Below, piece after piece: positions 1 to 63,171 of a stretch of DNA of 63,171 nucleotides (position 1 is the first letter of the stretch; the number at the start of each line of letters is the position of its first letter). The notes beneath the pieces were generated by a model. That model was not told the DNA's origin, searched no databases, and was given only the letters and a program-made list of their open reading frames with translations. The DNA comes from a virus, in IMG/VR virus record IMGVR_UViG_3300028392_000001, positions 1 to 63,171 of that record; one strand, given 5' to 3'. A program made the position numbers and the translations under genes.

Positions 1-127
1 ATACAAACACTTCTTTACTTTACGGAGATTATTTTCCTCAAAAGAATTTTATTGTAAGACCTTTAAATTGGAAGTCAAACACAAAAGCTTCTGAACAAGG
101 ACAGCCCTTTTTTACCCAATACGATGA
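1..127. repeat. terminal direct repeat, copy 1 (circular overlap)
   Basis: The first 127 bases are identical to 63045-63171. The repeat lies inside one open reading frame that continues in the same frame across the join. It is therefore best explained as the overlap of a circular or circularly permuted genome cut by an assembler with a 127-base word, not as a biological terminal repeat. The unique genome is then 63044 bp. A true short terminal redundancy cannot be excluded from sequence alone. Confidence 0.95.
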
Positions 128-1604
128 AGACTATCAGGGCGAATACCAAAGATGGAGATACGGAGGGTTTAGATTTAAGCAGTTTCCTACCAACATGGAC
201 TACTCTAAAAACTTTAATGTATTTAGGTTTTTTAGAAAGCCAACTATTGGATTTAAAGAAAACCTAGATTTTCCAACAAGGGTTACCTCAAGTTTATCAA
301 GACCTATTTCTCAAAGACTTTCTCCAAACCTTAAGTCTTTTAGACCATTTAACTATTTTGACCTTTCCGATGAGAACGGAGCTATAAAATATCTTTTTGC
401 TTCTTTTGTTTCTGGTATGGGAGACAATCTTTATGCTTTTGCTGAAAACGACATTTGTCTTTTAATGACAGACAAAAGAACGCTTAGCGACCTTAGTGGA
501 AATGAAATAGCGCTAGTTGCTACTTCTGGACCACAGTTAATTCGTCAGCAGATATGGTTAAGAGAAAGTAAAATGAAAGGCATGCCTAGTGAATGCTGGC
601 GTTCTTTTGCTTCATTTGGAGGTATTGGTTTTTGGGCTAACAGAAATGGAGTTTTTGCTTTGTCAAACAATAAAGTTTCTGACATAACAGAAGGTTATGT
701 TCAAAAGTTGTTTCCTAATATACTCGATTTTATTGATGAAAACTGTAAACTTGTTGGTGGTTTTGACACGAGATTTGAAGAGTATTATTTACTTTTTAAA
801 GTAATTCCTTTCGTAATAGAATATAATGTTTTTGCTGGAGTAACAACTGTTAATCTTCAGCAAACAAGCTCAACTGTTTTTACAATAACAGAACCTGCTG
901 GCTCACACAGTGCGTATGGTGTTGTTCTGAAAAATATGGCAGGCTCGACAGATTATTATTTTATTGTAAATGCACATAATAGTATTATATTTGTGGATTA
1001 TGAAGCAAGTACGACAATAACTACTGTTTCTACAAATACAAACTTTAAAGTTTCAGTAAACAGGGAAACTGGAGCATATACCATAACTTCATTTGTTCCG
1101 TCTTCTGTTTTTAAAGAGTATTTGTATGTTTTTTCCGCAAGAGAAGACAGCAAGGGATGGATGGGAGAATACGACTTTACTTTTGATAAAATGGCTTCTG
1201 AAGATGCTTCTACCTTTATAAGTAGAAGTCTTAAATCTTTTCAGATACATAAAGGATTTAAAATAAATGGACAAAGCATAGTATTTAAATCTGTATCTCC
1301 GTTTGCACCCGAAGTTGATTTTCAAAAAGAAGCTAAGCGTGTTGCTATAAATTCAAATAGAAAACCTCTTAATGGTCAAAGTTCCGTAGTACAACTTCTT
1401 TATTACAATGGAACTTCTTTTGTTTTGTTTTCAAGTTTAACATCTGCTCAACTTAAAGATTATGGCTATTACGAGCAATGGATTCCGGTAGACGGAAGTA
1501 GCAAAAGACTTCAGGGGTTAGTTTTTGGAGTGGTGGTTCAAGATTCTGACGAATCAGACTTTTCTTTAATTGACATAATTCTTCAATATCAAAGAATAAA
1601 ATAA
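1..1604 (+). CDS. muzzle-like tail protein, C-terminal part (continues from 59921)
   Basis: This is the C-terminal third of a 1575-residue protein that starts at 59921 and crosses the circular join. Codons here begin at base 3, and the frame stays open to the TAA ending at 1604. A reading frame starting at the ATG at 195 would be only an internal Met. The protein follows three ring/connector-sized genes and precedes internal-protein genes, the place of the muzzle (tail-nozzle) protein in crAss-like podoviruses. The sequence is rich in beta-strand-like segments with aromatic residues, as expected for a virion structural protein. No enzymatic motif is visible. The stop overlaps the next gene's start by one base. 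The role is inferred from position and size. Confidence 0.75.
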   Translation, partial: TNTSLLYGDYFPQKNFIVRPLNWKSNTKASEQGQPFFTQYDEDYQGEYQRWRYGGFRFKQFPTNMDYSKNFNVFRFFRKPTIGFKENLDFPTRVTSSLSRPISQRLSPNLKSFRPFNYFDLSDENGAIKYLFASFVSGMGDNLYAFAENDICLLMTDKRTLSDLSGNEIALVATSGPQLIRQQIWLRESKMKGMPSECWRSFASFGGIGFWANRNGVFALSNNKVSDITEGYVQKLFPNILDFIDENCKLVGGFDTRFEEYYLLFKVIPFVIEYNVFAGVTTVNLQQTSSTVFTITEPAGSHSAYGVVLKNMAGSTDYYFIVNAHNSIIFVDYEASTTITTVSTNTNFKVSVNRETGAYTITSFVPSSVFKEYLYVFSAREDSKGWMGEYDFTFDKMASEDASTFISRSLKSFQIHKGFKINGQSIVFKSVSPFAPEVDFQKEAKRVAINSNRKPLNGQSSVVQLLYYNGTSFVLFSSLTSAQLKDYGYYEQWIPVDGSSKRLQGLVFGVVVQDSDESDFSLIDIILQYQRIK

Positions 1605-2293
1605 TGAAAAATTTAAAGTTTTTTCCTATCTGCGATGGAGGAATCATTGGAGGAATATTTGGTGGAATTACAGGTATTGCTCAGATGATTGGAGGTGCAG
1701 TTAGAAATGCTAAAGCAAACAAAATAAAGCCACCGCTAGAAGACTCCGAGCAAAGAAGTAACTATATTGACATATTAAGAAAGTCTCGTGGATACGAAAC
1801 AGGTTCTGCTGTAAGCAGAATACTTGGAAATATTGGCATAGGAGAAGCTACTGCTGATGCAGGAATTGTTTCTGCCGGAGGAGGAGATGGAGGCGCAACT
1901 CTTCAAGCTTTAATAAGAACAAACAGAAATACTGGCTCTGCTTATAATGAAGCACTTTCTGTTGCAGAACAAAACTCAAAGTTTTATCAAGGAATGGCAA
2001 CTTCAGTACTTGACCAAATTGCACAAAGAAAACTTGAGCTTCAAATGTATGATTATGCAACTGAAAAAGCAGGAGCACAAGCAATGTTTGCTGCTGGAAG
2101 TGACAATCTTGCTGGAGCCTTTTCTGGAAACTCAGGTAAAAGCTCTTCTGTATCTAATGGAAATTCAGGCGCTGCTTACATATCAAGTAAAAACACAACC
2201 AGCAATGGAGGCTTTATTGATTCCGGAGCTGGCGGTTCTCAAGTTCCTAGCAACAACTCAATAAGCGATGTAAACTATGGCGGTTACGCTTAA
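1604..2293 (+). CDS. small internal virion protein candidate with N-terminal Cys signature
   Basis: A 229-residue protein starting on the last base of the muzzle-like gene. It begins MKNLKFFPICDGG and then has a Gly/Ile-rich stretch (GGIFGGITGIAQMIGG, about residues 13-30) that could insert in a membrane. The middle is Ala/Gln-rich and probably helical, and the tail is Gly/Ser/Asn-rich. A glycine-rich hydrophobic start followed by helical, low-complexity sequence suits an internal or ejection protein of a podovirus. The neighbours (muzzle-like gene, two large internal-type proteins) agree. The start carries the hydrophobic-PIC-acidic signature shared with capsid, scaffold and other proteins here. 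Function is inferred. Confidence 0.7.
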   Translation: MKNLKFFPICDGGIIGGIFGGITGIAQMIGGAVRNAKANKIKPPLEDSEQRSNYIDILRKSRGYETGSAVSRILGNIGIGEATADAGIVSAGGGDGGATLQALIRTNRNTGSAYNEALSVAEQNSKFYQGMATSVLDQIAQRKLELQMYDYATEKAGAQAMFAAGSDNLAGAFSGNSGKSSSVSNGNSGAAYISSKNTTSNGGFIDSGAGGSQVPSNNSISDVNYGGYA

Positions 2294-2341
2294 TAACTAA
2301 TAGCAAAGCAATATTTTTAGAAATTTCCCGTTTGAAGTACA

Positions 2342-4537
2342 ATGCAAAATATCCAAAATAAGCCCATTTATTTGCGTTTTTATGCCATTTCGGACGATGG
2401 TAATACAAATATACAAACGCCCATGACGGGCGATAATAACGCAAATAACGATAACGGGTTGTCTGCTGACAATTACGCAAGTAGTTTTGTCTCTGGCGTT
2501 AGTCCACAAGCTGACGGAAAAGATGAAACTTTTATAACTCCTACTGACATAGGGGCTGTTTCTTCTCCAAACGAGTATGACAACTTTTATTCTAATTACC
2601 TTTCTACTCCTCAATCAAATCTTCCTAGAGAATCAAATGCTGACTATTTTGTTAATCCTAATCGTTCAGTTAATTTAGGAACATATAGTGGAAAAGTAAT
2701 TGGCAGCGTTCCTATCTTTGGAGGAGGGATGGCTGTTAGAATACCTTTCGCAGCTTATGCCAATAAGCGTAATGAGCTTGAGGCGCAGGCAAGACTTCAA
2801 ATGCAAAGACTTGCCAAGCCACTTGACTACACTGTCCCAACGACAGATGCTAGGTATCAACAGAAATTTGCTAATACTTTTTTAAACAGCGTAAATTCTT
2901 TTATCGACAGAGCTCAAAAGGCTTATGGCAATAAAGCTTTTAGAATGCTCGAAAATCCTAGTACTCAAATAGGAAAAGAATACAAGCAAACACTTGAAAA
3001 CTTTAAAGCAGTAGGTGACGATATAAAGTCACTTGTTTCAACAGCTGCTGAAGTTGACAAGTCTGAAAAGTCAGGAGCGTATTTAACTCCCGAAGCATAC
3101 AAACTTAAAAATGAAATTTTAGGTGGAATTGCTGACTTGGATAAAAACGGCTATTCCTCTGTTAATATAGCTGAAAAGCAATCTAAGCTTAAAACTCACA
3201 TGAACCTGTCGCAAATACTTGACAAGGAATGGAACAACATAAAGCAAGATTTGCAGTCAACTTACAATGCTGGCAAAGTTGACGGAAGTATAAAGGGAAG
3301 CTATTATGACTTTCTTGTTCAGCAACAAAAAGAGTTTCTTTCAAGTGGAAGAGCTGAGGATATTGCTAAGTCATTAGCCACTCAGCATCCAAATACTATA
3401 TTTGACGAAGAAACAGGAAGACAACGTTCTGACCAGCCATTTACAACTAAAGAAGCTAAAGACTACATTTCTTCTATGTTTGGCGACAGGATTAAACTTG
3501 AAGGAACAGTTGCTTACAATCAAGCTAAAAACAAAACTAACATATACACAGGAAACCCTAAAGATGTTTCTGCTTCAGGTGACTTTGTTATAAGCACGTA
3601 CAACAATCTTGCTAATGGAGATGTTTTTGTTGTGGATAGTAAAAACAAAATAGTTCCAGGTAAAGGCGGAGTTATGGTATATAATGACGGAGTGGCAAAA
3701 ATGATTCCTTTTGGCGATAAGAGAGCTATTATGGAAGCCATTGTAAACATTTCTTCTAAGCAGCCTAGCTTGTGGGGAGCAGGAACAGAGTACACTGTTG
3801 CTGACGTAAATGCTCACATGAAGTCTAACTGGGATAATCTTTATAACAAGAATACCAAAAACAACACTCCAGACTATAAAAACCTTTTGCCTGCTGTCAA
3901 CAAAGATATTACAAGTAAAGTTAACAACGTAGCATATAATTATGGAATTGTTCCTATATCTCCAGGATTAGATTTGACAGGAGCTTCTGTTGATAACTCG
4001 GGAAGACTATCTTTTACAGCTAAGGTTGGAAACAACGAGGCGCTAAACGTAGGGGTTCCTATTCCAGCGTCTTCTCTTTCTGGGGAAGAAAAAGGAATAC
4101 TTGACAATACTTACAATGCAGCAACTGCTGGCAATTTTGTATTTGTTCCTGGAGCAAAGTACAAGCTTGACCCCGATGGAAATGATTATCAAGTTATTCT
4201 TTCTAATGGCAAAGTATTTCAAACTGGCGACCACACCTTTCTTATACCTAAAGAATCTATTGAATCTCCTATTAATGGAGTTTACAATAATGCAGTAAGG
4301 TCTTCTGTTTCAAAAACAAGTTCTTCTCAAGGAAGTCAAAGTACTCCAAATACAGCTGGGAAGCCAAAGCAAATTGTAACAATGGTAGACCCAGCAGTTG
4401 TTTGGTCTAAACCTACCTCGTCTATAAATATTTCAGGAGTTGTGTTAAAGTCTTCTGACGGAACAAACTATGTAACACAAGATGGTTCCGCTAGATACGT
4501 TAAAACAGCAACTGGAAGTTTCAAAAAAGTTCAATAA
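2342..4537 (+). CDS. 731-residue internal (cargo) virion protein candidate
   Basis: The 731-residue product has an acidic, Asn/Asp-rich N-terminus, a helical middle (about residues 130-330) and a Ser/Thr-rich C-terminus. I recognise no catalytic motif. Its place between the small internal protein and the giant polyvalent protein suggests a cargo or ejection protein of the virion. The first 40 codons lie inside a palindromic repeat (2353-2462), so the repeat encodes the start (NKPIYLRFYAISDDG). The segment LRFYAISDD also fits the N-terminal signature of other virion proteins, with Ser for Cys. The start is the only ATG near the open-frame boundary. The gene is certain, its role inferred. Confidence 0.75.
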   Translation: MQNIQNKPIYLRFYAISDDGNTNIQTPMTGDNNANNDNGLSADNYASSFVSGVSPQADGKDETFITPTDIGAVSSPNEYDNFYSNYLSTPQSNLPRESNADYFVNPNRSVNLGTYSGKVIGSVPIFGGGMAVRIPFAAYANKRNELEAQARLQMQRLAKPLDYTVPTTDARYQQKFANTFLNSVNSFIDRAQKAYGNKAFRMLENPSTQIGKEYKQTLENFKAVGDDIKSLVSTAAEVDKSEKSGAYLTPEAYKLKNEILGGIADLDKNGYSSVNIAEKQSKLKTHMNLSQILDKEWNNIKQDLQSTYNAGKVDGSIKGSYYDFLVQQQKEFLSSGRAEDIAKSLATQHPNTIFDEETGRQRSDQPFTTKEAKDYISSMFGDRIKLEGTVAYNQAKNKTNIYTGNPKDVSASGDFVISTYNNLANGDVFVVDSKNKIVPGKGGVMVYNDGVAKMIPFGDKRAIMEAIVNISSKQPSLWGAGTEYTVADVNAHMKSNWDNLYNKNTKNNTPDYKNLLPAVNKDITSKVNNVAYNYGIVPISPGLDLTGASVDNSGRLSFTAKVGNNEALNVGVPIPASSLSGEEKGILDNTYNAATAGNFVFVPGAKYKLDPDGNDYQVILSNGKVFQTGDHTFLIPKESIESPINGVYNNAVRSSVSKTSSSQGSQSTPNTAGKPKQIVTMVDPAVVWSKPTSSINISGVVLKSSDGTNYVTQDGSARYVKTATGSFKKVQ
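2353..2462 (+). repeat. palindromic repeat element, copy A (within a CDS)
   Basis: The left arm contains AAAATAAGCCCATTTATTTG followed by CGTTTTTATG. The right arm contains AACGCAAATAACGATAACGG, whose reverse complement restores TTATTTGCGTT. The left core matches copies B-E elsewhere. This copy lies at the start of the 731-residue virion protein and is translated in frame. Confidence 0.75.
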
Positions 4538-4557
4538 CAATATCAAAGTCACTAGTC

Positions 4558-7500
4558 ATGGCAGAAACAAAACTAGGAATTCCAGTAGGAACTCCTGATA
4601 AAATAGCTCCTAACGAAGGCGCTATTGAAAATATGCTCCACACAATAGAAAGAGCATCGTCTCCTCAAGGTTTGCCTCAGTCGCAACCTATTCAAAATAC
4701 TAGTCAAGTAAATGAGCTTCCTGACGAAGTTCACGGAGTTGTAGAGGAGGCAACTAATAATTCTCATGACAATCTTCCTGAAGAAGTTCATGGCGTTATA
4801 GAAGAAACAGTAACTCCTGACCTGCCAGAAGAAGTTCACGGAGTTGCGGAAGTATCTGAAACAAAGCCTCAGGCTTCTCCCGTTCAATCAATATTTGCAC
4901 AGCCACATCCTGACATTGCCTCTAAGAATACTTACGAGAATGGTTGGACTTTGGCTGGTCAAATGAATCAAGAGTTTAATAGACTTGTAGACCAATATGG
5001 AAGAGATAAGTTTACCTCTGAGTGGAACGCAGCAAAGACGGAAGAACAAAAAACTAAAACAAATCAACCAGCTCCTGTTTACATAAATGGAGTTGAGCAA
5101 TACGTAATAGAAAAAGAGCCTTCTCTTATGGAGAAGCATAACAACTTCTTTGGTCATATAAATGACGAAATAGGAAAAGAGGTTAAAAATGCTTGGGATT
5201 GGGTTAGTCAAAAAACATATAGAGAAAGTAACGAGGCAGAAAAAAGAAAAACAATGCTTCAAACTTCTGCTTATATGCACGGAGATTATTTGGATTGGAA
5301 AGAGTTGACTCCTGATGCAAAAAGAGTTATAACTCAAATGAACAATGAAAAAATAAAAGATAACAATTACGGAATAGTAATAAACAGCACTACTGGAAAA
5401 ACAGACCAGATGATTAAAGACCTATCAAAAACTGTAGGAGACTTTAATCTTGTTTTTTCTACAATGGGAACTCCGATTGAAAAAGATTCAATGAAGGAAG
5501 GAGAAATGTATTTTAAAGACCAAAAGACTGGCGGAGCATTAGTTCCAAATTCTTTCTTTTCAGGTCTTATGAAAAAGTATGGAGAATCAGCATTAGACCC
5601 ACAGGTTGTTGAAAGAGAATATATAAACAGCGTAAATAAAAACAAGTATGGAATCTATGAAAAATATGGATTTGTAGGTGAAGTTCCTAAAAACACTCCA
5701 GAGGTTGTTTCAGAATTGCTTCAAAGCAATACTTATTTAAATTCTTCAGCAGCTGAAAAAAGAGCAATGCTTGTTGATTTGCACAACAGAGTTCCTGATT
5801 TAAAAGCAACACCACTCGAAAGTTTTATATACAACTATCAAAACACATTTACTCCAGCTTTAGACCTTAGCGTAATGAAAGCTATGGCAAAAGAAAGATT
5901 AGATAAACTTCCAAAAGATTTAAGTTTAAAAGAAAATATATTAAAACTAGGAAGCGAGTTTCTTCATCCAAGAGCTTCAGGAGATATTCCTACTGACGAA
6001 ATGGAAGAAGATAGAAAACTAGACAATGCTAAAAACTTTTATGAAGATTTAATTGAGCATCCTTACGAAGGCGAGGGTTCTTGGCTTTCAAAAATGAATC
6101 CTTTTAACAAGTCTAATAATGGATATAAAGCTATTCCGTTTTTAGGTTCAGAAATGGATGCTTTTAAAAATCTTGATTTATACATAGCAGCAAAGACAAA
6201 ACAAAAAGACCTATCTCCTGGAGATGCAGAGCTTCTTGAAGCAGCCAAAATATATAATGCAGGAATATCTCTTTCAAAGAATGACTTTTATTATTCTTTA
6301 GGGAAAGACGTTCTTCCTAGAATGGTATCTTTTATTGGTGAGATGGGAGCTACAAAAGGCATTTCCGAAGGAACAGGTCTTGCTTTTGAAAAACTTGGTC
6401 AAAGAGCACTTGAGGCGCAAGGAATACAAAACGCCAGCAAATGGACACTTCAGTCTATAAACGGACTTGGCAAAACAGTTGATTTACTTACCCAAACGTC
6501 AACTTCTGGAGCTACTTTAATTCCTTCAGAAACATTAAGAAGAATGACTCCTCAAGATGGATTCTTCTTTTCTAATAATTCAAATGAAATAGTACATAAT
6601 TTTCAGTTAGCAGCAGGAGATGATTTTGCTACAGCATTAACAAAGTCTTATCTTAATCAACTTCAAGAAGTTGGAACAGAAAAAGTAGGTGATTTACTTC
6701 AAGGAAAGGTCATGGATGCTTTTCTTAAAGGAGCAAAACTTTCAGGCAAGGCGGTAGAGGGACTTGCTACAATAGCTGGAGTTTCAGAAGAAACAATAGA
6801 AAGGTTTTCAAAGTTAATGGCTAACGCTCAAACAAGAGCTTATGCCACAAGAGTCATGCTTTCTGATTTTGCCAAGAAAACAGGAGTAGACTTTTCTTTG
6901 AATCCGCAAAGCTGGACGCCAAGAGCAATAAAAGATTTAATGAAAGAATCTTCTATTAACTCTTACCCAATGGAGGTTTTTGAAGAGTTTCTTTCAAACA
7001 GAATACAGCCAAGAATTGAAGGAGAAGCCGACCCTGGACTTTATGACTTAGGTGCTTTAGGAAATGAAACTTATCAGAGTTCATTAGCTATGGCTCCTTT
7101 ATTTATGTTCGGTTTAGGTACCTCTGTTTTAAGTACTGGATATAATTCAGCATTTAGGCCAGAGTACACTAGGTTTGGACAGCTTCATGACGATATACTT
7201 AATATGAGTAATGAGGAGTTTATAGTTAGGAGAGACAAAACTATGGACGAAATTCAGTCTTTTTCTAATCCTTCATTGCGTTCGGCTCTTTCTGGAATAG
7301 TTTCAAAAAGACTTGACTACAATGGAGAAAAGCCATTTTCTGAGTTTTATAATGAATACACAGGACAGGCAAAAGAGCTTCAGTCACTTTACTCTAGGAT
7401 AAAAAGCGGTAAGTTTGATTCTGATGCTTCTGTTGTTGACGCTATTCAAAACGGAATGTCTTCAGCAGTTCATGCAGACATAAGAGATGAATACGAGTCA

Positions 7501-10500
7501 ATACTAAATAATCATGCTGCTTTTGAAGAGTCTAAAGCTAAAGGAACTTTTGATGGAACGTTCTCAAAGTATATTTCCACAGAGATTGACAAAGTAAACG
7601 AAGTAAGGTCTACTTTAGCAAACTATATATCTAATGGAATTGGCAACATAAATGGAATTTCAGAAGAAATAGAAACACTTAATACTTCAGAAAAGAATAA
7701 AGAATCTTTAAGAAGTGCTAATAAAATAGCTCAACAAATAAGAGTTAATACACTTGAAAACTTTTCTGTTGACAGGAACGGAGTAACAGCAAGACCTTCC
7801 GTTACTTTTTCTGATGGTATAAGGTTTGACTTAAACGAAGATGGCGAATATGTTTTTAAAGGAGGGGGCGATGTAAAAGAAACTTTGCCAACTATAGCTT
7901 CTGCTATTGACGGCATGGATTCTGCTCAACTTGTCGAAGCGTCAAATGTAATAGCAAACATGGCTGGTGTTGAAAGCGAAGACAAAGTTGCGCTTAATGG
8001 AAAAATAGCGCAAAGATTTGTAGACTCGCTTAAAACAGCTTCTAACATAGAAACACTTGGTGCTGGCAGTGTAATTGATATGTTCGAAGCACTTGATAAT
8101 ATTTATGCTCAGGAACACAAGCCACCTTCTAGTGTTAAAGCAGACGCTTTGGCTAATCTTAAAAGACTTATAGGAAACTCTATGTCTCAAGATTCGTCAG
8201 CAAACAACGCTTCGAACATGAGAAAGCTCGTGTTCAACGTAGCTCAGTTTAATAACGTAATGACTTTTAAAGACTGGAATAGTCTTCACGGCTCTATAAA
8301 AAATAAAGAAGGAGTTGTAAGGGAAATTGAAGAGCCTACTGATTCAGAGTTTTCTGTTGTGTCTGCTGAAGACAAAATACGTAAAGTTTTAAAAGGGCTT
8401 AAGTTCAGTAAACTACATACACTCAAGTCTTTAAAGGAACTAAATGCTAGTGTTAAAAAGTTTGACGAAGTTCTTGCTAAGCTTGCCGAAGACAAGGACA
8501 TAGACTTTACTAAAAATGGAGTAAACGTTCTTCGTTCAATCGTATTGCAGTTACCTAGTGAGTTATTAGACTTTAATACCAAAATAGAAAAGTCTGACTC
8601 AAAACAAGGTTCTTACTACGACCCTGTTACAAGGACTATACACATAAACGTTAACGGAGCTTCTGAATCTCAAATTGTATCTGAAACAGCAGAGGAGATT
8701 GCTCACTCTGTTCATCATGCTCTTGTTGGAAAGTCTGTCAATATGACTTTAGATTCCGACCAGCTGGAAGAAATACTTGGTAACGTTCCTAAATCTGTCA
8801 AGTCGTTTAATGAGTTTTTTAATTCAAAGAAGTTTGATTATGCTTTATTTCAGTCACTTACTGAAATGAATCCTTCTGAAATGTCGGACGAACAAAAAGC
8901 TTTACTTGCTGATATAAAAGCTATGCTGAAAGTAGCCGCAGGAAAGAGCAAGACATCTATTTATTTTATATCTGCTTTTGACATAGGTCACGACAAGAAG
9001 CTTAATACTAGAAACATCGTAGAGTCTTACAATAGATATAAGATGTTTAAAGAGGCTGGGTATTCAAATACTCAGTCACTTTATTATGCCACTAGCAGAG
9101 CTGAATTTACCGCAAGAGTATTTGCTGACTACTTGATTGACAAAACAGCTCAGTACAATATAAATGAAGCTACAGGTGTTTTCGCAACGTTTGATAAGCT
9201 TAGAGCTTGGACATACAAGAACGTTGCCAAGCCTATACTTCAAAGTGTATTTAAAAACTCCGAAATAACAGTTGACAACAACATAGTTTATTCTATACTT
9301 GGAGAGTATGGAGTAAAGACAATGGAGAAAGCTATTGACGACTTGGGTATGGAATCTCCGAGCACTGCTGTAGATGAGAATGGAAACAGAATCTTCTCAA
9401 TGAGAATGACTCCTGTTTTTGAGAGTAATCCTATTGTTGTAAACGAAAAAGATTTCGACAAGTTGTCAAGAAATCTTTACAACAAGAGTCCACTCGATTT
9501 TGACTTAGAGAACAAGTACTCTTCTCGCTCTGACAATGCCTTCTTAAAAGAATACGAAGCTGCCGGAATTTTTGACGTAGAAAAGCAATTAGAGCTCTCT
9601 GCCAAGATAAATGAAGACGAAGAAAAGATTGATGAAGTAAAGCAGTCTAGGCTTAATCAAATTGAGAAATTGCTGGTTAAAGAAAAAGATGAGGATAAAA
9701 TTAACTCTAAGCGTTCCGAAAAAGAAGCAAAAGCACTAGGATACTTATTTGCCACAACTAACAAAAAGGTTATAACTAAAAATGCTGAATCTCTTTTTGG
9801 AGTTAATGTATCTAATCTTCTCGATAATATCAAATACAATTACGGAGTAGACATAATCTCTTCCGCTCCTTTGATGAGTGCCGAAAATGGCAAGCAATAT
9901 TCAAAAAGCGAAATGGATAACGCTCAAATTTTGCCCGTTTTGGGCATTTATAAACGTTTTAACGATGTTTTACCCGTTACGGTATTGTTATATTCACCCG
10001 AAAATAAAATCGTTAAAAACGGTTTGGAATCGAGCAAACTATCCGATTCTCCTGAATACTTTGATACTGAAACCGGACTCTATGTTAAATTTATACCAAA
10101 AACATCTTCTCCTGGTGAAATTGTAATTAATGACAACGAAGAAAGTCAAAATACAGAACAAGAAGTTAAGGACTTAAACATCTCTATACAAAAAGGATTT
10201 AAAAGTCTTTCAAGTCTTTTGGGGATAGAACTTGGAGAGTCTCAAGATAGAAAAATATACAGCATACGAAATGAAGTTAATGGCTTTGACTTTATTAAAA
10301 AGAAACTTGGAGAAACAACAGCTAAGGCAATAAGAGAAAGCATTCCTTCGGCACTCGACCAGCCACAAGAATTTTACGACTTTATAACTGAAAAGATTCC
10401 TGTAAAAGAAGACATACCTTTTATTGTTAAAACAATCCCCTCTAGGATTGATGCTCTTTTTAGAGAAAGTAAAAAATATGTTGAGTCTGAAAATAAAAAT

Positions 10501-13500
10501 GAATTAAAGTCACCTGAAGAACTTTTGTCTGACGTAGGCTTTACTTTTCACAGACCAAAGACCCTTGAAGACCTTCTTGTTTTTAAACAAGACTTTAGAA
10601 ATGGAGAAGTGCTTTGTACATTCAATAGTCCTTCTTCTAGAATGGACAGAAACTTTATTTTCTGGATAAGAAGAAACGAATACTACTCTGTTCTTCCAGC
10701 CGATGAACTTACGCAGGAATATCTAAAGGAAGACAATCAAGGAGCTAAACTTTGGAGAAATTATCTCGATTCCAATGGAAAGAAAAATACTGACGGCACT
10801 TATGACATAAAAGGCATCGTTCCGTCAAGGCAAGACCCTTACGGAACTTCCTCAATGAGTGTTCAGGTTAATAAGTCAAACGGTCTTGTGTCTATTAAAA
10901 ACAGATATAATCATACAGTTAATAATCCAGATTCTACCTTTGGAAACGACTTAAACAGTATTGTTGACGGACTTGAAGATTCTGTTTTTAAACTCGAAAA
11001 CATAAAGAAATCTCAACAATCTTTTGATTTGCCTGAAAATATTGCGTCTGATTCTAAAGGAAGGCTAATGAGATTCGATTTTGAAGAAAATGGAGTTTAC
11101 TTTGGTAAAAATTCTTATTTAAAGAATGGACAAATAATTACTTTAGATAAGAACAGTCAAAGAATGTTTGATGTTTTTCTTGTTGATTCTAGCACAAAAA
11201 CAATTAAAGATTTAAGTATTTTAGAAAATGAACTTCTTCCTTCAATAACTAATTTTTTTGAAAATAAAATAGAAAAAATTGTTTTTGAAGGAAACAAAAT
11301 AATAGCAAAATCAGGTAGCGAGTATCTTGAAGTTGAGTTTGATAAAGATAAAAATTTAACTAGACTTTTTTCAACTACAAAAACCATAGGTGACTATTTT
11401 CTTTTCAATAACAAATCTCTTTTACAAATAAGTTTACCTAATATACAAAGCATAGGTGACTATTTTCTTTTCAATAACAAATATCTTTTAGAAATAAGCC
11501 TACCTGATATACAAAGCATAGGTACCGATTTTATTTTCAATAACAACTCTCTTTTAAAAACAAGCCTACCTAGCGTACAAAGCATAGGTAACTATTTTCT
11601 TTATAATAACAAATCTCTTTCAGAAATAAGCATACCTAATGTACAAAGCATAGGTAACGATTTTCTTTCATATAACAAATCTTTTTCAGAAATAAACATA
11701 CCTAATGTACAAAGCATAGGTAACAATTTTCTTTCACATAACAACTCTCTTTCAGAAATAAGCCTACCTAATGTACAAAGCATAGGTGACTATTTTCTTT
11801 ATAATAACAACTCTCTTTTAGAAATAAGCATACCTAATGTACAAAACATAGGTAACAATTTTCTTTCACATAACAACTCTTTTTCAGAAATAAGCATACC
11901 TAATGTACAAAGCATAGATGACGATTTTCTTTTTTATAACAAATCTCTTTCAAAAATAAGCCTACCTAATGTACAAAGCATAGGTAACTATTTTCTTTTA
12001 AATAACAACTCTCTTTCAGAAATAAGCCTACCTAATGTACAAAGCATAGGTGACGATTTTCTTTTTTATAACAAATCTCTTTCAGAAATAAGCCTACCTA
12101 ATGTACAAAGCATAGGTAACAATTTTCTTTTAAGTAATAATAAGTTTAGAAATAAAATAAATTCAAATAGAGAATCAAAAGAAAATACCAAACTGCTTCT
12201 CAATACAAACCCTATATCAATTTCCGACAAGTTCAACAAGTTTAATCACTTTAATAACGAAATAGACTTAGGTAAAGAAGATAGCAATCCTAAAGTAATA
12301 TTCTCAAAACGAAATTCAAAGTCAGACCCAAGTCAAGAAATTGCAATGCTTAAAAACAAAGCAACAGGTAAAACAATTTCTGGAGAAGACCTAAAGCAAC
12401 TTCTTTTTACTATTGATGCAAATGACTTTGTTTCAAAAAAAGATGCTTCTCTGTTTGCTAAGAAAATCGTTGGTACGTGGAGAGAAATGTTTATAAAGGA
12501 GAACATGAAAGGTTCAAGTCTTCTTAAGTCAAAAGAGATACTTAGACTCACTTACTTTACGACCAAACAAAAGATTGCTGACTATGCTAAAGATATTGAC
12601 TTTATTGAGAAAATGGCTAGTGACGCAGAGTACAGGTCTTTAGTTGCTCAGGCTAACATTAAGAGAAGACAGGCGTTTCAGAAGTATAAAAGACTGTTCG
12701 ACAAGGATGTAGAGTTTTACAGAGCATTACAAACCATATCTAAAATAAACCCAAAAGAGTTTACTGAAAACAATGTGCTTAAGCAGTTCATAGATATGCT
12801 TTCCAAAGACCCTCACAATGTAAATATAGAGGAGTTTAAGAAGTATGCTGAAGGTATTAACTTTCATCATATAGAATATAGGAAGCAAAATCTTGATATG
12901 GATGAAAGCGAGTCTTCAGAGCACGATGATGAGTTTGAGCGCCAGGAGCTTATAAACTACATTAAGTTTATGAAGATAAACGCCAACAACGCTATTGGCA
13001 CAAGGCACAACACAGATTTACTGAGTTCTAAAATACTTAGCATTGACCCTGAAGAACTTGACAATAAGTCAATTAGGCAGTTAGCTATTCATATTCAAAA
13101 AATTGTAAACAGCAAGTCAACAAACAGGGCTGGTGCTCAGTTCTGGTTTAGGTATAATGCGGCTATGATGGCTGACGAATTAGAAGATTCAATGAGCGAA
13201 GTTTGGAATAACATCCTCAACAAGAAGGTAGCTTCTGGTGCAATAAGAGATTTCTTCCCTTACGTTACTAACGGTAAGCTTCACTGGATGGGCAATGTTT
13301 CTGTTTTGTCAATGAAAGACCAGCTTAATGTACTTGATGGGCTTTCAAAGGATTACTCAGGTAGCTTTGTTAAAAAGATATTTGAACCAATAGATAAAGC
13401 TTATGACGATTTCAGAAGGACTTATGCACTTGCTGCTGCAACAATAGACAATAACGGCTACTCTGTTTCCGATATGCACGAGATTGGAGTTCACTGGCTT

Positions 13501-15783
13501 CTTAATCAAAAGCCTGATTTTAAAGTTAAAAAGTCTTGGCTTGAACCAGGCGGATTTCTCTATGAAAATGGATTTAAAAATGGAGAAATAAAAGTTGGAG
13601 AAATTCTTTCTCACAACAGTATTGGTCTTGATAAACAAGCTTATGACTTGGTTAATAAAGAAGCTAAAAAATATATAGGTGATTCCATAGTACTTTCTTT
13701 TGGAGAAAAACCAGAAGGCTTTACTGACAAACAAGTAGATGATGCAATGAAAGATATTGCAGTCATGTCAAACAGAAACAAAGCTGAAGTTGAAAAAGAA
13801 AGGCAACTACTATTTAAGAAAACAGGATATAGTTCTGTTAAAGATTTAGTTAATGCTGTTATTGACGGAGAGGAGCTTAAAGGTAAAAATAAAGACTATC
13901 TTGATAGGGCTAGAAAGCTTTTTGATGACTTGAAAAACGGAAAGTACACTAACGGAACTACATTAAAGTATATATCTGAAGTAATAAGCGGAGAGGAGTT
14001 TAGGGACGTAAAAGACTACGCCCCAATACTTCGTTACCGAGAGTATGTTCCTGACGAAGATATGCTTGAAGAAAAAGCAGGTTCTGCTCCAAATCAAAGA
14101 TTGTACTTTAATACATACTCTGACCTGAATGTAAATACAGCATTCTTGAATAAAAGAACAAGAGCTGTAATGGCTTTAAATACCAATGCTTTCGAGATGG
14201 GACTTAAGCGACTTGACCAGCAGTTGTTTTATATGAAAAACGAAGAACAAAGAGCTCAGTTGGTAAAAATGCTTGAAACTCCATTGTTTAAAGATGGAAA
14301 CATTATATCAAAAGAAGTTTCCAAAATGTTTAAAGACCAGATGAAGGTTTACTTTAATAGAGGAATGACTCAAAGTAAACTTGATTTAAGAAGAAGCGGT
14401 TTTTGGAGAGGACTTCAAACACTTCTTAGTGCGTCAAGGATACTTACTCTTTCGCCTATAACAAAGTCTATTGCGCAGCTATCGTCTTCAGCAATGGCTC
14501 TTCAGACAATGGACTTTGGCGGTCCAGTTCAAAAGTTTGCTGATTTAACTTGGGCTTACAACGAAGTTGTTGGAACATTGTTTACAGAAAAAGGAAAGGA
14601 GTTTGAAGACTTTTTAGACAGATATGCTTTTGAAATATCAAAAAGAGGTGTTTCTGATATAGACATAATAAACTTGTCTGCTCCAATGTCATTTGTTCAG
14701 TCTGGTAAAAACATAATAACAGGTGGTTATAAAAGAGAACAAAATATACCAAGTCAAGTATTGTCAGCGCTTTCAAACAGAGATAAGGCAATGCTTGTTT
14801 CTATGTTGCCATTGCTTTTCTTTGATAGAATTGCTGCAAGGGTAACCTTTATGGCAAACTACAAAAACCTACTTGAAGCCAATGGAGAAAAGGTTGACTA
14901 CGACAATCCTAACTTGTCAGCAATAGATATGGCTTTGCAAAAAACAAGAAGCACTCAGGCTACAGACAATCCACTTTACAGACCAGCTGCACTTGCCAAT
15001 ATACACGTAGGAAAAGAATCGTTAGTTACTAACCCTAAGTTATCAGGTGCTCTTGGTGAATTGCTTAATCAGTCAATATGGACATTTAAGTCTTTCAGTG
15101 CAGTAGAAACCGCAACACTAAGACTTGAAAGACAAAGAGCTCTTGATGCAATAGCTAATGGAGATGTAAAAGCTGCAGCGTCTTCTTTAGAATACTTGTC
15201 TTATAATATGCTTGGAAAACTTTCGTTTCAGTATTTAAAACTTCTTGGCTCTCTTCCTATTTTAATAGGAGCTGCAATGGCTTACGGAACGGGAACTACT
15301 GACGACAAAGACAGAATGTGGTATGCTGTTAAAAACAAGCTTAATCCTATAAATAATCTTTATAAAGCCGCACTGGACTACGAAGGAATTGTAGACCCAA
15401 TACAGTATCATCTTAATGATTTGATTCACAAGGCAGATATTCGTATTCATGGCGGAGAGCTTTCTAAAGACGAAGAATACAAGTATAAAATGGGAGATGA
15501 TAACTATCTTGGGTATATAGTAGATGCTGTTAATCAATTTGGAAGAGAAGGCAAGTCCTTGCTTGACCACATAGATGTTAATGAATCAGGACTTAAAGTA
15601 AAGGCAAGCAAAAATGATATACCAAAAGACTTTGAGTCGTTAGCATACTTTATGGCACTTACAGGTAAAACCTTTCCTGGATACGCAGACTTTTACGAAA
15701 TAGCCAAAGAATTTAAAAGACAACAAATGTTTAATCAAGGAAACACAGATTTAAAAACTTATAAAAAAGACATTCAAAAATGA
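4558..15783 (+). CDS. giant 3741-residue polyvalent (ejected) protein with LRR array
   Basis: The largest protein, probably packaged and injected. From N to C: an acidic linker with three copies of LP[DE]EVHGV (residues about 54, 73, 89); long helical regions; a zincin-like patch around residues 1379-1387 (EEIAHSVHH) with AEFTARVFADYL about 135 residues later, where the first His of HExxH is Glu; a module at about 1945-2260 containing DPYGTSSMSVQV and KNRYNHTV; 11 leucine-rich repeats of 22 residues (2277-2518); then long helical regions and a hydrophobic segment near residue 3560 (LLGSLPILIGAAMAYG). The layout matches phage polyvalent proteins that carry several effector domains. No virion RNA polymerase motif (DxDGD) was seen. 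The stop overlaps the next start (ATGA). Confidence 0.8.
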   Translation: MAETKLGIPVGTPDKIAPNEGAIENMLHTIERASSPQGLPQSQPIQNTSQVNELPDEVHGVVEEATNNSHDNLPEEVHGVIEETVTPDLPEEVHGVAEVSETKPQASPVQSIFAQPHPDIASKNTYENGWTLAGQMNQEFNRLVDQYGRDKFTSEWNAAKTEEQKTKTNQPAPVYINGVEQYVIEKEPSLMEKHNNFFGHINDEIGKEVKNAWDWVSQKTYRESNEAEKRKTMLQTSAYMHGDYLDWKELTPDAKRVITQMNNEKIKDNNYGIVINSTTGKTDQMIKDLSKTVGDFNLVFSTMGTPIEKDSMKEGEMYFKDQKTGGALVPNSFFSGLMKKYGESALDPQVVEREYINSVNKNKYGIYEKYGFVGEVPKNTPEVVSELLQSNTYLNSSAAEKRAMLVDLHNRVPDLKATPLESFIYNYQNTFTPALDLSVMKAMAKERLDKLPKDLSLKENILKLGSEFLHPRASGDIPTDEMEEDRKLDNAKNFYEDLIEHPYEGEGSWLSKMNPFNKSNNGYKAIPFLGSEMDAFKNLDLYIAAKTKQKDLSPGDAELLEAAKIYNAGISLSKNDFYYSLGKDVLPRMVSFIGEMGATKGISEGTGLAFEKLGQRALEAQGIQNASKWTLQSINGLGKTVDLLTQTSTSGATLIPSETLRRMTPQDGFFFSNNSNEIVHNFQLAAGDDFATALTKSYLNQLQEVGTEKVGDLLQGKVMDAFLKGAKLSGKAVEGLATIAGVSEETIERFSKLMANAQTRAYATRVMLSDFAKKTGVDFSLNPQSWTPRAIKDLMKESSINSYPMEVFEEFLSNRIQPRIEGEADPGLYDLGALGNETYQSSLAMAPLFMFGLGTSVLSTGYNSAFRPEYTRFGQLHDDILNMSNEEFIVRRDKTMDEIQSFSNPSLRSALSGIVSKRLDYNGEKPFSEFYNEYTGQAKELQSLYSRIKSGKFDSDASVVDAIQNGMSSAVHADIRDEYESILNNHAAFEESKAKGTFDGTFSKYISTEIDKVNEVRSTLANYISNGIGNINGISEEIETLNTSEKNKESLRSANKIAQQIRVNTLENFSVDRNGVTARPSVTFSDGIRFDLNEDGEYVFKGGGDVKETLPTIASAIDGMDSAQLVEASNVIANMAGVESEDKVALNGKIAQRFVDSLKTASNIETLGAGSVIDMFEALDNIYAQEHKPPSSVKADALANLKRLIGNSMSQDSSANNASNMRKLVFNVAQFNNVMTFKDWNSLHGSIKNKEGVVREIEEPTDSEFSVVSAEDKIRKVLKGLKFSKLHTLKSLKELNASVKKFDEVLAKLAEDKDIDFTKNGVNVLRSIVLQLPSELLDFNTKIEKSDSKQGSYYDPVTRTIHINVNGASESQIVSETAEEIAHSVHHALVGKSVNMTLDSDQLEEILGNVPKSVKSFNEFFNSKKFDYALFQSLTEMNPSEMSDEQKALLADIKAMLKVAAGKSKTSIYFISAFDIGHDKKLNTRNIVESYNRYKMFKEAGYSNTQSLYYATSRAEFTARVFADYLIDKTAQYNINEATGVFATFDKLRAWTYKNVAKPILQSVFKNSEITVDNNIVYSILGEYGVKTMEKAIDDLGMESPSTAVDENGNRIFSMRMTPVFESNPIVVNEKDFDKLSRNLYNKSPLDFDLENKYSSRSDNAFLKEYEAAGIFDVEKQLELSAKINEDEEKIDEVKQSRLNQIEKLLVKEKDEDKINSKRSEKEAKALGYLFATTNKKVITKNAESLFGVNVSNLLDNIKYNYGVDIISSAPLMSAENGKQYSKSEMDNAQILPVLGIYKRFNDVLPVTVLLYSPENKIVKNGLESSKLSDSPEYFDTETGLYVKFIPKTSSPGEIVINDNEESQNTEQEVKDLNISIQKGFKSLSSLLGIELGESQDRKIYSIRNEVNGFDFIKKKLGETTAKAIRESIPSALDQPQEFYDFITEKIPVKEDIPFIVKTIPSRIDALFRESKKYVESENKNELKSPEELLSDVGFTFHRPKTLEDLLVFKQDFRNGEVLCTFNSPSSRMDRNFIFWIRRNEYYSVLPADELTQEYLKEDNQGAKLWRNYLDSNGKKNTDGTYDIKGIVPSRQDPYGTSSMSVQVNKSNGLVSIKNRYNHTVNNPDSTFGNDLNSIVDGLEDSVFKLENIKKSQQSFDLPENIASDSKGRLMRFDFEENGVYFGKNSYLKNGQIITLDKNSQRMFDVFLVDSSTKTIKDLSILENELLPSITNFFENKIEKIVFEGNKIIAKSGSEYLEVEFDKDKNLTRLFSTTKTIGDYFLFNNKSLLQISLPNIQSIGDYFLFNNKYLLEISLPDIQSIGTDFIFNNNSLLKTSLPSVQSIGNYFLYNNKSLSEISIPNVQSIGNDFLSYNKSFSEINIPNVQSIGNNFLSHNNSLSEISLPNVQSIGDYFLYNNNSLLEISIPNVQNIGNNFLSHNNSFSEISIPNVQSIDDDFLFYNKSLSKISLPNVQSIGNYFLLNNNSLSEISLPNVQSIGDDFLFYNKSLSEISLPNVQSIGNNFLLSNNKFRNKINSNRESKENTKLLLNTNPISISDKFNKFNHFNNEIDLGKEDSNPKVIFSKRNSKSDPSQEIAMLKNKATGKTISGEDLKQLLFTIDANDFVSKKDASLFAKKIVGTWREMFIKENMKGSSLLKSKEILRLTYFTTKQKIADYAKDIDFIEKMASDAEYRSLVAQANIKRRQAFQKYKRLFDKDVEFYRALQTISKINPKEFTENNVLKQFIDMLSKDPHNVNIEEFKKYAEGINFHHIEYRKQNLDMDESESSEHDDEFERQELINYIKFMKINANNAIGTRHNTDLLSSKILSIDPEELDNKSIRQLAIHIQKIVNSKSTNRAGAQFWFRYNAAMMADELEDSMSEVWNNILNKKVASGAIRDFFPYVTNGKLHWMGNVSVLSMKDQLNVLDGLSKDYSGSFVKKIFEPIDKAYDDFRRTYALAAATIDNNGYSVSDMHEIGVHWLLNQKPDFKVKKSWLEPGGFLYENGFKNGEIKVGEILSHNSIGLDKQAYDLVNKEAKKYIGDSIVLSFGEKPEGFTDKQVDDAMKDIAVMSNRNKAEVEKERQLLFKKTGYSSVKDLVNAVIDGEELKGKNKDYLDRARKLFDDLKNGKYTNGTTLKYISEVISGEEFRDVKDYAPILRYREYVPDEDMLEEKAGSAPNQRLYFNTYSDLNVNTAFLNKRTRAVMALNTNAFEMGLKRLDQQLFYMKNEEQRAQLVKMLETPLFKDGNIISKEVSKMFKDQMKVYFNRGMTQSKLDLRRSGFWRGLQTLLSASRILTLSPITKSIAQLSSSAMALQTMDFGGPVQKFADLTWAYNEVVGTLFTEKGKEFEDFLDRYAFEISKRGVSDIDIINLSAPMSFVQSGKNIITGGYKREQNIPSQVLSALSNRDKAMLVSMLPLLFFDRIAARVTFMANYKNLLEANGEKVDYDNPNLSAIDMALQKTRSTQATDNPLYRPAALANIHVGKESLVTNPKLSGALGELLNQSIWTFKSFSAVETATLRLERQRALDAIANGDVKAAASSLEYLSYNMLGKLSFQYLKLLGSLPILIGAAMAYGTGTTDDKDRMWYAVKNKLNPINNLYKAALDYEGIVDPIQYHLNDLIHKADIRIHGGELSKDEEYKYKMGDDNYLGYIVDAVNQFGREGKSLLDHIDVNESGLKVKASKNDIPKDFESLAYFMALTGKTFPGYADFYEIAKEFKRQQMFNQGNTDLKTYKKDIQK
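9924..10023 (+). repeat. possible diverged palindromic repeat inside the giant gene (candidate F)
   Basis: The segment begins CAAATTTTGCCCGTTTTGGG, like copies C and D, and has inverted arms CGTTTTAACGAT / ATCGTTAAAAACG. It lacks the TTATTTGCG core, so membership in the family is uncertain. It is translated in frame (residues about 1789-1822) and lies just upstream of the module that ends in the LRR array. Confidence 0.4.
11386..12111 (+). repeat. 11 tandem 66-bp units encoding 22-residue leucine-rich repeats
   Basis: Units start every 66 bases from 11386, with a partial twelfth from 12112. The protein unit is about IGxxFLxxNxSLxEISLPNV followed by QS, a BspA-like (LRR_5-type) leucine-rich repeat. 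The nucleotide copies are very alike. Most differences fall at unit positions 3-4, 7-8 and 10-11, the rest being nearly fixed. The array is more AT-rich than the flanking gene. Confidence 0.92.
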
Positions 15784-16562
15784 ACCCAAGAATAGTTTTA
15801 GATTACGAGCCAGGACTTGACTCGTTTACTGTTTGCGATATTACTCTTCTTTATGGAGTTTACACTTACTCTAAGTGTGAATACTCTAAAATGAAGCTTG
15901 TTCAGCCAAACGGAATAACTAAGGAATTTTATCCTAGTGATGTAGATTTCTTTTGGACTCCTCAGGGTTACTATGTTTATGGAAATACTTTTCAAGTTCC
16001 AACTCCAATGTCTGGACTTTATGAAGTTCAAATTGCATATGCGCCAAGAGCCGAAATAGGAAGTGCTTATGTTACTGACGATGTTCTTGTTTACGATGCA
16101 GGAAGTGGAGTAAATAAATTTTACAAAGCATTATCTAGTTTTACTCTTTCGGTATCTCCACCGTCAGCTTCTCAACTTCAGGAAATAACCGAAGACGAGA
16201 TGTTTAATCTTACATACGGAAGCGTTCAGTTTTTTAACTCTTTAAAAATAGAAAAGTGTCTTTGTGAAATGAATCAGGAGCTTGTTTGCGAAATAACAGA
16301 ATCTCCTGACAGTCACATATCTTCTTTTGCTGGGTATAAAAACTGGATTGAGATACTTTCAATGTACTACTCTGTTTACACAGCAATCGTTCCAAAGCTT
16401 GAAGTAAGTTGGACTTCTTTTTATGTATTTTCAGGAAGAACGTACCTTATAACTTATTTTAATAGTACCAAGTCAAGAGTTGAAATAATTAGTAGATACG
16501 CAGAGGCTTTGGCAAGTATAGGTAACTTTGTAAACTCTGTTTGTGGTTGTTGTGGCTGTTAA
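15780..16562 (+). CDS. fibre-like or baseplate-like protein with Cys-rich C-terminus
   Basis: A 260-residue protein overlapping the end of the giant gene by four bases (ATGA). The N-terminal half looks like beta-structure and contains SGLYEVQIAYAP, which resembles EGVYEVYVVSVP in the next gene; the two may be distant paralogues. The protein ends in CGCCGC. It opens a block of fibre-like genes. No enzymatic motif is seen. Role as a receptor-binding or tail-accessory component is inferred from position. Confidence 0.6.
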   Translation: MNPRIVLDYEPGLDSFTVCDITLLYGVYTYSKCEYSKMKLVQPNGITKEFYPSDVDFFWTPQGYYVYGNTFQVPTPMSGLYEVQIAYAPRAEIGSAYVTDDVLVYDAGSGVNKFYKALSSFTLSVSPPSASQLQEITEDEMFNLTYGSVQFFNSLKIEKCLCEMNQELVCEITESPDSHISSFAGYKNWIEILSMYYSVYTAIVPKLEVSWTSFYVFSGRTYLITYFNSTKSRVEIISRYAEALASIGNFVNSVCGCCGC

Positions 16563-16579
16563 GAATAGTTATAAAAACA

Positions 16580-16611
16580 TTTGCATTACTCGTTTTAAAA
16601 TTAAATATTTG
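16580..16611 (+). promoter_or_regulatory. candidate Bacteroidota-type promoter for the fibre block
   Basis: TTTG at 16580-16583, exactly 20 bases, then AATATTTG at 16604-16611 (consensus TAnnTTTG, one mismatch). It sits in the 62-base gap before the gene at 16625 and would give a very short leader. Confidence 0.5.
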
Positions 16612-16624
16612 CAATATTTAACTC

Positions 16625-17851
16625 ATGATTGGAAGACTTAAAATATCAGTAGAGCAGTATTCTTCTCAAAGAAGCGTACTTGTAAAGGATGCGACTAATT
16701 ATAATCGTATTCCTTCTCCTGAGTTTTCTCTTGCTTACTATGCTGCCGGAGTTAGGATGATTGTGGTAAAAGACCCTTCCGGAGCTTACACGTACTATTG
16801 TAACAGAAATAACATACTTCAGATTCCTACAATATATCCGCTTCCTATTTACTATGATGGAATAACAACTGACAATAACATTAACTTTTTTCTTCCTTTC
16901 GCAACATTTATAGAGGGAGTTTACGAAGTTTACGTTGTTTCAGTTCCTAATGCCAACATGACTTATCCTAACAATTACCTTGCTGGCGACATAGCTATTG
17001 TTAATATACTTGGAAGTAGATATTTTATAATTGCTAACGTAGACAGTCCTGAGCCTACATTTGACCCTATAACAGGATGGTCACTACTTGTTGACCCAAT
17101 ATCAAGTTATTTGAATGACGACTTGTCAAACTTTCCTTTGGGATACAGGGAAAAAGTAAAGTTTTCTGTTTCAAATTCAGGTTACCTAACTTTGTTTTAC
17201 GACAACCTTTGTCCTGATACAAAAGTAGAGTTTACTGGTTTAGAGTTTCCTTGGCTTCAAGATTTAACTTCTTCAACTTCACATTACTATAATTATAACA
17301 TTAAAGTAACTGACGGATATGGAGTTGTTACGTTCTTTGAAAACGTAGCTATAAATGACTTTCAAACTATAACAGGAACAGGCACTAATGTTTACTTTGG
17401 AGAACTTCAAATAATACCTGTTATTGTAGCTAACGATGCGCTTTCTAATCAAAACACAATCTACTGGAAAGAAGATGGAATCTACATATACGCCCCAGCA
17501 TATTCTCCTGATTTAAGACCTTACGCTTCTTGCACCACTAACCAAAGAGTTCTTGCCGATAGGTTTACTCAAAGAGGAGTTAAGTACTTTACAGTAGATG
17601 GAAACAATATAGCTGTTTGTGATTCAGCTGAATGCTTACAAGGAATCTTTAACGAACTCATATTAAACGACTGTACTAATCTCGATAAAAACATTGATAT
17701 TAGCAATCAGCAAAAACTTATATCCCTATATCTATCTCTTCAATGCAAAATGAACAATGGTGAAACAGACCTTGCTTCGACATTAGATGAGTACAAAAGG
17801 TTGGCACAAGTAATATGTAAGAAATGTCTACCGCCAGCGCAAGCACATTAG
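16625..17851 (+). CDS. fibre-like structural protein, 408 residues
   Basis: A mainly beta-strand-like, Tyr/Asn-rich protein, typical of tail fibre or head fibre components. An early segment (EGVYEVYVVSVPNA, about residues 97-110) resembles the previous gene, suggesting a shared N-terminal module. The C-terminus carries several Cys (SLQCKMNN, VICKKCLPP). A promoter of the Bacteroidota type precedes it. The end overlaps the next small gene by 28 bases. Function is inferred from composition and neighbours. Confidence 0.6.
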   Translation: MIGRLKISVEQYSSQRSVLVKDATNYNRIPSPEFSLAYYAAGVRMIVVKDPSGAYTYYCNRNNILQIPTIYPLPIYYDGITTDNNINFFLPFATFIEGVYEVYVVSVPNANMTYPNNYLAGDIAIVNILGSRYFIIANVDSPEPTFDPITGWSLLVDPISSYLNDDLSNFPLGYREKVKFSVSNSGYLTLFYDNLCPDTKVEFTGLEFPWLQDLTSSTSHYYNYNIKVTDGYGVVTFFENVAINDFQTITGTGTNVYFGELQIIPVIVANDALSNQNTIYWKEDGIYIYAPAYSPDLRPYASCTTNQRVLADRFTQRGVKYFTVDGNNIAVCDSAECLQGIFNELILNDCTNLDKNIDISNQQKLISLYLSLQCKMNNGETDLASTLDEYKRLAQVICKKCLPPAQAH

Positions 17852-18051
17852 AGTTCCTTGTTTCAAAAGGAATTTTTCAACTTCAAAGTTTTTCTGACAA
17901 AGCACTTTTTAATTCAAAGAAGTGCTGTAACTGCTTTATGAAGATGGATGCTTTCTTAGTTTCTTCCGATTATCTTATTAATAATGGAGTTTATACTTCA
18001 GACCAAGAATACTTAATAAATATAAAGTTAAACGATAATGGCTGTTGTTAA
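17824..18051 (+). CDS. small Cys-rich protein, 75 residues
   Basis: A short protein with KKCCNCFMKMD in the middle and a terminal GCC. It overlaps the ends of both neighbours (28 bases with the fibre-like gene upstream, 14 with the next gene), so it is translated as part of the same transcript. Cys clusters also end the fibre-like proteins at 15780 and 16625, so these may be disulfide- or metal-linked partners. Function unknown. Confidence 0.6.
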   Translation: MSTASASTLEFLVSKGIFQLQSFSDKALFNSKKCCNCFMKMDAFLVSSDYLINNGVYTSDQEYLINIKLNDNGCC

Positions 18052-18400
18052 ATTACCAAATGGAGCTATGTGGAACGAAGACATAGTTAGCGTCAAGGAG
18101 CAACTTCCTTTGGCGTTTAGCTATTTCTGCTCTTTTTTCAAGAACGGTGTCACTGTAACAAAAGACCAAAACATGGATACCATTATAAAGCCAGGTTGGT
18201 TTGAAGACATGATAAAAGGAGTTCATACTATTGTATTTTTTCAGAACGTAAACATAAATCAGTATCAAGCTCAAAACACTAGTAAGTCTTATGACTTTAA
18301 CTATTCTACAAAAATAACTTCAACAAAAGGAAGTGAGTCGTTTACTTTTATATATTCAGCTGGCTCTTTAACTCAAATAAAATATACAGGGGATGAATAA
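18038..18400 (+). CDS. unknown structural-region protein, 120 residues
   Basis: A 120-residue protein whose second half is Ser/Thr/Lys-rich beta-like sequence (KITSTKGSESFTFIYSAG). It overlaps the preceding small gene by 14 bases and the following fibre-like gene by 8, consistent with tightly packed late genes. I do not recognise a family. By context it is a fibre accessory or chaperone candidate. Confidence 0.6.
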   Translation: MAVVKLPNGAMWNEDIVSVKEQLPLAFSYFCSFFKNGVTVTKDQNMDTIIKPGWFEDMIKGVHTIVFFQNVNINQYQAQNTSKSYDFNYSTKITSTKGSESFTFIYSAGSLTQIKYTGDE

Positions 18401-19124
18401 CTTAATTTTAATTAATGATGTTAAAAAAATAGGAACAGAAATTGTTAATAACGAGTCTATAGTTTTAAGCCTTTCAAGATGTAAATATTTTCTTGATGAA
18501 GAATCGGGTTCTGAGTCAAAAATAGTTTACGAAGCAAGCGAACTTGTTCCTAGTTCAAATGAACTTGAAATAATAGGAACAAGAAATCTTTCTCAGTATA
18601 TTACAAATTCTTCAAATATTCTTTTTATAGAATATGTAAAAAGAATTGACACTGTTTTTTTTGACGAAGGAAAAGCTGTTGGCTTTCCTTCTGACAATGT
18701 GATAATGATAAGAAATAAAATAGGAGAAGGTTCAATTATACTTATTAAAAGCATATCTTCTTCTGGATTAAATTGCATTGAAGTCGAATCTCAATCTAGT
18801 GTTGAAGATATTTGGTCGCGAAACAATTTTTTTAAGATAGATACTGATTCTGAAGATTATCAATTAAGTCTTAGTGTAGAGGAAGATGCAATGAATTTTA
18901 CTGCTTCTAGGAAAGACCCGTCAGGAAATGTAAGGATAGAGCAAAGCTATTTAAACGGATTAGTTCTTTGGAAAAACGGAGAGGTTATTTTTCAAGTAAG
19001 CAAAGATGGAATTGTGTATACTAATCAAATTGATGCAGGAGCTCCAGCTGGAACTATAACAAACAAGATTCCTATTTACGACAATTACGGATATCCTAGA
19101 GGTTTTATTCCTGTCTATAATTAA
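18393..19124 (+). CDS. fibre-like protein, first of three tandem paralogues
   Basis: A 243-residue protein. Residues 1 to about 140 (MNNLILINDVKKIGTE through SSVEDIWSR) align by eye with the N-termini of the next two genes. The C-terminal part contains DAGAPAGTITNKIPIYD and ends GFIPVYN, matching the end of the second paralogue. A shared N-terminal domain with variable middle sequence is typical of virion fibres, where the shared part docks to the particle. Assignment as fibre is inference. Confidence 0.65.
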   Translation: MNNLILINDVKKIGTEIVNNESIVLSLSRCKYFLDEESGSESKIVYEASELVPSSNELEIIGTRNLSQYITNSSNILFIEYVKRIDTVFFDEGKAVGFPSDNVIMIRNKIGEGSIILIKSISSSGLNCIEVESQSSVEDIWSRNNFFKIDTDSEDYQLSLSVEEDAMNFTASRKDPSGNVRIEQSYLNGLVLWKNGEVIFQVSKDGIVYTNQIDAGAPAGTITNKIPIYDNYGYPRGFIPVYN

Positions 19125-19135
19125 AAATTTTTAAA

Positions 19136-20032
19136 ATGAATAACTTAGTAAAAGTTTCTAATGCCACGAAAATAGGAAACGAAACAGTTAGTGGAGAATC
19201 ATTGATTGTTAGTCTTTCAAGAACAAAGTATTCTCTTGTTGACGGAAGTAATGTTTCTATAGTTTATGACGCTAATGAAATGAACCCTAGTTCCAACGAG
19301 ATAGAAATATCTGGAACCTGGGAATATAACCCTACTACATACATAGGCCCAATTCTTATTCAAATACAAGAAGTAACAGAAATTGATACAATAAGGTTTT
19401 CAAGTCCATCAACTTGCGGGTTTAGCTCTGACAACATAATACTCATAAGAGACAATCATCTTGGAGGAAGCGTTATAACTATTGCAGCCGTTTCTTCATC
19501 TGGACTTCAAAGCATTCAGGTTTATAGTAATAAAACTGTTGACGATATATGGAGCAGGTATCAAGACCAGTCAATTTCTTTTTCAGAAGGAGCTCCAAAA
19601 GTTTGGAACTACTCGTCAGAAGCAGCAACTCTCGATCGAGCATCTGTTGATGGCTCGCTTAGTAAAATAGAAATGCAAGCGTCAGATTCTGGTTTTGATT
19701 CTAAGTTTTTGCTTCAATTTTACTCAGACTACATAAACATGAAAAAAAGTAACTTTTTAGATTCACAAAGGTCAAGAATTAGATTAAGTAGCTCTGATTT
19801 TGTTATTTTTGTTGAAGATGATTTGCCTGGAACATTTACGTATATTAGCTTAGATTCCAGTTTAGGATTTGTTTTTCAAACAGAAACAGGTAAAAAGTTT
19901 TCTATTAAACTTGATGGAAGCATAGAAACAAATCAAATTCAGTCTGGAGCTCCAGCAGGTTCTGCTACAAAAAAGCTTCCGTTGTATAACGAGCTTGGTG
20001 TTCTTCAAGGTTATATTCCGCTCTTCAATTAA
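19136..20032 (+). CDS. fibre-like protein, second of three tandem paralogues
   Basis: A 298-residue protein. The N-terminus (MNNLVKVSNATKIGNETV through KTVDDIWSRY, about residue 142) matches the genes on either side, and the C-terminus (SGAPAGSATKKLPLYN, ending GYIPLFN) matches the first paralogue. About 50 extra residues in the middle are unlike the first copy. The pattern suggests tandem duplication with divergence of the exposed part. Its start follows the A/T-rich sequence AATTTTTAAAATG. Confidence 0.65.
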   Translation: MNNLVKVSNATKIGNETVSGESLIVSLSRTKYSLVDGSNVSIVYDANEMNPSSNEIEISGTWEYNPTTYIGPILIQIQEVTEIDTIRFSSPSTCGFSSDNIILIRDNHLGGSVITIAAVSSSGLQSIQVYSNKTVDDIWSRYQDQSISFSEGAPKVWNYSSEAATLDRASVDGSLSKIEMQASDSGFDSKFLLQFYSDYINMKKSNFLDSQRSRIRLSSSDFVIFVEDDLPGTFTYISLDSSLGFVFQTETGKKFSIKLDGSIETNQIQSGAPAGSATKKLPLYNELGVLQGYIPLFN

Positions 20033-20058
20033 TTATAAAAACTCAAAAACAAAAAAAA

Positions 20059-20730
20059 ATGGATAGACTAATTTTAGGCCAAAACGTTTCTAGAATAAAC
20101 GCAATGGCTTTCGCAAACGAGCATCTTATTATTAACGAGAACAGAATTCAAAATCCTGGAAACGGAAGTCCTTGGACTATCTGGTATGACGCATCAATCT
20201 TGTTCCCTGAAGCAACTCATACTGAAATAACTGGAGAGGCAACTACTCCTTACCCTACCCAGTACATCGCTCCGTACTTGATTCAGATTTTAGCTACTAG
20301 TATTTCTGGTAATGTTTTAGGTACTCCAGAAGTGAGATACTGGCCTACTGGCAAGATTATAATGATTATGGAAGATGGAACTGGCTCTAAAATGTATGTT
20401 GACGCTATTGATTCTCATGGACGCCCAACGACAGAGATTAAATCTTCTGAGTCAATCATGACTATTTGGAACAGGTACATTGCAACTGCCTCTTCAGCAT
20501 TGAAAATTACTGAGGTTGTTGAAGACTGGACTACTTCAGGCTCTACGATAACACACGCAATAGCACATACCCCTGCTAACAATCCAACGATTCAGAGCAA
20601 AGTTAAAGTTTACGATAACGGTATCCTACTCAATACTACCAAGTATTCTGTTTCTGGAACAACCGTAACCTTTACTCCGGCAATAGCGACTGCTCACGTT
20701 GTGACGTTTGTTTATTCTTATATGTCTTAA
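20059..20730 (+). CDS. fibre-like protein, third paralogue with a different C-terminus
   Basis: A 223-residue protein. The N-terminal 145 residues (up to ESIMTIWNRY) align with the two preceding proteins. The C-terminal part is different and resembles a small Ig-like or fibre-tip beta domain (KVYDNGILLNTTKYSVSG, then VTFTPAIATAHVVTFVYSY). The codon mix looks less AT-rich than the paralogues, possibly reflecting high expression or later acquisition. An A-rich leader precedes the ATG. Candidates include a head fibre or a receptor-binding tip. Confidence 0.65.
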   Translation: MDRLILGQNVSRINAMAFANEHLIINENRIQNPGNGSPWTIWYDASILFPEATHTEITGEATTPYPTQYIAPYLIQILATSISGNVLGTPEVRYWPTGKIIMIMEDGTGSKMYVDAIDSHGRPTTEIKSSESIMTIWNRYIATASSALKITEVVEDWTTSGSTITHAIAHTPANNPTIQSKVKVYDNGILLNTTKYSVSGTTVTFTPAIATAHVVTFVYSYMS

Positions 20731-20742
20731 CATTAAACTTTT

Positions 20743-21066
20743 ATGAACATTGAAGACTTAAAGAAAATTATTCCTACTTTTCAAAGCAACCCTCTAGGTT
20801 CTGTTTTAGCTATAAACCTAGTGTTGTTCTTTGGAATTTACAAGTATGTTTCAATAGCTCAGGAGAATTTTCAATCCCAATTAATAGAGTGTCGAACCTC
20901 TCAAGAGCAATGCGAAAAAGACAAAGATGAACTGAATCAAAAACTTATCTTCTATATTTCAAATCAAGAAGAAAGAATGAAAAATCAGTACGAGTACATA
21001 CAAAAAGAAGGTAATGACGATTCTTTAACTCTTATAAAACTTAAAAGAAAATTAAAAGTTAAATAA
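20743..21066 (+). CDS. Rz-like inner-membrane spanin candidate
   Basis: A 107-residue protein with one N-terminal transmembrane segment (about residues 19-35, GSVLAINLVLFFGIYKY) followed by a charged, predicted coiled coil. This is the layout of an inner-membrane spanin (Rz-like), which helps disrupt the outer membrane at lysis. It ends one base into the next gene, another small protein with an N-terminal hydrophobic segment. There is no sequence signature beyond topology. Confidence 0.5.
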   Translation: MNIEDLKKIIPTFQSNPLGSVLAINLVLFFGIYKYVSIAQENFQSQLIECRTSQEQCEKDKDELNQKLIFYISNQEERMKNQYEYIQKEGNDDSLTLIKLKRKLKVK

Positions 21067-21440
21067 TGAAAAACAGACAAATAGCAACCGCAGCGATTCT
21101 TGTTCCAATAGCTTTAGCTGCCATTCTTTTTTCAGTAACATCTATTGATGTTAAAAAAGAAACAATAAAGCAACCAAAGGTAAAAAGCATTGTAATTAAC
21201 GACTCCCTAATCGTTAAGTACAAAACTTCTTTGGTAAAAAAGGACTCGAGTTTCAACGACTTTAAAGTAAAGAAAACTGTTTTTAAAAAGGAACTTTATT
21301 ATATTTGCTGTAAAGTCGAAAAACAAAATGTAGACAAATGCGTCTGCATATCGCCAAAAGAAGATTCACTTTTATTAAATTACAAACCAAAAAACAATGA
21401 GCAATCAGAAACTTTTAGCAACTACTGGAGGAACTATTAG
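21066..21440 (+). CDS. small membrane-anchored protein, possible lysis partner
   Basis: A 124-residue protein with an N-terminal hydrophobic segment (about residues 6-24, IATAAILVPIALAAILFSV) and a lysine-rich outer part containing a CC and a CVC motif (CCKVEK, KCVCISP). Start and stop are shared with the spanin-like gene upstream (one-base overlap), suggesting coupled translation. Possible roles are an outer spanin without a lipobox, or an antiholin-type membrane protein. Function unknown. Confidence 0.5.
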   Translation: MKNRQIATAAILVPIALAAILFSVTSIDVKKETIKQPKVKSIVINDSLIVKYKTSLVKKDSSFNDFKVKKTVFKKELYYICCKVEKQNVDKCVCISPKEDSLLLNYKPKNNEQSETFSNYWRNY

Positions 21441-21927
21441 TTCGCTAGTAAATCATGACAAGATTAACGCATCTGAAGAAATCAAAGCTAGCTTTAATGC
21501 TTTAAAAGAAACATTTGCAGAATCTAAAAATCCTAAAGACTTTGTTGCTCTTATTGAACCTTACTGGCCAGCAGTTACCGAAGTTCTTAAGGCTGTTAAA
21601 ATTTTTACGAACAACAAAGTTGACGCAGTTATTGACGATATCGTAGCAACAGGAAATAAATTGTTTCACGCCAGCGAAGGAACCATAGCTCCTGACGAAA
21701 AAGAAATTGAAGCTTTCATGACTAATATTTACTCTATTTACAATAAGGTAAAGAAAGTTCTTGCTATTATTGAAATCTTCTTGCCGGCAAGAATCAAAGC
21801 TGTTATGGACGAAATCATCTCGATTTTTGACTTAGCTGAATCACTTATTCCGGCAGCTACCGCAACTTCGGCTACTGTTACACCAGCAGCAACGGTTGTA
21901 AAGGTGCCTCATGAAGGTGAAGAATAA
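21397..21927 (+). CDS. unknown helical protein, 176 residues
   Basis: An Ala/Lys/Ile-rich, probably all-helical protein with a Thr/Ala/Pro tail (PAATATSATVTPAATVV). Its start overlaps the upstream gene by 44 bases. It contains two hydrophobic helices (around VLKAVKIFTNN and VKKVLAIIEIFLPARIKAVM). No family is recognised. By position it could be a lysis-associated or minor virion protein. Confidence 0.6.
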   Translation: MSNQKLLATTGGTISSLVNHDKINASEEIKASFNALKETFAESKNPKDFVALIEPYWPAVTEVLKAVKIFTNNKVDAVIDDIVATGNKLFHASEGTIAPDEKEIEAFMTNIYSIYNKVKKVLAIIEIFLPARIKAVMDEIISIFDLAESLIPAATATSATVTPAATVVKVPHEGEE

Positions 21928-21928
21928 C

Positions 21929-22016
21929 CCAAAATAAGCCCATTTATTTGCGTTTTAAACGGGTTAAATTGTTTGGATGGGTTACACATTAACCAATTTT
22001 AAAAACGGTTAAAATG
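21929..22016 (+). repeat. palindromic repeat element, copy B
   Basis: It begins CCAAAATAAGCCCATTTATTTG then CGTTTTAAACGGG and ends with AAAAACGGTTAAAATG, whose last three bases are the start codon of the zinc-ribbon gene at 22014. The left core differs from copy E at very few positions. The element fills the gap between two plus-strand genes. Confidence 0.8.
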
Positions 22017-22181
22017 CCACAAAACGACAAAGCTCAAACTAAGGTTCTTTGTAACACTTGTGACTCTTTGGTAATCTTTTTAGAAGGTGAAACAGTAAAG
22101 ACTTGCCAGCGTTGCAAAGAACAACTTGAAAGACTTCCTCAAGGAAAGGATTGGAAGTTAAAAAATTGTATTCTTTTCTAA
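22014..22181 (+). CDS. small zinc-ribbon protein, 55 residues
   Basis: A short reading frame starting MPQNDKAQTKVLCNTC. It has two CxxC pairs (CNTC at residues 13-16 and CQRC at about 35-38), the layout of a zinc ribbon. The ATG is the last three bases of repeat copy B, and the stop is 21 bases before the next gene. Two CxxC pairs at ribbon spacing and a fitting gap between genes make it likely real. Function unknown; small zinc ribbons often bind nucleic acid or other proteins. Confidence 0.7.
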   Translation: MPQNDKAQTKVLCNTCDSLVIFLEGETVKTCQRCKEQLERLPQGKDWKLKNCILF

Positions 22182-22202
22182 CCAATCAAACACTTTTAAA
22201 AA

Positions 22203-22532
22203 ATGAAAAAGTTTTTAGCTTTCGCAGCCATCTGCGCTGCAACGTTTACAACGCCTCCAGGCGTAGCAACTGAGATTCCAGGAATCATCAAATGCACTGG
22301 AACAAATTCAGCAAGAACAGATGATTTGACTGTAACCATTGTTCAGAACTCTGTTCCTAATCAGGGTTTTGGTGACTACAGTGGATGGAACTATTTGATA
22401 GTAACTTCTGACCCTGCCGTTATTCTTTCAATGAAGCAGAATCCTGCGTTTCCAAGTGACGACACAAAGAAGATTCCTGCCAACTTTGTTAGTGCTCAGG
22501 GCGCTTTGGATGCCTACAATGCTTTGACGTAA
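22203..22532 (+). CDS. small virion (decoration-like) protein with signal-like N-terminus
   Basis: A 109-residue protein starting MKKFLAFAAICAATF, which fits the hydrophobic-AIC signature of the capsid and scaffold genes and could also read as a signal peptide. The rest is beta-like and Pro/Thr/Asn-rich. The end (GALDAYNALT) resembles that of the next gene (NVALAAINAWL). A strong terminator follows. Small abundant proteins of this size are often head decoration proteins. Function inferred. Confidence 0.6.
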   Translation: MKKFLAFAAICAATFTTPPGVATEIPGIIKCTGTNSARTDDLTVTIVQNSVPNQGFGDYSGWNYLIVTSDPAVILSMKQNPAFPSDDTKKIPANFVSAQGALDAYNALT

Positions 22533-22559
22533 GTCGTGTGCTTTTTAGTTGTTAAACAA

Positions 22560-22597
22560 TTAGAGTCTGGTTTTGACCCAGACTCTAAATTTTTTTA
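22560..22597 (+). terminator. intrinsic terminator
   Basis: A perfect 11-bp stem TTAGAGTCTGG / CCAGACTCTAA around a 7-base loop, followed by a run of T (22590-22596). It lies 27 bases after the gene ending at 22532. Confidence 0.9.
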
Positions 22598-22616
22598 CCT
22601 AATAAAACTTTAAAAA

Positions 22617-22928
22617 ATGTCTTATATAAAAAATACAACACTAAGCAACGTTGGCTCTTCTATAAAAGTTGCCGTTACTGGTGCAGTAGATTCTTACATT
22701 GTAAAAGCTAATATTGTTTCTCTTGACGGAGTTTTCTCTGATAATTTAGGAGTAGTTCCTGGAGGTACAAACTATTTGCCTTCTCCTGTTGCAACAAAGA
22801 TAATCTTTACTATGAATAATGGTACAGCAATTACTTTTGAAGCACAGACAATGACAAATGTTGGATGGAGCTTAGGCACGCTAGGTTCTTTAAACGTTGC
22901 TCTTGCTGCAATAAATGCTTGGCTATAA
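22617..22928 (+). CDS. small virion protein candidate, 103 residues
   Basis: A Val/Ala/Thr/Gly-rich, probably beta-structured protein preceded by CTTTAAAAAATG, the usual start context here. Its C-terminal helix (NVALAAINAWL) resembles the end of the 109-residue protein upstream, so the two may be distantly related or occupy similar sites. It lies just after a terminator, so it needs its own promoter or read-through. No family is recognised. Confidence 0.6.
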   Translation: MSYIKNTTLSNVGSSIKVAVTGAVDSYIVKANIVSLDGVFSDNLGVVPGGTNYLPSPVATKIIFTMNNGTAITFEAQTMTNVGWSLGTLGSLNVALAAINAWL

Positions 22929-22951
22929 TAAATCTTTTAAATAAAATAAAA

Positions 22952-23272
22952 ATGGCTGTTAATACCTCAAAGTCACCACTAGGAAAAATAGCCGTACCTC
23001 ATGAGAAGTACGGCTCAGTATATATCAAAGGAGTAGAGCTTACTCCAGTTATTAACGGATTTCAGCTTAGCATAAGAATGGAGATAATCGTACCTCCTAA
23101 TCCTATGGCAAAGAAAGACCCTTATGACTGTTACGAAAGTACCCGCTGGTGCGACCCTGACGTTTTTGTCTATTCGGTTGACGAGTGGGAAGAGTGCGAA
23201 GAGAAATTCTTGGAGATGGCAGCAAAAGCTGGCTACATTCAAGGATACGAAGACGACATGGACGAAGACTAA
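22952..23272 (+). CDS. unknown acidic protein, 106 residues
   Basis: The start was set at the ATG at 22952 (MAVNTSKSPLGK), which follows AAATAAAATAAAA and clears the upstream gene; an in-frame ATG at 22865 would overlap it by 64 bases. The C-terminal half is acidic with two Cys, ending DDMDED. It is the last plus-strand gene and its stop overlaps that of the first minus-strand gene, marking the convergent boundary. Function unknown. Confidence 0.65.
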   Translation: MAVNTSKSPLGKIAVPHEKYGSVYIKGVELTPVINGFQLSIRMEIIVPPNPMAKKDPYDCYESTRWCDPDVFVYSVDEWEECEEKFLEMAAKAGYIQGYEDDMDED

Positions 23273-23745
23273 GCTATTCCTATATTATTGTCAAGTAACA
23301 ATATTCCGCTAGGGGTTTCTTTGCTATAATCTTTATTGATATCGCAAGGAAGCCCTTTTATTACTCTATATGTCCACATACCTATTATGTCTTTCTTGTC
23401 CTTGCCCAAGTCTAAATAGCTACTACCGAAGTTCTCTTTGTCAAACTCGTCTTTGATTATCGCAACACAATCGTCAAGAGTATATACGCTTTTTAAAAGA
23501 ACTTCGTTTTGGTAGTAACTCTGATTAATGTTTATAACTCCGTTAATAACAGTTTCCATATTTACAATGTTCTCTTTTATAGACAATCCATTGTTAAGAT
23601 GATGCTGAACTAATTGCAAAAAGCTGTGCATTACATTAGCCGTAACTGATTCTTTCCAAAATTGAAGTTGAAATTCAGTATGGTGAGCATTGTCAGACCT
23701 TCCAACTATTTGGATAGCTTGATTAAGTTTTACTTCTTTTTTCAT
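23269..23745 (-). CDS. unknown protein, 158 residues (end of early arm)
   Basis: The last gene of the minus-strand arm; its stop overlaps that of the convergent plus-strand gene by four bases. The protein is mixed alpha/beta with no recognisable catalytic motif. A palindromic repeat (copy C) separates it from the gene upstream. Function unknown. Confidence 0.65.
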   Translation of the reverse strand: MKKEVKLNQAIQIVGRSDNAHHTEFQLQFWKESVTANVMHSFLQLVQHHLNNGLSIKENIVNMETVINGVININQSYYQNEVLLKSVYTLDDCVAIIKDEFDKENFGSSYLDLGKDKKDIIGMWTYRVIKGLPCDINKDYSKETPSGILLLDNNIGIA

Positions 23746-23777
23746 TGTTTTAAGTTTGGTTAATGATGTAAAAATGG

Positions 23778-23870
23778 CAAATTTGCCCGTTTATTTGCGT
23801 TTTAACGTTGTTTTATACCGTTCAATGCGTTTGTATTTCCCGGAAAAACAAACGTTTTAAAACGGTTACG
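23778..23870 (+). repeat. palindromic repeat element, copy C
   Basis: It begins CAAATTTGCCCGTTTATTTG then CGTTTTAACG and ends ACGTTTTAAAACGGTTACG. The stop codon of the minus-strand gene 23866-24486 lies in its right arm. The orientation is the same as the other copies although the flanking genes run on the minus strand. Confidence 0.8.
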
Positions 23871-24486
23871 ATTCGAGCTTTTCTTGAATTTTTTCTTTAA
23901 AAATGTGAGAAAATTCAACTTCACTTGAAAAGCATAACGGCATAGTTATTGTTTCTGGTTTCTGAGGACCATCAGCAACACCTGCCGCAACAGCATCTAG
24001 TCCGTGAAACCCCTTATAGATTTTCTTAAGTTCAGTCAAAGAATCAAGTTGATAAAAGTCTTTAAACCTACAGTCGACTAAAACAAACCTGTCTAATTGA
24101 ACAATGACAGTTATTCTGTGAAGCTCTTTCCTTTCCGTCATTACCGTAAGAAACAAAGGATAGGACACTCCATGTATGTTTTTTTCTGTGTCTATTCTAA
24201 TTTCTTCCTGAAGATTAGAAAGAATAAACTTTATGTCATTCCAAGAGCTCGACCCCAAAATAGGATGATTTCTTATAATTGGAACTACGTAAAGCGCGAA
24301 TGTGTAGTTTTTTGACTTTCTTAAATGAGCAAGACAAACTGCATCTGCCTGAATATCGTAGTTGTAATTATTACTATTTATTGCATTAAGCACCTGCTCG
24401 CAGTTAAACAGATTAGCTATGTTTTTAGCTATGCAGTAGTTATTTTTTTCCGAAGGAGGGAAAGGTATTTTTGCTAATTCTTTCAT
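23866..24486 (-). CDS. unknown protein, 206 residues
   Basis: The product begins MKELAKIPFPPSEKNNYC, has an alternating hydrophobic C-terminal half and ends KIQEKLES. I do not recognise the family. It lies six bases after the MazG-like gene, so the two are probably co-transcribed. The stop codon is inside palindromic repeat copy C. Function unknown. Confidence 0.65.
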   Translation of the reverse strand: MKELAKIPFPPSEKNNYCIAKNIANLFNCEQVLNAINSNNYNYDIQADAVCLAHLRKSKNYTFALYVVPIIRNHPILGSSSWNDIKFILSNLQEEIRIDTEKNIHGVSYPLFLTVMTERKELHRITVIVQLDRFVLVDCRFKDFYQLDSLTELKKIYKGFHGLDAVAAGVADGPQKPETITMPLCFSSEVEFSHIFKEKIQEKLES

Positions 24487-24492
24487 TGTTTT

Positions 24493-25143
24493 TTAGAATT
24501 TTTTACCGTGCTTGTAGGGTCTTGTCTTGTTGTAAGCCATCTTAATTTCCATACACTCTTTGAGAGGGAATTTATATTCTTCAGAATATTTAATAACAGC
24601 AGAAAGAAGTTTGGACAAAAACATTTTACTTTCTTTTGGTTCATGCCAAATGCAATTAAAAAGTGATTCTTCTGTCTTGTTTATTTCATTCCTAAGAACT
24701 AAATACTTTAACTGTTTTCCATCAAGAAGATTTATGAAATTATAATTAACTACATCTAGTTTAAGCGCAGCAAACAAGTCAAGAATTCTAATTACCAAAT
24801 CAGCAAACTCAAACTCTTCACAGTCAAAAAGACCTTCGTTTTTTATTAAAGAAAAAAAACCTGTCAGTGCAATTTCTGTTTCACTTTCTTCTTCTACGAG
24901 TTCGCAAAACCTTTTATAAACGTTTTCAAAATCGTCATAAAAACCAGTAAAAGTTTTAACCGACTTTCCTTCTCTAAAAGCAGAATACGCTTCCATTAGT
25001 TCTTCCATAAACAAGTTAAACCTCTTAGCGATTTCTTGTTCTGTTACTTCAAAATCTTCGTAGAATCCTTTGTTAACTGCATTTTGATGAATCTCTATAG
25101 AAAGCTTTTGAAGCTCCTCTGTTGTAAATATATCTGTTCTCAT
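24493..25143 (-). CDS. MazG-like nucleotide pyrophosphohydrolase
   Basis: The 216-residue helical protein has the layout of all-alpha NTP pyrophosphohydrolases. A first metal-binding helix is at about residues 50-60 (FMEELMEAYSAF, ExxE-type), a second helix near 115-126 (EFADLVIRILDL), and the typical end KMAYNKTRPYKHGKKF. These enzymes hydrolyse NTPs or dNTPs to monophosphates and pyrophosphate; in phages they may clean the nucleotide pool or lower host (p)ppGpp signalling. The stop overlaps the next gene region tightly (ATG at 25143 shares a base with the upstream gene's stop). Confidence 0.75.
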   Translation of the reverse strand: MRTDIFTTEELQKLSIEIHQNAVNKGFYEDFEVTEQEIAKRFNLFMEELMEAYSAFREGKSVKTFTGFYDDFENVYKRFCELVEEESETEIALTGFFSLIKNEGLFDCEEFEFADLVIRILDLFAALKLDVVNYNFINLLDGKQLKYLVLRNEINKTEESLFNCIWHEPKESKMFLSKLLSAVIKYSEEYKFPLKECMEIKMAYNKTRPYKHGKKF

Positions 25144-25400
25144 TACGCACCAATTTTTAAAGGGTTAGCTAATATTAAGTCTGACTTTGCTACTTTAAGA
25201 ATAATTTCTTCTACGCTTTTAGGCAAAGAGTCTAGCCATTCTTTCATGTCTTCGTCGTCGTCGTCAGAAGGGGTTTCAGTTCTTCTTTCTTCGTTAAGAA
25301 CGATAGCTTTTTTAACACCTTCGACTTCATCTGAACAGTTTATACAGTAAAGGTTGTTTGTTCCGTCTATTTTATCATAGATTGCTACAAATATTAACAT
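25143..25400 (-). CDS. unknown acidic protein, 85 residues
   Basis: A small acidic protein with a run of Asp (SDDDDEDMKEWLDSLP, about residues 45-60). It shares single bases with both neighbours, so it is part of the same operon. The N-terminal segment MLIFVAIYDKIDG is beta-like. No family is recognised. Confidence 0.6.
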   Translation of the reverse strand: MLIFVAIYDKIDGTNNLYCINCSDEVEGVKKAIVLNEERRTETPSDDDDEDMKEWLDSLPKSVEEIILKVAKSDLILANPLKIGA

Positions 25401-26203
25401 TATTCTGCTTTTTTATAAAGTTGATTAATTGTAAAGTACAAGCCGTTGCAGTTCTTGTTAACAGAACTTTTTATATCTTCTACAAGAGAAGTCCATAGGA
25501 TTTCAAGTGCTTCAACATTTTCAATATCAATAGAGCCTATTACTATATTAATATTAAACTCGTCGTCACTAGTGTTAGCGATTATCATTACCTCGTCAGA
25601 GAGATTAACTCCTTCTTGAGAAGGATTAACAAGAGATACGAAGCGATGCTTTTGATGATGAGTATCTTCGTTTGCAATAAACTCACAGAGATTTTGAAAC
25701 TGGTCAACACCAGGAGTATAAGCTTTTGCCACCCAACTTCCATCTGGAGCTTCAGGAAGAATTATTTTTGCAGACATAGGAACATCATGCTCTTTACTTC
25801 CGCTTATGTATTTGTACGTTGCTCCATAATTACGAAGCATTGTTTGAAGGCAAATACCCATGTCATCTATGGTTGAAACAAGTTGACTAAACTCTAACGG
25901 AGTTTTGTTTTCGTCTACCATGCCGTAAAGTTCTTCTACGTCACATTGAGAAAGCATTCTGTTCATAAAAAACCTTTCGCAATCTTTAAGAGACTTAGGA
26001 ATACTTTCATCTTTTATTAAGCAGGCTTTAAGCATCTCTTTCTTGGAAGTCTTTCCGTCAATAATAAACTTGTAAAGTTTTGAAAGCTTTCCGCTGCCTC
26101 TGTCTTCAGCTTGTATTACTATAGGTCCTTCATGAAGTCTAACAACGTCACCTTTAACTACAGACATTTTCCATTTGCTTGGGTCTAAATTTCTTACTTT
26201 CAT
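25400..26203 (-). CDS. unknown early protein, 267 residues
   Basis: A mixed alpha/beta protein starting MKVRNLDPSKWKMSVVKGD. It shares one base with the small acidic gene downstream and is separated by a terminator from the SSB-like gene upstream. Acidic patches such as TSDDEFNINIVIG are present, but no catalytic motif is clear. The terminator implies a separate promoter nearby, which I could not identify. Confidence 0.65.
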   Translation of the reverse strand: MKVRNLDPSKWKMSVVKGDVVRLHEGPIVIQAEDRGSGKLSKLYKFIIDGKTSKKEMLKACLIKDESIPKSLKDCERFFMNRMLSQCDVEELYGMVDENKTPLEFSQLVSTIDDMGICLQTMLRNYGATYKYISGSKEHDVPMSAKIILPEAPDGSWVAKAYTPGVDQFQNLCEFIANEDTHHQKHRFVSLVNPSQEGVNLSDEVMIIANTSDDEFNINIVIGSIDIENVEALEILWTSLVEDIKSSVNKNCNGLYFTINQLYKKAE

Positions 26204-26231
26204 TTAGTTGTTATTTTTTTATTAGTAAAAT

Positions 26232-26270
26232 TGACCAGCAGTGACTGCCGAAACAGTCACCTGCTAGTCA
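26232..26270 (-). terminator. intrinsic terminator after the SSB-like gene
   Basis: On the minus strand a long hairpin forms from TGACTAGCAGGTGACTG and CAGTCACTGCTGGTCA with one bulge and one wobble pair, followed by AATTTTACTAAT. It ends transcription from the gene at 26298-26957. Confidence 0.8.
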
Positions 26271-26297
26271 ATCAATCAAAACTCAAAACTCGTTAAA

Positions 26298-26957
26298 TTA
26301 AAACGGCAAGTCGTCTTCTACGGCTCCAGGAACTGAAGGAGGTGCGGTAAAAGACGGAGCGCTTCCCGGAATTGGAGGAGCTGATGGTGCCGAAGGAGCA
26401 GCAGGAGCTGCTGGCGCTGACGGAGCTGCTGGAGCACCAGCAGGTGCTGAAGGAGTTGCTATCTGATTAGGAGAATAAACAGGCTTCGTAGCAGGAGGCG
26501 CAGCAGCTTGCTCTGCTTGAGCGTTTTTCATTGCTATAATTTGAGCTACTTCCCATTCAGGATTACAAGAGCCTACTTTCTTAGACTTAGCAACGTCGTA
26601 CATGAAGTACGTCTTTCCTGGAGGTTTTCCAAGAAACTGAATTCTCAAATAGTCACCTGGATTAAACACAGATAACTTCTCATCAAGAACCTTGCTTGCA
26701 AAAACAGTAAGCATCTTTCCTTCGTTAGTAAATATGTAGTACCTTACGTACTTGCCATCAGTTCCTGGAAGTGGTCGAGGATTTGTTCCCTCGAATCTTT
26801 TCCCAATAAATCCGAACAGCTCAGGACAAGCCTGCTGATTCCATTTATCTACTTTAACTCCACCGGAAGATGGAGCTTGTTCCCAATCATCGTCTGAGCA
26901 GGTTGGGATAAAGGCAAGTACTGCCATTGCTAATAAGCTAAACTTTCTTTGTTTCAT
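26298..26957 (-). CDS. SSB-like protein with lipoprotein-like N-terminus
   Basis: A 219-residue protein. The core (about residues 35-140) is beta-rich and could be an OB fold. It is followed by an Ala/Pro/Ser linker and the acidic tip EDDLPF, the hallmark of bacterial and phage single-stranded-DNA-binding proteins, where the tip recruits replication partners. Its neighbours (methyltransferase, primase-helicase) support a replication role. The odd part is the start: MKQRKFSLLAMAVLAFIPTC followed by SDDDW reads as a lipoprotein signal with a Bacteroidota surface-export patch, and fits the signature of the virion proteins. No other good start exists before the core. SSB identity rests on the tip and layout. 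Confidence 0.6.
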   Translation of the reverse strand: MKQRKFSLLAMAVLAFIPTCSDDDWEQAPSSGGVKVDKWNQQACPELFGFIGKRFEGTNPRPLPGTDGKYVRYYIFTNEGKMLTVFASKVLDEKLSVFNPGDYLRIQFLGKPPGKTYFMYDVAKSKKVGSCNPEWEVAQIIAMKNAQAEQAAAPPATKPVYSPNQIATPSAPAGAPAAPSAPAAPAAPSAPSAPPIPGSAPSFTAPPSVPGAVEDDLPF

Positions 26958-26968
26958 CTTTTTTTTGT

Positions 26969-27199
26969 TTAAGGTTGATTAATGTATAGCGTTTTTATTT
27001 TATCGTAGAAGTTATCCAAGTTTACTTGAATTTCTTTTATTTTTTTCAGAACTCTTCCTTGTGCTGCAAGGTTTTTTACTCGCTGAAGTTCTGCAACGTC
27101 TTCATCGGTAGATACAAGATTGTTTGTTGCTTTTACTAAATCAGACAAGTCTTCTAGTAATTTCTCCTTGCCTTGAGGAGGCGTTGTTAAGTTGCTCAT
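26969..27199 (-). CDS. small coiled-coil protein, 76 residues
   Basis: A short helical protein with heptad-like Leu/Val spacing (LLEDLSDLVKATNNLV and later VLKKIKEIQVNLDNFY). It overlaps the end of the methyltransferase gene by 59 bases and precedes the SSB-like gene by 11. Likely co-transcribed with both. Function unknown. Confidence 0.6.
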   Translation of the reverse strand: MSNLTTPPQGKEKLLEDLSDLVKATNNLVSTDEDVAELQRVKNLAAQGRVLKKIKEIQVNLDNFYDKIKTLYINQP

Positions 27200-28022
27200 A
27201 TGAGAATAAAGAGTTTGTTGGTTTATAATTAGTTACAATGACTTCTTGAAGCACTTTCTTTTTGCCATCTTCGGTCTTTCGTCCGTGAGACTTTTTATCT
27301 TTTTCTACAATATAAAAATACTGTCCGTACATCTCTCTTAGCAATTCATCGTCCTCGTAGCTAAGAATAAAGTACCCTTTAAAGTCATAAAGCATATCAC
27401 GAAGATGATAGTGATGAGCTTCTGTAAATCCTCCCGCAAGAAGCTTGTAGTAGCTTTCTGTGCCTATGTAAGGAGGGTCTAAGTAAACAAGAACACCTTC
27501 TCTATTGAATCCACTTATAATATCTTCAAAAGACTTATTTAAAATCTGAACATTTTTAAATCTATTGAATATTGCAGAAACAATCTCACGTTTCTTCTCA
27601 AATATATTTCCGCCATAGGCTCTGATGTCAAAGTTCATTCCACCATTAAATTTAGCTTTAAAGCACAAGCTCATTATGTAAAAATATCTTACTGCATTTT
27701 CCATTTCCATTTCAGGAGAACTGTTATATTCCTTAGTTATGTACTCGTAAAACTTATCGTACCAATGTTCAGATATAACAAGTTCCTGAAGCTGTTGGTC
27801 AAATTCTTCATAACGAGTTCTAACTACATTAAACAGGTTTGACAACATAGGGTTGAAGTCGTTATATACCTCAAACTTTGAAGGAGTCTTGTTCCTGTGA
27901 ATAGAGCCTGTTCCGCCAAAGCACTCTACAAAAACCTCGTGAGGAGGAAAGTGGCTTATTATCCACGGAGCAATAGTATCTTTATTACCCATGTATGAAA
28001 AGAAAGGACTTATCTCTGGCAT
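27141..28022 (-). CDS. dam: DNA N6-adenine methyltransferase (D12 / Dam class)
   Basis: The 293-residue protein has motif I (FVECFGGTGS, about residues 31-40) for S-adenosylmethionine binding and motif IV DPPY (about residue 183, YLDPPYIG), in the order of alpha-class (Dam-like, MethyltransfD12) enzymes. The N-terminal FSYMGNKDTIAPWI is the usual family start. It methylates adenine in DNA, either to protect phage DNA from restriction or to mark it. It is the first gene after a strong promoter (28043-28074). No restriction nuclease lies nearby, so it is an orphan methyltransferase. The symbol reflects family, not proven GATC specificity. Confidence 0.88.
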   Translation of the reverse strand: MPEISPFFSYMGNKDTIAPWIISHFPPHEVFVECFGGTGSIHRNKTPSKFEVYNDFNPMLSNLFNVVRTRYEEFDQQLQELVISEHWYDKFYEYITKEYNSSPEMEMENAVRYFYIMSLCFKAKFNGGMNFDIRAYGGNIFEKKREIVSAIFNRFKNVQILNKSFEDIISGFNREGVLVYLDPPYIGTESYYKLLAGGFTEAHHYHLRDMLYDFKGYFILSYEDDELLREMYGQYFYIVEKDKKSHGRKTEDGKKKVLQEVIVTNYKPTNSLFSYEQLNNASSRQGEITRRLV

Positions 28023-28042
28023 TAGTAATTTTTAATAGTGAG

Positions 28043-28074
28043 CAAATATACGAAAATTACGGGATATTGACAAA
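28043..28074 (-). promoter_or_regulatory. early promoter P1 with operator-like spacer
   Basis: Reading the minus strand: TTTG, 20 bases, TATATTTG, a full match to the Bacteroidota TTTG/TAnnTTTG pattern, 20 bases before the methyltransferase ATG. The spacer holds AATATCCCGTAATTT, an imperfect version of the palindrome AAATTACSGTAATTT found in P2 and P3. Confidence 0.75.
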
Positions 28075-28084
28075 TGAAAATTAT

Positions 28085-28182
28085 CAAAATTTTGCCCGTT
28101 TATTTGCGTTTTAACGTTGTTTAAACGTTCAAATGAACAACAATATAAACGCAAATAAAAACGTTTAAAACGGGTTAAAATG
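28085..28182 (+). repeat. palindromic repeat element, copy D
   Basis: The left arm is TTTTGCCCGTTTATTTGCG then TTTTAACG. The right arm is AAACGCAAATAAAAACG then TTTAAAACGGGTTAAAATG. Both arms contain the TTATTTGCGTTT core in inverted orientation. It fills the gap between minus-strand genes together with promoter P1, leaving a possible 44-codon gene beyond it. Confidence 0.85.
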
Positions 28183-28309
28183 CAAACAAACAAAGAGTAA
28201 AAGTCAATACCCAAACACAAGAATCTTTACAGTCAAAGAAGAAGTAGTCAATGATTTTATCTTCTTTCTGTTTTACTAGATTTATTCCAATTTCTTTTTC
28301 CTTTTCCAT
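28175..28309 (-). CDS. possible small membrane protein, 44 residues
   Basis: A short frame starting MEKEKEIGINLVKQKED, with a charged N-terminal half and a hydrophobic C-terminal segment (CVWVLTFTLCLFAF), like a tail-anchored membrane peptide. It fits the gap after the primase-helicase gene (16 bases), and its stop codon lies in the right arm of repeat copy D. Short and unsupported by homology, so it may be chance. Confidence 0.4.
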   Translation of the reverse strand: MEKEKEIGINLVKQKEDKIIDYFFFDCKDSCVWVLTFTLCLFAF

Positions 28310-28325
28310 GTTTCTTCTTTTTTAT

Positions 28326-30221
28326 TCAGTTGTTACGAGTACTTGTTACAATTTCTACTGCTGCGGGATTAATTTTAGATTCTAATATTACAGAACCTGC
28401 AATCTCAAGAACCTTGTTAAACGTTTTGCCAGAGCCTCTTTTGTTTACAAACCTGAAGTAGAATTTGTCTTCGTAGTAAACAAAGTCATTACGTTCTATA
28501 TTTGACAGTTCAGGGTTGATTATCTTTGACATTGAGAAATAGCTATCGCAGTTGTCAATCATCTTGGTTCCTCCGCGAACAAAAGGAGAACAGTCTCTTT
28601 GGTGATACGAGCACATCGAGTTTGCGTGACTTATTATTACAATAGCAATGTTAAGTTCCTTAGCAATCTCTTTAAGCTTTTTACTGTGAGCAATGGATGA
28701 GCTCAGTTCGTCCTTTTCCATTTTAAGAGAAGCAAAAGAATCTATAACAACAAGTTGAATCTTTCTTCTTGTTTCTGTTTCTCTTCGCCTAACAAGACCC
28801 TTTATATCTTCAGGAGTTAAATCTGATTCTGAAACAAGAGAAAACCTAGAATTAAACATAGACTGAGTTATCTCATAAATACTCTCGATTGACTCTTGAC
28901 TTAAGTTCTTGTCTTTTATTTCCTTTTTAATATCCTCACCTGTTATGTTGCTAATCATCCTCGCAACAAATTCTTTTTCAGTCATCTCGCCATTTATATA
29001 CATACAGTCGTCGCCTTTCCTCGAAGCCTTCATGCAGACAATTTGCGTAAGAAAAGACTTCAATGTTCCGCCACGACCTATAGCGCAGTAGGTGTTGCCA
29101 AGTTCAAAGCCACCATTAAGGTCTTCGTCTACGTCTTCAAAAGTAGTAGAAACGTGTTTTGACTCCATCATTGACTTTATTGATTCCTTTATTCTGTCTT
29201 CAACAGAAGAAACTTGAACAACTTTTGCTGAATTTAAACGTGTGTAACTATATGCCGAATTAATAGAAGTCATAAACTCAACGTCAGAAATAGGGTCTTT
29301 CTGAATATCAACACTAGCAACATCGCAAGCGTACTTTATAAACAGCATTATGTCTTTTACTTCCTGAGTCTTAAGGCTCATGCAAAACAGTCTGAACGCT
29401 TGCTTAAAAAGCATTTCGTTTCTGTTACCATATTGAGGAACCTTAAATAAGCTGGAGTTCTCTTTGAAAGCCTGAAGTCCGTGAATCTTTCCATCAAAAA
29501 GGTCTACGCTTGCTTGGGCTTGAGAAACAGCATATTCAAATAGCTTTGTTAATGGTTCAGAAACAGACGGGTCATACCTGTAATTAACATCAGATTCGCA
29601 GTTGTTTCCAAGTGTCATTATCTTTTCAACTTTACCATCAAGAAGTGTCTGATAGTGAATGTTAACTTTGTAACGACCTGACTTCTCGTGCTTACTTAAA
29701 GGAAACCTAAATATCCTAGTTGTATCGTAAACCTTAGTGTCTATAGCAATTTCGCCTGCAATATTAAGCGCCATTGTCTTGGCAATCTTATTAGTAAGGT
29801 CACTCATGTAAGAAGCAGCACCAAACTTTATAGACGGTATTCCTATGTGAAACCCTTTCTTGCCGGAATAATAGATAACAAACGACTCAAAAGAAAGACC
29901 AAACCTTGTTACAGCATTTCTTATAATTGTAGAAGCCATGCTTGCTGAAACCTTCATGTTGTCAACTTCGCTTGCTCCTTTGTCGTAGTCAATGTCTAGC
30001 CAAAGATACCTCATTCCGTGCTGTCCAACAAAGCCACGAACTGAAGGATTGCCGTTCTCTGTTCTGTTTTCCATTGCGTAGTCAACAATAGACTTGTCAA
30101 AGTAGAATACAGAAGTATATAGCGCACTGTCTCTTTTCTTTGTGGTTAATTCAGAAACAGAAACAAAGTTTCCTCTGTTGTGGACCGAGTTTTCTATAAT
30201 TTCAACGTAGTGTTCCATCAA
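28326..30221 (-). CDS. fused primase-helicase (AEP-like primase plus DnaB/RecA-like ATPase)
   Basis: The 631-residue protein joins two replication activities. The N-terminal part has archaeo-eukaryotic primase motifs: the metal-binding LDIDYD (residues 75-80), SGKKGFHI (119-126) and RIFRFPLSKHEKSG (169-182). The C-terminal part has a Walker A-like GRGGTLKS (382-389), Walker B LVVIDS (490-495) and a later RGGTKMIDN (549-557), typical of DnaB/RadA-like hexameric helicases. It would unwind DNA and make primers at the fork. Its start overlaps the DUF1064-like nuclease stop by four bases. With no phage polymerase seen, it probably loads the host replisome. Confidence 0.85.
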   Translation of the reverse strand: MMEHYVEIIENSVHNRGNFVSVSELTTKKRDSALYTSVFYFDKSIVDYAMENRTENGNPSVRGFVGQHGMRYLWLDIDYDKGASEVDNMKVSASMASTIIRNAVTRFGLSFESFVIYYSGKKGFHIGIPSIKFGAASYMSDLTNKIAKTMALNIAGEIAIDTKVYDTTRIFRFPLSKHEKSGRYKVNIHYQTLLDGKVEKIMTLGNNCESDVNYRYDPSVSEPLTKLFEYAVSQAQASVDLFDGKIHGLQAFKENSSLFKVPQYGNRNEMLFKQAFRLFCMSLKTQEVKDIMLFIKYACDVASVDIQKDPISDVEFMTSINSAYSYTRLNSAKVVQVSSVEDRIKESIKSMMESKHVSTTFEDVDEDLNGGFELGNTYCAIGRGGTLKSFLTQIVCMKASRKGDDCMYINGEMTEKEFVARMISNITGEDIKKEIKDKNLSQESIESIYEITQSMFNSRFSLVSESDLTPEDIKGLVRRRETETRRKIQLVVIDSFASLKMEKDELSSSIAHSKKLKEIAKELNIAIVIISHANSMCSYHQRDCSPFVRGGTKMIDNCDSYFSMSKIINPELSNIERNDFVYYEDKFYFRFVNKRGSGKTFNKVLEIAGSVILESKINPAAVEIVTSTRNN

Positions 30222-30769
30222 AGATTCAGTGTTTGAGAGTTTACAATAATCATGCTTATAATTTTATCAACTTCAGATTTCTTTATTACAGTAAAGTATT
30301 CGTACCTTTCCCTGTATCTGAATTTTAGCATCTTAAACTTAAGATTGAACTCTTCTGTTATAGAACCTTTTGCATCAACTATATATTTATCGTTTATTAA
30401 AAAGTCAACAGTAAGCTGTATGTCTTGTATCTTGGCTCCACGAAGAGAAAAACCTTCCTGCAAAAGAAAAGGAACTTGCCTTTGATAAGATATAATTCCT
30501 TTGTCTGCATAAACGTCGAGCATTTCTGCGCACTTAGCCTCCCAAGTAGAATCGTAGATTGCTCCTCGGTATTCTATCTTTTGAGCATTATACTTGTTAG
30601 GATTAAGTTTTCCTTTAAGCTCAGCTTCTTTATTAAAAAGACTTTGAGGTATTTCAACTTCTCTAGCCTTCAGTGCTGATATGCTCGATTGGATGTTCTC
30701 CAGCTCCTTCGTCAACAACTTCTTCTTTTCCTCCGTCAGGGAACTCTGGGCTTTGAATCTTTTTTGCAT
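30218..30769 (-). CDS. DUF1064-like PD-(D/E)XK nuclease
   Basis: The 183-residue protein has an N-terminal coiled coil (about residues 10-55) followed by a domain resembling the phage DUF1064 family. NKYNAQKIEYRGAIYDSTWE provides the first acidic residue, LTVDFLI the second and IVDAKGS the DxK motif of the PD-(D/E)XK fold. Members are thought to act on branched or recombining DNA. It lies between the primase-helicase and the SNF2 region. The start overlaps the upstream gene by 107 bases; no later Met would keep the domain. Confidence 0.7.
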   Translation of the reverse strand: MQKRFKAQSSLTEEKKKLLTKELENIQSSISALKAREVEIPQSLFNKEAELKGKLNPNKYNAQKIEYRGAIYDSTWEAKCAEMLDVYADKGIISYQRQVPFLLQEGFSLRGAKIQDIQLTVDFLINDKYIVDAKGSITEEFNLKFKMLKFRYRERYEYFTVIKKSEVDKIISMIIVNSQTLNL

Positions 30770-31193
30770 CTTCTAATTGTTTTTTGTAAGCATAAACTTT
30801 ATCACAGTATTTTTTCACAGCCACTAGTCCTCCATTAGCAAAAACATCTTTTAGCTTTTTGAAGTGATTTTCCTGAATAACAGTTTCGATTTTGTATGAT
30901 GAAGTAAGAGAGAACTTGTCAATACTAGCTTTGTTTTTCTCATTAAAAAACTCCATAACATTTCTAACCCAAGCTGCTTCTGCCTGACTGAGGTAGGATT
31001 CTATGTAAATATCTCCTCCTACTTTTAAGATAATGTCTTTGTTAAACCTATGCAAAGGAATACCTGTTCTTTCGGCAACAAGTTCATATCCGTACTTTTT
31101 TTCAAAAGTTCTGATAGCTTTGCCATTTCTATCAAATCTAGGATACTTTGGCAACTTCTCCGCCAACTTCCTCAGCTCTCTGTTCTTGCTCAT
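30663..31193 (-). CDS. unknown replication-region protein, 176 residues
   Basis: A basic N-terminus (MSKNRELRKLAEKLPKYP), a helical middle and an acidic, Gly-rich tail (GGKEEVVDEGAGEHPIE). It overlaps the SNF2 gene end by 56 bases and the nuclease start by 107, so the three are translationally linked. It may be a DNA-binding accessory protein for the helicase or nuclease; nothing in the sequence proves this. Confidence 0.6.
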   Translation of the reverse strand: MSKNRELRKLAEKLPKYPRFDRNGKAIRTFEKKYGYELVAERTGIPLHRFNKDIILKVGGDIYIESYLSQAEAAWVRNVMEFFNEKNKASIDKFSLTSSYKIETVIQENHFKKLKDVFANGGLVAVKKYCDKVYAYKKQLEDAKKIQSPEFPDGGKEEVVDEGAGEHPIEHISTEG

Positions 31194-32898
31194 TTTCTTC
31201 TTGATTGTTGTTTATGTTAAGTAATAATTCTTTAATAGTGGTTTCGTCAAAGTCAAACTCCGGAAGTTTCCTGTCTACAAGCATAGAAACATCTTTGTAT
31301 TTCTTATCAACCATTCCTAGTAGCTTCTCGTCAATAGAACCCTTGCACATTGTATAGTAAATATTTATAGTTGTCTTTCTTCCTATTCGGTGAAGCCTAT
31401 CAATAGCTTGGTCTAGCTCTGCTTGTGTAAAAGGAAAGTTAACAAAGATAACATCAGATATGTTATCATTGGTTATGTTAGTTCCTATTCCTGCGGCACG
31501 AATATTTCCAAGTAAAACCTTTTTATCTGGATTGCTTTTAAACTCATTAAGAATAGTCATTCTGTCACTTATTGGAGTTTTTCCTACAATAACAGAAGAA
31601 GACTCTTTAAAATGAGCGTAAAGCATTTCTATTGGCTCTTTAAAAGAAGTAAATATAACGCACTTTCTAGGTTTCTCAACTCCATCAACCATTACAGTTT
31701 GCTCGCATATTCCTTCAACAAGCTCAATGATGTTCTTTATTTTTGCCTTAGACGTTATTATGTTAAGACGCTGAAGAGCAACCTGAGAGTCTTCTTTCTT
31801 TCTAGACTTGAGCGTTTTCTTGAATTCAAGTAGCTCGAGTTCATACTGTTCTTTGTAGTCTTCAAGTTCGTACCAAAGCTTTATGTATGTTTTGTCGGGA
31901 AGGTCTAGGCATTTTTCTTTTGTTTTTCTTATAAAGAAGTTTGATATACAACGAGAAAGTATTTCTGTGTTTTTACTTCCTGTAACTCTTGAACCCCATC
32001 CCGTATCTTCCTGAGTTGTAAACCTTTTAAGAAACCTATTTCTGTTTTCGCCAAGAACATGACCAGTCATGTTTAAATAGGCAAACATATCTTCGGTTCT
32101 GTTTGGAGCGGCAGTACCTGAAAGTAATGTTAACTTGCAGTCAACCTCGCGAACAAACTGCTTCACAGACTTGCTTGTTTGACTGTCAACATTTTTAACC
32201 TTGTGGCACTCGTCGAGTATTACGTGTCTTATACCTTTGTTCTTGAAGAACTCTACGTTCTTTTTAAACAACTCGTAATTAACTATTATAAACTTTTCTT
32301 TACGAAAAGCAGTCTTTGTTTTTTTACTATCAATGATTGTAATGTTAGCCTCGTTAAAACCCCATTCTACAACAAGGTCTTCAAGCCAATTAAACTTGTT
32401 AGCGCCAGGAGCAACAACCAATGTAGGATATGCTTGCATAACTTCGCTTATCATTGCTGACGTAATTGTTTTGCCCAAGCCTTGTTCAAACGATAGCAGG
32501 TTGTGCTTTCTGTTACAACCCCAATAAAGTCCATCAATCTGATGCTGATAGAATCTTTGTGTTTGAACAAAGTTTTCCTTACAAAACTTTTCAAAGTTAC
32601 CAAGTTCAGTGTCGTATGCTGTTTTTATTTTTGAGAACAACCTGTCGCGCTGTTGTTTAAAGTTTTCTTCAGAACAAAACTTTGGAAAAGAAAGAAGCAT
32701 AAAGTCGTATAAACTTAGTTTGCTTTGAATCCTTATATCGCAATAGTAAAGACCTTCAAAGAAAGAAAGACCTATGGACTTTGCTGTTTCGTGTTCGTCA
32801 GCAGTCCAAGCGTTTTTTCTAAAGAAAACATTATAACCACTCAGTGTTATTCCGTTTGCTATAGACCTAAGGTATGCTATTTGATTTTCGTCAAGCAT
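31138..32898 (-). CDS. SNF2-family helicase/ATPase
   Basis: The 586-residue superfamily 2 ATPase has Walker A QGLGKT (139-144), DECH box (229-232), motif III LLSGTAAPNR, and C-terminal motifs AAGIGTNIT and QAIDRLHRIGR, the arrangement of Snf2/RapA-like translocases. Such enzymes move along double-stranded DNA and remodel protein-DNA complexes, and are standard in the replication modules of large Bacteroidota phages. It lies in a long minus-strand operon with nuclease and primase genes. Confidence 0.88.
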   Translation of the reverse strand: MLDENQIAYLRSIANGITLSGYNVFFRKNAWTADEHETAKSIGLSFFEGLYYCDIRIQSKLSLYDFMLLSFPKFCSEENFKQQRDRLFSKIKTAYDTELGNFEKFCKENFVQTQRFYQHQIDGLYWGCNRKHNLLSFEQGLGKTITSAMISEVMQAYPTLVVAPGANKFNWLEDLVVEWGFNEANITIIDSKKTKTAFRKEKFIIVNYELFKKNVEFFKNKGIRHVILDECHKVKNVDSQTSKSVKQFVREVDCKLTLLSGTAAPNRTEDMFAYLNMTGHVLGENRNRFLKRFTTQEDTGWGSRVTGSKNTEILSRCISNFFIRKTKEKCLDLPDKTYIKLWYELEDYKEQYELELLEFKKTLKSRKKEDSQVALQRLNIITSKAKIKNIIELVEGICEQTVMVDGVEKPRKCVIFTSFKEPIEMLYAHFKESSSVIVGKTPISDRMTILNEFKSNPDKKVLLGNIRAAGIGTNITNDNISDVIFVNFPFTQAELDQAIDRLHRIGRKTTINIYYTMCKGSIDEKLLGMVDKKYKDVSMLVDRKLPEFDFDETTIKELLLNINNNQEENEQEQRAEEVGGEVAKVS

Positions 32899-32899
32899 T

Positions 32900-33277
32900 T
32901 TATACTATTTTCTTCTTTTTTAATTTAGCCTCAAGAGTTTGTATCTGAATTTTCAAATTGTTAACTTCGCCTTTTAACGAAAGGTATTCTTTGTCGTGCT
33001 CAACTTCTCCCTCTATTTTAAGGACACTTCGTATCTTGTCAATAAGACTTTGATACTTGCCTATAAACGCTCCAAGTGTCATAACTGAAATATCAGAAGC
33101 CATCTTTTGCCTTGCTATAATTGCAACGCATCCTCCAAGAGTATTAGAGCTCCCAACAAACTTTTCGTTGTTCATCTCTGTTATTCTTATTACTTCGTAA
33201 CACTCAGGTCTCATCCTGATTTCGTAAGGAGCTATTATTTCGTCCTTTAAAAGTGTTGTTGCTTTGATTCTTGCCAT
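32900..33277 (-). CDS. unknown protein with C-terminal coiled coil, 125 residues
   Basis: The N-terminal 80 residues are mixed; the C-terminal 35 form a clear coiled coil (SLKGEVNNLKIQIQTLEAKL) ending in Lys-rich sequence. It stops two bases before the SNF2 ATG and starts three bases after the next gene upstream, so it is firmly in the operon. Possibly an oligomerising DNA-associated factor. Function unknown. Confidence 0.65.
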   Translation of the reverse strand: MARIKATTLLKDEIIAPYEIRMRPECYEVIRITEMNNEKFVGSSNTLGGCVAIIARQKMASDISVMTLGAFIGKYQSLIDKIRSVLKIEGEVEHDKEYLSLKGEVNNLKIQIQTLEAKLKKKKIV

Positions 33278-33279
33278 TG

Positions 33280-33849
33280 TTATTCTTCGTATATTGTTAT
33301 TTGGTCTGGTTCTGAATTGTCTTCTGTTTTTTCTATTGGAACATAAATTTTATTAAGATTCATGTACTCAATGTATCGAGAAAGCTGTTGTGCGCTTAAG
33401 TCTATTCTGTGTAAAGGAACATCAAATATCTGATAAAGCTTAACTTCCATTCCATTTTCTTTTACCTTTACAAGTGGTTGCTTAATATTCACATTAAGTG
33501 GAACGCTTTTTTCATAGCCTATCATAAATATTTCTGATATTTCATCACAGAAATCCCTCGACATAAAACGAGTAGTGTTCCTGTAGGCTCTTACCTTAAT
33601 AGATGCACTTGGGTCGTTCTCCACAAAGCCAACAAATACTTTTCTAGGGTCAGTTGGGTCTGTAAATATCGAAACAGACATGCCGTCTTTAATGTCAAGT
33701 TGCTTTGTAAGAAACGTAGAGAGATTTACTACTCCTGATTTTCTTATAATCGTAACAGAAGCTCGTTTACTTACAAACTTTTTTACTATTGGTCTTTGTG
33801 TGTTTTTTTCTACAAGACCGTCAACAAATTTCTTTATGTTCTCATCCAT
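33280..33849 (-). CDS. unknown replication-operon protein, 189 residues
   Basis: A beta-rich protein with basic N-terminus (RPIVKKFVSKRASVTIIRKS) and acidic C-terminus. Spacing is three bases to each neighbour in the operon. The mix of a basic face and an acidic tail would suit a nucleic-acid-binding protein, but no family is recognised. Confidence 0.65.
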   Translation of the reverse strand: MDENIKKFVDGLVEKNTQRPIVKKFVSKRASVTIIRKSGVVNLSTFLTKQLDIKDGMSVSIFTDPTDPRKVFVGFVENDPSASIKVRAYRNTTRFMSRDFCDEISEIFMIGYEKSVPLNVNIKQPLVKVKENGMEVKLYQIFDVPLHRIDLSAQQLSRYIEYMNLNKIYVPIEKTEDNSEPDQITIYEE

Positions 33850-33852
33850 AGT

Positions 33853-36800
33853 TTAGTTAAAAAGTTTTCCCTGATTAGACTCTTGAGTGTAATGCTCATT
33901 ATCGTTAGGGTCGTTTTGCTCAATTCTTTGATAGCCCAACATAGTGTTGGTTTCGCTAAGTGTTATAGAGATATGTGAGCGGTCTGTTATCTGACATGCT
34001 CTTGCTACTGTTCCGTTCTTTGAATCAAAGTCAAGAACTATATCGCCAACAGAAGAAAGTTCTTTTATCCAAAGTATTAATGGCCTCAAGAACAATCCAG
34101 TATGTGCTGTTTTGTAATCCGAGTCGTATATAACACTCAAACCATTACTTGTAAGAAGCTCGTGTCCTGCAGGTATTCCCTTTGCCATCCATAGCGCAGT
34201 AAAAGGTTTCATTACATTTGAGCCATCATCAAGTTTCTTTTTCTGAATATATGTCAACTTGTATATTAACTTGAATCCATCAACTTGACCTTCCGCATTT
34301 TTTCTACAGTTCTTCAACGATGCTTCTGAAGTTGAGATATTTGTAGCATCTGCTGCGTCTATTAAAATTACCAATGACTTGCTTGGCTTAATAATTCTAT
34401 AAAGTTCAGATGCTATTTTTGGAGAAACAAAGTAGTCAGATACAGTCAAAACCATGTCTATTGAACTGTCTTCTAAAACAGAAAGTGTTTCATATTCAAA
34501 CGAGTTAGTAGTAAACTTGTTAACATACGTTTCAGTTCCGCTAAACACAATAAGTTTTTCGTCAGTAGCTTCAAGCGCACTAACTTCGTCGGGAACAATG
34601 AAGTCTTCTTTCTTTTCAAACACTCCAGGCTCAAGTACGGACATCGGTTCTTCTTTTGTTTCAACAGACTCAAACTCTCCTGCATGAGAGATAACCTGAA
34701 GTGTAGGTCTTTGAGGTTCTTCAAATACAGCTTTTATATCATCTTCTTCTTCGAGAAACTGATTAACCATTTCTGAAATTGGAACGTATGCAGCCTCGAC
34801 GATAGTCTTAATTTCTTTTTGCGCTGAATCAGGAAGACCTTGAATGACTTCAGAAACAGGAACATAATCAACTTCTTCTTCGTAAGTTTCAGGTTCATCT
34901 GTTTTTACGTCAGGCAATGTGCTTTTTTTCTTAAGAAGATTTATGTGCTGATAATTCATTATTTTATCTTCAAGTAATGTGTCACAAAAGAAAGTCATTT
35001 CTTTTTCCAACCTTTCTATTTCTACAGTCTCTCTAACTGAAAGCAGCCAAGCTACATAAACATTGTCAACTACTTCCGATTCGTATTTAATAAAGCCGAA
35101 GTCAAGTTTAGAAACTATTTCTACATACTTGTCTATTAAAGAATAATCAGTAACTTTGTTTGACTGCGAATTGTCAGATGATATGCTTGAAAACGGTATG
35201 TTAATAAGATTAGCATTATTGTCGGCATAGTTTACAAGGTAATACATTTTGTGTACAGCTGAAACGATTTCAGAACTACTTAACTCGGAGGCGTTCCAAA
35301 TCGTAAAAGTTCTACAAAACTTCGAAGGAAACACAACACTTACAGTATCGTTAATTTTGTAGTAACTAGAAACAACAATACCTTGCGCCGATTGCTCTTC
35401 TACGGAAGTCAAACCAATGTACTCCCACTCTACGGCTTCGAGCGCTTCAAAAAGCAATCTACACTTTTTTGCAGATACGGTAGTTTTTTTATCGTCTGCA
35501 AATATATTTAAAAGTTCTTCGCTTACGATTCCTTTTATAAATCTATGCTGATATTGAACAGCGTTTAAGAATCTTCTTACGACAAGAAACTTTTCCCTAG
35601 ACTTTAAAGGAACCCACACCTTTTTAATAAGCGGAGTACCAACAAAACCTTTTGCTTGATGAGCAGGAACTCTGAAAATCATAAGTTTTGTGAGGTAAAA
35701 GTCTCCACTAACTTGCTCGTCCGCTTCGTTCTCTATATTGAGAAGGTCTACTTTCCAAAGAAGGTCACTGTCTAATGAGCCGCTAATAAACTTTTTACCT
35801 ACACCAACTTTAGTATCGGCTTTAGAGGTGTTAGCTTTTAAATCAGAATCATTTTTTATCTTCGCAGAAACCATAGCTTGATAGTCACCGCTTGCTTTTA
35901 TTGTTTCAACTAGGTCTTTAAAAACCTCCATATCAAAAACAGTAGTTCCGTTTTTTGTTGTAAACAAAACTTCCCAGTTTTTTGGTCTGCGTCTAATCCA
36001 CTGCTCAAGAACATAGACATCCGTATTTAAAGATTCGTCATAAGAAACTTGCTTCTCTACAAACTTGGAATTTTCATTGATATAAGAAAAGTTACGTGCC
36101 ATTAGTTTTACTTTATCGTTATGTAAGTTAATTTCTGAATGAGGTTCGCTGTCAATCATCGCTCCGGAGTAAAGCATTTTGCCGCGAGGCTGAATTATAA
36201 ATCTTCCATTTTCAACTGCCTTTACTCGAATTTCATCCATTATCTTTTTAATGATAGGATAAATTTTATTGTAGTCCTCGTTGTTACATTTTACTTCAGA
36301 CAACGAATGAATAACAAACTCAGGAAACTCCTGCTTAAGAAACGCAGCTGAACGAAGTATCTTGCCGTCGTCAGTTGGCTTCATGATATTCTTATGGTGA
36401 TTCTTTTCGCAGTAATAGCTAACAGTTTTGTCAACCTGCTTTACATACCAAGACCAACCTACTTTTGTTCCCCAGCCAAAACGCCAAAGAACCCTACAAA
36501 CCAACTCCGGAAGAAAGTCAGACTTTGTGTACTCGAAGTCAGGTGATATTTCTACTTTTCTAAAATAACCAAGAGCTTCTTCGTCTTGTTCTTTTTCTTC
36601 ACGTATCTCCTCAAGCAAAGATTTCTGAGAAGTCTTGACCTGAGGAGATGTGGCTATCTGTTTTGTCTTTTTATCCACATACCACCGCTTCTTGTAATGA
36701 TTTTTAAACCAGAAAGGAAGCTCGATTGTAGAATCAAAGAACGTGTAACTTTCAGGAACACTATGAGGATTAACCATGTTATCGCCAAAAGGTTTCTCTT

Positions 36801-37032
36801 CTAGTGATGGACTTTCCTTAAATGCATAGCAAACAAATTCTTCAGGTATATTACGAGAAGGCGACTTACCTTCCTGATGAAGTTCTATCTCGTTGTCAAT
36901 TTCGCACACACGAAGCTCTCCTAAAACTTTATACCAACCATACTCGGATACAAAGCCTAGTGCACTAAATTGTAGTGAGTCGCCTGATGAGAGAAACTCT
37001 TCAACAGGAAAGTAATTACCTTTCTTAGCCAT
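33853..37032 (-). CDS. 1059-residue replication-operon protein with degenerate methyltransferase-like end
   Basis: The large protein is unrecognised over residues 1 to about 840: Trp/Tyr-rich N-terminal half, then an acidic linker (about 690-840). The C-terminal 200 residues resemble a beta-class DNA methyltransferase in motif order: DMVLTVSDYF where DPPY is expected, HTGLFLRPLILWIKEL where the HPTQKP helix is expected, and IVLDFDSKNGT where DPFxGSGT is expected. The catalytic and SAM-binding residues are changed, so the domain is probably inactive and may have become a DNA-binding part. It lies between nuclease and helicase genes. I do not know its role. Confidence 0.65.
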   Translation of the reverse strand: MAKKGNYFPVEEFLSSGDSLQFSALGFVSEYGWYKVLGELRVCEIDNEIELHQEGKSPSRNIPEEFVCYAFKESPSLEEKPFGDNMVNPHSVPESYTFFDSTIELPFWFKNHYKKRWYVDKKTKQIATSPQVKTSQKSLLEEIREEKEQDEEALGYFRKVEISPDFEYTKSDFLPELVCRVLWRFGWGTKVGWSWYVKQVDKTVSYYCEKNHHKNIMKPTDDGKILRSAAFLKQEFPEFVIHSLSEVKCNNEDYNKIYPIIKKIMDEIRVKAVENGRFIIQPRGKMLYSGAMIDSEPHSEINLHNDKVKLMARNFSYINENSKFVEKQVSYDESLNTDVYVLEQWIRRRPKNWEVLFTTKNGTTVFDMEVFKDLVETIKASGDYQAMVSAKIKNDSDLKANTSKADTKVGVGKKFISGSLDSDLLWKVDLLNIENEADEQVSGDFYLTKLMIFRVPAHQAKGFVGTPLIKKVWVPLKSREKFLVVRRFLNAVQYQHRFIKGIVSEELLNIFADDKKTTVSAKKCRLLFEALEAVEWEYIGLTSVEEQSAQGIVVSSYYKINDTVSVVFPSKFCRTFTIWNASELSSSEIVSAVHKMYYLVNYADNNANLINIPFSSISSDNSQSNKVTDYSLIDKYVEIVSKLDFGFIKYESEVVDNVYVAWLLSVRETVEIERLEKEMTFFCDTLLEDKIMNYQHINLLKKKSTLPDVKTDEPETYEEEVDYVPVSEVIQGLPDSAQKEIKTIVEAAYVPISEMVNQFLEEEDDIKAVFEEPQRPTLQVISHAGEFESVETKEEPMSVLEPGVFEKKEDFIVPDEVSALEATDEKLIVFSGTETYVNKFTTNSFEYETLSVLEDSSIDMVLTVSDYFVSPKIASELYRIIKPSKSLVILIDAADATNISTSEASLKNCRKNAEGQVDGFKLIYKLTYIQKKKLDDGSNVMKPFTALWMAKGIPAGHELLTSNGLSVIYDSDYKTAHTGLFLRPLILWIKELSSVGDIVLDFDSKNGTVARACQITDRSHISITLSETNTMLGYQRIEQNDPNDNEHYTQESNQGKLFN

Positions 37033-37036
37033 ACTT

Positions 37037-38179
37037 TTACTTTTTTAAAGTTGAGATATAAAAGTTACACTTCGTGTTCATAGGACAGTATCCGTCACAG
37101 CGAGTATTAAGTCCCGGTCTTTCTTCCATCCATGCAGTAGGACTTGCTTTTAACGCTTCCATAAGAAACATTGCAGCATCGTCTTTATCTTTCGGTTGGT
37201 TTATCTTGAATACCTTAGTTGCTTTTGATGCATCTTTTTTACTATAAACAGCTATTGATTCCGGAGTTGCCCATCTCTCGTGACGAGCACAAATGTCGGT
37301 CGACTGAGGGTCAACGTTAAACTTAGCTTCGTTTTCCTGATGAAGCTGAACTCTCCAATGGCAATAGTCAATAATATCTTTAGAACCCATAAGTCTAATT
37401 TCAATAGGCTCAGATTGAGATGTAGGAAAGTCAAGGTTTCTTGCGGCTTCGTTTTTACTCCAGTCTTTCAAAATAGGAATAATTTTTATCTTAGAAACTT
37501 TATATCCATTGTTACGTAAAATCTGAGCATATATGTTTGTCTGTAGTCTCCAGTCCCAAACACCTTTATAAAACTGAGCAGACTTGTAATCAGACAGGTC
37601 AACTTGGCCTTCTTCCTTTTGCTTTATCCACTTCCAAACAGACGTGGTCTTGTAGTCATACAAGGTTTCTTCTTCCTTGTCATACAAGTCCGGAGTTGCT
37701 GAAAGTTTCCATCCATTAATTTCTACGAAATGCCTTATCTCCGAAACGTAGCGTGATGGGAAGTTTTTTATCTCAGATTCAAATGCAGCATACCTGTTGT
37801 ATATCAGCTGAACTACAGGATTCTGCCAAGCATCATTCCAAACTCCAGAATACATCTCGTTAGTAATAACGTTAATCAAGTCGAGGTATATTTTTCTCGA
37901 TAAAACAAGTTGATTGAGTCTATCAAGTTCAGTAGCTCGTTCAATTATAAAGTGAACAGCTGAACCAAACAAAGCCCAAATGTTTTCTGTAGCATCAACA
38001 GTATGCTCGAAATGTCTTTTGAACAACCTAACTCTTGGTGGACCAATCAGTGTTGTAACTGAAATGTCGCCCTCAGAAACGTAAGAAGGGTTAGTTAATG
38101 CTTTAAACATAGGTGCTGGCAGGTTATACTTGTTTGTATAAGTAACATTGCCTACTTGAATTAGCTGAGTGTTATCCAT
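37037..38179 (-). CDS. RecB/Cas4-like PD-(D/E)XK nuclease with Cys cluster
   Basis: The 380-residue protein has the RecB-family nuclease motifs: LFGSAVHFIIE (His helix, near residue 70), then SATPDLYD and LYDYKTTSVW (catalytic D and DxK, near 165-185). The C-terminus has ICARHERW and CDGYCPMNTKCNF, four Cys suited to an iron-sulfur cluster as in Cas4/AddB-type nucleases. It probably processes DNA ends for recombination or replication. It is separated by four bases from the 1059-residue gene and lies second after promoter P3. Confidence 0.8.
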   Translation of the reverse strand: MDNTQLIQVGNVTYTNKYNLPAPMFKALTNPSYVSEGDISVTTLIGPPRVRLFKRHFEHTVDATENIWALFGSAVHFIIERATELDRLNQLVLSRKIYLDLINVITNEMYSGVWNDAWQNPVVQLIYNRYAAFESEIKNFPSRYVSEIRHFVEINGWKLSATPDLYDKEEETLYDYKTTSVWKWIKQKEEGQVDLSDYKSAQFYKGVWDWRLQTNIYAQILRNNGYKVSKIKIIPILKDWSKNEAARNLDFPTSQSEPIEIRLMGSKDIIDYCHWRVQLHQENEAKFNVDPQSTDICARHERWATPESIAVYSKKDASKATKVFKINQPKDKDDAAMFLMEALKASPTAWMEERPGLNTRCDGYCPMNTKCNFYISTLKK

Positions 38180-38188
38180 TGCTATTTA

Positions 38189-38668
38189 TTATTTGTTAGT
38201 TGAAATCATTTTACCAATCTTAGACAAGGCGTTTACTGCCATGTCAACAAGAGAAGGGTCGTCTATTTTTGCAGACATATTTCTTATAGTCCTGTCAACA
38301 AAAAGCAACGCACTGTCGTCTTGAGACGAAACAACCTGAGCTATAGAGCGAACAACCATAACTCCGTTACTAGAGTCACGTTCAGGTTCGTCAATAGTGA
38401 ACAGGTCTGTTCTCGAATTTTTAAGTGCATTGTATGTCAAAGCAGGAACTATATAGTAAACACCTTCTTGAAATTCAGGTAATCCTGAAACCTTAAGACC
38501 GACAGTGTTGATATTGGTTCTTATAGTTTCTCCATTAATTTCTATTTTAACAGAACTAGGATTTCGCACTGTTTGTACTTTGGCTACACCTTCAGAAGGA
38601 AGGTCTATGTACTTGCCACTTTTGGTAGCAATTTTTATTTTGGACGCAGTTAAATTGATTAGCTTCAT
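38189..38668 (-). CDS. unknown protein, first gene of the replication operon
   Basis: A 159-residue beta-rich protein starting MKLINLTASKIKIATKSGK. It directly follows promoter P3, whose -7 box ends eight bases before the ATG, so the mRNA is nearly leaderless. It is followed by the Cas4-like nuclease and the rest of the replication operon. No family is recognised; an accessory role is inferred from position. Confidence 0.65.
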   Translation of the reverse strand: MKLINLTASKIKIATKSGKYIDLPSEGVAKVQTVRNPSSVKIEINGETIRTNINTVGLKVSGLPEFQEGVYYIVPALTYNALKNSRTDLFTIDEPERDSSNGVMVVRSIAQVVSSQDDSALLFVDRTIRNMSAKIDDPSLVDMAVNALSKIGKMISTNK

Positions 38669-38675
38669 AATGATA

Positions 38676-38707
38676 CAATATTACAAAATTACCGTAATTT
38701 TGACAAA
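38676..38707 (-). promoter_or_regulatory. early promoter P3 with perfect palindromic operator
   Basis: Minus strand: TTTG, 20 bases, TAATATTG (TAnnTTTG, one mismatch). The spacer contains AAATTACGGTAATTT (38686-38700), seven-base arms around one central base, a perfect palindrome apart from the centre. It drives the operon that begins at 38668. Confidence 0.75.
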
Positions 38708-38722
38708 TAAAATTTGACTTTG

Positions 38723-39136
38723 CTAAATTGTTATTCCAAATATAGTTCGAGCATTTGTTATCAAATACTTTATTAACTCTCTTTGCTCTTCTAGTTCTAA
38801 CTCTACAAATCTTTTTCCTACTCTTACTGTTCCCTTTCCAAAAATATTAGGAACATTTTTATAGTAAAATTCTGAGCAAATTAAAGCATCGAGGTCGTTT
38901 ATACTCTTAATGTCTTTTCTTTCTTTTACTGTCTGAGAAACAATAAGTTTTTTTAAAACAGTTTCATAGTAATACTTTTCAAGAGTTTGGTTTTCCTCTG
39001 AGTTAGCAACAACAAGAGTTAGTTTTTTATCTGCGTTTGCGTAAGCGACAAGCAGAAACCTGTTTCTTCCTTCGGGGTCTGGAAACGTCATCTTTCCGCT
39101 TGTTAGAATTATATCTTCTTTGTATAGTATCGCCAT
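38723..39136 (-). CDS. unknown protein, 137 residues
   Basis: An alpha/beta protein starting MAILYKEDIILTSGKMTF. It ends 16 bases before promoter P3. Its first 110 bases overlap the small membrane frame at 39027-39221. No motif is recognised. Confidence 0.6.
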   Translation of the reverse strand: MAILYKEDIILTSGKMTFPDPEGRNRFLLVAYANADKKLTLVVANSEENQTLEKYYYETVLKKLIVSQTVKERKDIKSINDLDALICSEFYYKNVPNIFGKGTVRVGKRFVELELEEQRELIKYLITNARTIFGITI

Positions 39137-39221
39137 AGTTAAAATCGTTATTGTATTTATTATTAAGAACTATCAATGTAGCAGCAAGTGCCCACAGTGC
39201 TATAAATATTAAAGCTCCCAT
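39027..39221 (-). CDS. possible small membrane protein, 64 residues (holin candidate)
   Basis: One N-terminal transmembrane segment (about residues 2-20, GALIFIALWALAATLIVL) and a very basic C-terminus (RPRRKKQ, LRKRR). It shares one base with the HTH gene and fills the otherwise empty 85 bases before the next start, but then overlaps that gene by 110 bases. Its position close to the 3D-domain lysin makes a lysis role possible. The long overlap lowers confidence. Confidence 0.45.
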   Translation of the reverse strand: MGALIFIALWALAATLIVLNNKYNNDFNYGDTIQRRYNSNKRKDDVSRPRRKKQVSACRLRKRR

Positions 39222-39508
39222 TACGCTTCTTCTTTTTCTACTCGCTGGTTAATTTCGAGATGATTAAGATTACAGATTCTTCCATCAGAAAGCTCTACGT
39301 TTACATACTCGTTTATTTGCTTTCCGAGCCACATACAGCATTTGACATATGTTTCTATACTCAATCCGTATCCTTGCTCTACTCGAGCAAGGTCGGTATG
39401 TCCTATTCCAATCTGACTTGCAGCTTCTCGCAGAGAGAGTTCTTTTACAACAACTCTCCTAACTTGAAGTTCTTTTCTAAACGCATTACTTATTGTTACG
39501 GAAATCAT
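39221..39508 (-). CDS. HTH (XRE-like) DNA-binding regulator
   Basis: A 95-residue protein with a helix-turn-helix of the Cro/C1 type at about residues 24-60 (LREAASQIGIGHTDLARVEQ, then GLSIETYVKCCMWLG). Small XRE proteins dimerise on palindromic operators. The palindrome AAATTACSGTAATTT in promoters P1-P3 is a natural candidate target, one copy lying about 500 bases downstream of this gene; this pairing is inference. Confidence 0.75.
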   Translation of the reverse strand: MISVTISNAFRKELQVRRVVVKELSLREAASQIGIGHTDLARVEQGYGLSIETYVKCCMWLGKQINEYVNVELSDGRICNLNHLEINQRVEKEEA

Positions 39509-39988
39509 CTACTTATGTTTTATTGTTAAGTTATCAAATTTTCCTCCTTGTTGTCCTTTTGAAAAGCAGAAATCTATTCGCTTAGTAAATCTCTTGTTCA
39601 TTACATCTCTTACAATCCAGACGCTATCAACGTCAGTAGGCATCCTATTGCCTGACACTATAACTGTATCTCCGAAACGAAAGTACTGCTTTAGGTCGCG
39701 ACTTATTGCCAAGCACCTCGAATTGTAAGGACAGTCGTGGTCTATTTCAAAGCCACTTGCTGTCACGTATGGACTGTTGTCGCACTGTTCTTTAGTACAA
39801 TAGTACGTCGTAGCCACAACTGAAGGCAAGGATACTCTCCTTGTGTCAACAGTTTTACTTCTGAAGTAAACTATTTTAGCTTTTGGCAGATTGCTTTCTT
39901 TCGACGTCAATACTAGTACTTGACAAGCAAGAGCCGTAGCGTAAAACAGTCCAACTATAATTATAACAAGTTCTTGTTTGCTTTTCAT
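39509..39988 (-). CDS. 3D-domain (double-psi beta-barrel) cell-wall hydrolase candidate
   Basis: A 159-residue protein with an N-terminal hydrophobic signal or anchor (about residues 7-26, LVIIIVGLFYATALACQVLV). The C-terminal part resembles the 3D domain of MltA-like lytic transglycosylases: TTYYCTKEQCDNSPYVTASG, CLAISRDLK and RIDFCF, with Asp residues at the expected places. Such domains cleave peptidoglycan glycan strands, so this is the best endolysin candidate. Four extra Cys suggest disulfides, in line with periplasmic action. It lies in the early strand beside the HTH gene rather than with the spanin-like genes. Confidence 0.65.
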   Translation of the reverse strand: MKSKQELVIIIVGLFYATALACQVLVLTSKESNLPKAKIVYFRSKTVDTRRVSLPSVVATTYYCTKEQCDNSPYVTASGFEIDHDCPYNSRCLAISRDLKQYFRFGDTVIVSGNRMPTDVDSVWIVRDVMNKRFTKRIDFCFSKGQQGGKFDNLTIKHK

Positions 39989-39993
39989 ACTAT

Positions 39994-40209
39994 TTAGTTT
40001 TTAATTTTAGAATAAGTTATATACTGAATAAAAGTTCTTAGCGCTATAGACCTTTCAAGTCTTTTGACTCCTTCGATTCCTTCTTTTCTCAACGAAAACA
40101 TTCTGCTTTTAATAAGAATCTTTTCACATTCAAGAAGCTTTCTTTCTACTTTAGTCAATTCCATTCCTTCGAGAACAGAAACTACTTCTTTTATTTTGAG
40201 CCTAGCCAT
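39994..40209 (-). CDS. small helical basic protein, 71 residues
   Basis: The start was set at 40209 (MARLKIKEVVSVLEGM); an upstream in-frame ATG at 40248 would add 13 residues reaching close to repeat copy E and seems less likely. The protein is helical and Lys/Glu-rich with no motif. It lies five bases before the lysin-like gene's start. Confidence 0.6.
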   Translation of the reverse strand: MARLKIKEVVSVLEGMELTKVERKLLECEKILIKSRMFSLRKEGIEGVKRLERSIALRTFIQYITYSKIKN

Positions 40210-40253
40210 AGTTTTATAGGGTTGTTTTGTCGCCCGTTGTTGTTGCAAATTAT

Positions 40254-40350
40254 CAAAAATAAGCCCGTTTATTTGCGTTTTAAACGTGTTAAAACGTTTG
40301 AACGTGTTATGTATTACCGAAAATTAAAAACGTTTATAACGATTAAAATG
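40254..40350 (+). repeat. palindromic repeat element, copy E
   Basis: It begins CAAAAATAAGCCCGTTTATT then TGCGTTTTAAACGTGTTAAA and ends AACGTTTATAACGATTAAAATG. The stop codon of the minus-strand gene at 40343 lies in its right end. The left core is almost identical to copy B. Confidence 0.8.
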
Positions 40351-40588
40351 GCTTAAGTTTAATCTTGTATTTCTTTGCAAGTTCTTTTACATCTTTCTTG
40401 TCAACTCCTACAAGGAATCCTGTGTTTGAAATAAAAACCTCTTCACCTGTTTTTTCATCAGCGTAATACAGTTGAAAGAAATATCCTGCTTTAAATCCAG
40501 GAACTTGGTCGAAACCGTAAGCTACAGTTACTTCTTTTTGAGTACCGTCTAGCATTGTTGCTGTTACTTGGTGTTGTATTCTGCTCAT
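40343..40588 (-). CDS. small beta-rich unknown protein, 81 residues
   Basis: A compact protein starting MSRIQHQVTATMLDGTQ and ending KKYKIKLKPF, with alternating strand-like segments. Its stop is inside palindromic repeat copy E. The sequence pattern is well ordered, but I do not recognise the family. Confidence 0.6.
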   Translation of the reverse strand: MSRIQHQVTATMLDGTQKEVTVAYGFDQVPGFKAGYFFQLYYADEKTGEEVFISNTGFLVGVDKKDVKELAKKYKIKLKPF

Positions 40589-40591
40589 GAT

Positions 40592-40795
40592 TTATGATAG
40601 TTTAGGTAGTTTTTTGTATTTTAAATTTTCAAACTTCGAGTCGTTACAGTTAAGATTGTATTCTTGCCTTAACTTTCTTAAGTCCGTTGGAGGAATTTCG
40701 AGAATTGCTTCAACAACATTAAGTCTTTCTTCAAGAAAGAATTGCTCTCTTCCGGCAGAAGAAATATCTAAAGGAAACCTATATGTAATATACAA
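40592..40795 (-). CDS. small unknown protein, 67 residues
   Basis: A short frame starting MYITYRFPLDISSAGREQ, helical and charged, ending three bases before the next gene starts. It fills a gap that would otherwise be empty in a compact arm and is on the same strand. No motif is visible. Confidence 0.5.
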   Translation of the reverse strand: MYITYRFPLDISSAGREQFFLEERLNVVEAILEIPPTDLRKLRQEYNLNCNDSKFENLKYKKLPKLS

Positions 40796-40855
40796 TTACC
40801 TATTACTAAGAATGTCTTCTCTTATTTGCAAAAAGTCTTTGCTCGCTTAACATGA

Positions 40856-41476
40856 TTAAAGTAGTTTTCCAAGTGAAGTAATAAGAATAGAGAACCTTTC
40901 GCGGAAATCGAGTTCGTCTTTTCTGAAGTCAAAATTGTCAAATGCCCCGTCCGTTAACTCTTCAGGCTTTTCGTAGCCATGAAAGTTTTTAACCCACTCT
41001 TTATGCAGTTGAGCCAAGTCTGCATCTTTTATTTTCGGAGTGTTTCCAACCAAGTGAGGTATGTTTGCAAAGTCATAAATAGCTTTGTCAATTCGCAGCT
41101 CTATCTTTTTGATTTCTTCTTTAAAGACGGGAGAAAGGTTTTTGATAGGAGAAGATATGTCGCCAATGTATGCTTCGTGAGCATCGTGAAGTAGCGCAGC
41201 AAGAGCTTCTTGAACTTCAGGATACCATCTCCTTTTTACAATTTCTCCTATATATTTTTCAGGAACAATAGAAAGAGAAGTGTTAATGCTATGCCTTGCA
41301 ACAGTTATCGGTATGTGAGTGTGAGCATTCCACCTAAAAGTCCTAGCCAAACTCCATGAAATGTCAACAATAGAAACCATCTCTTTGGTCGGATTAAGAA
41401 GGTCAAATTCTACTCCTGAAAACGTAGCCATGCATCCTTCGCGGTAGTCACTCAAATTTCTTTTAATTATATTCAT
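40856..41476 (-). CDS. HD-domain phosphohydrolase (YfbR-like nucleotidase)
   Basis: A 206-residue HD-superfamily protein with HIPITVARHS (first metal-binding His, about residues 54-63), LLHDAHEAYIGD (the HD pair, about 94-105) and KDADLAQLHKEW (last Asp, about 155). This is the layout of 5'-deoxynucleotidases such as YfbR, which dephosphorylate dNMPs. It probably works in nucleotide metabolism with the MazG-like enzyme. It follows the tRNA locus. Confidence 0.8.
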   Translation of the reverse strand: MNIIKRNLSDYREGCMATFSGVEFDLLNPTKEMVSIVDISWSLARTFRWNAHTHIPITVARHSINTSLSIVPEKYIGEIVKRRWYPEVQEALAALLHDAHEAYIGDISSPIKNLSPVFKEEIKKIELRIDKAIYDFANIPHLVGNTPKIKDADLAQLHKEWVKNFHGYEKPEELTDGAFDNFDFRKDELDFRERFSILITSLGKLL

Positions 41477-41503
41477 TGCTATTTACTTTGTTATTAAAGT
41501 TAG

Positions 41504-41577
41504 TGCTCCGTAAAGGACTCGAACCTTTGACCGTTACATTATGAGTGTACTGCTCTAACCAACTGAGCTAACGGAGC
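41504..41577 (-). tRNA. tRNA with CAU anticodon (Met or Ile2 type)
   Basis: A 74-base cloverleaf: acceptor GCTCCGT / ACGGAGC, D arm GCTC/GAGC, anticodon loop CTCATAA (anticodon CAT), T arm AAAGG TTCGAGT CCTTT, discriminator A. The anticodon stem GTACA/TGTAA has one mismatch at its outer pair (G-A). No CCA is encoded. CAU could be elongator Met, or Ile if the wobble C is modified to lysidine. Confidence 0.9.
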
Positions 41578-41585
41578 TGAAGAAA

Positions 41586-42026
41586 CTACTTAAGTTTCTT
41601 AAATTCTTTTTCCAATGAATCAAGTTTTGTCTGAGCATCTTCGATACAGAAGTCTAAAAGACTGCTGGCAAAAGAGTCTTCGTGCTTGTCCCTTTCAATG
41701 TACTCAGGAAGCTCAATTCCTTCTTTGCCGTTAGTGTGTTTAGCTTTTTTTTCTTTAAGACTGTTTACGTATCCTATTTGATAGTAAATAGTGTTCGCAA
41801 GTCTGTTTGCTTGTTCTAAAGTTTCTTTTTCCATGTTGTTTTTAGTTTTGTTTATAAATGATGAATAAGTCTCTTTTACTTTGTGCTCGTTAAAAACTCC
41901 ATCAACAGCTCCTTCCTTACATTGTTGCAGTAAATTTGCTTGTATTCTTTGAAGACAATTAGTTTTTTCTTCTTTCGTAAGAAGCGATTCATCTACTCCA
42001 CCCTGTACTTGTTTAGCGTTTTTCAT
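41586..42026 (-). CDS. unknown helical protein, 146 residues
   Basis: A charged, Lys/Glu-rich helical protein with probable coiled-coil end (FCIEDAQTKLDSLEKEFKKL). It overlaps the upstream gene by 14 bases and stops nine bases before the tRNA. Function unknown. Confidence 0.6.
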   Translation of the reverse strand: MKNAKQVQGGVDESLLTKEEKTNCLQRIQANLLQQCKEGAVDGVFNEHKVKETYSSFINKTKNNMEKETLEQANRLANTIYYQIGYVNSLKEKKAKHTNGKEGIELPEYIERDKHEDSFASSLLDFCIEDAQTKLDSLEKEFKKLK

Positions 42027-42498
42027 TTGCTCTTTCGTTTATGAATTTAGGAATAGGTCTATCGGTCCATGACAGCAAATCGTTCTCGTACATTTCTGCA
42101 TACTCGTTGCGATAGCTTTCTATGGTGTTTATTTTGCCATTCTCAATACGATAGTTGTCGGTAGACACTACGCATGGAAAGGCTTCAAGTTCTCCTTCGT
42201 CAAGGTCGGGAAACTCTAATGAAAGCAACTCAACCTCGTGTTTAAGATAGTGAGACACTCCGTTTCTAAACTTGTATTCGTCAATGGCGCACTCAGCTAT
42301 CTTAACAACGATTTCGTAGTTAGAAGCATTGCGCTTACAGAACTCAACAAAGGGGTTTTTACTTGAGTGTTCAAGTCCAAATCGAGCTGGGCTTGTTACG
42401 TGAATAACAGATTCAATGGTTTCCGACAGATGTTCGTCTGCAAGATACCTAACAAGTTTTTCAGGGTTAAGGTCGAGGATGTAAAGATTATCTTCCAT
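42013..42498 (-). CDS. unknown acidic protein, 161 residues
   Basis: An acidic protein (EVELLSLEFPDLDEGELE) starting MEDNLYILDLNPEKLVRYL. It overlaps both neighbours by 11-14 bases, consistent with coupled translation. No motif is recognised. Confidence 0.6.
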   Translation of the reverse strand: MEDNLYILDLNPEKLVRYLADEHLSETIESVIHVTSPARFGLEHSSKNPFVEFCKRNASNYEIVVKIAECAIDEYKFRNGVSHYLKHEVELLSLEFPDLDEGELEAFPCVVSTDNYRIENGKINTIESYRNEYAEMYENDLLSWTDRPIPKFINERANEKR

Positions 42499-42682
42499 TT
42501 TTTTTTGAAGTTATTTTGAGGTAAACGATTGTGCAAGAAATAGTCACTAAGGAAATCATTATCAAACTACATACAAACGAAGTAACAAATGGCGACAAAG
42601 GTAACACTCCAAGAGTAGGTAGGCAAACAGCCAAGCATATCCAAAGGTATTCTTTGCTACAGTGTTTTCTTATCTTTGCCAT
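42488..42682 (-). CDS. small protein with two membrane segments (holin candidate)
   Basis: A 64-residue protein with a basic N-terminus and two hydrophobic segments (about residues 13-30, LWICLAVCLPTLGVLPLS, and 33-55) separated by a tight turn, ending in Lys-rich sequence. This is class II holin-like topology. It overlaps both neighbours by 1-11 bases. The lysin candidate lies about 2.5 kb away on the same strand. Topology alone is weak evidence. Confidence 0.5.
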   Translation of the reverse strand: MAKIRKHCSKEYLWICLAVCLPTLGVLPLSPFVTSFVCSLIMISLVTISCTIVYLKITSKKNGR

Positions 42683-43014
42683 TATCTTACTTTTTTGTTA
42701 TGTTGCTCAATCATTAATATAACTACATCAACTATGTTATCACTGTTTACAAACTCCGTAGCTTTAACTAGAATGTCATGGTTTGCTCGATAAGTTTCCC
42801 AAACAACTATGTCGGTATCTTTCTTAATGCAAACCTCTTCAAGCTGACCGTTAATGTCTACCATTATTCTTCCGCCTTCAGTGGTATGTTTCCTTATAAA
42901 ACGAAGCAGTCTTTGCTGCATTGAGTAGTCGGAACATATCTGAGGATTGTTGTTTATTCCCGTCCGAGTTCCTATTGAATAATAAGTACTGCCGTTGTGT
43001 TTGTGAGTAGCCAT
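42682..43014 (-). CDS. unknown protein, 110 residues
   Basis: The start was set at 43014 (MATHKHNGSTYYSIGT). An in-frame ATG at 43089 would run into the tRNA-like gene, and the chosen start is preceded by the recurrent leader AACCTTTTAAAAAATTTAAT. The protein is mixed alpha/beta. Function unknown. Confidence 0.6.
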   Translation of the reverse strand: MATHKHNGSTYYSIGTRTGINNNPQICSDYSMQQRLLRFIRKHTTEGGRIMVDINGQLEEVCIKKDTDIVVWETYRANHDILVKATEFVNSDNIVDVVILMIEQHNKKVR

Positions 43015-43062
43015 TTTGATTAAATTTTTTAAAAGGTTATTGTTAAGATTAAGAAAAAATTG

Positions 43063-43158
43063 TGACAAGGACAGGAGTCGAACCTGCACGAAGGCGAGCC
43101 ATTCCTCTCTATCTCCTTCTGTCTGTTAACTTAGCGTCTACCATTCCGCCACCTTGTC
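43063..43158 (-). tRNA. tRNA-Leu-like gene lacking a clear anticodon arm
   Basis: A 96-base locus with a perfect acceptor (GACAAGG / CCTTGTC, discriminator A), a Leu-type D region (TGGCGGAATGGTAGACGC) and a good T arm (GCAGG TTCGACT CCTGT). Between them is a purine-rich stretch in which I cannot fold a 5-bp anticodon stem with a 7-base loop. A long variable arm may be GAAGG...CCTTC. It may be a decaying tRNA, a tRNA with an inserted segment, or a tRNA mimic. Confidence 0.6.
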
Positions 43159-43165
43159 TTTGATA

Positions 43166-43405
43166 CTAGAGTCCTATGTCTGCATCGCTATATTGCTCGT
43201 AAGAAATGTCAGGGTTGTTTTCGTTAGAAAGACACCAGTTGCATTTGTTGTCGTCTTCGGTTGAAACGTAGCTGTACTCCATCTGGTTATCAACAATTAT
43301 CTCAAACTCCTCACCACAACTTTTACAGGTTTTAACTACTGTAACTTTACGCCTGTTGTTAATAACGTGGCGCTTTCTTTTTTTTGGTTCACTACTTTGA
43401 CTCAT
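43166..43405 (-). CDS. small zinc-ribbon protein, 79 residues
   Basis: A basic N-terminus (EPKKRKRHVINNRRKVTV) is followed by CKSC (about residues 27-30) and CNWC (about 55-58), a zinc-ribbon arrangement. The acidic C-terminus ends DADIGL. It lies seven bases from the tRNA-like gene. The basic patch suggests nucleic-acid binding; function is otherwise unknown. Confidence 0.7.
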   Translation of the reverse strand: MSQSSEPKKRKRHVINNRRKVTVVKTCKSCGEEFEIIVDNQMEYSYVSTEDDNKCNWCLSNENNPDISYEQYSDADIGL

Positions 43406-43408
43406 AGT

Positions 43409-43786
43409 CTATCTTTTTACCAAAGGTACATAGTCAAAATAGCATTTGCCATCAAGCTTTTCAGATGGCTTGCTTAATTCTTTGATTGACTCTTCAGACC
43501 AGTAGTCTATGTTGTGGTCTTCAATCATGAAAGCGGCAGTAAGTTCGGAATCATTAAGCTCTTCGTAAACAATCTCAATATCGTAGTAGTCTCCGAAGTC
43601 GTGCTCGTTCTTGTTAAACTTAAGCATACCAATAGGAATGTTAGGAATGTTCTCGGCAATCTCCTTAATCATACAGTTATACTCCATTCTCATTAAAGCC
43701 AACTGTATTTTTGGAGGAGTTTTTTTGTCAATGTTCCAAGTGTTCTCCAGACTAGGAGTACTGTCTATAAATATTGAGTTTTTCAT
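43409..43786 (-). CDS. unknown early protein, 125 residues
   Basis: An acidic alpha/beta protein starting MKNSIFIDSTPSLENTWN and ending FDYVPLVKR. It shares one base with the upstream gene and is three bases from the zinc-ribbon gene, so it is in the same operon. No family is recognised. Confidence 0.6.
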   Translation of the reverse strand: MKNSIFIDSTPSLENTWNIDKKTPPKIQLALMRMEYNCMIKEIAENIPNIPIGMLKFNKNEHDFGDYYDIEIVYEELNDSELTAAFMIEDHNIDYWSEESIKELSKPSEKLDGKCYFDYVPLVKR

Positions 43787-44499
43787 TACGCTGCTTTTTT
43801 AGTTTTAGACTTGAATTTATTTGTTAAATTAAGATATTCATCAACAGAAATTACTTTGCTGGACTCTTTAAAGTAATAACCAATAAGGCTGATAGGTCTA
43901 TTGAAGGTCCAGTCATATACCTCTACGACAGGTTTCTTTTCGTCATAGAACCTTTCGTTTGCAGAAAGGTGGTATTCTATTTTAGAAAGAATCTCGTCGT
44001 TGTCAAAGATACTACCGGTTTCGTTAAACTTTTCCAAGTCCTCATCGTTAATCTCTCTGTCGTCAACAAAGGAAGAACTATTTTTGAAGATTCGGTATCC
44101 GCAAGTTGTATTGTAGAAAGGTCTTTCAATGCTGTCTTGAATCGCATCCATAATAACTACCTGACCTTTTCGGCAGGTAAATACTGCTGCAAGAAAGGTT
44201 GGCTTGTTGTCGTAAGCGAATTGCTCGTTTCTGATGTCGTTCATAAGAACTGTGTAACTTTTGCCCGTACATTCGAGGTCAACAACAGCGTGCCACATAG
44301 TTTTGTCTTCCTTGTTTTTCAAGGAGAAGAACTGACTTATGGTAGCATATCCTCGTATGTGGTGGCGCAGCTTTCCTCGCTCGTCTTCTCGAACTGTAGC
44401 AACTACACGTTGTCCGACGTGGAATCTGTTATCAAAGAATACTAGGGTTTTCTTATCTGCCGTTAGCAGAGGAGGCATGAAGTGTTTTTTACTTTCCAT
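43786..44499 (-). CDS. unknown early protein, 237 residues
   Basis: A beta-rich N-terminal half (NRFHVGQRVVATVREDERGK) and a more acidic middle. It is preceded by the leader TAACCTTTTTAAAAATAATA. It is one of the larger unknown genes of the early block. No catalytic motif was found. Confidence 0.65.
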   Translation of the reverse strand: MESKKHFMPPLLTADKKTLVFFDNRFHVGQRVVATVREDERGKLRHHIRGYATISQFFSLKNKEDKTMWHAVVDLECTGKSYTVLMNDIRNEQFAYDNKPTFLAAVFTCRKGQVVIMDAIQDSIERPFYNTTCGYRIFKNSSSFVDDREINDEDLEKFNETGSIFDNDEILSKIEYHLSANERFYDEKKPVVEVYDWTFNRPISLIGYYFKESSKVISVDEYLNLTNKFKSKTKKAA

Positions 44500-44527
44500 T
44501 AGTTATTATTTTTAAAAAGGTTATGAA

Positions 44528-44830
44528 TTATACAGGTCTGTTGCAAGCAGTACAGTACCAACTGCCGTTTTTCCACTCGCCTTCGACTTCAATATCGCTT
44601 TCGCTTTCGCATCCATAAGAACATCCTTCGAAGTCCCAACAAGGCTCGTTCTGTTCTTCGAGAACCATAAAGCGACCATTCTCGTTTTCGTAGAATATTT
44701 TCTTATCAAAGTCCATTCCGTTCTCGAATGAAAGGATGTCTTCGATTGTGTCGCCAATCTTATCAAAGGTGGCTTCAGTTAGGTTTCGAGCTTTAGTTAC
44801 AGTCTTGTTCTTATATACTATGAGGTGCAT
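44528..44830 (-). CDS. early protein with C-terminal zinc-binding motif, 100 residues
   Basis: The C-terminal part has CWDFEGCSYGC and CTACNRP, enough Cys for a zinc site. It directly follows promoter P2, which has a perfect operator palindrome, so it is the first gene of a regulated transcript. This frame was chosen over an overlapping 81-codon frame because it starts just after the promoter. Function unknown. Confidence 0.65.
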   Translation of the reverse strand: MHLIVYKNKTVTKARNLTEATFDKIGDTIEDILSFENGMDFDKKIFYENENGRFMVLEEQNEPCWDFEGCSYGCESESDIEVEGEWKNGSWYCTACNRPV

Positions 44831-44856
44831 ATCTTTGATGCTTTAAAATTGTTATA

Positions 44857-44888
44857 CAAATGTAATAAATTACGGTAATTTTTGCAAA
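44857..44888 (-). promoter_or_regulatory. early promoter P2 with perfect palindromic operator
   Basis: Minus strand: TTTG, 20 bases, TACATTTG, a full match to the Bacteroidota pattern. The spacer contains AAATTACCGTAATTT (44867-44881), the same palindrome as P3. It lies in the 59-base gap before the gene starting at 44830. Confidence 0.78.
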
Positions 44889-44889
44889 T

Positions 44890-45114
44890 TTATTTTGACT
44901 GATTGCTTGGCAAATGTTTCTCGTAAATAAACCAGTTGGTGTCGAATGTAGGGTTGATATAGTTTTGCCACCACTCGTTCCAACTGTAACAAAAGGTAGA
45001 TTCATTTTCAACCATATCTTCTTTATTCATAAACAAGTACTCGCCATCATCAAAGTGACGGTGAGCAATTTTATTGCCAGCAATCATTGCATCTTGAGCT
45101 TCTATTTTAGTCAT
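44890..45114 (-). CDS. unknown early protein, 74 residues
   Basis: A small Trp/Asn-rich protein (CYSWNEWWQNYINPTF) ending HLPSNQSK. It overlaps the upstream gene by four bases (ATGA type) and stops one base before promoter P2. No motif is known to me. Confidence 0.6.
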   Translation of the reverse strand: MTKIEAQDAMIAGNKIAHRHFDDGEYLFMNKEDMVENESTFCYSWNEWWQNYINPTFDTNWFIYEKHLPSNQSK

Positions 45115-45509
45115 TGCTTCTGTTTTTTAATTAATAGTTCCTTAAGTTCGGTTAAATCTACTTTTGCGGTTTTTTCTAGATCATCTACTTTAAGGTTAAT
45201 TAAAGTTACTGTTCCATCAAGATTATCATGAACATTTTGAATAGCTCTCCATTCGTCAAGAGAAAGGTCAATTTTTCTTGCTTCTTTAATAAAAGATTCT
45301 TTTATAATCTCATAGCAATTTGTTATTCCATTTCCTTCTATTTCTGTTGTGTATTTTCTTTCGTCTATCCATCTTCCAACAGCACATCTTCTTCCATCAG
45401 AAGTAAGGTAGCGACAGTTTCCATCCTGAATAGCTACAGTAAAAGGGTCTTCAAAGTATGGCTTGAGGGTTTTAAGAATGAACTTTTGTTTTTTAAGATT
45501 TGTGCTCAT
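45111..45509 (-). CDS. phage conserved-type unknown protein with CAVG motif, 132 residues
   Basis: The segment GNCRYLTSDGRRCAVGRWID (about residues 30-49) resembles a motif I recall from uncharacterised proteins of many phages (C-x-Y-x(4)-G-x-x-CAVG-x-x-I). Their function is not established to my knowledge. The C-terminal part is helical. The start is preceded by the leader TTAACCTTTTAAAAAATTAA. Confidence 0.6.
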   Translation of the reverse strand: MSTNLKKQKFILKTLKPYFEDPFTVAIQDGNCRYLTSDGRRCAVGRWIDERKYTTEIEGNGITNCYEIIKESFIKEARKIDLSLDEWRAIQNVHDNLDGTVTLINLKVDDLEKTAKVDLTELKELLIKKQKQ

Positions 45510-45527
45510 GATTAATTTTTTAAAAGG

Positions 45528-45866
45528 TTAAGAGTATATTTTTTGCAATAAAATAGTTTTTACTTTACTCGTGGCATCAATGTATTCCTTATCTGTTTCA
45601 AAAGCACTGTAAAAGGGAACATGGTAGATGTAAGCTTGGTCGCATTTTTCAGGCAGAACTATGTAGTTTTTTTCTTCAATATTTACAAGCGTGTAACTAT
45701 ACTTTTTGGCTTTGTCTGCTTCAGATATTCCGTCGTTAAGACTTTTGACGTCTTGTTGACTAAAGTTATCGCTAACAACTTTTGCTCTACGAGCTTCGTT
45801 AAAAAAGAAAACATCTTTCTGATTGCTTTTTTCAAAAGAAAGTATGCCGTAAATTAATAGTTTCAT
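45528..45866 (-). CDS. unknown early protein, 112 residues
   Basis: The product starts MKLLIYGILSFEKSNQKD and has alternating beta-type segments. Its stop codon is part of the AACCTTTT leader motif of the following gene. Its own start is preceded by AACCTTTTTAAATCTTTAAT. No family is recognised. Confidence 0.6.
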   Translation of the reverse strand: MKLLIYGILSFEKSNQKDVFFFNEARRAKVVSDNFSQQDVKSLNDGISEADKAKKYSYTLVNIEEKNYIVLPEKCDQAYIYHVPFYSAFETDKEYIDATSKVKTILLQKIYS

Positions 45867-45897
45867 TGGAGATTAAAGATTTAAAAAGGTTATAGGA

Positions 45898-46302
45898 TTA
45901 AAATTGCTCAGGTATTGCGCACACTTTGGTACTCCAGCTGTCAGTGTCAAGGCACTTGGTAAAGAAGTCTAGTCTTTTAAATATAATCTCAGGAATTATA
46001 AGCTGAGATGTTTCTAGCACTTCGATGGCTTTGGTTATTTTATGGTGCTCGTCTTTAAGTTCAAACATCATGTGCTGATAGTGCAAGAAAGGAACGGGAG
46101 TTAAAAGGAGGGTATACTTTTTAGAAACAGACATCTTGTAATCTCGGTGGTCGTATCCTTCAGAGTGAAGTTCGCTTACCTCAGTTAGGGAAAACTCGAT
46201 GTTGTCAGGTTGGGAGGTAAAAAGAAAGGTGAGAATATTGTCGTCGTAGTTGTCGAAGTCAGTCGAGATAGGTAAACCGAGGATAGATAAAAGGATTTTC
46301 AT
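45898..46302 (-). CDS. unknown early protein, 134 residues (first of the arm)
   Basis: The first gene of the main minus-strand arm, next to the AT-rich region. It starts MKILLSILGLPISTDFDN and is mixed alpha/beta. No clear TTTG-N20-TAnnTTTG promoter was found directly upstream, where the sequence is A-rich with TTTAAATCTTTTATC before the ATG. Being nearest to the putative origin, it may be among the earliest expressed. Function unknown. Confidence 0.6.
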   Translation of the reverse strand: MKILLSILGLPISTDFDNYDDNILTFLFTSQPDNIEFSLTEVSELHSEGYDHRDYKMSVSKKYTLLLTPVPFLHYQHMMFELKDEHHKITKAIEVLETSQLIIPEIIFKRLDFFTKCLDTDSWSTKVCAIPEQF

Positions 46303-47074
46303 AAGATAAAAGATTTAAAGATTAAGAATGGAGAAATAGAAAACAAAAGAATAAAAGAAAAAACTGAGTCCCGCCCGCAATGTTATAACTTAACTATATT
46401 AGCATATCTTATAATGTTCTATATTTTTATTAACTATAAAAGCTATAAAAGCTATTACAATAAAACAATTAAACAATTAAACAGGACAACAGTAAAACAT
46501 TTAAACATAGCAATCAACCTATCAAGGTAGTTAACAATATTTAAGTAGTAACAATAGTAAAACAGTAACAACTAAACAATATTACAATGACACAGTTTTA
46601 CAACTGAACATTAGAACCGTTAGAACAATAGTTACAACAGTAATAACTGTTATATATGTTTTAACCTTTTATATATTCTAAAACTATTTAATAATATACT
46701 GTAATTAAAACTATTATGAAACTGTAACTTTTAGAAACAATATAAAATAGTATTAACAGTATAAATTTAATAGTGAAAGAACATTTTTTATTTGTTATTG
46801 TATTAATTATTAGTATTTTAACTATTATAATATTATAACAATGTTCTTAATGTTTAGGACTATAAGCCAGCGCACAACTTTTAAGTAAAAGTTTTTTTTT
46901 TCGAGACCAGATTTTTGCGAGTGAAAGTTAGACAGGAATTGGAGGGAGGAAATAGCTAATTTACAGTATAGTAAACTGATTCTTATTCCCAGTTTCAGAC
47001 ATTTTAACTGCGTTTTCACCTCAAAAATTCATTTTTAAGCCCACCTAAACGTGCCAAGTTCCTGCAATTTTCAC
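46303..47074. other. AT-rich low-complexity intergenic region
   Basis: About 770 bases dominated by A and T with repeated short words such as AAACAATTAAACA, AACAGTAA and TTTAAC. It includes AACAGTAATAACTGTT (six-base inverted arms) followed by ATATATGTTTTAAC, a word also found (as its complement) in the palindrome at 48094. I see no convincing gene; a 64-codon minus-strand frame near 46825-47019 was not accepted. It may be an unwinding or origin-associated element. Confidence 0.6.
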
Positions 47075-47111
47075 AAAAAGAAACGCCCCACAATATTTTG
47101 TGAGGCGTTTC
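47075..47111 (-). terminator. strong intrinsic terminator after the isolated gene
   Basis: On the minus strand GAAACGCCTCACAA pairs with TTGTGGGGCGTTTC (14 bp, one T-G wobble) around loop AATA, followed by TTTTT. It isolates the gene at 47135-47779 from the AT-rich region and the early operon. Confidence 0.9.
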
Positions 47112-47134
47112 GGTTAGCATAGTAAGCCGGTTTT

Positions 47135-47779
47135 TTATTCTTCTTCGTCAGCATCTGCTGTCGCAGCAGGAGCTGCCGGTGCAGATGGTTCAGCTGCTGT
47201 TTTGTCAGCTGCTGTTTTGTCAGCTTTTTCAACTTCCCTTACGGTGTATGTTCCAGGTATTTTTTCATTTTTGGTTAATGAAAGAATCTCCCTACGGCTA
47301 TTGAGCCCCGTCCAAGTTTTAGGTTCAGGGGTTACGCCGTCAGCAATTAATTGCTTAAGCATTGCTGCGTAAGATGGAAAAACTTGCGTACTTCCGTCCT
47401 TTTTGACGTAGGTAATTTCCACATTAGAAGAACGTTCTCCACCGGCAGCCGTACCTTCGGCGCGTTTTTTGGTTGATGTTACTTCGAAGGTAAGCTCACC
47501 ATTTTCACTTTTAACTGCAGCAATGCCAATAATAACACGTTCACCGTTTGCCAATTCATTACCTACAGCAGTAGCAATTTGCTCAGCAGATGCCGTTAAA
47601 AACGAAATAAGTTTCGTTCCAATAACAGCAGACTTTTGTGAAGCAAGCTGCGCCTCAATCGACGTAATTGCTTCAGCAATGTTTGAGGGACAGTCCACCC
47701 CTGCTGCTTCCAATGCTGCTTTTGCTGCGTAGTTTTTCTTAAGCTCAAGTTGTAGCTCATTAAATTTAATCATATCCAT
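47135..47779 (-). CDS. isolated unknown protein, 214 residues, near the putative origin
   Basis: The N-terminal 90 residues are helical and Ala-rich (KNYAAKAALEAAGVD, IEAQLASQK). The middle is beta-like (NVEITYVKKDGSTQVF) and the tail is an Ala/Pro/Lys linker ending ADADEEE. It is a single-gene unit with its own hairpin leader and terminator, between the AT-rich region and the iteron array. Its codon choice looks richer in G and C than the neighbours. Candidates are a DNA-organising or origin-binding protein, or a virion protein; I do not recognise it. Confidence 0.65.
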   Translation of the reverse strand: MDMIKFNELQLELKKNYAAKAALEAAGVDCPSNIAEAITSIEAQLASQKSAVIGTKLISFLTASAEQIATAVGNELANGERVIIGIAAVKSENGELTFEVTSTKKRAEGTAAGGERSSNVEITYVKKDGSTQVFPSYAAMLKQLIADGVTPEPKTWTGLNSRREILSLTKNEKIPGTYTVREVEKADKTAADKTAAEPSAPAAPAATADADEEE

Positions 47780-47798
47780 AGTTCGTTAAAATTGTGCC

Positions 47799-47823
47799 AA
47801 CAGGCAAAAGTTTTGCGCCTGTT
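47799..47823 (-). promoter_or_regulatory. leader hairpin of the isolated gene
   Basis: AACAGGC / GCCTGTT arms enclose a smaller palindrome GCAAAAGTTTTGC, 20 bases before the ATG at 47779 on the minus strand. It could be an operator or a 5' mRNA hairpin controlling translation. Confidence 0.45.
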
Positions 47824-47940
47824 AGCGGGTTAAAAATTGAGATATGCCAATATGCCAAAGAACTACGATTTCCACCTACCTTACGGGGCAGTGTTGTTCA
47901 GTATTTCGGGTGCGTTTTACCGTTCCCCGTTATCATGTTC

Positions 47941-48020
47941 CAAAAATAAGGTAAATAATTCAAAACGCCTAGTTCCGTTCATTTATTTTGCGTTTAAAAT
48001 TGTTAAAAAATGTTAAAGGA
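47941..48020 (+). repeat. diverged palindromic-repeat relative (candidate G)
   Basis: It has CAAAAATAAG, then after an insertion ATTTATTTTGCGTTTAAAAT and GTTAAAAAATGTTAAAGG. The parts are in the same order as in copy E but less conserved. It lies in the divergent intergenic region. Confidence 0.35.
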
Positions 48021-48093
48021 TTACGGTAAAATTTACATAAAAAATTTTGCGACAATTCAAAATAAAATTTACACAAATTTATCTCATGCCAAT

Positions 48094-48133
48094 CTTTTAC
48101 TTGTTAAAACATATATGTTATAACAAGTAAAAG
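48094..48133. other. 40-bp near-perfect palindrome
   Basis: The left arm CTTTTACTTGTTAAAACATA pairs with the right arm TATGTTATAACAAGTAAAAG with 19 of 20 positions complementary and no loop. It sits at the head of the iteron array between the divergent gene arms. It could be a protein-binding site for a replication initiator, a cruciform, or a resolution site. Confidence 0.85.
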
Positions 48134-48250
48134 TGAATGTGTGTTACAACAAATAAATACCTGTTACAACAGGTAAAATGAATATGTGTTACAACAGATA
48201 AAATATATGTTACAACAGATAAAAATGAATATGTGTTACAACAAGTAAAA
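48116..48250 (+). repeat. six iteron-like direct repeats (TGTTACAACARRTAAA)
   Basis: Copies start at 48116 (TGTTATAACAAG, inside the palindrome), 48142, 48162, 48187, 48208 and 48234. The spacing alternates 26, 20, 25, 21, 26 bases. Several copies are followed by ATGAATATG. Regular short direct repeats beside a palindrome and AT-rich DNA are typical of replication-initiator binding arrays. A 65-codon minus-strand frame across it only translates the repeats and was not accepted. Confidence 0.85.
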
Positions 48251-48542
48251 ATGCCTCGTAAAATATTTATATATGTAGATAACTCGATATTGATGTGGGC
48301 GTGAGGGAAAGTCATATAAGAAAAAACTCGATGCGTTATAGCGATTTCCCCATTTCGCAGTGGTAGGGGTATGATAATAGGTGGTTATACCCTTTCGCCT
48401 ACTAAAAATAACTCAAAATAAAAAAACTATCAATTTTTTCCTGTTGTTACAATTCAACTTGTCAAATTACAGACCTTGTTGCAATACGCCCATCCTATTT
48501 ACTTGTTTATAAACGCCCAAGTTTTAGCAGAATAACTATATT
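48251..48542. other. intergenic region before the late promoter
   Basis: No gene is seen. It contains a short inverted pair, GGGGTAT and ATACCCT, around 48366-48393 with GGTAGG/CCTAC nearby, which may form an imperfect hairpin. The rest is AT-rich. Confidence 0.5.
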
Positions 48543-48612
48543 CAAAATACCATTTATTAACGTTTTAACCGTTTTAAACGGGTTAATATTGGGTTAAACG
48601 GTTTATATGTTT
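48543..48612 (+). repeat. diverged palindromic-repeat relative (candidate H)
   Basis: CAAAATACCATTTATTAACG then TTTTAACC and the palindrome ACCGTTTTAAACGGGT. It shares the start and the AAACGGGTTAA end of copies B and D but lacks TTTGCG. Confidence 0.35.
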
Positions 48613-48682
48613 TGATATTTTAAATTGCGTGGTGCGCCCGTAACGGGGCAAATTTTCGAAGTATTTGAATGTTGTCTTTCAA

Positions 48683-48714
48683 TTTGCAAATGTAAAAAAT
48701 GCTGCTTATTATTG
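48683..48714 (+). promoter_or_regulatory. candidate late promoter for the terminase operon
   Basis: TTTG (48683-48686), 20 bases, TATTATTG (48707-48714), 20 bases before the terminase ATG. The flanks TTTGCAAA and ATTATTGCGT are shared with the promoter before the scaffold gene (53939-53970). The operator palindrome of P1-P3 is absent. Confidence 0.6.
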
Positions 48715-48734
48715 CGTATGAGAAATAGACCTCT

Positions 48735-51077
48735 ATGTTGCAACTAGGTATAAACAATACTGGACAGCTAGTACGTCACGAGCTTCGGGCGTTTAGGCTA
48801 GACATATACCTTGCCGGTGTAGACATAGGGTTTGCTAGGGAAATAGACCTTGAGGAATCTGGCTTTATTAATGATTCCAATAGAAGACGGAAGGCTTCTT
48901 CTATTAAAAAGGATTTGATTTCTAGTGCTTATATTATTGGTGAAAGGGGAGAAAAGATTAATCTTCAGACCGGTCTTGTTGAAGAGGTAGACGAAACGCC
49001 CCTTCTCGATAAAATTGTTACCTTACAGCACGAGGAAGTACTTAGGATAAATGAAAAACTTAAGTATTACAACAAAGACTTTGATGCCATTGGTACTCGA
49101 CCTATACTTAAAGATGACTGGCTTGTAAGGTATCATGAGATATCTGACGATAAGGACTTTCAGCGATGGATTAAGAGTATTAACTCTGGATGGCAAAACA
49201 GAACTCCTTACATTAAGTATGAGATGTATAAAGCTCAGGCTTATAATTGGCTTAACAAGGAAGTAATGAACTTTCCTTATGACGGTGAAGAGGAAGAACA
49301 AATTGACTGGCTTGAAATTGAGCTGGACCGCTGTAATACCAACACACTGTATGCCTTAGATAAGTACCTTTGGTTAAAAGACGAAGGCGGTAGTGGTCGG
49401 TTAAAGTATCATGCTTGGGAGCCACAGAAAGTTCTTCTATTCTTGTTTGATTGTATGCTTTCGTTTTTGGTTGGTAAAGGTCGTCAAATAGGTTTTACTT
49501 CTACAATAGCTGGCGCGATGGTTATGAAAGCTATGTATAATAAGTCTATTCATGTTAAGTATGCCGCTCAGAAAGGTAAGAAGTCTCAAGAGGTGCTTGA
49601 TGATAAACTTAAGTTTCCTATCCAGGAAATTGAGTGGTATATGAAAGTATCTAACTCAAACTGGAACGGCAACGAGGTTATATTTGGCAAGTCTCTAGGG
49701 AAAGGCGGTAAAAACTCATCAGGAAGTAAGTTGGAAGTAAGTGCTCCTACCGCAGATATGGTTAATGCTGGAACGCCAAGTATTCTTGCCCTTGATGAGG
49801 GTGGTCTAATGGAAGAGTTTGGTGTTATCAGGCAGCAAAACAGAGCTACTATGTATCGTTATAACAAGAAGACTGAGCGTATGGAAATTCATCGTCAGAT
49901 GCTTGGCTGGGGTACTGGTGGTAATATGAAAGAAGGTGCCTCGGCTTTTAAAACGGAAATAGAAGTAGCCGAAGAAGCTTTTAATGATGGCGATATGACC
50001 AACTTAACTATACCACTGTTCTTTGACGCATTTGCTCGTCCTGGTATGACTTGGGAAATTTATAACAAGGAAAAGGAAACGGCTTACTCTACCAAGCAAG
50101 TTCGTGGAAAGGAAGACCCCAAGATTGTCTTTCATTACACGTTCCCGCTTACTCGCGAGGATATGTTCTTGAGTTCTTCCGCTACCATAATACCTATGGT
50201 AGAAATTGACTCTCACATAAGGAAGTGTAACAACCCACCTGAAGGATGTCGTAGGGTCTATGGAATGTTTCAGCCAATTTATGACACGAGTCACAAGTAC
50301 GATGAGTACTCTGACGTGCCTTATAAAATAATAGGAGCAGAGTTTATACCTGCCAGTTCCGATGATGTTCAGTCTGGTTCTTCTATCGCCTGTGCCTACA
50401 TACTTGTAGATAGAGAAGAAGGGTGGCGTAATAGGTACTACAAAGGAACTGACCCTATTGACTCTGAATCAGGTCACTCTAATTTTGCTTCTTGTGTTTG
50501 GGATGCCAAGTTAAAAGCTCCCGTTGCCTATATAGATTTTCGTGTTGCCGATTATAGGTTTTGCTATCTTCAATCGCTGTTGCTAAACTTATATTACGGC
50601 TTTGGTAATCCGATAAGGGAAATGCTTGAGTACAATATCGGTAAAGGTTATCTCGATTATTGCGAGGCTAAGGGTTTTCGAAGAATGTTTATTCAGTCAA
50701 GTATGCTTCCTGACAATCTTAAAATAGAAGGAGCGCAAGTAGGTGTATCAAAGAAAGGGCACAATGCTAAGTTTATTTTACAAAGATTTCAAACTCTTTT
50801 ATATGTTCACGCAGACTCTATTTACTTTGAAAGATTTTGGCGACAATGTAAGACATACGTTAAAAAAGAAACTCCTAGTGGAGCAGAGCGATATGCTCCT
50901 TTTGCTAAAAACTTTGATAGAGATGATTTGCTAGATTCCGTCAATTATTCCGAACTGGCTGCCAGTTGTTACGAGCATATGCCTATAGAAAATAAAGCAG
51001 ACGTTGATAAATCTAAGGTTGCAAGAAGATTAAAAATGGTTAACGGAAGAATGTCTTTGGTTACAGTAAAAGTTTAA
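48735..51077 (+). CDS. terL: large terminase subunit (TerL)
   Basis: The 780-residue packaging motor begins the virion operon. The ATPase part has a Walker A-like VGKGRQIGFTST (about residues 245-256) and Walker B SILALDEGG (about residues 350-358). The C-terminal nuclease part includes KGTDPIDSESGHSN (first acidic site) and a region around VAYIDFRVAD. It cuts concatemeric DNA and drives it into the prohead through the portal. It is longer than the usual 450-650 residues, as in large Bacteroidota podoviruses. No small subunit was identified; the 200-residue gene downstream is one candidate. Confidence 0.85.
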   Translation: MLQLGINNTGQLVRHELRAFRLDIYLAGVDIGFAREIDLEESGFINDSNRRRKASSIKKDLISSAYIIGERGEKINLQTGLVEEVDETPLLDKIVTLQHEEVLRINEKLKYYNKDFDAIGTRPILKDDWLVRYHEISDDKDFQRWIKSINSGWQNRTPYIKYEMYKAQAYNWLNKEVMNFPYDGEEEEQIDWLEIELDRCNTNTLYALDKYLWLKDEGGSGRLKYHAWEPQKVLLFLFDCMLSFLVGKGRQIGFTSTIAGAMVMKAMYNKSIHVKYAAQKGKKSQEVLDDKLKFPIQEIEWYMKVSNSNWNGNEVIFGKSLGKGGKNSSGSKLEVSAPTADMVNAGTPSILALDEGGLMEEFGVIRQQNRATMYRYNKKTERMEIHRQMLGWGTGGNMKEGASAFKTEIEVAEEAFNDGDMTNLTIPLFFDAFARPGMTWEIYNKEKETAYSTKQVRGKEDPKIVFHYTFPLTREDMFLSSSATIIPMVEIDSHIRKCNNPPEGCRRVYGMFQPIYDTSHKYDEYSDVPYKIIGAEFIPASSDDVQSGSSIACAYILVDREEGWRNRYYKGTDPIDSESGHSNFASCVWDAKLKAPVAYIDFRVADYRFCYLQSLLLNLYYGFGNPIREMLEYNIGKGYLDYCEAKGFRRMFIQSSMLPDNLKIEGAQVGVSKKGHNAKFILQRFQTLLYVHADSIYFERFWRQCKTYVKKETPSGAERYAPFAKNFDRDDLLDSVNYSELAASCYEHMPIENKADVDKSKVARRLKMVNGRMSLVTVKV

Positions 51078-51080
51078 AGC

Positions 51081-51683
51081 ATGGAAAACAAAAAAACTGA
51101 ATACCATTATACTATCTTTGAACCCGGAGATGAAAAAGATTACAGAAGTAAATTTCCGGAGTTTCAAAAGATTCCCGAGTTTATGTCTTTGCCTTTGAGT
51201 GCTGATTTAAAGTTTGCTTGGTATTACGCCAATCCCACTTCTCTTATAGCTAAAATTCAAGAGCCTGAAATTAGAGCTATGAAAGCTATTGAAGCTGCTT
51301 ATGATGGAAAAATAAAAGACTCTAAATATAAAGACCTTGTTGACGGAAAGTTTACTCCCGAATTAGATGCCGCAATAAAAAGGATGAAGTCTTTTGTTCC
51401 TTCAGCAAGAATAAGAGCTAAAATAATTCAAGATACTATGTTTCAAAACCTCGAAGCTATGGTTAATATACGCCCAGAGGATTTAATCTCTATATCAACA
51501 GACGAAAAGAAAAAGTATGCCGATTTTGCCAAATCAGTTTCTAGTCAGTTACAGGAACTAATTTCATCGGTAGAAAGTTCTTATGGAGTCGAAATAAAGG
51601 AAAAACGCGAGTCAGTACTTACAAAAGAAGGATGGACGCTCGTTGACCAAGTTCTATTAAGAAGAGAAACTAAAGAAGAATAA
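51081..51683 (+). CDS. unknown protein between terminase and portal, 200 residues
   Basis: A charged, mostly helical protein (FAKSVSSQLQELISSVESSY) with an early acidic segment. It is three bases from the terminase stop and two from the portal start region. Position and helical nature would suit a small terminase-like or packaging accessory protein, but there is no motif for it. Confidence 0.65.
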   Translation: MENKKTEYHYTIFEPGDEKDYRSKFPEFQKIPEFMSLPLSADLKFAWYYANPTSLIAKIQEPEIRAMKAIEAAYDGKIKDSKYKDLVDGKFTPELDAAIKRMKSFVPSARIRAKIIQDTMFQNLEAMVNIRPEDLISISTDEKKKYADFAKSVSSQLQELISSVESSYGVEIKEKRESVLTKEGWTLVDQVLLRRETKEE

Positions 51684-51685
51684 TC

Positions 51686-53926
51686 ATGTTCTTTCAACCA
51701 AGACCAAACAGACTTACAGACACAAAAGACGAAGCATATCATGTCAACTGCGCAAGATGGGCTTTGACAAGCACTTCGTATCAAGACTATATTAATTTTG
51801 CCTATCGTGGTCTAATTAATTGGCAGTTTTATAGAGGTAATCAATGGATACTAGACGAGGACCTTGACCCGTTTTTACTTGACGAATCAGGAGAAGTTCG
51901 CAACAGGATTAAGTTCGTTCAGAACATAATCTTAAACTATGTTCAGTATTTCAGAGGAACTGCTATAAGGATGGATGTAAATGGAAAAGTAATATCTACC
52001 TCAAGACATTCCACTAATAGAAAGATACAGTACATGGAAAAAATGCGACACTTAGCAAGAGTTGCTTCTACAAGTAATTTTGCAAGTGCTGCTATAAACA
52101 AGGCTTATGGAATTGACGAGGATGAGCAGGAGGCAATGCAGAGTGCTCAAAATCTTTGGGTTGACGAACACCTCGAAAGAATAAATGCCTTTTCAAGAGC
52201 TATGTCTGACCGTAATGACTTTGAAACACTTAAGCTTCAAGCTGCAGAGCACATGGCTTTAGATGGCTTATGTGTTTCTTTTGAGGATACGTCTAGAGGT
52301 ATGCAGACGTTTACAAACATAGACCCTAAAAGGTTTATTTGGGATAGAAGCGCCCGTAGACTTGATTTGCTTGACGCTCAGTTTATGGGTGACTTTTGGT
52401 TTGCCGCTCCTACCGAGTTGTATGAAAAGTATCCCAAGCTTACAGAAGCTGATAAACAAAACATTGAAAAAGCAACAGCAATAAACTTAGCTCCAACAGG
52501 TTTTCACTCTTATATGTTTGGTCTTAATAAAAACATTATAAACAGAGCTCCTGTCTATAGGATTTACTGGCAAGACATTGACAGGTCTGAGTGGGGATGC
52601 TGTTCAGATGATTATGGCTATCCTGTTTTGGTTAAGATTGAAAAAAACGGAAGATATACAAAAAAAGACCTTATTACTCCTCCTGATGGGTTTTTTGAAG
52701 CAGAACTTGAAAATGTAGGTGTCGAACCTAAATACAGAAATAAAAGTATTACTATTGATAAACAGCAAACAAGATTCTGTGAATATATAGAACCAATGTT
52801 TATAGCTGGAAGCACTGGAGACCCTATTGTTTTGGACTTCGGAACTGTTCCATTCCAAGAAACTCATTCTTACGTTAAGAACTTTACTCCGTATCCATAC
52901 AAGGTTTGGTGTTGGTCTTTGGTTGACGGAGAGCCTATGGCGCCTGTTGATAATATAATAGACCCTCAGAGATTAATTAACAGATATAATTCAATGGGAG
53001 AAGCTCAGGTTAACAACTCTCGTGGGAAGGGAACTATTTACGACAAGGACATGGTTGACTCTCAAGGTGGAGAAGAGGAGTTTTTAAGAAAGATAAACAT
53101 GAGTCAGCCTATTGGCGTAAATGCCGCTGGAAGACTAAATAACTCTGTTATGTCTTACGATTCCAATATAAGTAATTCTACTTTTGGAATAATGAAGCTT
53201 GCTCAGGACATGAAAGGAATAGCTGATAACCTTTTTGGAGGAGGTGAAGCTTTGCTTGGTCAAGGTGGAGGATATAGAGTTTCTGTTGGAGCTGTGAAGC
53301 AAAACCTTGACCAAGCAACTACAACACAAGAACCATTCTTTTATGGACTTCTTAAGTATTTGCAGCAAATGCATCATTCTATCGTAAACAGAGGTATTAA
53401 AATAGCATTAGCAAATCCTGGACAGCTGGCAGCTATTGTTGGCGATGATGGAGTTGCAGATTTTAATCTTTCTCCAGAGATGATATTTGAAGAGTTTGGT
53501 TATGAACTTAAAGCTTCAACAAACAGGCAAGAAGAAGTTGAGCTTGCAAACCAAATGATACTTCAGTTATCTTCTCCTAATGTTGGCTTGATAATTCCTA
53601 CAATAGCAGCTAACGCATATGGAAACTGCGACCTTGCCGATGTTGGTATGCTTATAAGAAAGTCTATGGCTGCAAAAGAAGAAGCCGCAAAACAACAAGA
53701 AAAAGCTGATAAGGTAAAAACTGATGCAGCTCAAAATCTTGCAGCAATAAGTACCGAACAGCAAAACAATGCTCAAGATTTTGCATTCTCTCAACAGCAA
53801 CATGAAGCAGAGAAAAACAGACAAACACAGCTTGACGCTAAAGCTTTACAGGTTGCTGGAGATATGGCAAAAACAGAAGCTCAAACAAATGTACAAAAAA
53901 TGCAGCAACCTACTCCAGAACAATAA
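51686..53926 (+). CDS. portal protein
   Basis: The 746-residue protein is recognised by place (terminase-portal-scaffold-capsid) and by portal-like features: an early NFAYRGLINWQFYRGNQW segment, NIDPKRFIWDRSARRLDLL, and a helical, Gln/Ala-rich C-terminal region (about residues 650-746, QQEKADKVKTDAAQNLAAIS) matching the barrel or crown of large podovirus portals. It forms the dodecameric channel at one vertex through which DNA enters and leaves. There is no N-terminal signature. Confidence 0.8.
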   Translation: MFFQPRPNRLTDTKDEAYHVNCARWALTSTSYQDYINFAYRGLINWQFYRGNQWILDEDLDPFLLDESGEVRNRIKFVQNIILNYVQYFRGTAIRMDVNGKVISTSRHSTNRKIQYMEKMRHLARVASTSNFASAAINKAYGIDEDEQEAMQSAQNLWVDEHLERINAFSRAMSDRNDFETLKLQAAEHMALDGLCVSFEDTSRGMQTFTNIDPKRFIWDRSARRLDLLDAQFMGDFWFAAPTELYEKYPKLTEADKQNIEKATAINLAPTGFHSYMFGLNKNIINRAPVYRIYWQDIDRSEWGCCSDDYGYPVLVKIEKNGRYTKKDLITPPDGFFEAELENVGVEPKYRNKSITIDKQQTRFCEYIEPMFIAGSTGDPIVLDFGTVPFQETHSYVKNFTPYPYKVWCWSLVDGEPMAPVDNIIDPQRLINRYNSMGEAQVNNSRGKGTIYDKDMVDSQGGEEEFLRKINMSQPIGVNAAGRLNNSVMSYDSNISNSTFGIMKLAQDMKGIADNLFGGGEALLGQGGGYRVSVGAVKQNLDQATTTQEPFFYGLLKYLQQMHHSIVNRGIKIALANPGQLAAIVGDDGVADFNLSPEMIFEEFGYELKASTNRQEEVELANQMILQLSSPNVGLIIPTIAANAYGNCDLADVGMLIRKSMAAKEEAAKQQEKADKVKTDAAQNLAAISTEQQNNAQDFAFSQQQHEAEKNRQTQLDAKALQVAGDMAKTEAQTNVQKMQQPTPEQ

Positions 53927-53938
53927 GTTAAAAAATAA

Positions 53939-53970
53939 TTTGCAAAACAATTTTTTATAAGTCATTATTG
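53939..53970 (+). promoter_or_regulatory. candidate late promoter before the scaffold and capsid genes
   Basis: TTTG (53939-53942), 20 bases, CATTATTG (53963-53970), 19 bases before the scaffold-like ATG. The flanks TTTGCAAA and CATTATTGCGT nearly repeat those of the terminase promoter. An internal promoter here would boost capsid and scaffold expression. Confidence 0.6.
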
Positions 53971-53989
53971 CGTTCATAACATTATACCT

Positions 53990-55306
53990 ATGAAACTTCA
54001 AAACAATAGCATACTTCGTTTTAGACCAGTATGCGAAGAAACAGTAGTTGAATCTACACAGCAAGAAATTGATGCACTAAATAAAACAAATGTAGGCGTT
54101 ACAATAAACGTAGAAGATACACCGCCAGCAGCTGCAGCAACAACAATAGAAGCGCCTGCAAGTGTTTCTCAAGAAATCGTGAAGAATATTGGAGTTGCAA
54201 TGCAAAATCCAGTTGGAGATAATATTGCTTATGTTTTTGATATGGTTGAGCTTCACCCTGAAATTTACCATTCAGACGCATCGGTAAAAGCATTAGTTGA
54301 CTTAGCAATTAGCAATGGTATAAATGTAGATATATCAGGTGCTGCCCAAAAGAAATCTGCTGATTCAAGCGGCACTACGCAAGACGGCAAGAAAACTCCA
54401 TTTGGAAAAGGAACTAAAACAACATCTCCTGCTGAAATAAAAGTTGAACAGATTCCAACAACTTTAAAAACAATGTATAACATTGAAGCTAAGACTCCAG
54501 AAGAAGGTATTAGCAAGTTGATTGAGTTTGCCGACAAACAAAGAGCAAATGCACAAAAAGCCGGAGAGTACAAAAAGAAAGCAGAAGACTTTGAGACGCT
54601 GTTTGACAATATGCCAGCCGAGTTGCTTATTCCACTTCAAACCTGGATTAACAACGGTGACTATAAATCTGAACTTAAGAATGTTGCGGATGGTGTAGTA
54701 GATGTTACAAAAGACTTTGACAGTCTTTCTGGCGAAACGTTAAGAACTACCGTAAACAGGCTTGTGCCAGCAATGTCGTTTTCAAAAGAAGAATTTGAAG
54801 ACAAAACTGATCCTCGAGTTTCTTCTGCAATAGCTTTAGCAAAGTCTGCCTTTGAAATTAAAAAACAGGCACTCGGTTCTCAAAGAAAAGCTATTGAAGA
54901 GAGAACTAAAGAAAAAATTAAACAAGAAAAAGCCTCAGTTGCAACAGCACTTGATAAGCTAAAAGAAGAATACGAAGAATTCACAGGCGACCCCCGCTAC
55001 GTAAAAATAGCCGAGTTGCTCGAATCACCTTCAAAACTCTTTTCCGCATTTTACGAAAATGACGGAAGAGCAAAACCAGATAGCGCCAAGCGACTAATGT
55101 TTGCGTTATTTGGAGAAGAGGAACTTAGTTCTGTTACACAAACCGTTGAAAAGAAAGCAAATAACATTGCAGCAGCTACGGTTATAAAAGCAGAAAAAAG
55201 ACGGTCTCCACAAGCGGTGACTCCTCAGCAGCCAATACATAGCAATGGGACTAGTAGTCCAGTCGTGGCAGAACTTATGCCAAAGAAATCACCGTTTGAT
55301 GAATAG
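53990..55306 (+). CDS. scaffold / capsid assembly protein candidate
   Basis: A 438-residue acidic, largely helical protein placed directly before the capsid gene, the classic scaffold position. A coiled-coil-rich segment lies at about residues 160-340 (NAQKAGEYKKKAEDFETLF, IKQEKASVATALDKLKEEYE), and the tail is basic and Pro-rich (ending PKKSPFDE). It would guide prohead assembly and then leave or be degraded. The start MKLQNNSILRFRPVCEE carries the virion N-terminal signature. No protease motif was seen in it. Confidence 0.7.
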   Translation: MKLQNNSILRFRPVCEETVVESTQQEIDALNKTNVGVTINVEDTPPAAAATTIEAPASVSQEIVKNIGVAMQNPVGDNIAYVFDMVELHPEIYHSDASVKALVDLAISNGINVDISGAAQKKSADSSGTTQDGKKTPFGKGTKTTSPAEIKVEQIPTTLKTMYNIEAKTPEEGISKLIEFADKQRANAQKAGEYKKKAEDFETLFDNMPAELLIPLQTWINNGDYKSELKNVADGVVDVTKDFDSLSGETLRTTVNRLVPAMSFSKEEFEDKTDPRVSSAIALAKSAFEIKKQALGSQRKAIEERTKEKIKQEKASVATALDKLKEEYEEFTGDPRYVKIAELLESPSKLFSAFYENDGRAKPDSAKRLMFALFGEEELSSVTQTVEKKANNIAAATVIKAEKRRSPQAVTPQQPIHSNGTSSPVVAELMPKKSPFDE

Positions 55307-55322
55307 TAATTACAACCAAAAA

Positions 55323-56651
55323 ATGAAAAACTTTAAAAAAATTATAGGCATCTCTTTAGCGTTCGTGGCAGTATGCGAAGGCGGAGCTAGCCTTTACTCC
55401 CCTGGAGCAAATCCTTCAGGCAAGTATCAGAACGCAAACCTAAACGCACTCGGCAGTCAATATGCCGCAACCTACGGGCACGGCTCGACATCTTTGATGG
55501 GTCGTGAACTTCAGCAACTAATTTTTGATGCTGCACCTCAACAGTATTTTGACTTGAAAATTTTGGCTTTAACACCTCCGGAGCAAGTTAACTCTGATGA
55601 GCATTTTTATCACGAGATGGGGTACGGTAGAGATGCAATAACCTTAGGAACTCTTGGAACAATCGGTGCGGCAGTAACTCAAACAATTCCAGTTGTTTCA
55701 ACTGACGTTGTTACGCCTGACACAATAATTGCTCACTTTGACGATGTTACCAAAGCAACTGTAATTGATGTTGATTCCGGAGCAAGCACCATTACCATTA
55801 AGGCAATGAGTGGACAGATTCTTCCTGCATTGAGTGTTGCCGATTCCGGAAAGTATTTCAGTAACGTTTCTCCTGTTGAAGCTGACGGCTTGGACTACAT
55901 TTCTCAATACTATCGTATTGACACAATTGAGCGTAGCAATTACGTTCAGATGCTTGTTAAAGCTCAGCGTTGGGGTAAAATGGAACTTACAAAGTATCAA
56001 AGAGCCGGTAGCTTAAACAGCTATTTGACAATGCAAAAAAGACGTATGATGGACCAGTTTAGAGCTGATTTATCAAACATTTACTGGAACGGTGAGCAAG
56101 GTGAGGTTACTTTGAAATCTGGAGTTGTTGCAAAAACTGCAGGTGGATTGTATCCTATCATGCAATCAGCCGGCTCTCCTTTCAGCAACACCACTGTTGT
56201 AAATTCTCCAGCAGCTTTGGAAGAACTTGCGTTGTCAACTGAATTTGAACAGTACGGAGCAACAAGATTCCTTTATGGAACGCCTCGCGCTTTGCTTGCT
56301 TTGAGTAATCAATACAAGCGTCCACTTACGCGCTATACTCCGGACAATATGCTTGCTAACCTTCGATTGAACTCAATCGACATAGGAAGTAGCAAAATTG
56401 TATTTGTTCCTATTAAACGTTTTGAAGACCCAGCATCCTTTCCTAAGGCTTGGAGAAGCAGGTTGTTCTTGATTGACCAAAAGAACATTCAGCCTGTTTA
56501 TTTCCTTCCAGAGGAAATGGGAGACACCCTTCCAAGAGTTAACAACGGTACGTTGAAAAACTATACCGACTCTTGGGTAAGTGCTACGTGGTCAATGAGA
56601 TTTCACAATCCTTTGGCTTGCGGTTATCTTAACGTAACTAACTTGGGATAG
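55323..56651 (+). CDS. major capsid protein
   Basis: A 442-residue protein following the scaffold-like gene. The start was set at 55323 because an in-frame ATG at 55245 lies inside the upstream gene. Its size, its position and sequence such as YYRIDTIERSNYVQMLVKAQ with a C-terminal HNPLACGYLNVTNLG suit an HK97-fold capsid protein. It begins MKNFKKIIGISLAFVAVCE, which looks like a signal peptide or lipoprotein leader, odd for a capsid protein and shared with other genes; it may be removed during maturation. A strong terminator follows, as expected for a highly expressed gene. Confidence 0.78.
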   Translation: MKNFKKIIGISLAFVAVCEGGASLYSPGANPSGKYQNANLNALGSQYAATYGHGSTSLMGRELQQLIFDAAPQQYFDLKILALTPPEQVNSDEHFYHEMGYGRDAITLGTLGTIGAAVTQTIPVVSTDVVTPDTIIAHFDDVTKATVIDVDSGASTITIKAMSGQILPALSVADSGKYFSNVSPVEADGLDYISQYYRIDTIERSNYVQMLVKAQRWGKMELTKYQRAGSLNSYLTMQKRRMMDQFRADLSNIYWNGEQGEVTLKSGVVAKTAGGLYPIMQSAGSPFSNTTVVNSPAALEELALSTEFEQYGATRFLYGTPRALLALSNQYKRPLTRYTPDNMLANLRLNSIDIGSSKIVFVPIKRFEDPASFPKAWRSRLFLIDQKNIQPVYFLPEEMGDTLPRVNNGTLKNYTDSWVSATWSMRFHNPLACGYLNVTNLG

Positions 56652-56682
56652 TCCAAAACTAACTACAATCTGCTCCTTGTTT

Positions 56683-56714
56683 GGGAACCGAGAAAAACTC
56701 GGTTCCCATTTTTG
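56683..56714 (+). terminator. intrinsic terminator after the capsid gene
   Basis: A perfect 10-bp stem GGGAACCGAG / CTCGGTTCCC with loop AAAAA, then ATTTTTG. It lies 31 bases after the capsid stop. Confidence 0.92.
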
Positions 56715-56753
56715 CTTTAAGTATAACAACATTTCATCTTAACAAACTATCTT

Positions 56754-57656
56754 ATGAAAACACTTTCTTTTATTGCAATTTGCGAAACAAATCCTAGCGC
56801 ACCAGGTAGTGCTCCTTTACAACCAGGTCAAGTTTCTAATCCAGATGTTAATAATCCAGCACCACCAAATCCTGTAAGAACAAAAGAAATAATCGAACCT
56901 ACAGTAAACATTGTTTCTGAAGAAAAAGAGCAGCAGGAAAGTCAGCAAATTATTCAAATGACATCTTCAGATTTTACAAAGCTTGTTTCTGCTTTGTCTG
57001 AAGGCTTTAAAGAAAGTACAAAAAACAATCCTGTTCTTGATGTTGACAGGATTATCAGAACAGTTCTAGACCAAGGTTCTGGAGCAACAAGTACTAATGC
57101 TGAAATGATTACCTATGATGAAATTGACACTGAGGATATTCTTGATGCTCCAGTGTTGTTTTTCTCTTATGCCTCTTCAACAGTAATTTTTGATGACTAC
57201 AAAAATGGAAGCGTTATAAGAAGACCTTTTTCTGAACCAATCAGGTTTAACAATATAATGAGGGTTACAACTTCCGGAAAAGTAACAAAAGCAGCAACTA
57301 CAATGTCTAGCTATGTTTGTTGGTCAAAGAAGGTTGCAGAGTGGCTTCGCAAACACACAAACTACAATGTATTGTTTTTTGAGCAAGCATCTGATGCAAA
57401 ATCTATTGACAAGAGTGGGGCAGATGCACTTCAATACGCAAGCAATCTTGTTTCATCTTATGATGAGCATTCAATAAAAAGAAATTGTATTTCTCATGGA
57501 GTTAAAATTGATACAGCAGATGTTTCAGTTTTAAGACACAGACTTATTGTTGCTATTGCCGGAAGATACGAACAAGAACAAAAGAAGCTTACAAAAGGGA
57601 AAACACTTTCGTTTAAAGCAGAAAGAGAAAACTTTGAAAGTATAGAAAAAGCATAA
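56754..57656 (+). CDS. head-associated protein with N-terminal Cys signature, 300 residues
   Basis: It starts MKTLSFIAICETN, then a Pro/Asn-rich linker (about 15-45), a helical stretch and a folded part (APVLFFSYASSTVIFDDYKN onward) with a basic helical end. The short hydrophobic start with Cys-Glu matches the capsid and scaffold leaders. It lies between the capsid terminator and the ring-like genes, so it is probably a head or head-completion component. No family is recognised. Confidence 0.65.
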   Translation: MKTLSFIAICETNPSAPGSAPLQPGQVSNPDVNNPAPPNPVRTKEIIEPTVNIVSEEKEQQESQQIIQMTSSDFTKLVSALSEGFKESTKNNPVLDVDRIIRTVLDQGSGATSTNAEMITYDEIDTEDILDAPVLFFSYASSTVIFDDYKNGSVIRRPFSEPIRFNNIMRVTTSGKVTKAATTMSSYVCWSKKVAEWLRKHTNYNVLFFEQASDAKSIDKSGADALQYASNLVSSYDEHSIKRNCISHGVKIDTADVSVLRHRLIVAIAGRYEQEQKKLTKGKTLSFKAERENFESIEKA

Positions 57657-57667
57657 AGTAACTACCA

Positions 57668-58429
57668 ATGGTAACATACAGCTATGTAAAGGGTCTAATG
57701 TTTGCTGCGCTTGATGCAGAAGGTTCTGATTTTTTCAGGGACACTCAGGACATTATGCCAGCGTTAAACTATGGAATAGACTTTCTTATGATGGCTGTTA
57801 ATCAAATACGTGAAACCAACAAAGTAAGTAACGAGGTATTTAAAGAGTTAAGGTACAACAGAATCTATCAAACATCAAAGTTTTCTCGTATTACGATTGA
57901 CAATTCGGTGTTTAGTATAGATGCTGTTGTACCTCTTCCTATTACAAATCCTCTTTGGACAAAACAAGCAAACAGCACTCCAGAAAAAAGCATATTGTTA
58001 AACTCGTATATATTTGTAGAAAGCAATTTTGATTCGTGCGGAAGACTTACTTCTGAAGAGTGGCAAACAAATAGATTTAACCCGTTTGCTCCAGGAGCAG
58101 AGTATAAAGATTATGTTGACCTAAAGCCAACTGACACTTGTTCTATAAAATTTGGCTATCAAGATGCTTTAAATTATCAAAATGCAAATTTAGACATTTT
58201 TGAAATAGAAGTAAGACCAAAGCTTGTCGAAAAGCCTGTTGCTATTGTCTATGTCAAAAATCACCCAAGAATAACTTCTACGTCTGACAATATTTATTTT
58301 AGTAACAACATAGTTAACTTTATTGTTCAGAACGCACTTAACTACATATCATACCAGCAAGGTGACAACACAACACTTTGGAATGTTTCCGAGCAAGATA
58401 GAATAGCGCTTTTAAACTTTGTTAAGTAA
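57668..58429 (+). CDS. ring / head-tail connector protein candidate, 253 residues
   Basis: The first of three genes of 231-266 residues between the head and muzzle-like genes. It starts MVTYSYVKGLMFAALDAEGS, with helical ends and a beta-rich middle, a common adaptor layout. It shares one base with the next gene. In crAss-like podoviruses this position holds the stacked ring proteins below the portal; the assignment here is by order and size. Confidence 0.65.
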   Translation: MVTYSYVKGLMFAALDAEGSDFFRDTQDIMPALNYGIDFLMMAVNQIRETNKVSNEVFKELRYNRIYQTSKFSRITIDNSVFSIDAVVPLPITNPLWTKQANSTPEKSILLNSYIFVESNFDSCGRLTSEEWQTNRFNPFAPGAEYKDYVDLKPTDTCSIKFGYQDALNYQNANLDIFEIEVRPKLVEKPVAIVYVKNHPRITSTSDNIYFSNNIVNFIVQNALNYISYQQGDNTTLWNVSEQDRIALLNFVK

Positions 58430-59124
58430 TGCCTACTTACGGAATGTTTTGCAACGATGTGTTGCAGTCAATACAGCAACTTGGAGACGATAGAAAGGTT
58501 ACCTTTGAGCAAATTGTTCATTGGACTCAGGTTTGCGTAAACCAACTAAGAACCCAGTCTGTTATAAAGCACAGAGATAGCGGAAGGTATCTTAACCATT
58601 ACGTTATTGAAGTTGAATCAAGTACAACCAAAAAGTTCTTTACACTTCCAGCTCTTATTGTTGATTACGACAACGATATAGGAATAGACTGGATGTCTTA
58701 TGAAAAAAAAGAAATTTGCGATAGACCTATAACTTTTCAAAGAACAGATGCTGCCGAAGTTAAAAATGGTTCTCTCTACGACCAGCCATACCTTGCTCCA
58801 AGTCCCACAAATCCTTACTTTTACAGAGAAGGCAGTATAATACATTTAATAGGTGTTGAATGTGTTGAGTTTAAAAGAGTAGATGCTGGACTTAAAACAC
58901 TAATAACTCCAGACATTATTTGTAACATTTATGACGACATAGGTATAGACGAAGGACTTGAAAGAGTTTTGTTTGAAAATGTTTTTGCACTAGCAAGAAC
59001 AGCTTTACTTATAACTCAAGAAAAGCAAAATGACGGCTCTTCTGCCGGAACTCAAATAAGAACAACAGACGCAATTACAGCTCAAAGGTCTCAAGCTGCT
59101 CCACAACAAGAACAACCTCAATAG
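58429..59124 (+). CDS. ring / head-tail connector protein candidate, 231 residues
   Basis: It starts MPTYGMFCNDVLQSIQQLGD, with helical N- and C-terminal parts and a beta-rich core, ending in a Gln-rich tail (SQAAPQQEQPQ). The N-terminus (short helix, DDRKVTFEQIVHW) is typical of adaptor proteins that bind the portal. It lies six bases before the next ring-like gene. Position-based assignment. Confidence 0.65.
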   Translation: MPTYGMFCNDVLQSIQQLGDDRKVTFEQIVHWTQVCVNQLRTQSVIKHRDSGRYLNHYVIEVESSTTKKFFTLPALIVDYDNDIGIDWMSYEKKEICDRPITFQRTDAAEVKNGSLYDQPYLAPSPTNPYFYREGSIIHLIGVECVEFKRVDAGLKTLITPDIICNIYDDIGIDEGLERVLFENVFALARTALLITQEKQNDGSSAGTQIRTTDAITAQRSQAAPQQEQPQ

Positions 59125-59130
59125 TAAGAA

Positions 59131-59931
59131 ATGGATACTTCAGAAAAAATAAGTGTTAACTTAATTGTTGCTGATGTTGTTCAGCAAAATGGAGATACTG
59201 CCTTTAAAGACAAGTCAAGAGGATATTATGTCGGTAGAATTCAGGCTGGTCTTGAAAAACTTGCAATAACAACCTATTACGATGATGTTACTCTTGACCT
59301 GTTTGATTGGAAAGCTGGATGGGTAAATGCTGGAAAATACAACTTACTTCTTCCTCCAAACTGTTTTGATTTAAAAAAGATTTATCTTTTTAAAGGTCAG
59401 TGTCAGTGTAACAAAAAAGGTTGCAATGACTGTAGAAAAGTTTTTGGAGGCGACTTTGTTAAAGTAAACTACAAAGTAAACTATAATCGTTTTGGAGGCT
59501 CTGACAGAGCCACTGCTGATATAACAGAAGATTCTTGGCGAGACCCTGAGCTTCAAAGAGGAAGGCAAATTCCATACAGACTTTACTACGGAAATGTTCA
59601 AAATGGAGTTTTAGCTTTAAGTGAAAATTCTGAACACTACGAAAACGTAAGACTTATATATAAAGGTTTTGGTGGTACAATAGGAAACGAGCCAGTCATA
59701 CCAAGAGAGTTTAGAGAGGCTCTTATTGATTTTACTCTTGAGCAGTTTTACGCTTGGAAAAAATCAACAGACAGAAACTACAGAACCGACTGGATGGACA
59801 TAAATAACAAACTTAACTCAGCAGACCCTATAAATCCAGGGTCTTGGCTTATTGCAAAAAGAGTAGCTATTAGACTTCAGTCTTGGAAGAGAGATGCTAT
59901 TAATAATTATCAAAGTAATTATGAATTCTAG
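59131..59931 (+). CDS. ring / tail stabilisation protein candidate, 266 residues
   Basis: It has a helical start, a beta core with a Cys cluster (CQCNKKGCNDC, about residues 91-101) that could bind a metal or form disulfides, and the segment VIPREFREALIDFTLEQFYA near residue 190, similar in style to tail-completion adaptors. It overlaps the muzzle-like gene by 11 bases. The third of the ring-like set. Confidence 0.65.
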   Translation: MDTSEKISVNLIVADVVQQNGDTAFKDKSRGYYVGRIQAGLEKLAITTYYDDVTLDLFDWKAGWVNAGKYNLLLPPNCFDLKKIYLFKGQCQCNKKGCNDCRKVFGGDFVKVNYKVNYNRFGGSDRATADITEDSWRDPELQRGRQIPYRLYYGNVQNGVLALSENSEHYENVRLIYKGFGGTIGNEPVIPREFREALIDFTLEQFYAWKKSTDRNYRTDWMDINNKLNSADPINPGSWLIAKRVAIRLQSWKRDAINNYQSNYEF

Positions 59932-62900
59932 AAGTAAAAGTCCCTTTAATTTTCCTAAGGCTCAATCTTTTCTTTTTGGAAAAGCTGATGTTGATATTGA
60001 AAAGTTTATACAAGGCTTGAAGAATAACACTTCAGCCGTAGGAAACTTTTACGATTCAAGAAACGCTAGAACAATGTCCTATGATGGGCATAAACTTGCT
60101 TTGTCAAAGATAAAAGGAGAACAACTTCTTTATTCAAATACAGAATATACAGCTGATTACAAATGCATAGGTTCTGTTATTGTCCATAGCTCTTTGGTTG
60201 AATTTTGGGCAGACAGAACTCTTACTTATAATGCACTTTGTACTATTGATGGAATGATTGTTATTAATAGCAACAGGTTTTATTTACACCCAGACTACGA
60301 GCTTCAGATAGCAAAAAATGACAATTCAATAGGAGGAGAGGTTTATATAACAGACTTTAGAATACCTCCTATGTATTTTTCTATTACTGATTTAATAAAT
60401 GCTTATAATACGGGCTCCACAAGATATACTACTGAATTTAAGCCAGAAAGATACTATATAAACCTAGAGGCAACTCCTGAAGCTCCAATTTTTGAAGGAC
60501 TTGAAGTCGTTGGAGGAGGAGGAGGACTTCCTCCTGGAGGATATGTTTATTCTTTTAGGTTTGTTTCTACTGATGGTGAAAAAGTTTCCTGGAGTGCTCC
60601 AACTCCAATAATTGAAATACCTGAAAGATATGTTGCTGTTGAAGGAGATGTTTCTTTTCCTTTTTTAAAATACACAGGAGGAGATACTAATCCTGATGCA
60701 GGAACAGCGTATGGAGCTAAAATAAAATTCAGAATAAATAACGTTTACGGCTATTCTTACATAGAAATAAAAAGAACTTCTTATAACAGAGGAGAAGGAT
60801 TAGGATTTGTTCCCTCTTCTTACATTGTTAAAAGGATATCAATAGCCGAAGGAGAATTTACTGTTTATCATTATACAGATAGTATTGCTGGCCAAGACAC
60901 TCCAATAGCTGTTTCTGCTGATGATGAAACAGATAATCTTTCTTCAATATCAAGAGCAAGAGCAATAGCTTATTTTTCAAACAGAGTTGTACTTGGAAAC
61001 GTAAGTTACTTTTCTAGAAATATAGACCAAATTGAATTTCTTAAGGTTCCAAGCACAGATGATGTTTCTTTTTTTCCTATACTTAAAAACTTGGGAAGTA
61101 AAGGATTTAAAGACCCTGTTGTTTCTGCTTATGAAAAATCCTTAATGCACGAAGAGTCTTATGGGTGGGCCGTAGTTGGTTGGGATGCAGGAAGCAAGTT
61201 TACTTTTGCAAAACCTATTCCTGGATTTAAGTCTTATCAAATGCCTAAAAGAAGAACAAAAACTTCTGAATATGCATCACAAAGAGCAGGAATACCTTCT
61301 TATAACTTTATAGGTCTTACGACAACAAACTGTATAGCACTTGACAATACAGTTGACGATACGTTTGAACCTGTTGATTACAGTTCTTCTTTAAACAGAC
61401 TTTCTCCTGTTGCAACAGGCTCTGAAGATAATGGAAAGTATGTTAATGTTCTTAATGTAGCTACAAATCCTTCTAGAGCTCACGGAAGCATTGATGCAAG
61501 CGAAGTTGGCTACCAGCCTTTTAATCCTGTTTCAAACGCAGATACAATAACAGAAAATTTACAATACCTTGTTAACAACCTATCGTTTGTAGATGATTCA
61601 ACTCCTGTTGACTACAACCCTTATGGTTTTGCCCCTAGAATAGGAACACTAGGAATGATGCTTAAAGGCATTACAAATATTCCTGACTACGTAAAAGCAA
61701 TTTCTATTGTAAGAACAAAAAGAGCAAATAAAGTAATTGCTCAAGGTCTTGCTTTTTATGACTTTGAAAATGTAACAAGTGGAGGAACAAAGTACATAGC
61801 AAAAAAAAATAATTCTATTATATTTAATTCTCCTGATTTTGATAGTGGACTTGTTGACCCTCGTTTAATAGATGACATGAAGGTTAACCCTCAAAACTAT
61901 AAAATTCATCTTGCTGCTCCTTACGGTATTTTTTCTGAAATATATCACTTTAAAAAAGGCGGTGGACTTGTTGACGAAAGTGCAATAGACATGGTGGTTT
62001 TTCCAAGAGTACAAGAAGAAAAAGACGTTTATATCAGCGGAGTGCTTCAGCCTTCATCAAGAAGATGCAACCCTGGAGAACTAGCACAGGATGTTGGAGT
62101 TGCTGACATAACCACTATTGGTTCTCTTACAATAAAAAGAGGAGTTATTTCTTTTGACAAATGGAGAGGAGATAATTCTGACGCTACAGGAAATACTGTT
62201 TGTAATATTGTTGCAGTAAGAAATAAAGTTGAAGAAGAAGGTGTTTCTTTTTTGGAAATAGAATTTGATGGAAACCTTTATCTTCAGAATCAGACTTCAG
62301 GAGAAAACCAGTTTAATGATACTAATGTTAAAAAATGGCATGAGCCATTTTACATAGTTAACATCATTCAAGAAGGAGCAGAAGTTCCAGATTCAGATTC
62401 TACTCAGTACGATTACATAGGTAACTTTATAAAGCTGTCTTCTCTTGTTGGATATGGAAACGGAGGCATTAATCAGTTTTATGAAATATGCGGAGAAAGA
62501 ATAGAGGACTTTCATTGTGAATATCCAGACGTTTCTTCTGACAGGTATTGCTACGTAGACGAGCTTGACAACGGAACAAAACAAAGATGGATAAACGTAA
62601 ATAATAAAGATTCTTCTCAAAAAGCAATAATTGCTGCCGACATAACAAATGGAACTACAATTTTTAACGGCTTAAGGCTGTATGGAATGTACACCTCAGA
62701 CAAGGAGTTTATTTACTTTAATCAGGGTTACAATCCTGTAGACGGAGCAGCTATTTATATTGATTATGACAACAGGTTTCCTATATCTGTTTTTGGAGGA
62801 GATTCTGTTATTGGAGAGCATGTTTACGCTCCGGTTCACAGAAGCTCGCCTGAAGGTGGAGGAAATGGCAAGACTAAACAACTAGAGTTTAGGGTTGGAT

Positions 62901-63171
62901 TTCCTTACTACACATATCGTCAAGTTGCAAATTATTATATTCCCGAGAACATAAAGTCGGGTTCGACAAATAAAATTCAAGTTTCTTCTGATTGCAGACT
63001 TCAATGGATAAGGCAAATGATAGTTTGCTATCATTGTCAATCTTATACAAACACTTCTTTACTTTACGGAGATTATTTTCCTCAAAAGAATTTTATTGTA
63101 AGACCTTTAAATTGGAAGTCAAACACAAAAGCTTCTGAACAAGGACAGCCCTTTTTTACCCAATACGATGA
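59921..63171 (+). CDS. muzzle-like tail protein, N-terminal part (continues to 1604)
   Basis: The gene starts at the ATG at 59921 (MNSRSKSPFNFPKAQSFLFG), overlapping the previous gene by 11 bases, and runs open to the end of the window. Joined across the circle to 1604 it encodes 1575 residues. Sequence such as LPPGGYVYSFRFVSTDGEKV (about residues 200-219) is fibronectin-III-like, as often seen in tail nozzle and fibre-anchoring proteins. Size and order (after three ring-like genes, before internal proteins) match the muzzle of crAss-like podoviruses. No enzymatic motif was found. Confidence 0.72.
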   Translation, partial: MNSRSKSPFNFPKAQSFLFGKADVDIEKFIQGLKNNTSAVGNFYDSRNARTMSYDGHKLALSKIKGEQLLYSNTEYTADYKCIGSVIVHSSLVEFWADRTLTYNALCTIDGMIVINSNRFYLHPDYELQIAKNDNSIGGEVYITDFRIPPMYFSITDLINAYNTGSTRYTTEFKPERYYINLEATPEAPIFEGLEVVGGGGGLPPGGYVYSFRFVSTDGEKVSWSAPTPIIEIPERYVAVEGDVSFPFLKYTGGDTNPDAGTAYGAKIKFRINNVYGYSYIEIKRTSYNRGEGLGFVPSSYIVKRISIAEGEFTVYHYTDSIAGQDTPIAVSADDETDNLSSISRARAIAYFSNRVVLGNVSYFSRNIDQIEFLKVPSTDDVSFFPILKNLGSKGFKDPVVSAYEKSLMHEESYGWAVVGWDAGSKFTFAKPIPGFKSYQMPKRRTKTSEYASQRAGIPSYNFIGLTTTNCIALDNTVDDTFEPVDYSSSLNRLSPVATGSEDNGKYVNVLNVATNPSRAHGSIDASEVGYQPFNPVSNADTITENLQYLVNNLSFVDDSTPVDYNPYGFAPRIGTLGMMLKGITNIPDYVKAISIVRTKRANKVIAQGLAFYDFENVTSGGTKYIAKKNNSIIFNSPDFDSGLVDPRLIDDMKVNPQNYKIHLAAPYGIFSEIYHFKKGGGLVDESAIDMVVFPRVQEEKDVYISGVLQPSSRRCNPGELAQDVGVADITTIGSLTIKRGVISFDKWRGDNSDATGNTVCNIVAVRNKVEEEGVSFLEIEFDGNLYLQNQTSGENQFNDTNVKKWHEPFYIVNIIQEGAEVPDSDSTQYDYIGNFIKLSSLVGYGNGGINQFYEICGERIEDFHCEYPDVSSDRYCYVDELDNGTKQRWINVNNKDSSQKAIIAADITNGTTIFNGLRLYGMYTSDKEFIYFNQGYNPVDGAAIYIDYDNRFPISVFGGDSVIGEHVYAPVHRSSPEGGGNGKTKQLEFRVGFPYYTYRQVANYYIPENIKSGSTNKIQVSSDCRLQWIRQMIVCYHCQSYTNTSLLYGDYFPQKNFIVRPLNWKSNTKASEQGQPFFTQYD
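63045..63171. repeat. terminal direct repeat, copy 2 (circular overlap)
   Basis: Identical to bases 1-127; see that entry. Removing one copy gives the circular sequence. Confidence 0.95.

Follow-up and report, generated by a model that had tools for sequence, protein, structure and literature searches.

Why should several proteins with otherwise unrelated bodies begin with one and the same short N-terminal leader, and what might such a leader do? The question is raised by a 63,171-nucleotide stretch of viral DNA (IMG/VR record IMGVR_UViG_3300028392_000001, positions 1 to 63,171; the whole stretch analysed is hereafter called the window), which repeats ∼120 bases at both ends of the record. 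The window virus has a bacterial host and is a distant kin of the gut crAss-like phages, a likeness that was judged on three characters of a Crassvirales-like podovirus, i.e. an HK97-fold major capsid protein (MCP) near the crAss type, a P22-like portal and a crAss-like gene order.

Carriers of an N-terminal tag in the window

The sequence-only reading had quoted six similar N-termini, all of which were found at their starts, and the shared leader that it described is real, but its set missed a seventh carrier encoded on the opposite strand (26298-26957, −). It had also defined the pattern by a Met-Lys start; the leader is indeed common to the carriers, but its Cys or Ser lies anywhere from residue 10 to 20, preceded by 9 to 19 residues, and it is therefore the right end, not Met-Lys, that fixes the motif. 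The core in the seven window proteins reads F-x-[AP]-[IVT]-[CS], usually with D or E next. The pattern F.[AP][IVT][CS] falls within the first 26 residues of seven genes and at 0 of 17,450 positions elsewhere in the window proteins; a further occurrence was seen in one 44-aa ORF antisense to a helicase gene, which is probably spurious. Taken alone, this count is weak because the pattern was picked after the data were seen, and a blind motif search with a reduced alphabet returned nothing.

Three carriers occupy the head-gene region on the + strand. The protein at the scaffold position (gene 53990-55306) begins with MKLQNNSILRFRPVC-EE (53990..54034), the MCP (gene 55323-56651) with MKNFKKIIGISLAFVAVC-EGG (55323..55376) when read from the ATG at 55323 (the longest ORF runs from 55245), and the head protein after the MCP (gene 56754-57656) with MKTLSFIAIC-ETN (56754..56783). 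Three more + strand genes encode a small protein rich in glycine that is likely ejected or internal (gene 1604-2293; MKNLKFFPIC-DGG at 1604..1633), a 731-aa likely ejection or cargo protein whose tag has Ser for Cys (gene 2342-4537; MQNIQNKPIYLRFYAIS-DDG at 2342..2392), and a 109-aa protein (gene 22203-22532; MKKFLAFAAIC-AA at 22203..22235). The carrier on the − strand is an SSB-like protein (gene 26298-26957; MKQRKFSLLAMAVLAFIPTC-SDDD at 26898..26957), named for its C-terminal DDLPF and its place among replication genes. Most carrier roles were assigned by position; the low-confidence model of the window MCP gave an HK97-type fold match to the phicrAss001 and VP1 capsids. Read by itself, the SSB-like leader (26898-26957, −) looks like a Bacteroidota lipoprotein signal, and its homologue in the sister phage described below is without such a signal.

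Wherever the type of a tagged protein is known, it is a capsid or capsid-interior protein, while the portal, neck, tail, packaging proteins and replication enzymes are untagged. The P22-like portal (51686..53926, +; PF16510 at 1e-14), which served as a control, is untagged in the window and in the sister phage G001; so are three proteins at neck or ring positions (57668, 58429 and 59131, spanning 57668..59931, +), whose homologues in G001 and in the more distant relatives G003, G004 and G005 are all untagged. The window gene order approximates that of phicrAss001, i.e. scaffold position, MCP, next protein, ring, stabilization and cargo, and with the MCP fold match this makes up the likeness between the two phages; the carriers sit at the capsid and cargo positions of that order, while the portal, ring, stabilization and terminase proteins are untagged. 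Among the phicrAss001 proteins themselves no shared N-terminal tag was detected. A giant protein of 3741 aa (window 4558-15783) contains BspA-type leucine-rich repeats (PF13306, 4e-32), which are unusual in a probable virion or injected protein.

The sister phage and its own version of the tag

The closest known relative, the 66-kb contig L003 (phage G001), was obtained by an MCP-alignment search of viral contigs; it is placed as the sister of the window phage with supports of 100/98 in the MCP tree and 100/99 in the portal tree, and the two MCPs share 57% identity. In the phage collection, no close isolate was retrieved with the MCP, portal, TerL, helicase and small proteins as queries, the window gave no sequence match to the phicrAss001 MCP or portal, and an MCP profile search yielded no relatives in genome contigs.

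G001 carries a tag of its own, MK[KN][IL]xFxF[IV]G with small variations, at the start of 10 genes. It was also found blind, if modestly, as I.F.F.G in five genes versus a shuffle maximum of four; on the window alone, the blind motif search was not significant. Seven of the 10 G001 carriers pair off one to one with the seven window carriers. Not one shared gene is tagged in a single phage only, and ∼16 other shared genes, among them those for TerL, the portal, the ring-position proteins, the giant protein, helicases and a methyltransferase, are untagged in both, an agreement with P = 4e-6 (7/7 among 23 pairs). The remaining three G001 carriers are small proteins lacking window homologues (20607, 21079 and 44879). 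Because the sister phage is a test independent of how the window pattern was chosen, the case is strong, and the coordinated tag is well supported.

The homology of the carriers holds without the tags in five non-MCP pairs, i.e. the scaffold-position protein, the protein after the MCP, the 1604 and 22203 proteins and the SSB-like protein. In G001 the scaffold-position homologue begins with MKRLNLIFIS-EE (those of L001, L004 and G005 are untagged), the MCP with MKKIIFSFIG-ET, and the protein after the MCP with MKKLKLSFIG-LD (phmmer 2e-39 without tags; the L001 and L004 homologues are untagged). The 1604 homologue carries MKNIRFNFIG (1e-11 without tags; untagged in G004 and G005), the 22203 homologue (45387-45725) MKKIKFAFIG (1e-07 without tags), and the SSB-like homologue MKKLKLIFIG-EG (untagged in G003 and G005). 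The syntenic counterpart of the 2342 protein is tagged MKIKFIFIG-EN, a pairing based on position, size and 24% identity only. An assembly error is unlikely, since the tags were seen again in further contigs: L040, a second contig of the same G001 phage, has the three tags covered in its fetched part, and L054, with a portal identical to that of the window, has the scaffold tag.

Between the sisters, the tags have diverged in concert. Tag position 8 is A or P in the window versus F or Y in G001 (P = 5e-5), and position 10 is C (once Ser) versus G (once Ser) (P = 2e-4). The earlier emphasis on Cys therefore does not hold, Gly taking that place in 9 of the 10 G001 tags and Ser in the tenth. That seven or more unlinked genes, with no synonymous sites in common, changed in step points to a common reader rather than to copying between genes.

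The tag is a prefix added to complete proteins, because untagged homologues begin directly past it: untagged MCPs start M-[SAP]-(T)LY.. at a point that aligns with residue 22-23 of the window MCP and residue 12-13 of the G001 MCP, and the SSB-like homologue of G003 begins directly after the tag position. Structure models were too weak for placing the tag (pLDDT 50 for the SSB-like protein and 56 for the MCP). Third codon positions vary within the tags, which have no common nucleotide motif, indicating selection on the peptide and ruling out an RNA-level motif; an excess of ATC codons in the tags was not clear of the start-region background. A host-wide motif was likewise rejected, the G001 nucleotide pattern being present in 4 of 295 sampled genomes, all of one bacterial class and once in each, one of the four being the genome on which the sampling was centred.

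A possible route into the prohead and competing explanations

About an even chance is given to the reading that one ancestral peptide tag is recognized by one partner changing along with it and most likely steers proteins into the prohead. Several unrelated proteins would have acquired the tag before the two phages diverged; in each phage one common partner would read it, tags and partner later changing together; and the tag would direct its carriers into the growing prohead by binding either to the core of the scaffold or to the inner face of the capsid. The scaffold, the MCP, the protein after the MCP, the two ejection proteins, small proteins specific to the lineage and the SSB-like protein would in this way come together in one assembly. 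The tag might later be removed, probably just past the small residue (Cys, Ser or Gly), which the mechanism would not require. A capsid-targeting role had been suggested by the sequence-only reading and fits best, apart from its focus on Cys, as the scaffold, the MCP, the protein after the MCP and two likely ejection proteins are tagged while the portal, neck and tail are not. Counting against it are the giant 3741-aa protein, which is likely a virion protein and is untagged, and the SSB-like protein, since SSB is normally a cytoplasmic replication protein. Tentatively, a general sorting code may be considered, in which one N-terminal tag, read by a partner or by itself, gathers capsid, scaffold, injected, accessory and DNA-binding proteins, and tag and reader co-evolve such that the code differs between sisters. 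The tag looks like an unreported sorting tag for head building.

A comparable system is the capsid-targeting sequence (CTS) of T4, a 10-residue N-terminal leader that can bring varied unrelated cargo into the head, the first 10 residues of IPIII being sufficient for head targeting (PMC9026906). T4 ipII and ipIII start MKTYQEFIAE, and, as here, an MK-hydrophobic leader with F-I precedes otherwise unrelated small internal proteins; in the two phages a short N-terminal leader likewise occurs on several unrelated head or internal proteins (7 in the window, 10 in G001), and G001, like T4, tags small proteins. The statement that the tag resembles the CTS in idea and differs in sequence was thus right about the idea and understated the resemblance (MKTYQEFIAE versus MKKIKFAFIG and MKTLSFIAIC). 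The two are nevertheless not homologous. The CTS marks internal proteins, whereas the tag here is also on the scaffold, the MCP and the SSB-like protein, which counts against the prohead-targeting reading; the obligatory Glu at the CTS end is replaced by Cys, Ser or Gly; and T4 has a gp21-type protease, whereas none came up here among the listed Pfam and PHROGs families. Cleavage of the T4 type after Glu was rejected, as about half of the tags lack that residue. Membership in the T4 CTS family is not claimed, because the Glu site is not general and no gp21-type protease was found.

The most direct alternative, which we regard as unlikely, is a cleavable propeptide: a single phage or host protease would recognize one site in every carrier and cut there, in the simplest case right past the small residue (F-x-[AP]-[IV]-C or F-x-F-[IV]-G), and the leader would exist to be removed rather than to target its carriers. 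Right-end anchoring with variable leader length in the window and the immediate divergence of the sequences past the motif would suit such a site, a matched change in all carriers is what an altered protease specificity would produce, and cleavage would leave the MCP with an N-terminus like that of its untagged relatives. In the giant phages phiKZ and SPN3US, head propeptides are mostly 111-254 residues long (20 and 24 in two proteins), and they are cut past A-x-E by a recognisable protease, the portal also having one (PMC10052503). Those propeptides resemble the tags in being one type of N-terminal extension on the MCP and abundant ejection proteins, plausibly tied to head maturation, but the tags have only 9-20 residues and the portal has none. 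An A-x-E or S-x-E end is not general here, an S-x-E-like one being present only in the G001 scaffold, and the cut-after-Glu rule of T4, phiKZ and SPN3US fails, with Glu next in 3 of 7 window and 5 of 10 G001 tags. Among the matches listed, up to 25 families for each Pfam or PHROGs scan of 45 window and 44 G001 proteins, there was no known prohead protease family. As a substrate, an SSB-like protein would be unexpected.

An expression effect, with the nascent peptide or the early codons boosting strongly expressed proteins, appears rather improbable. High abundance is expected of the MCP, scaffold and SSB, the leaders open with Lys codons favouring early translation, and the MCP genes have a strong-expression codon bias; however, residues 4 to 10 are conserved and the nucleotides are not, tagged and untagged genes were not consistently told apart by start-region folding energy, codon usage is unremarkable in other carriers such as 2342 and 28184, and the untagged relatives produce the same proteins. 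Strong expression as the common factor was rejected, as the codon bias is found in the MCP only.

Mutual binding of the tags, with the hydrophobic alternation of [IL]-x-F-x-F-[IV]-G forming a self-matching β strand that clusters the carriers with no separate receptor, is very doubtful. Such alternation is present in the G001 tags, and self-binding would account for one tag version per phage and for its presence on scaffold, MCP and cargo alike; yet the window core, with its Ala or Pro, alternates more weakly, and the tag region of the MCP model (pLDDT near 30) lends no structural support.

Hardly credible is that the tags are lipoprotein or secretion signals or, as had been proposed earlier, mimics of them: Bacteroidota export signals do combine a hydrophobic leader with Cys and then acidic residues (PMC5080379), several window leaders resemble short signal peptides of this kind, and the SSB-like leader end C-SDDD is near the SDDDD of Bacteroides fragilis surface lipoproteins (PMC5080379), but Cys is always preceded by I, V or T and never by the G, A or S of a lipobox; Cys itself is replaced by Ser in one window tag and by Gly or Ser in all 10 of G001; a signal peptide would be longer and less charged than most G001 tags; and the cytosol is where the scaffold, the MCP and the SSB-like protein work.

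If prohead targeting is the right reading, crAss-related phages would have independently invented a capsid-targeting code and extended it to the shell, the scaffold and an SSB-like protein. The SSB would then be predicted inside the virion, and virion cargo would be predictable from sequence alone; proteins could be loaded into such capsids by means of a short peptide, and the joint change of tag and reader could be studied across at least seven unlinked genes.

History of the tag among relatives

Among the relatives checked, the tag is confined to two phages, the window virus and G001. Relatives with readable starts at the scaffold, MCP and following head protein, including G003, G004, G005 and ∼10 representative loci out of 52 fetched, are untagged. 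Since the two tagged phages are sisters and the other relatives checked lack the tag, the history is most simply explained by a single gain on their shared stem, though the tree alone cannot separate gain from loss. Pattern scans of viral contigs yielded no new phage with a recurrent tag.

Three further observations were made. In an unrelated phage, on the 5.7-kb contig L074, a gene 5′ of the terminase (L074:190-678) starts with MKKIVFQFVGEE, which matches the G001 tag, and no second start of this kind is visible on the contig. The portals of both tagged phages (window 51686-53926; L003:6491-8737) have longer branches than most untagged relatives, which suggests that evolution sped up or the host changed at the time of the tag's origin. 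The closest untagged relative (G003, contig of L001) has a distinct shared motif: in L067:813-2321, [KR]xx(x)YAHN[PS] recurs in five consecutive small ORFs 5′ of the terminase gene, in most of them 10-24 residues after the start.
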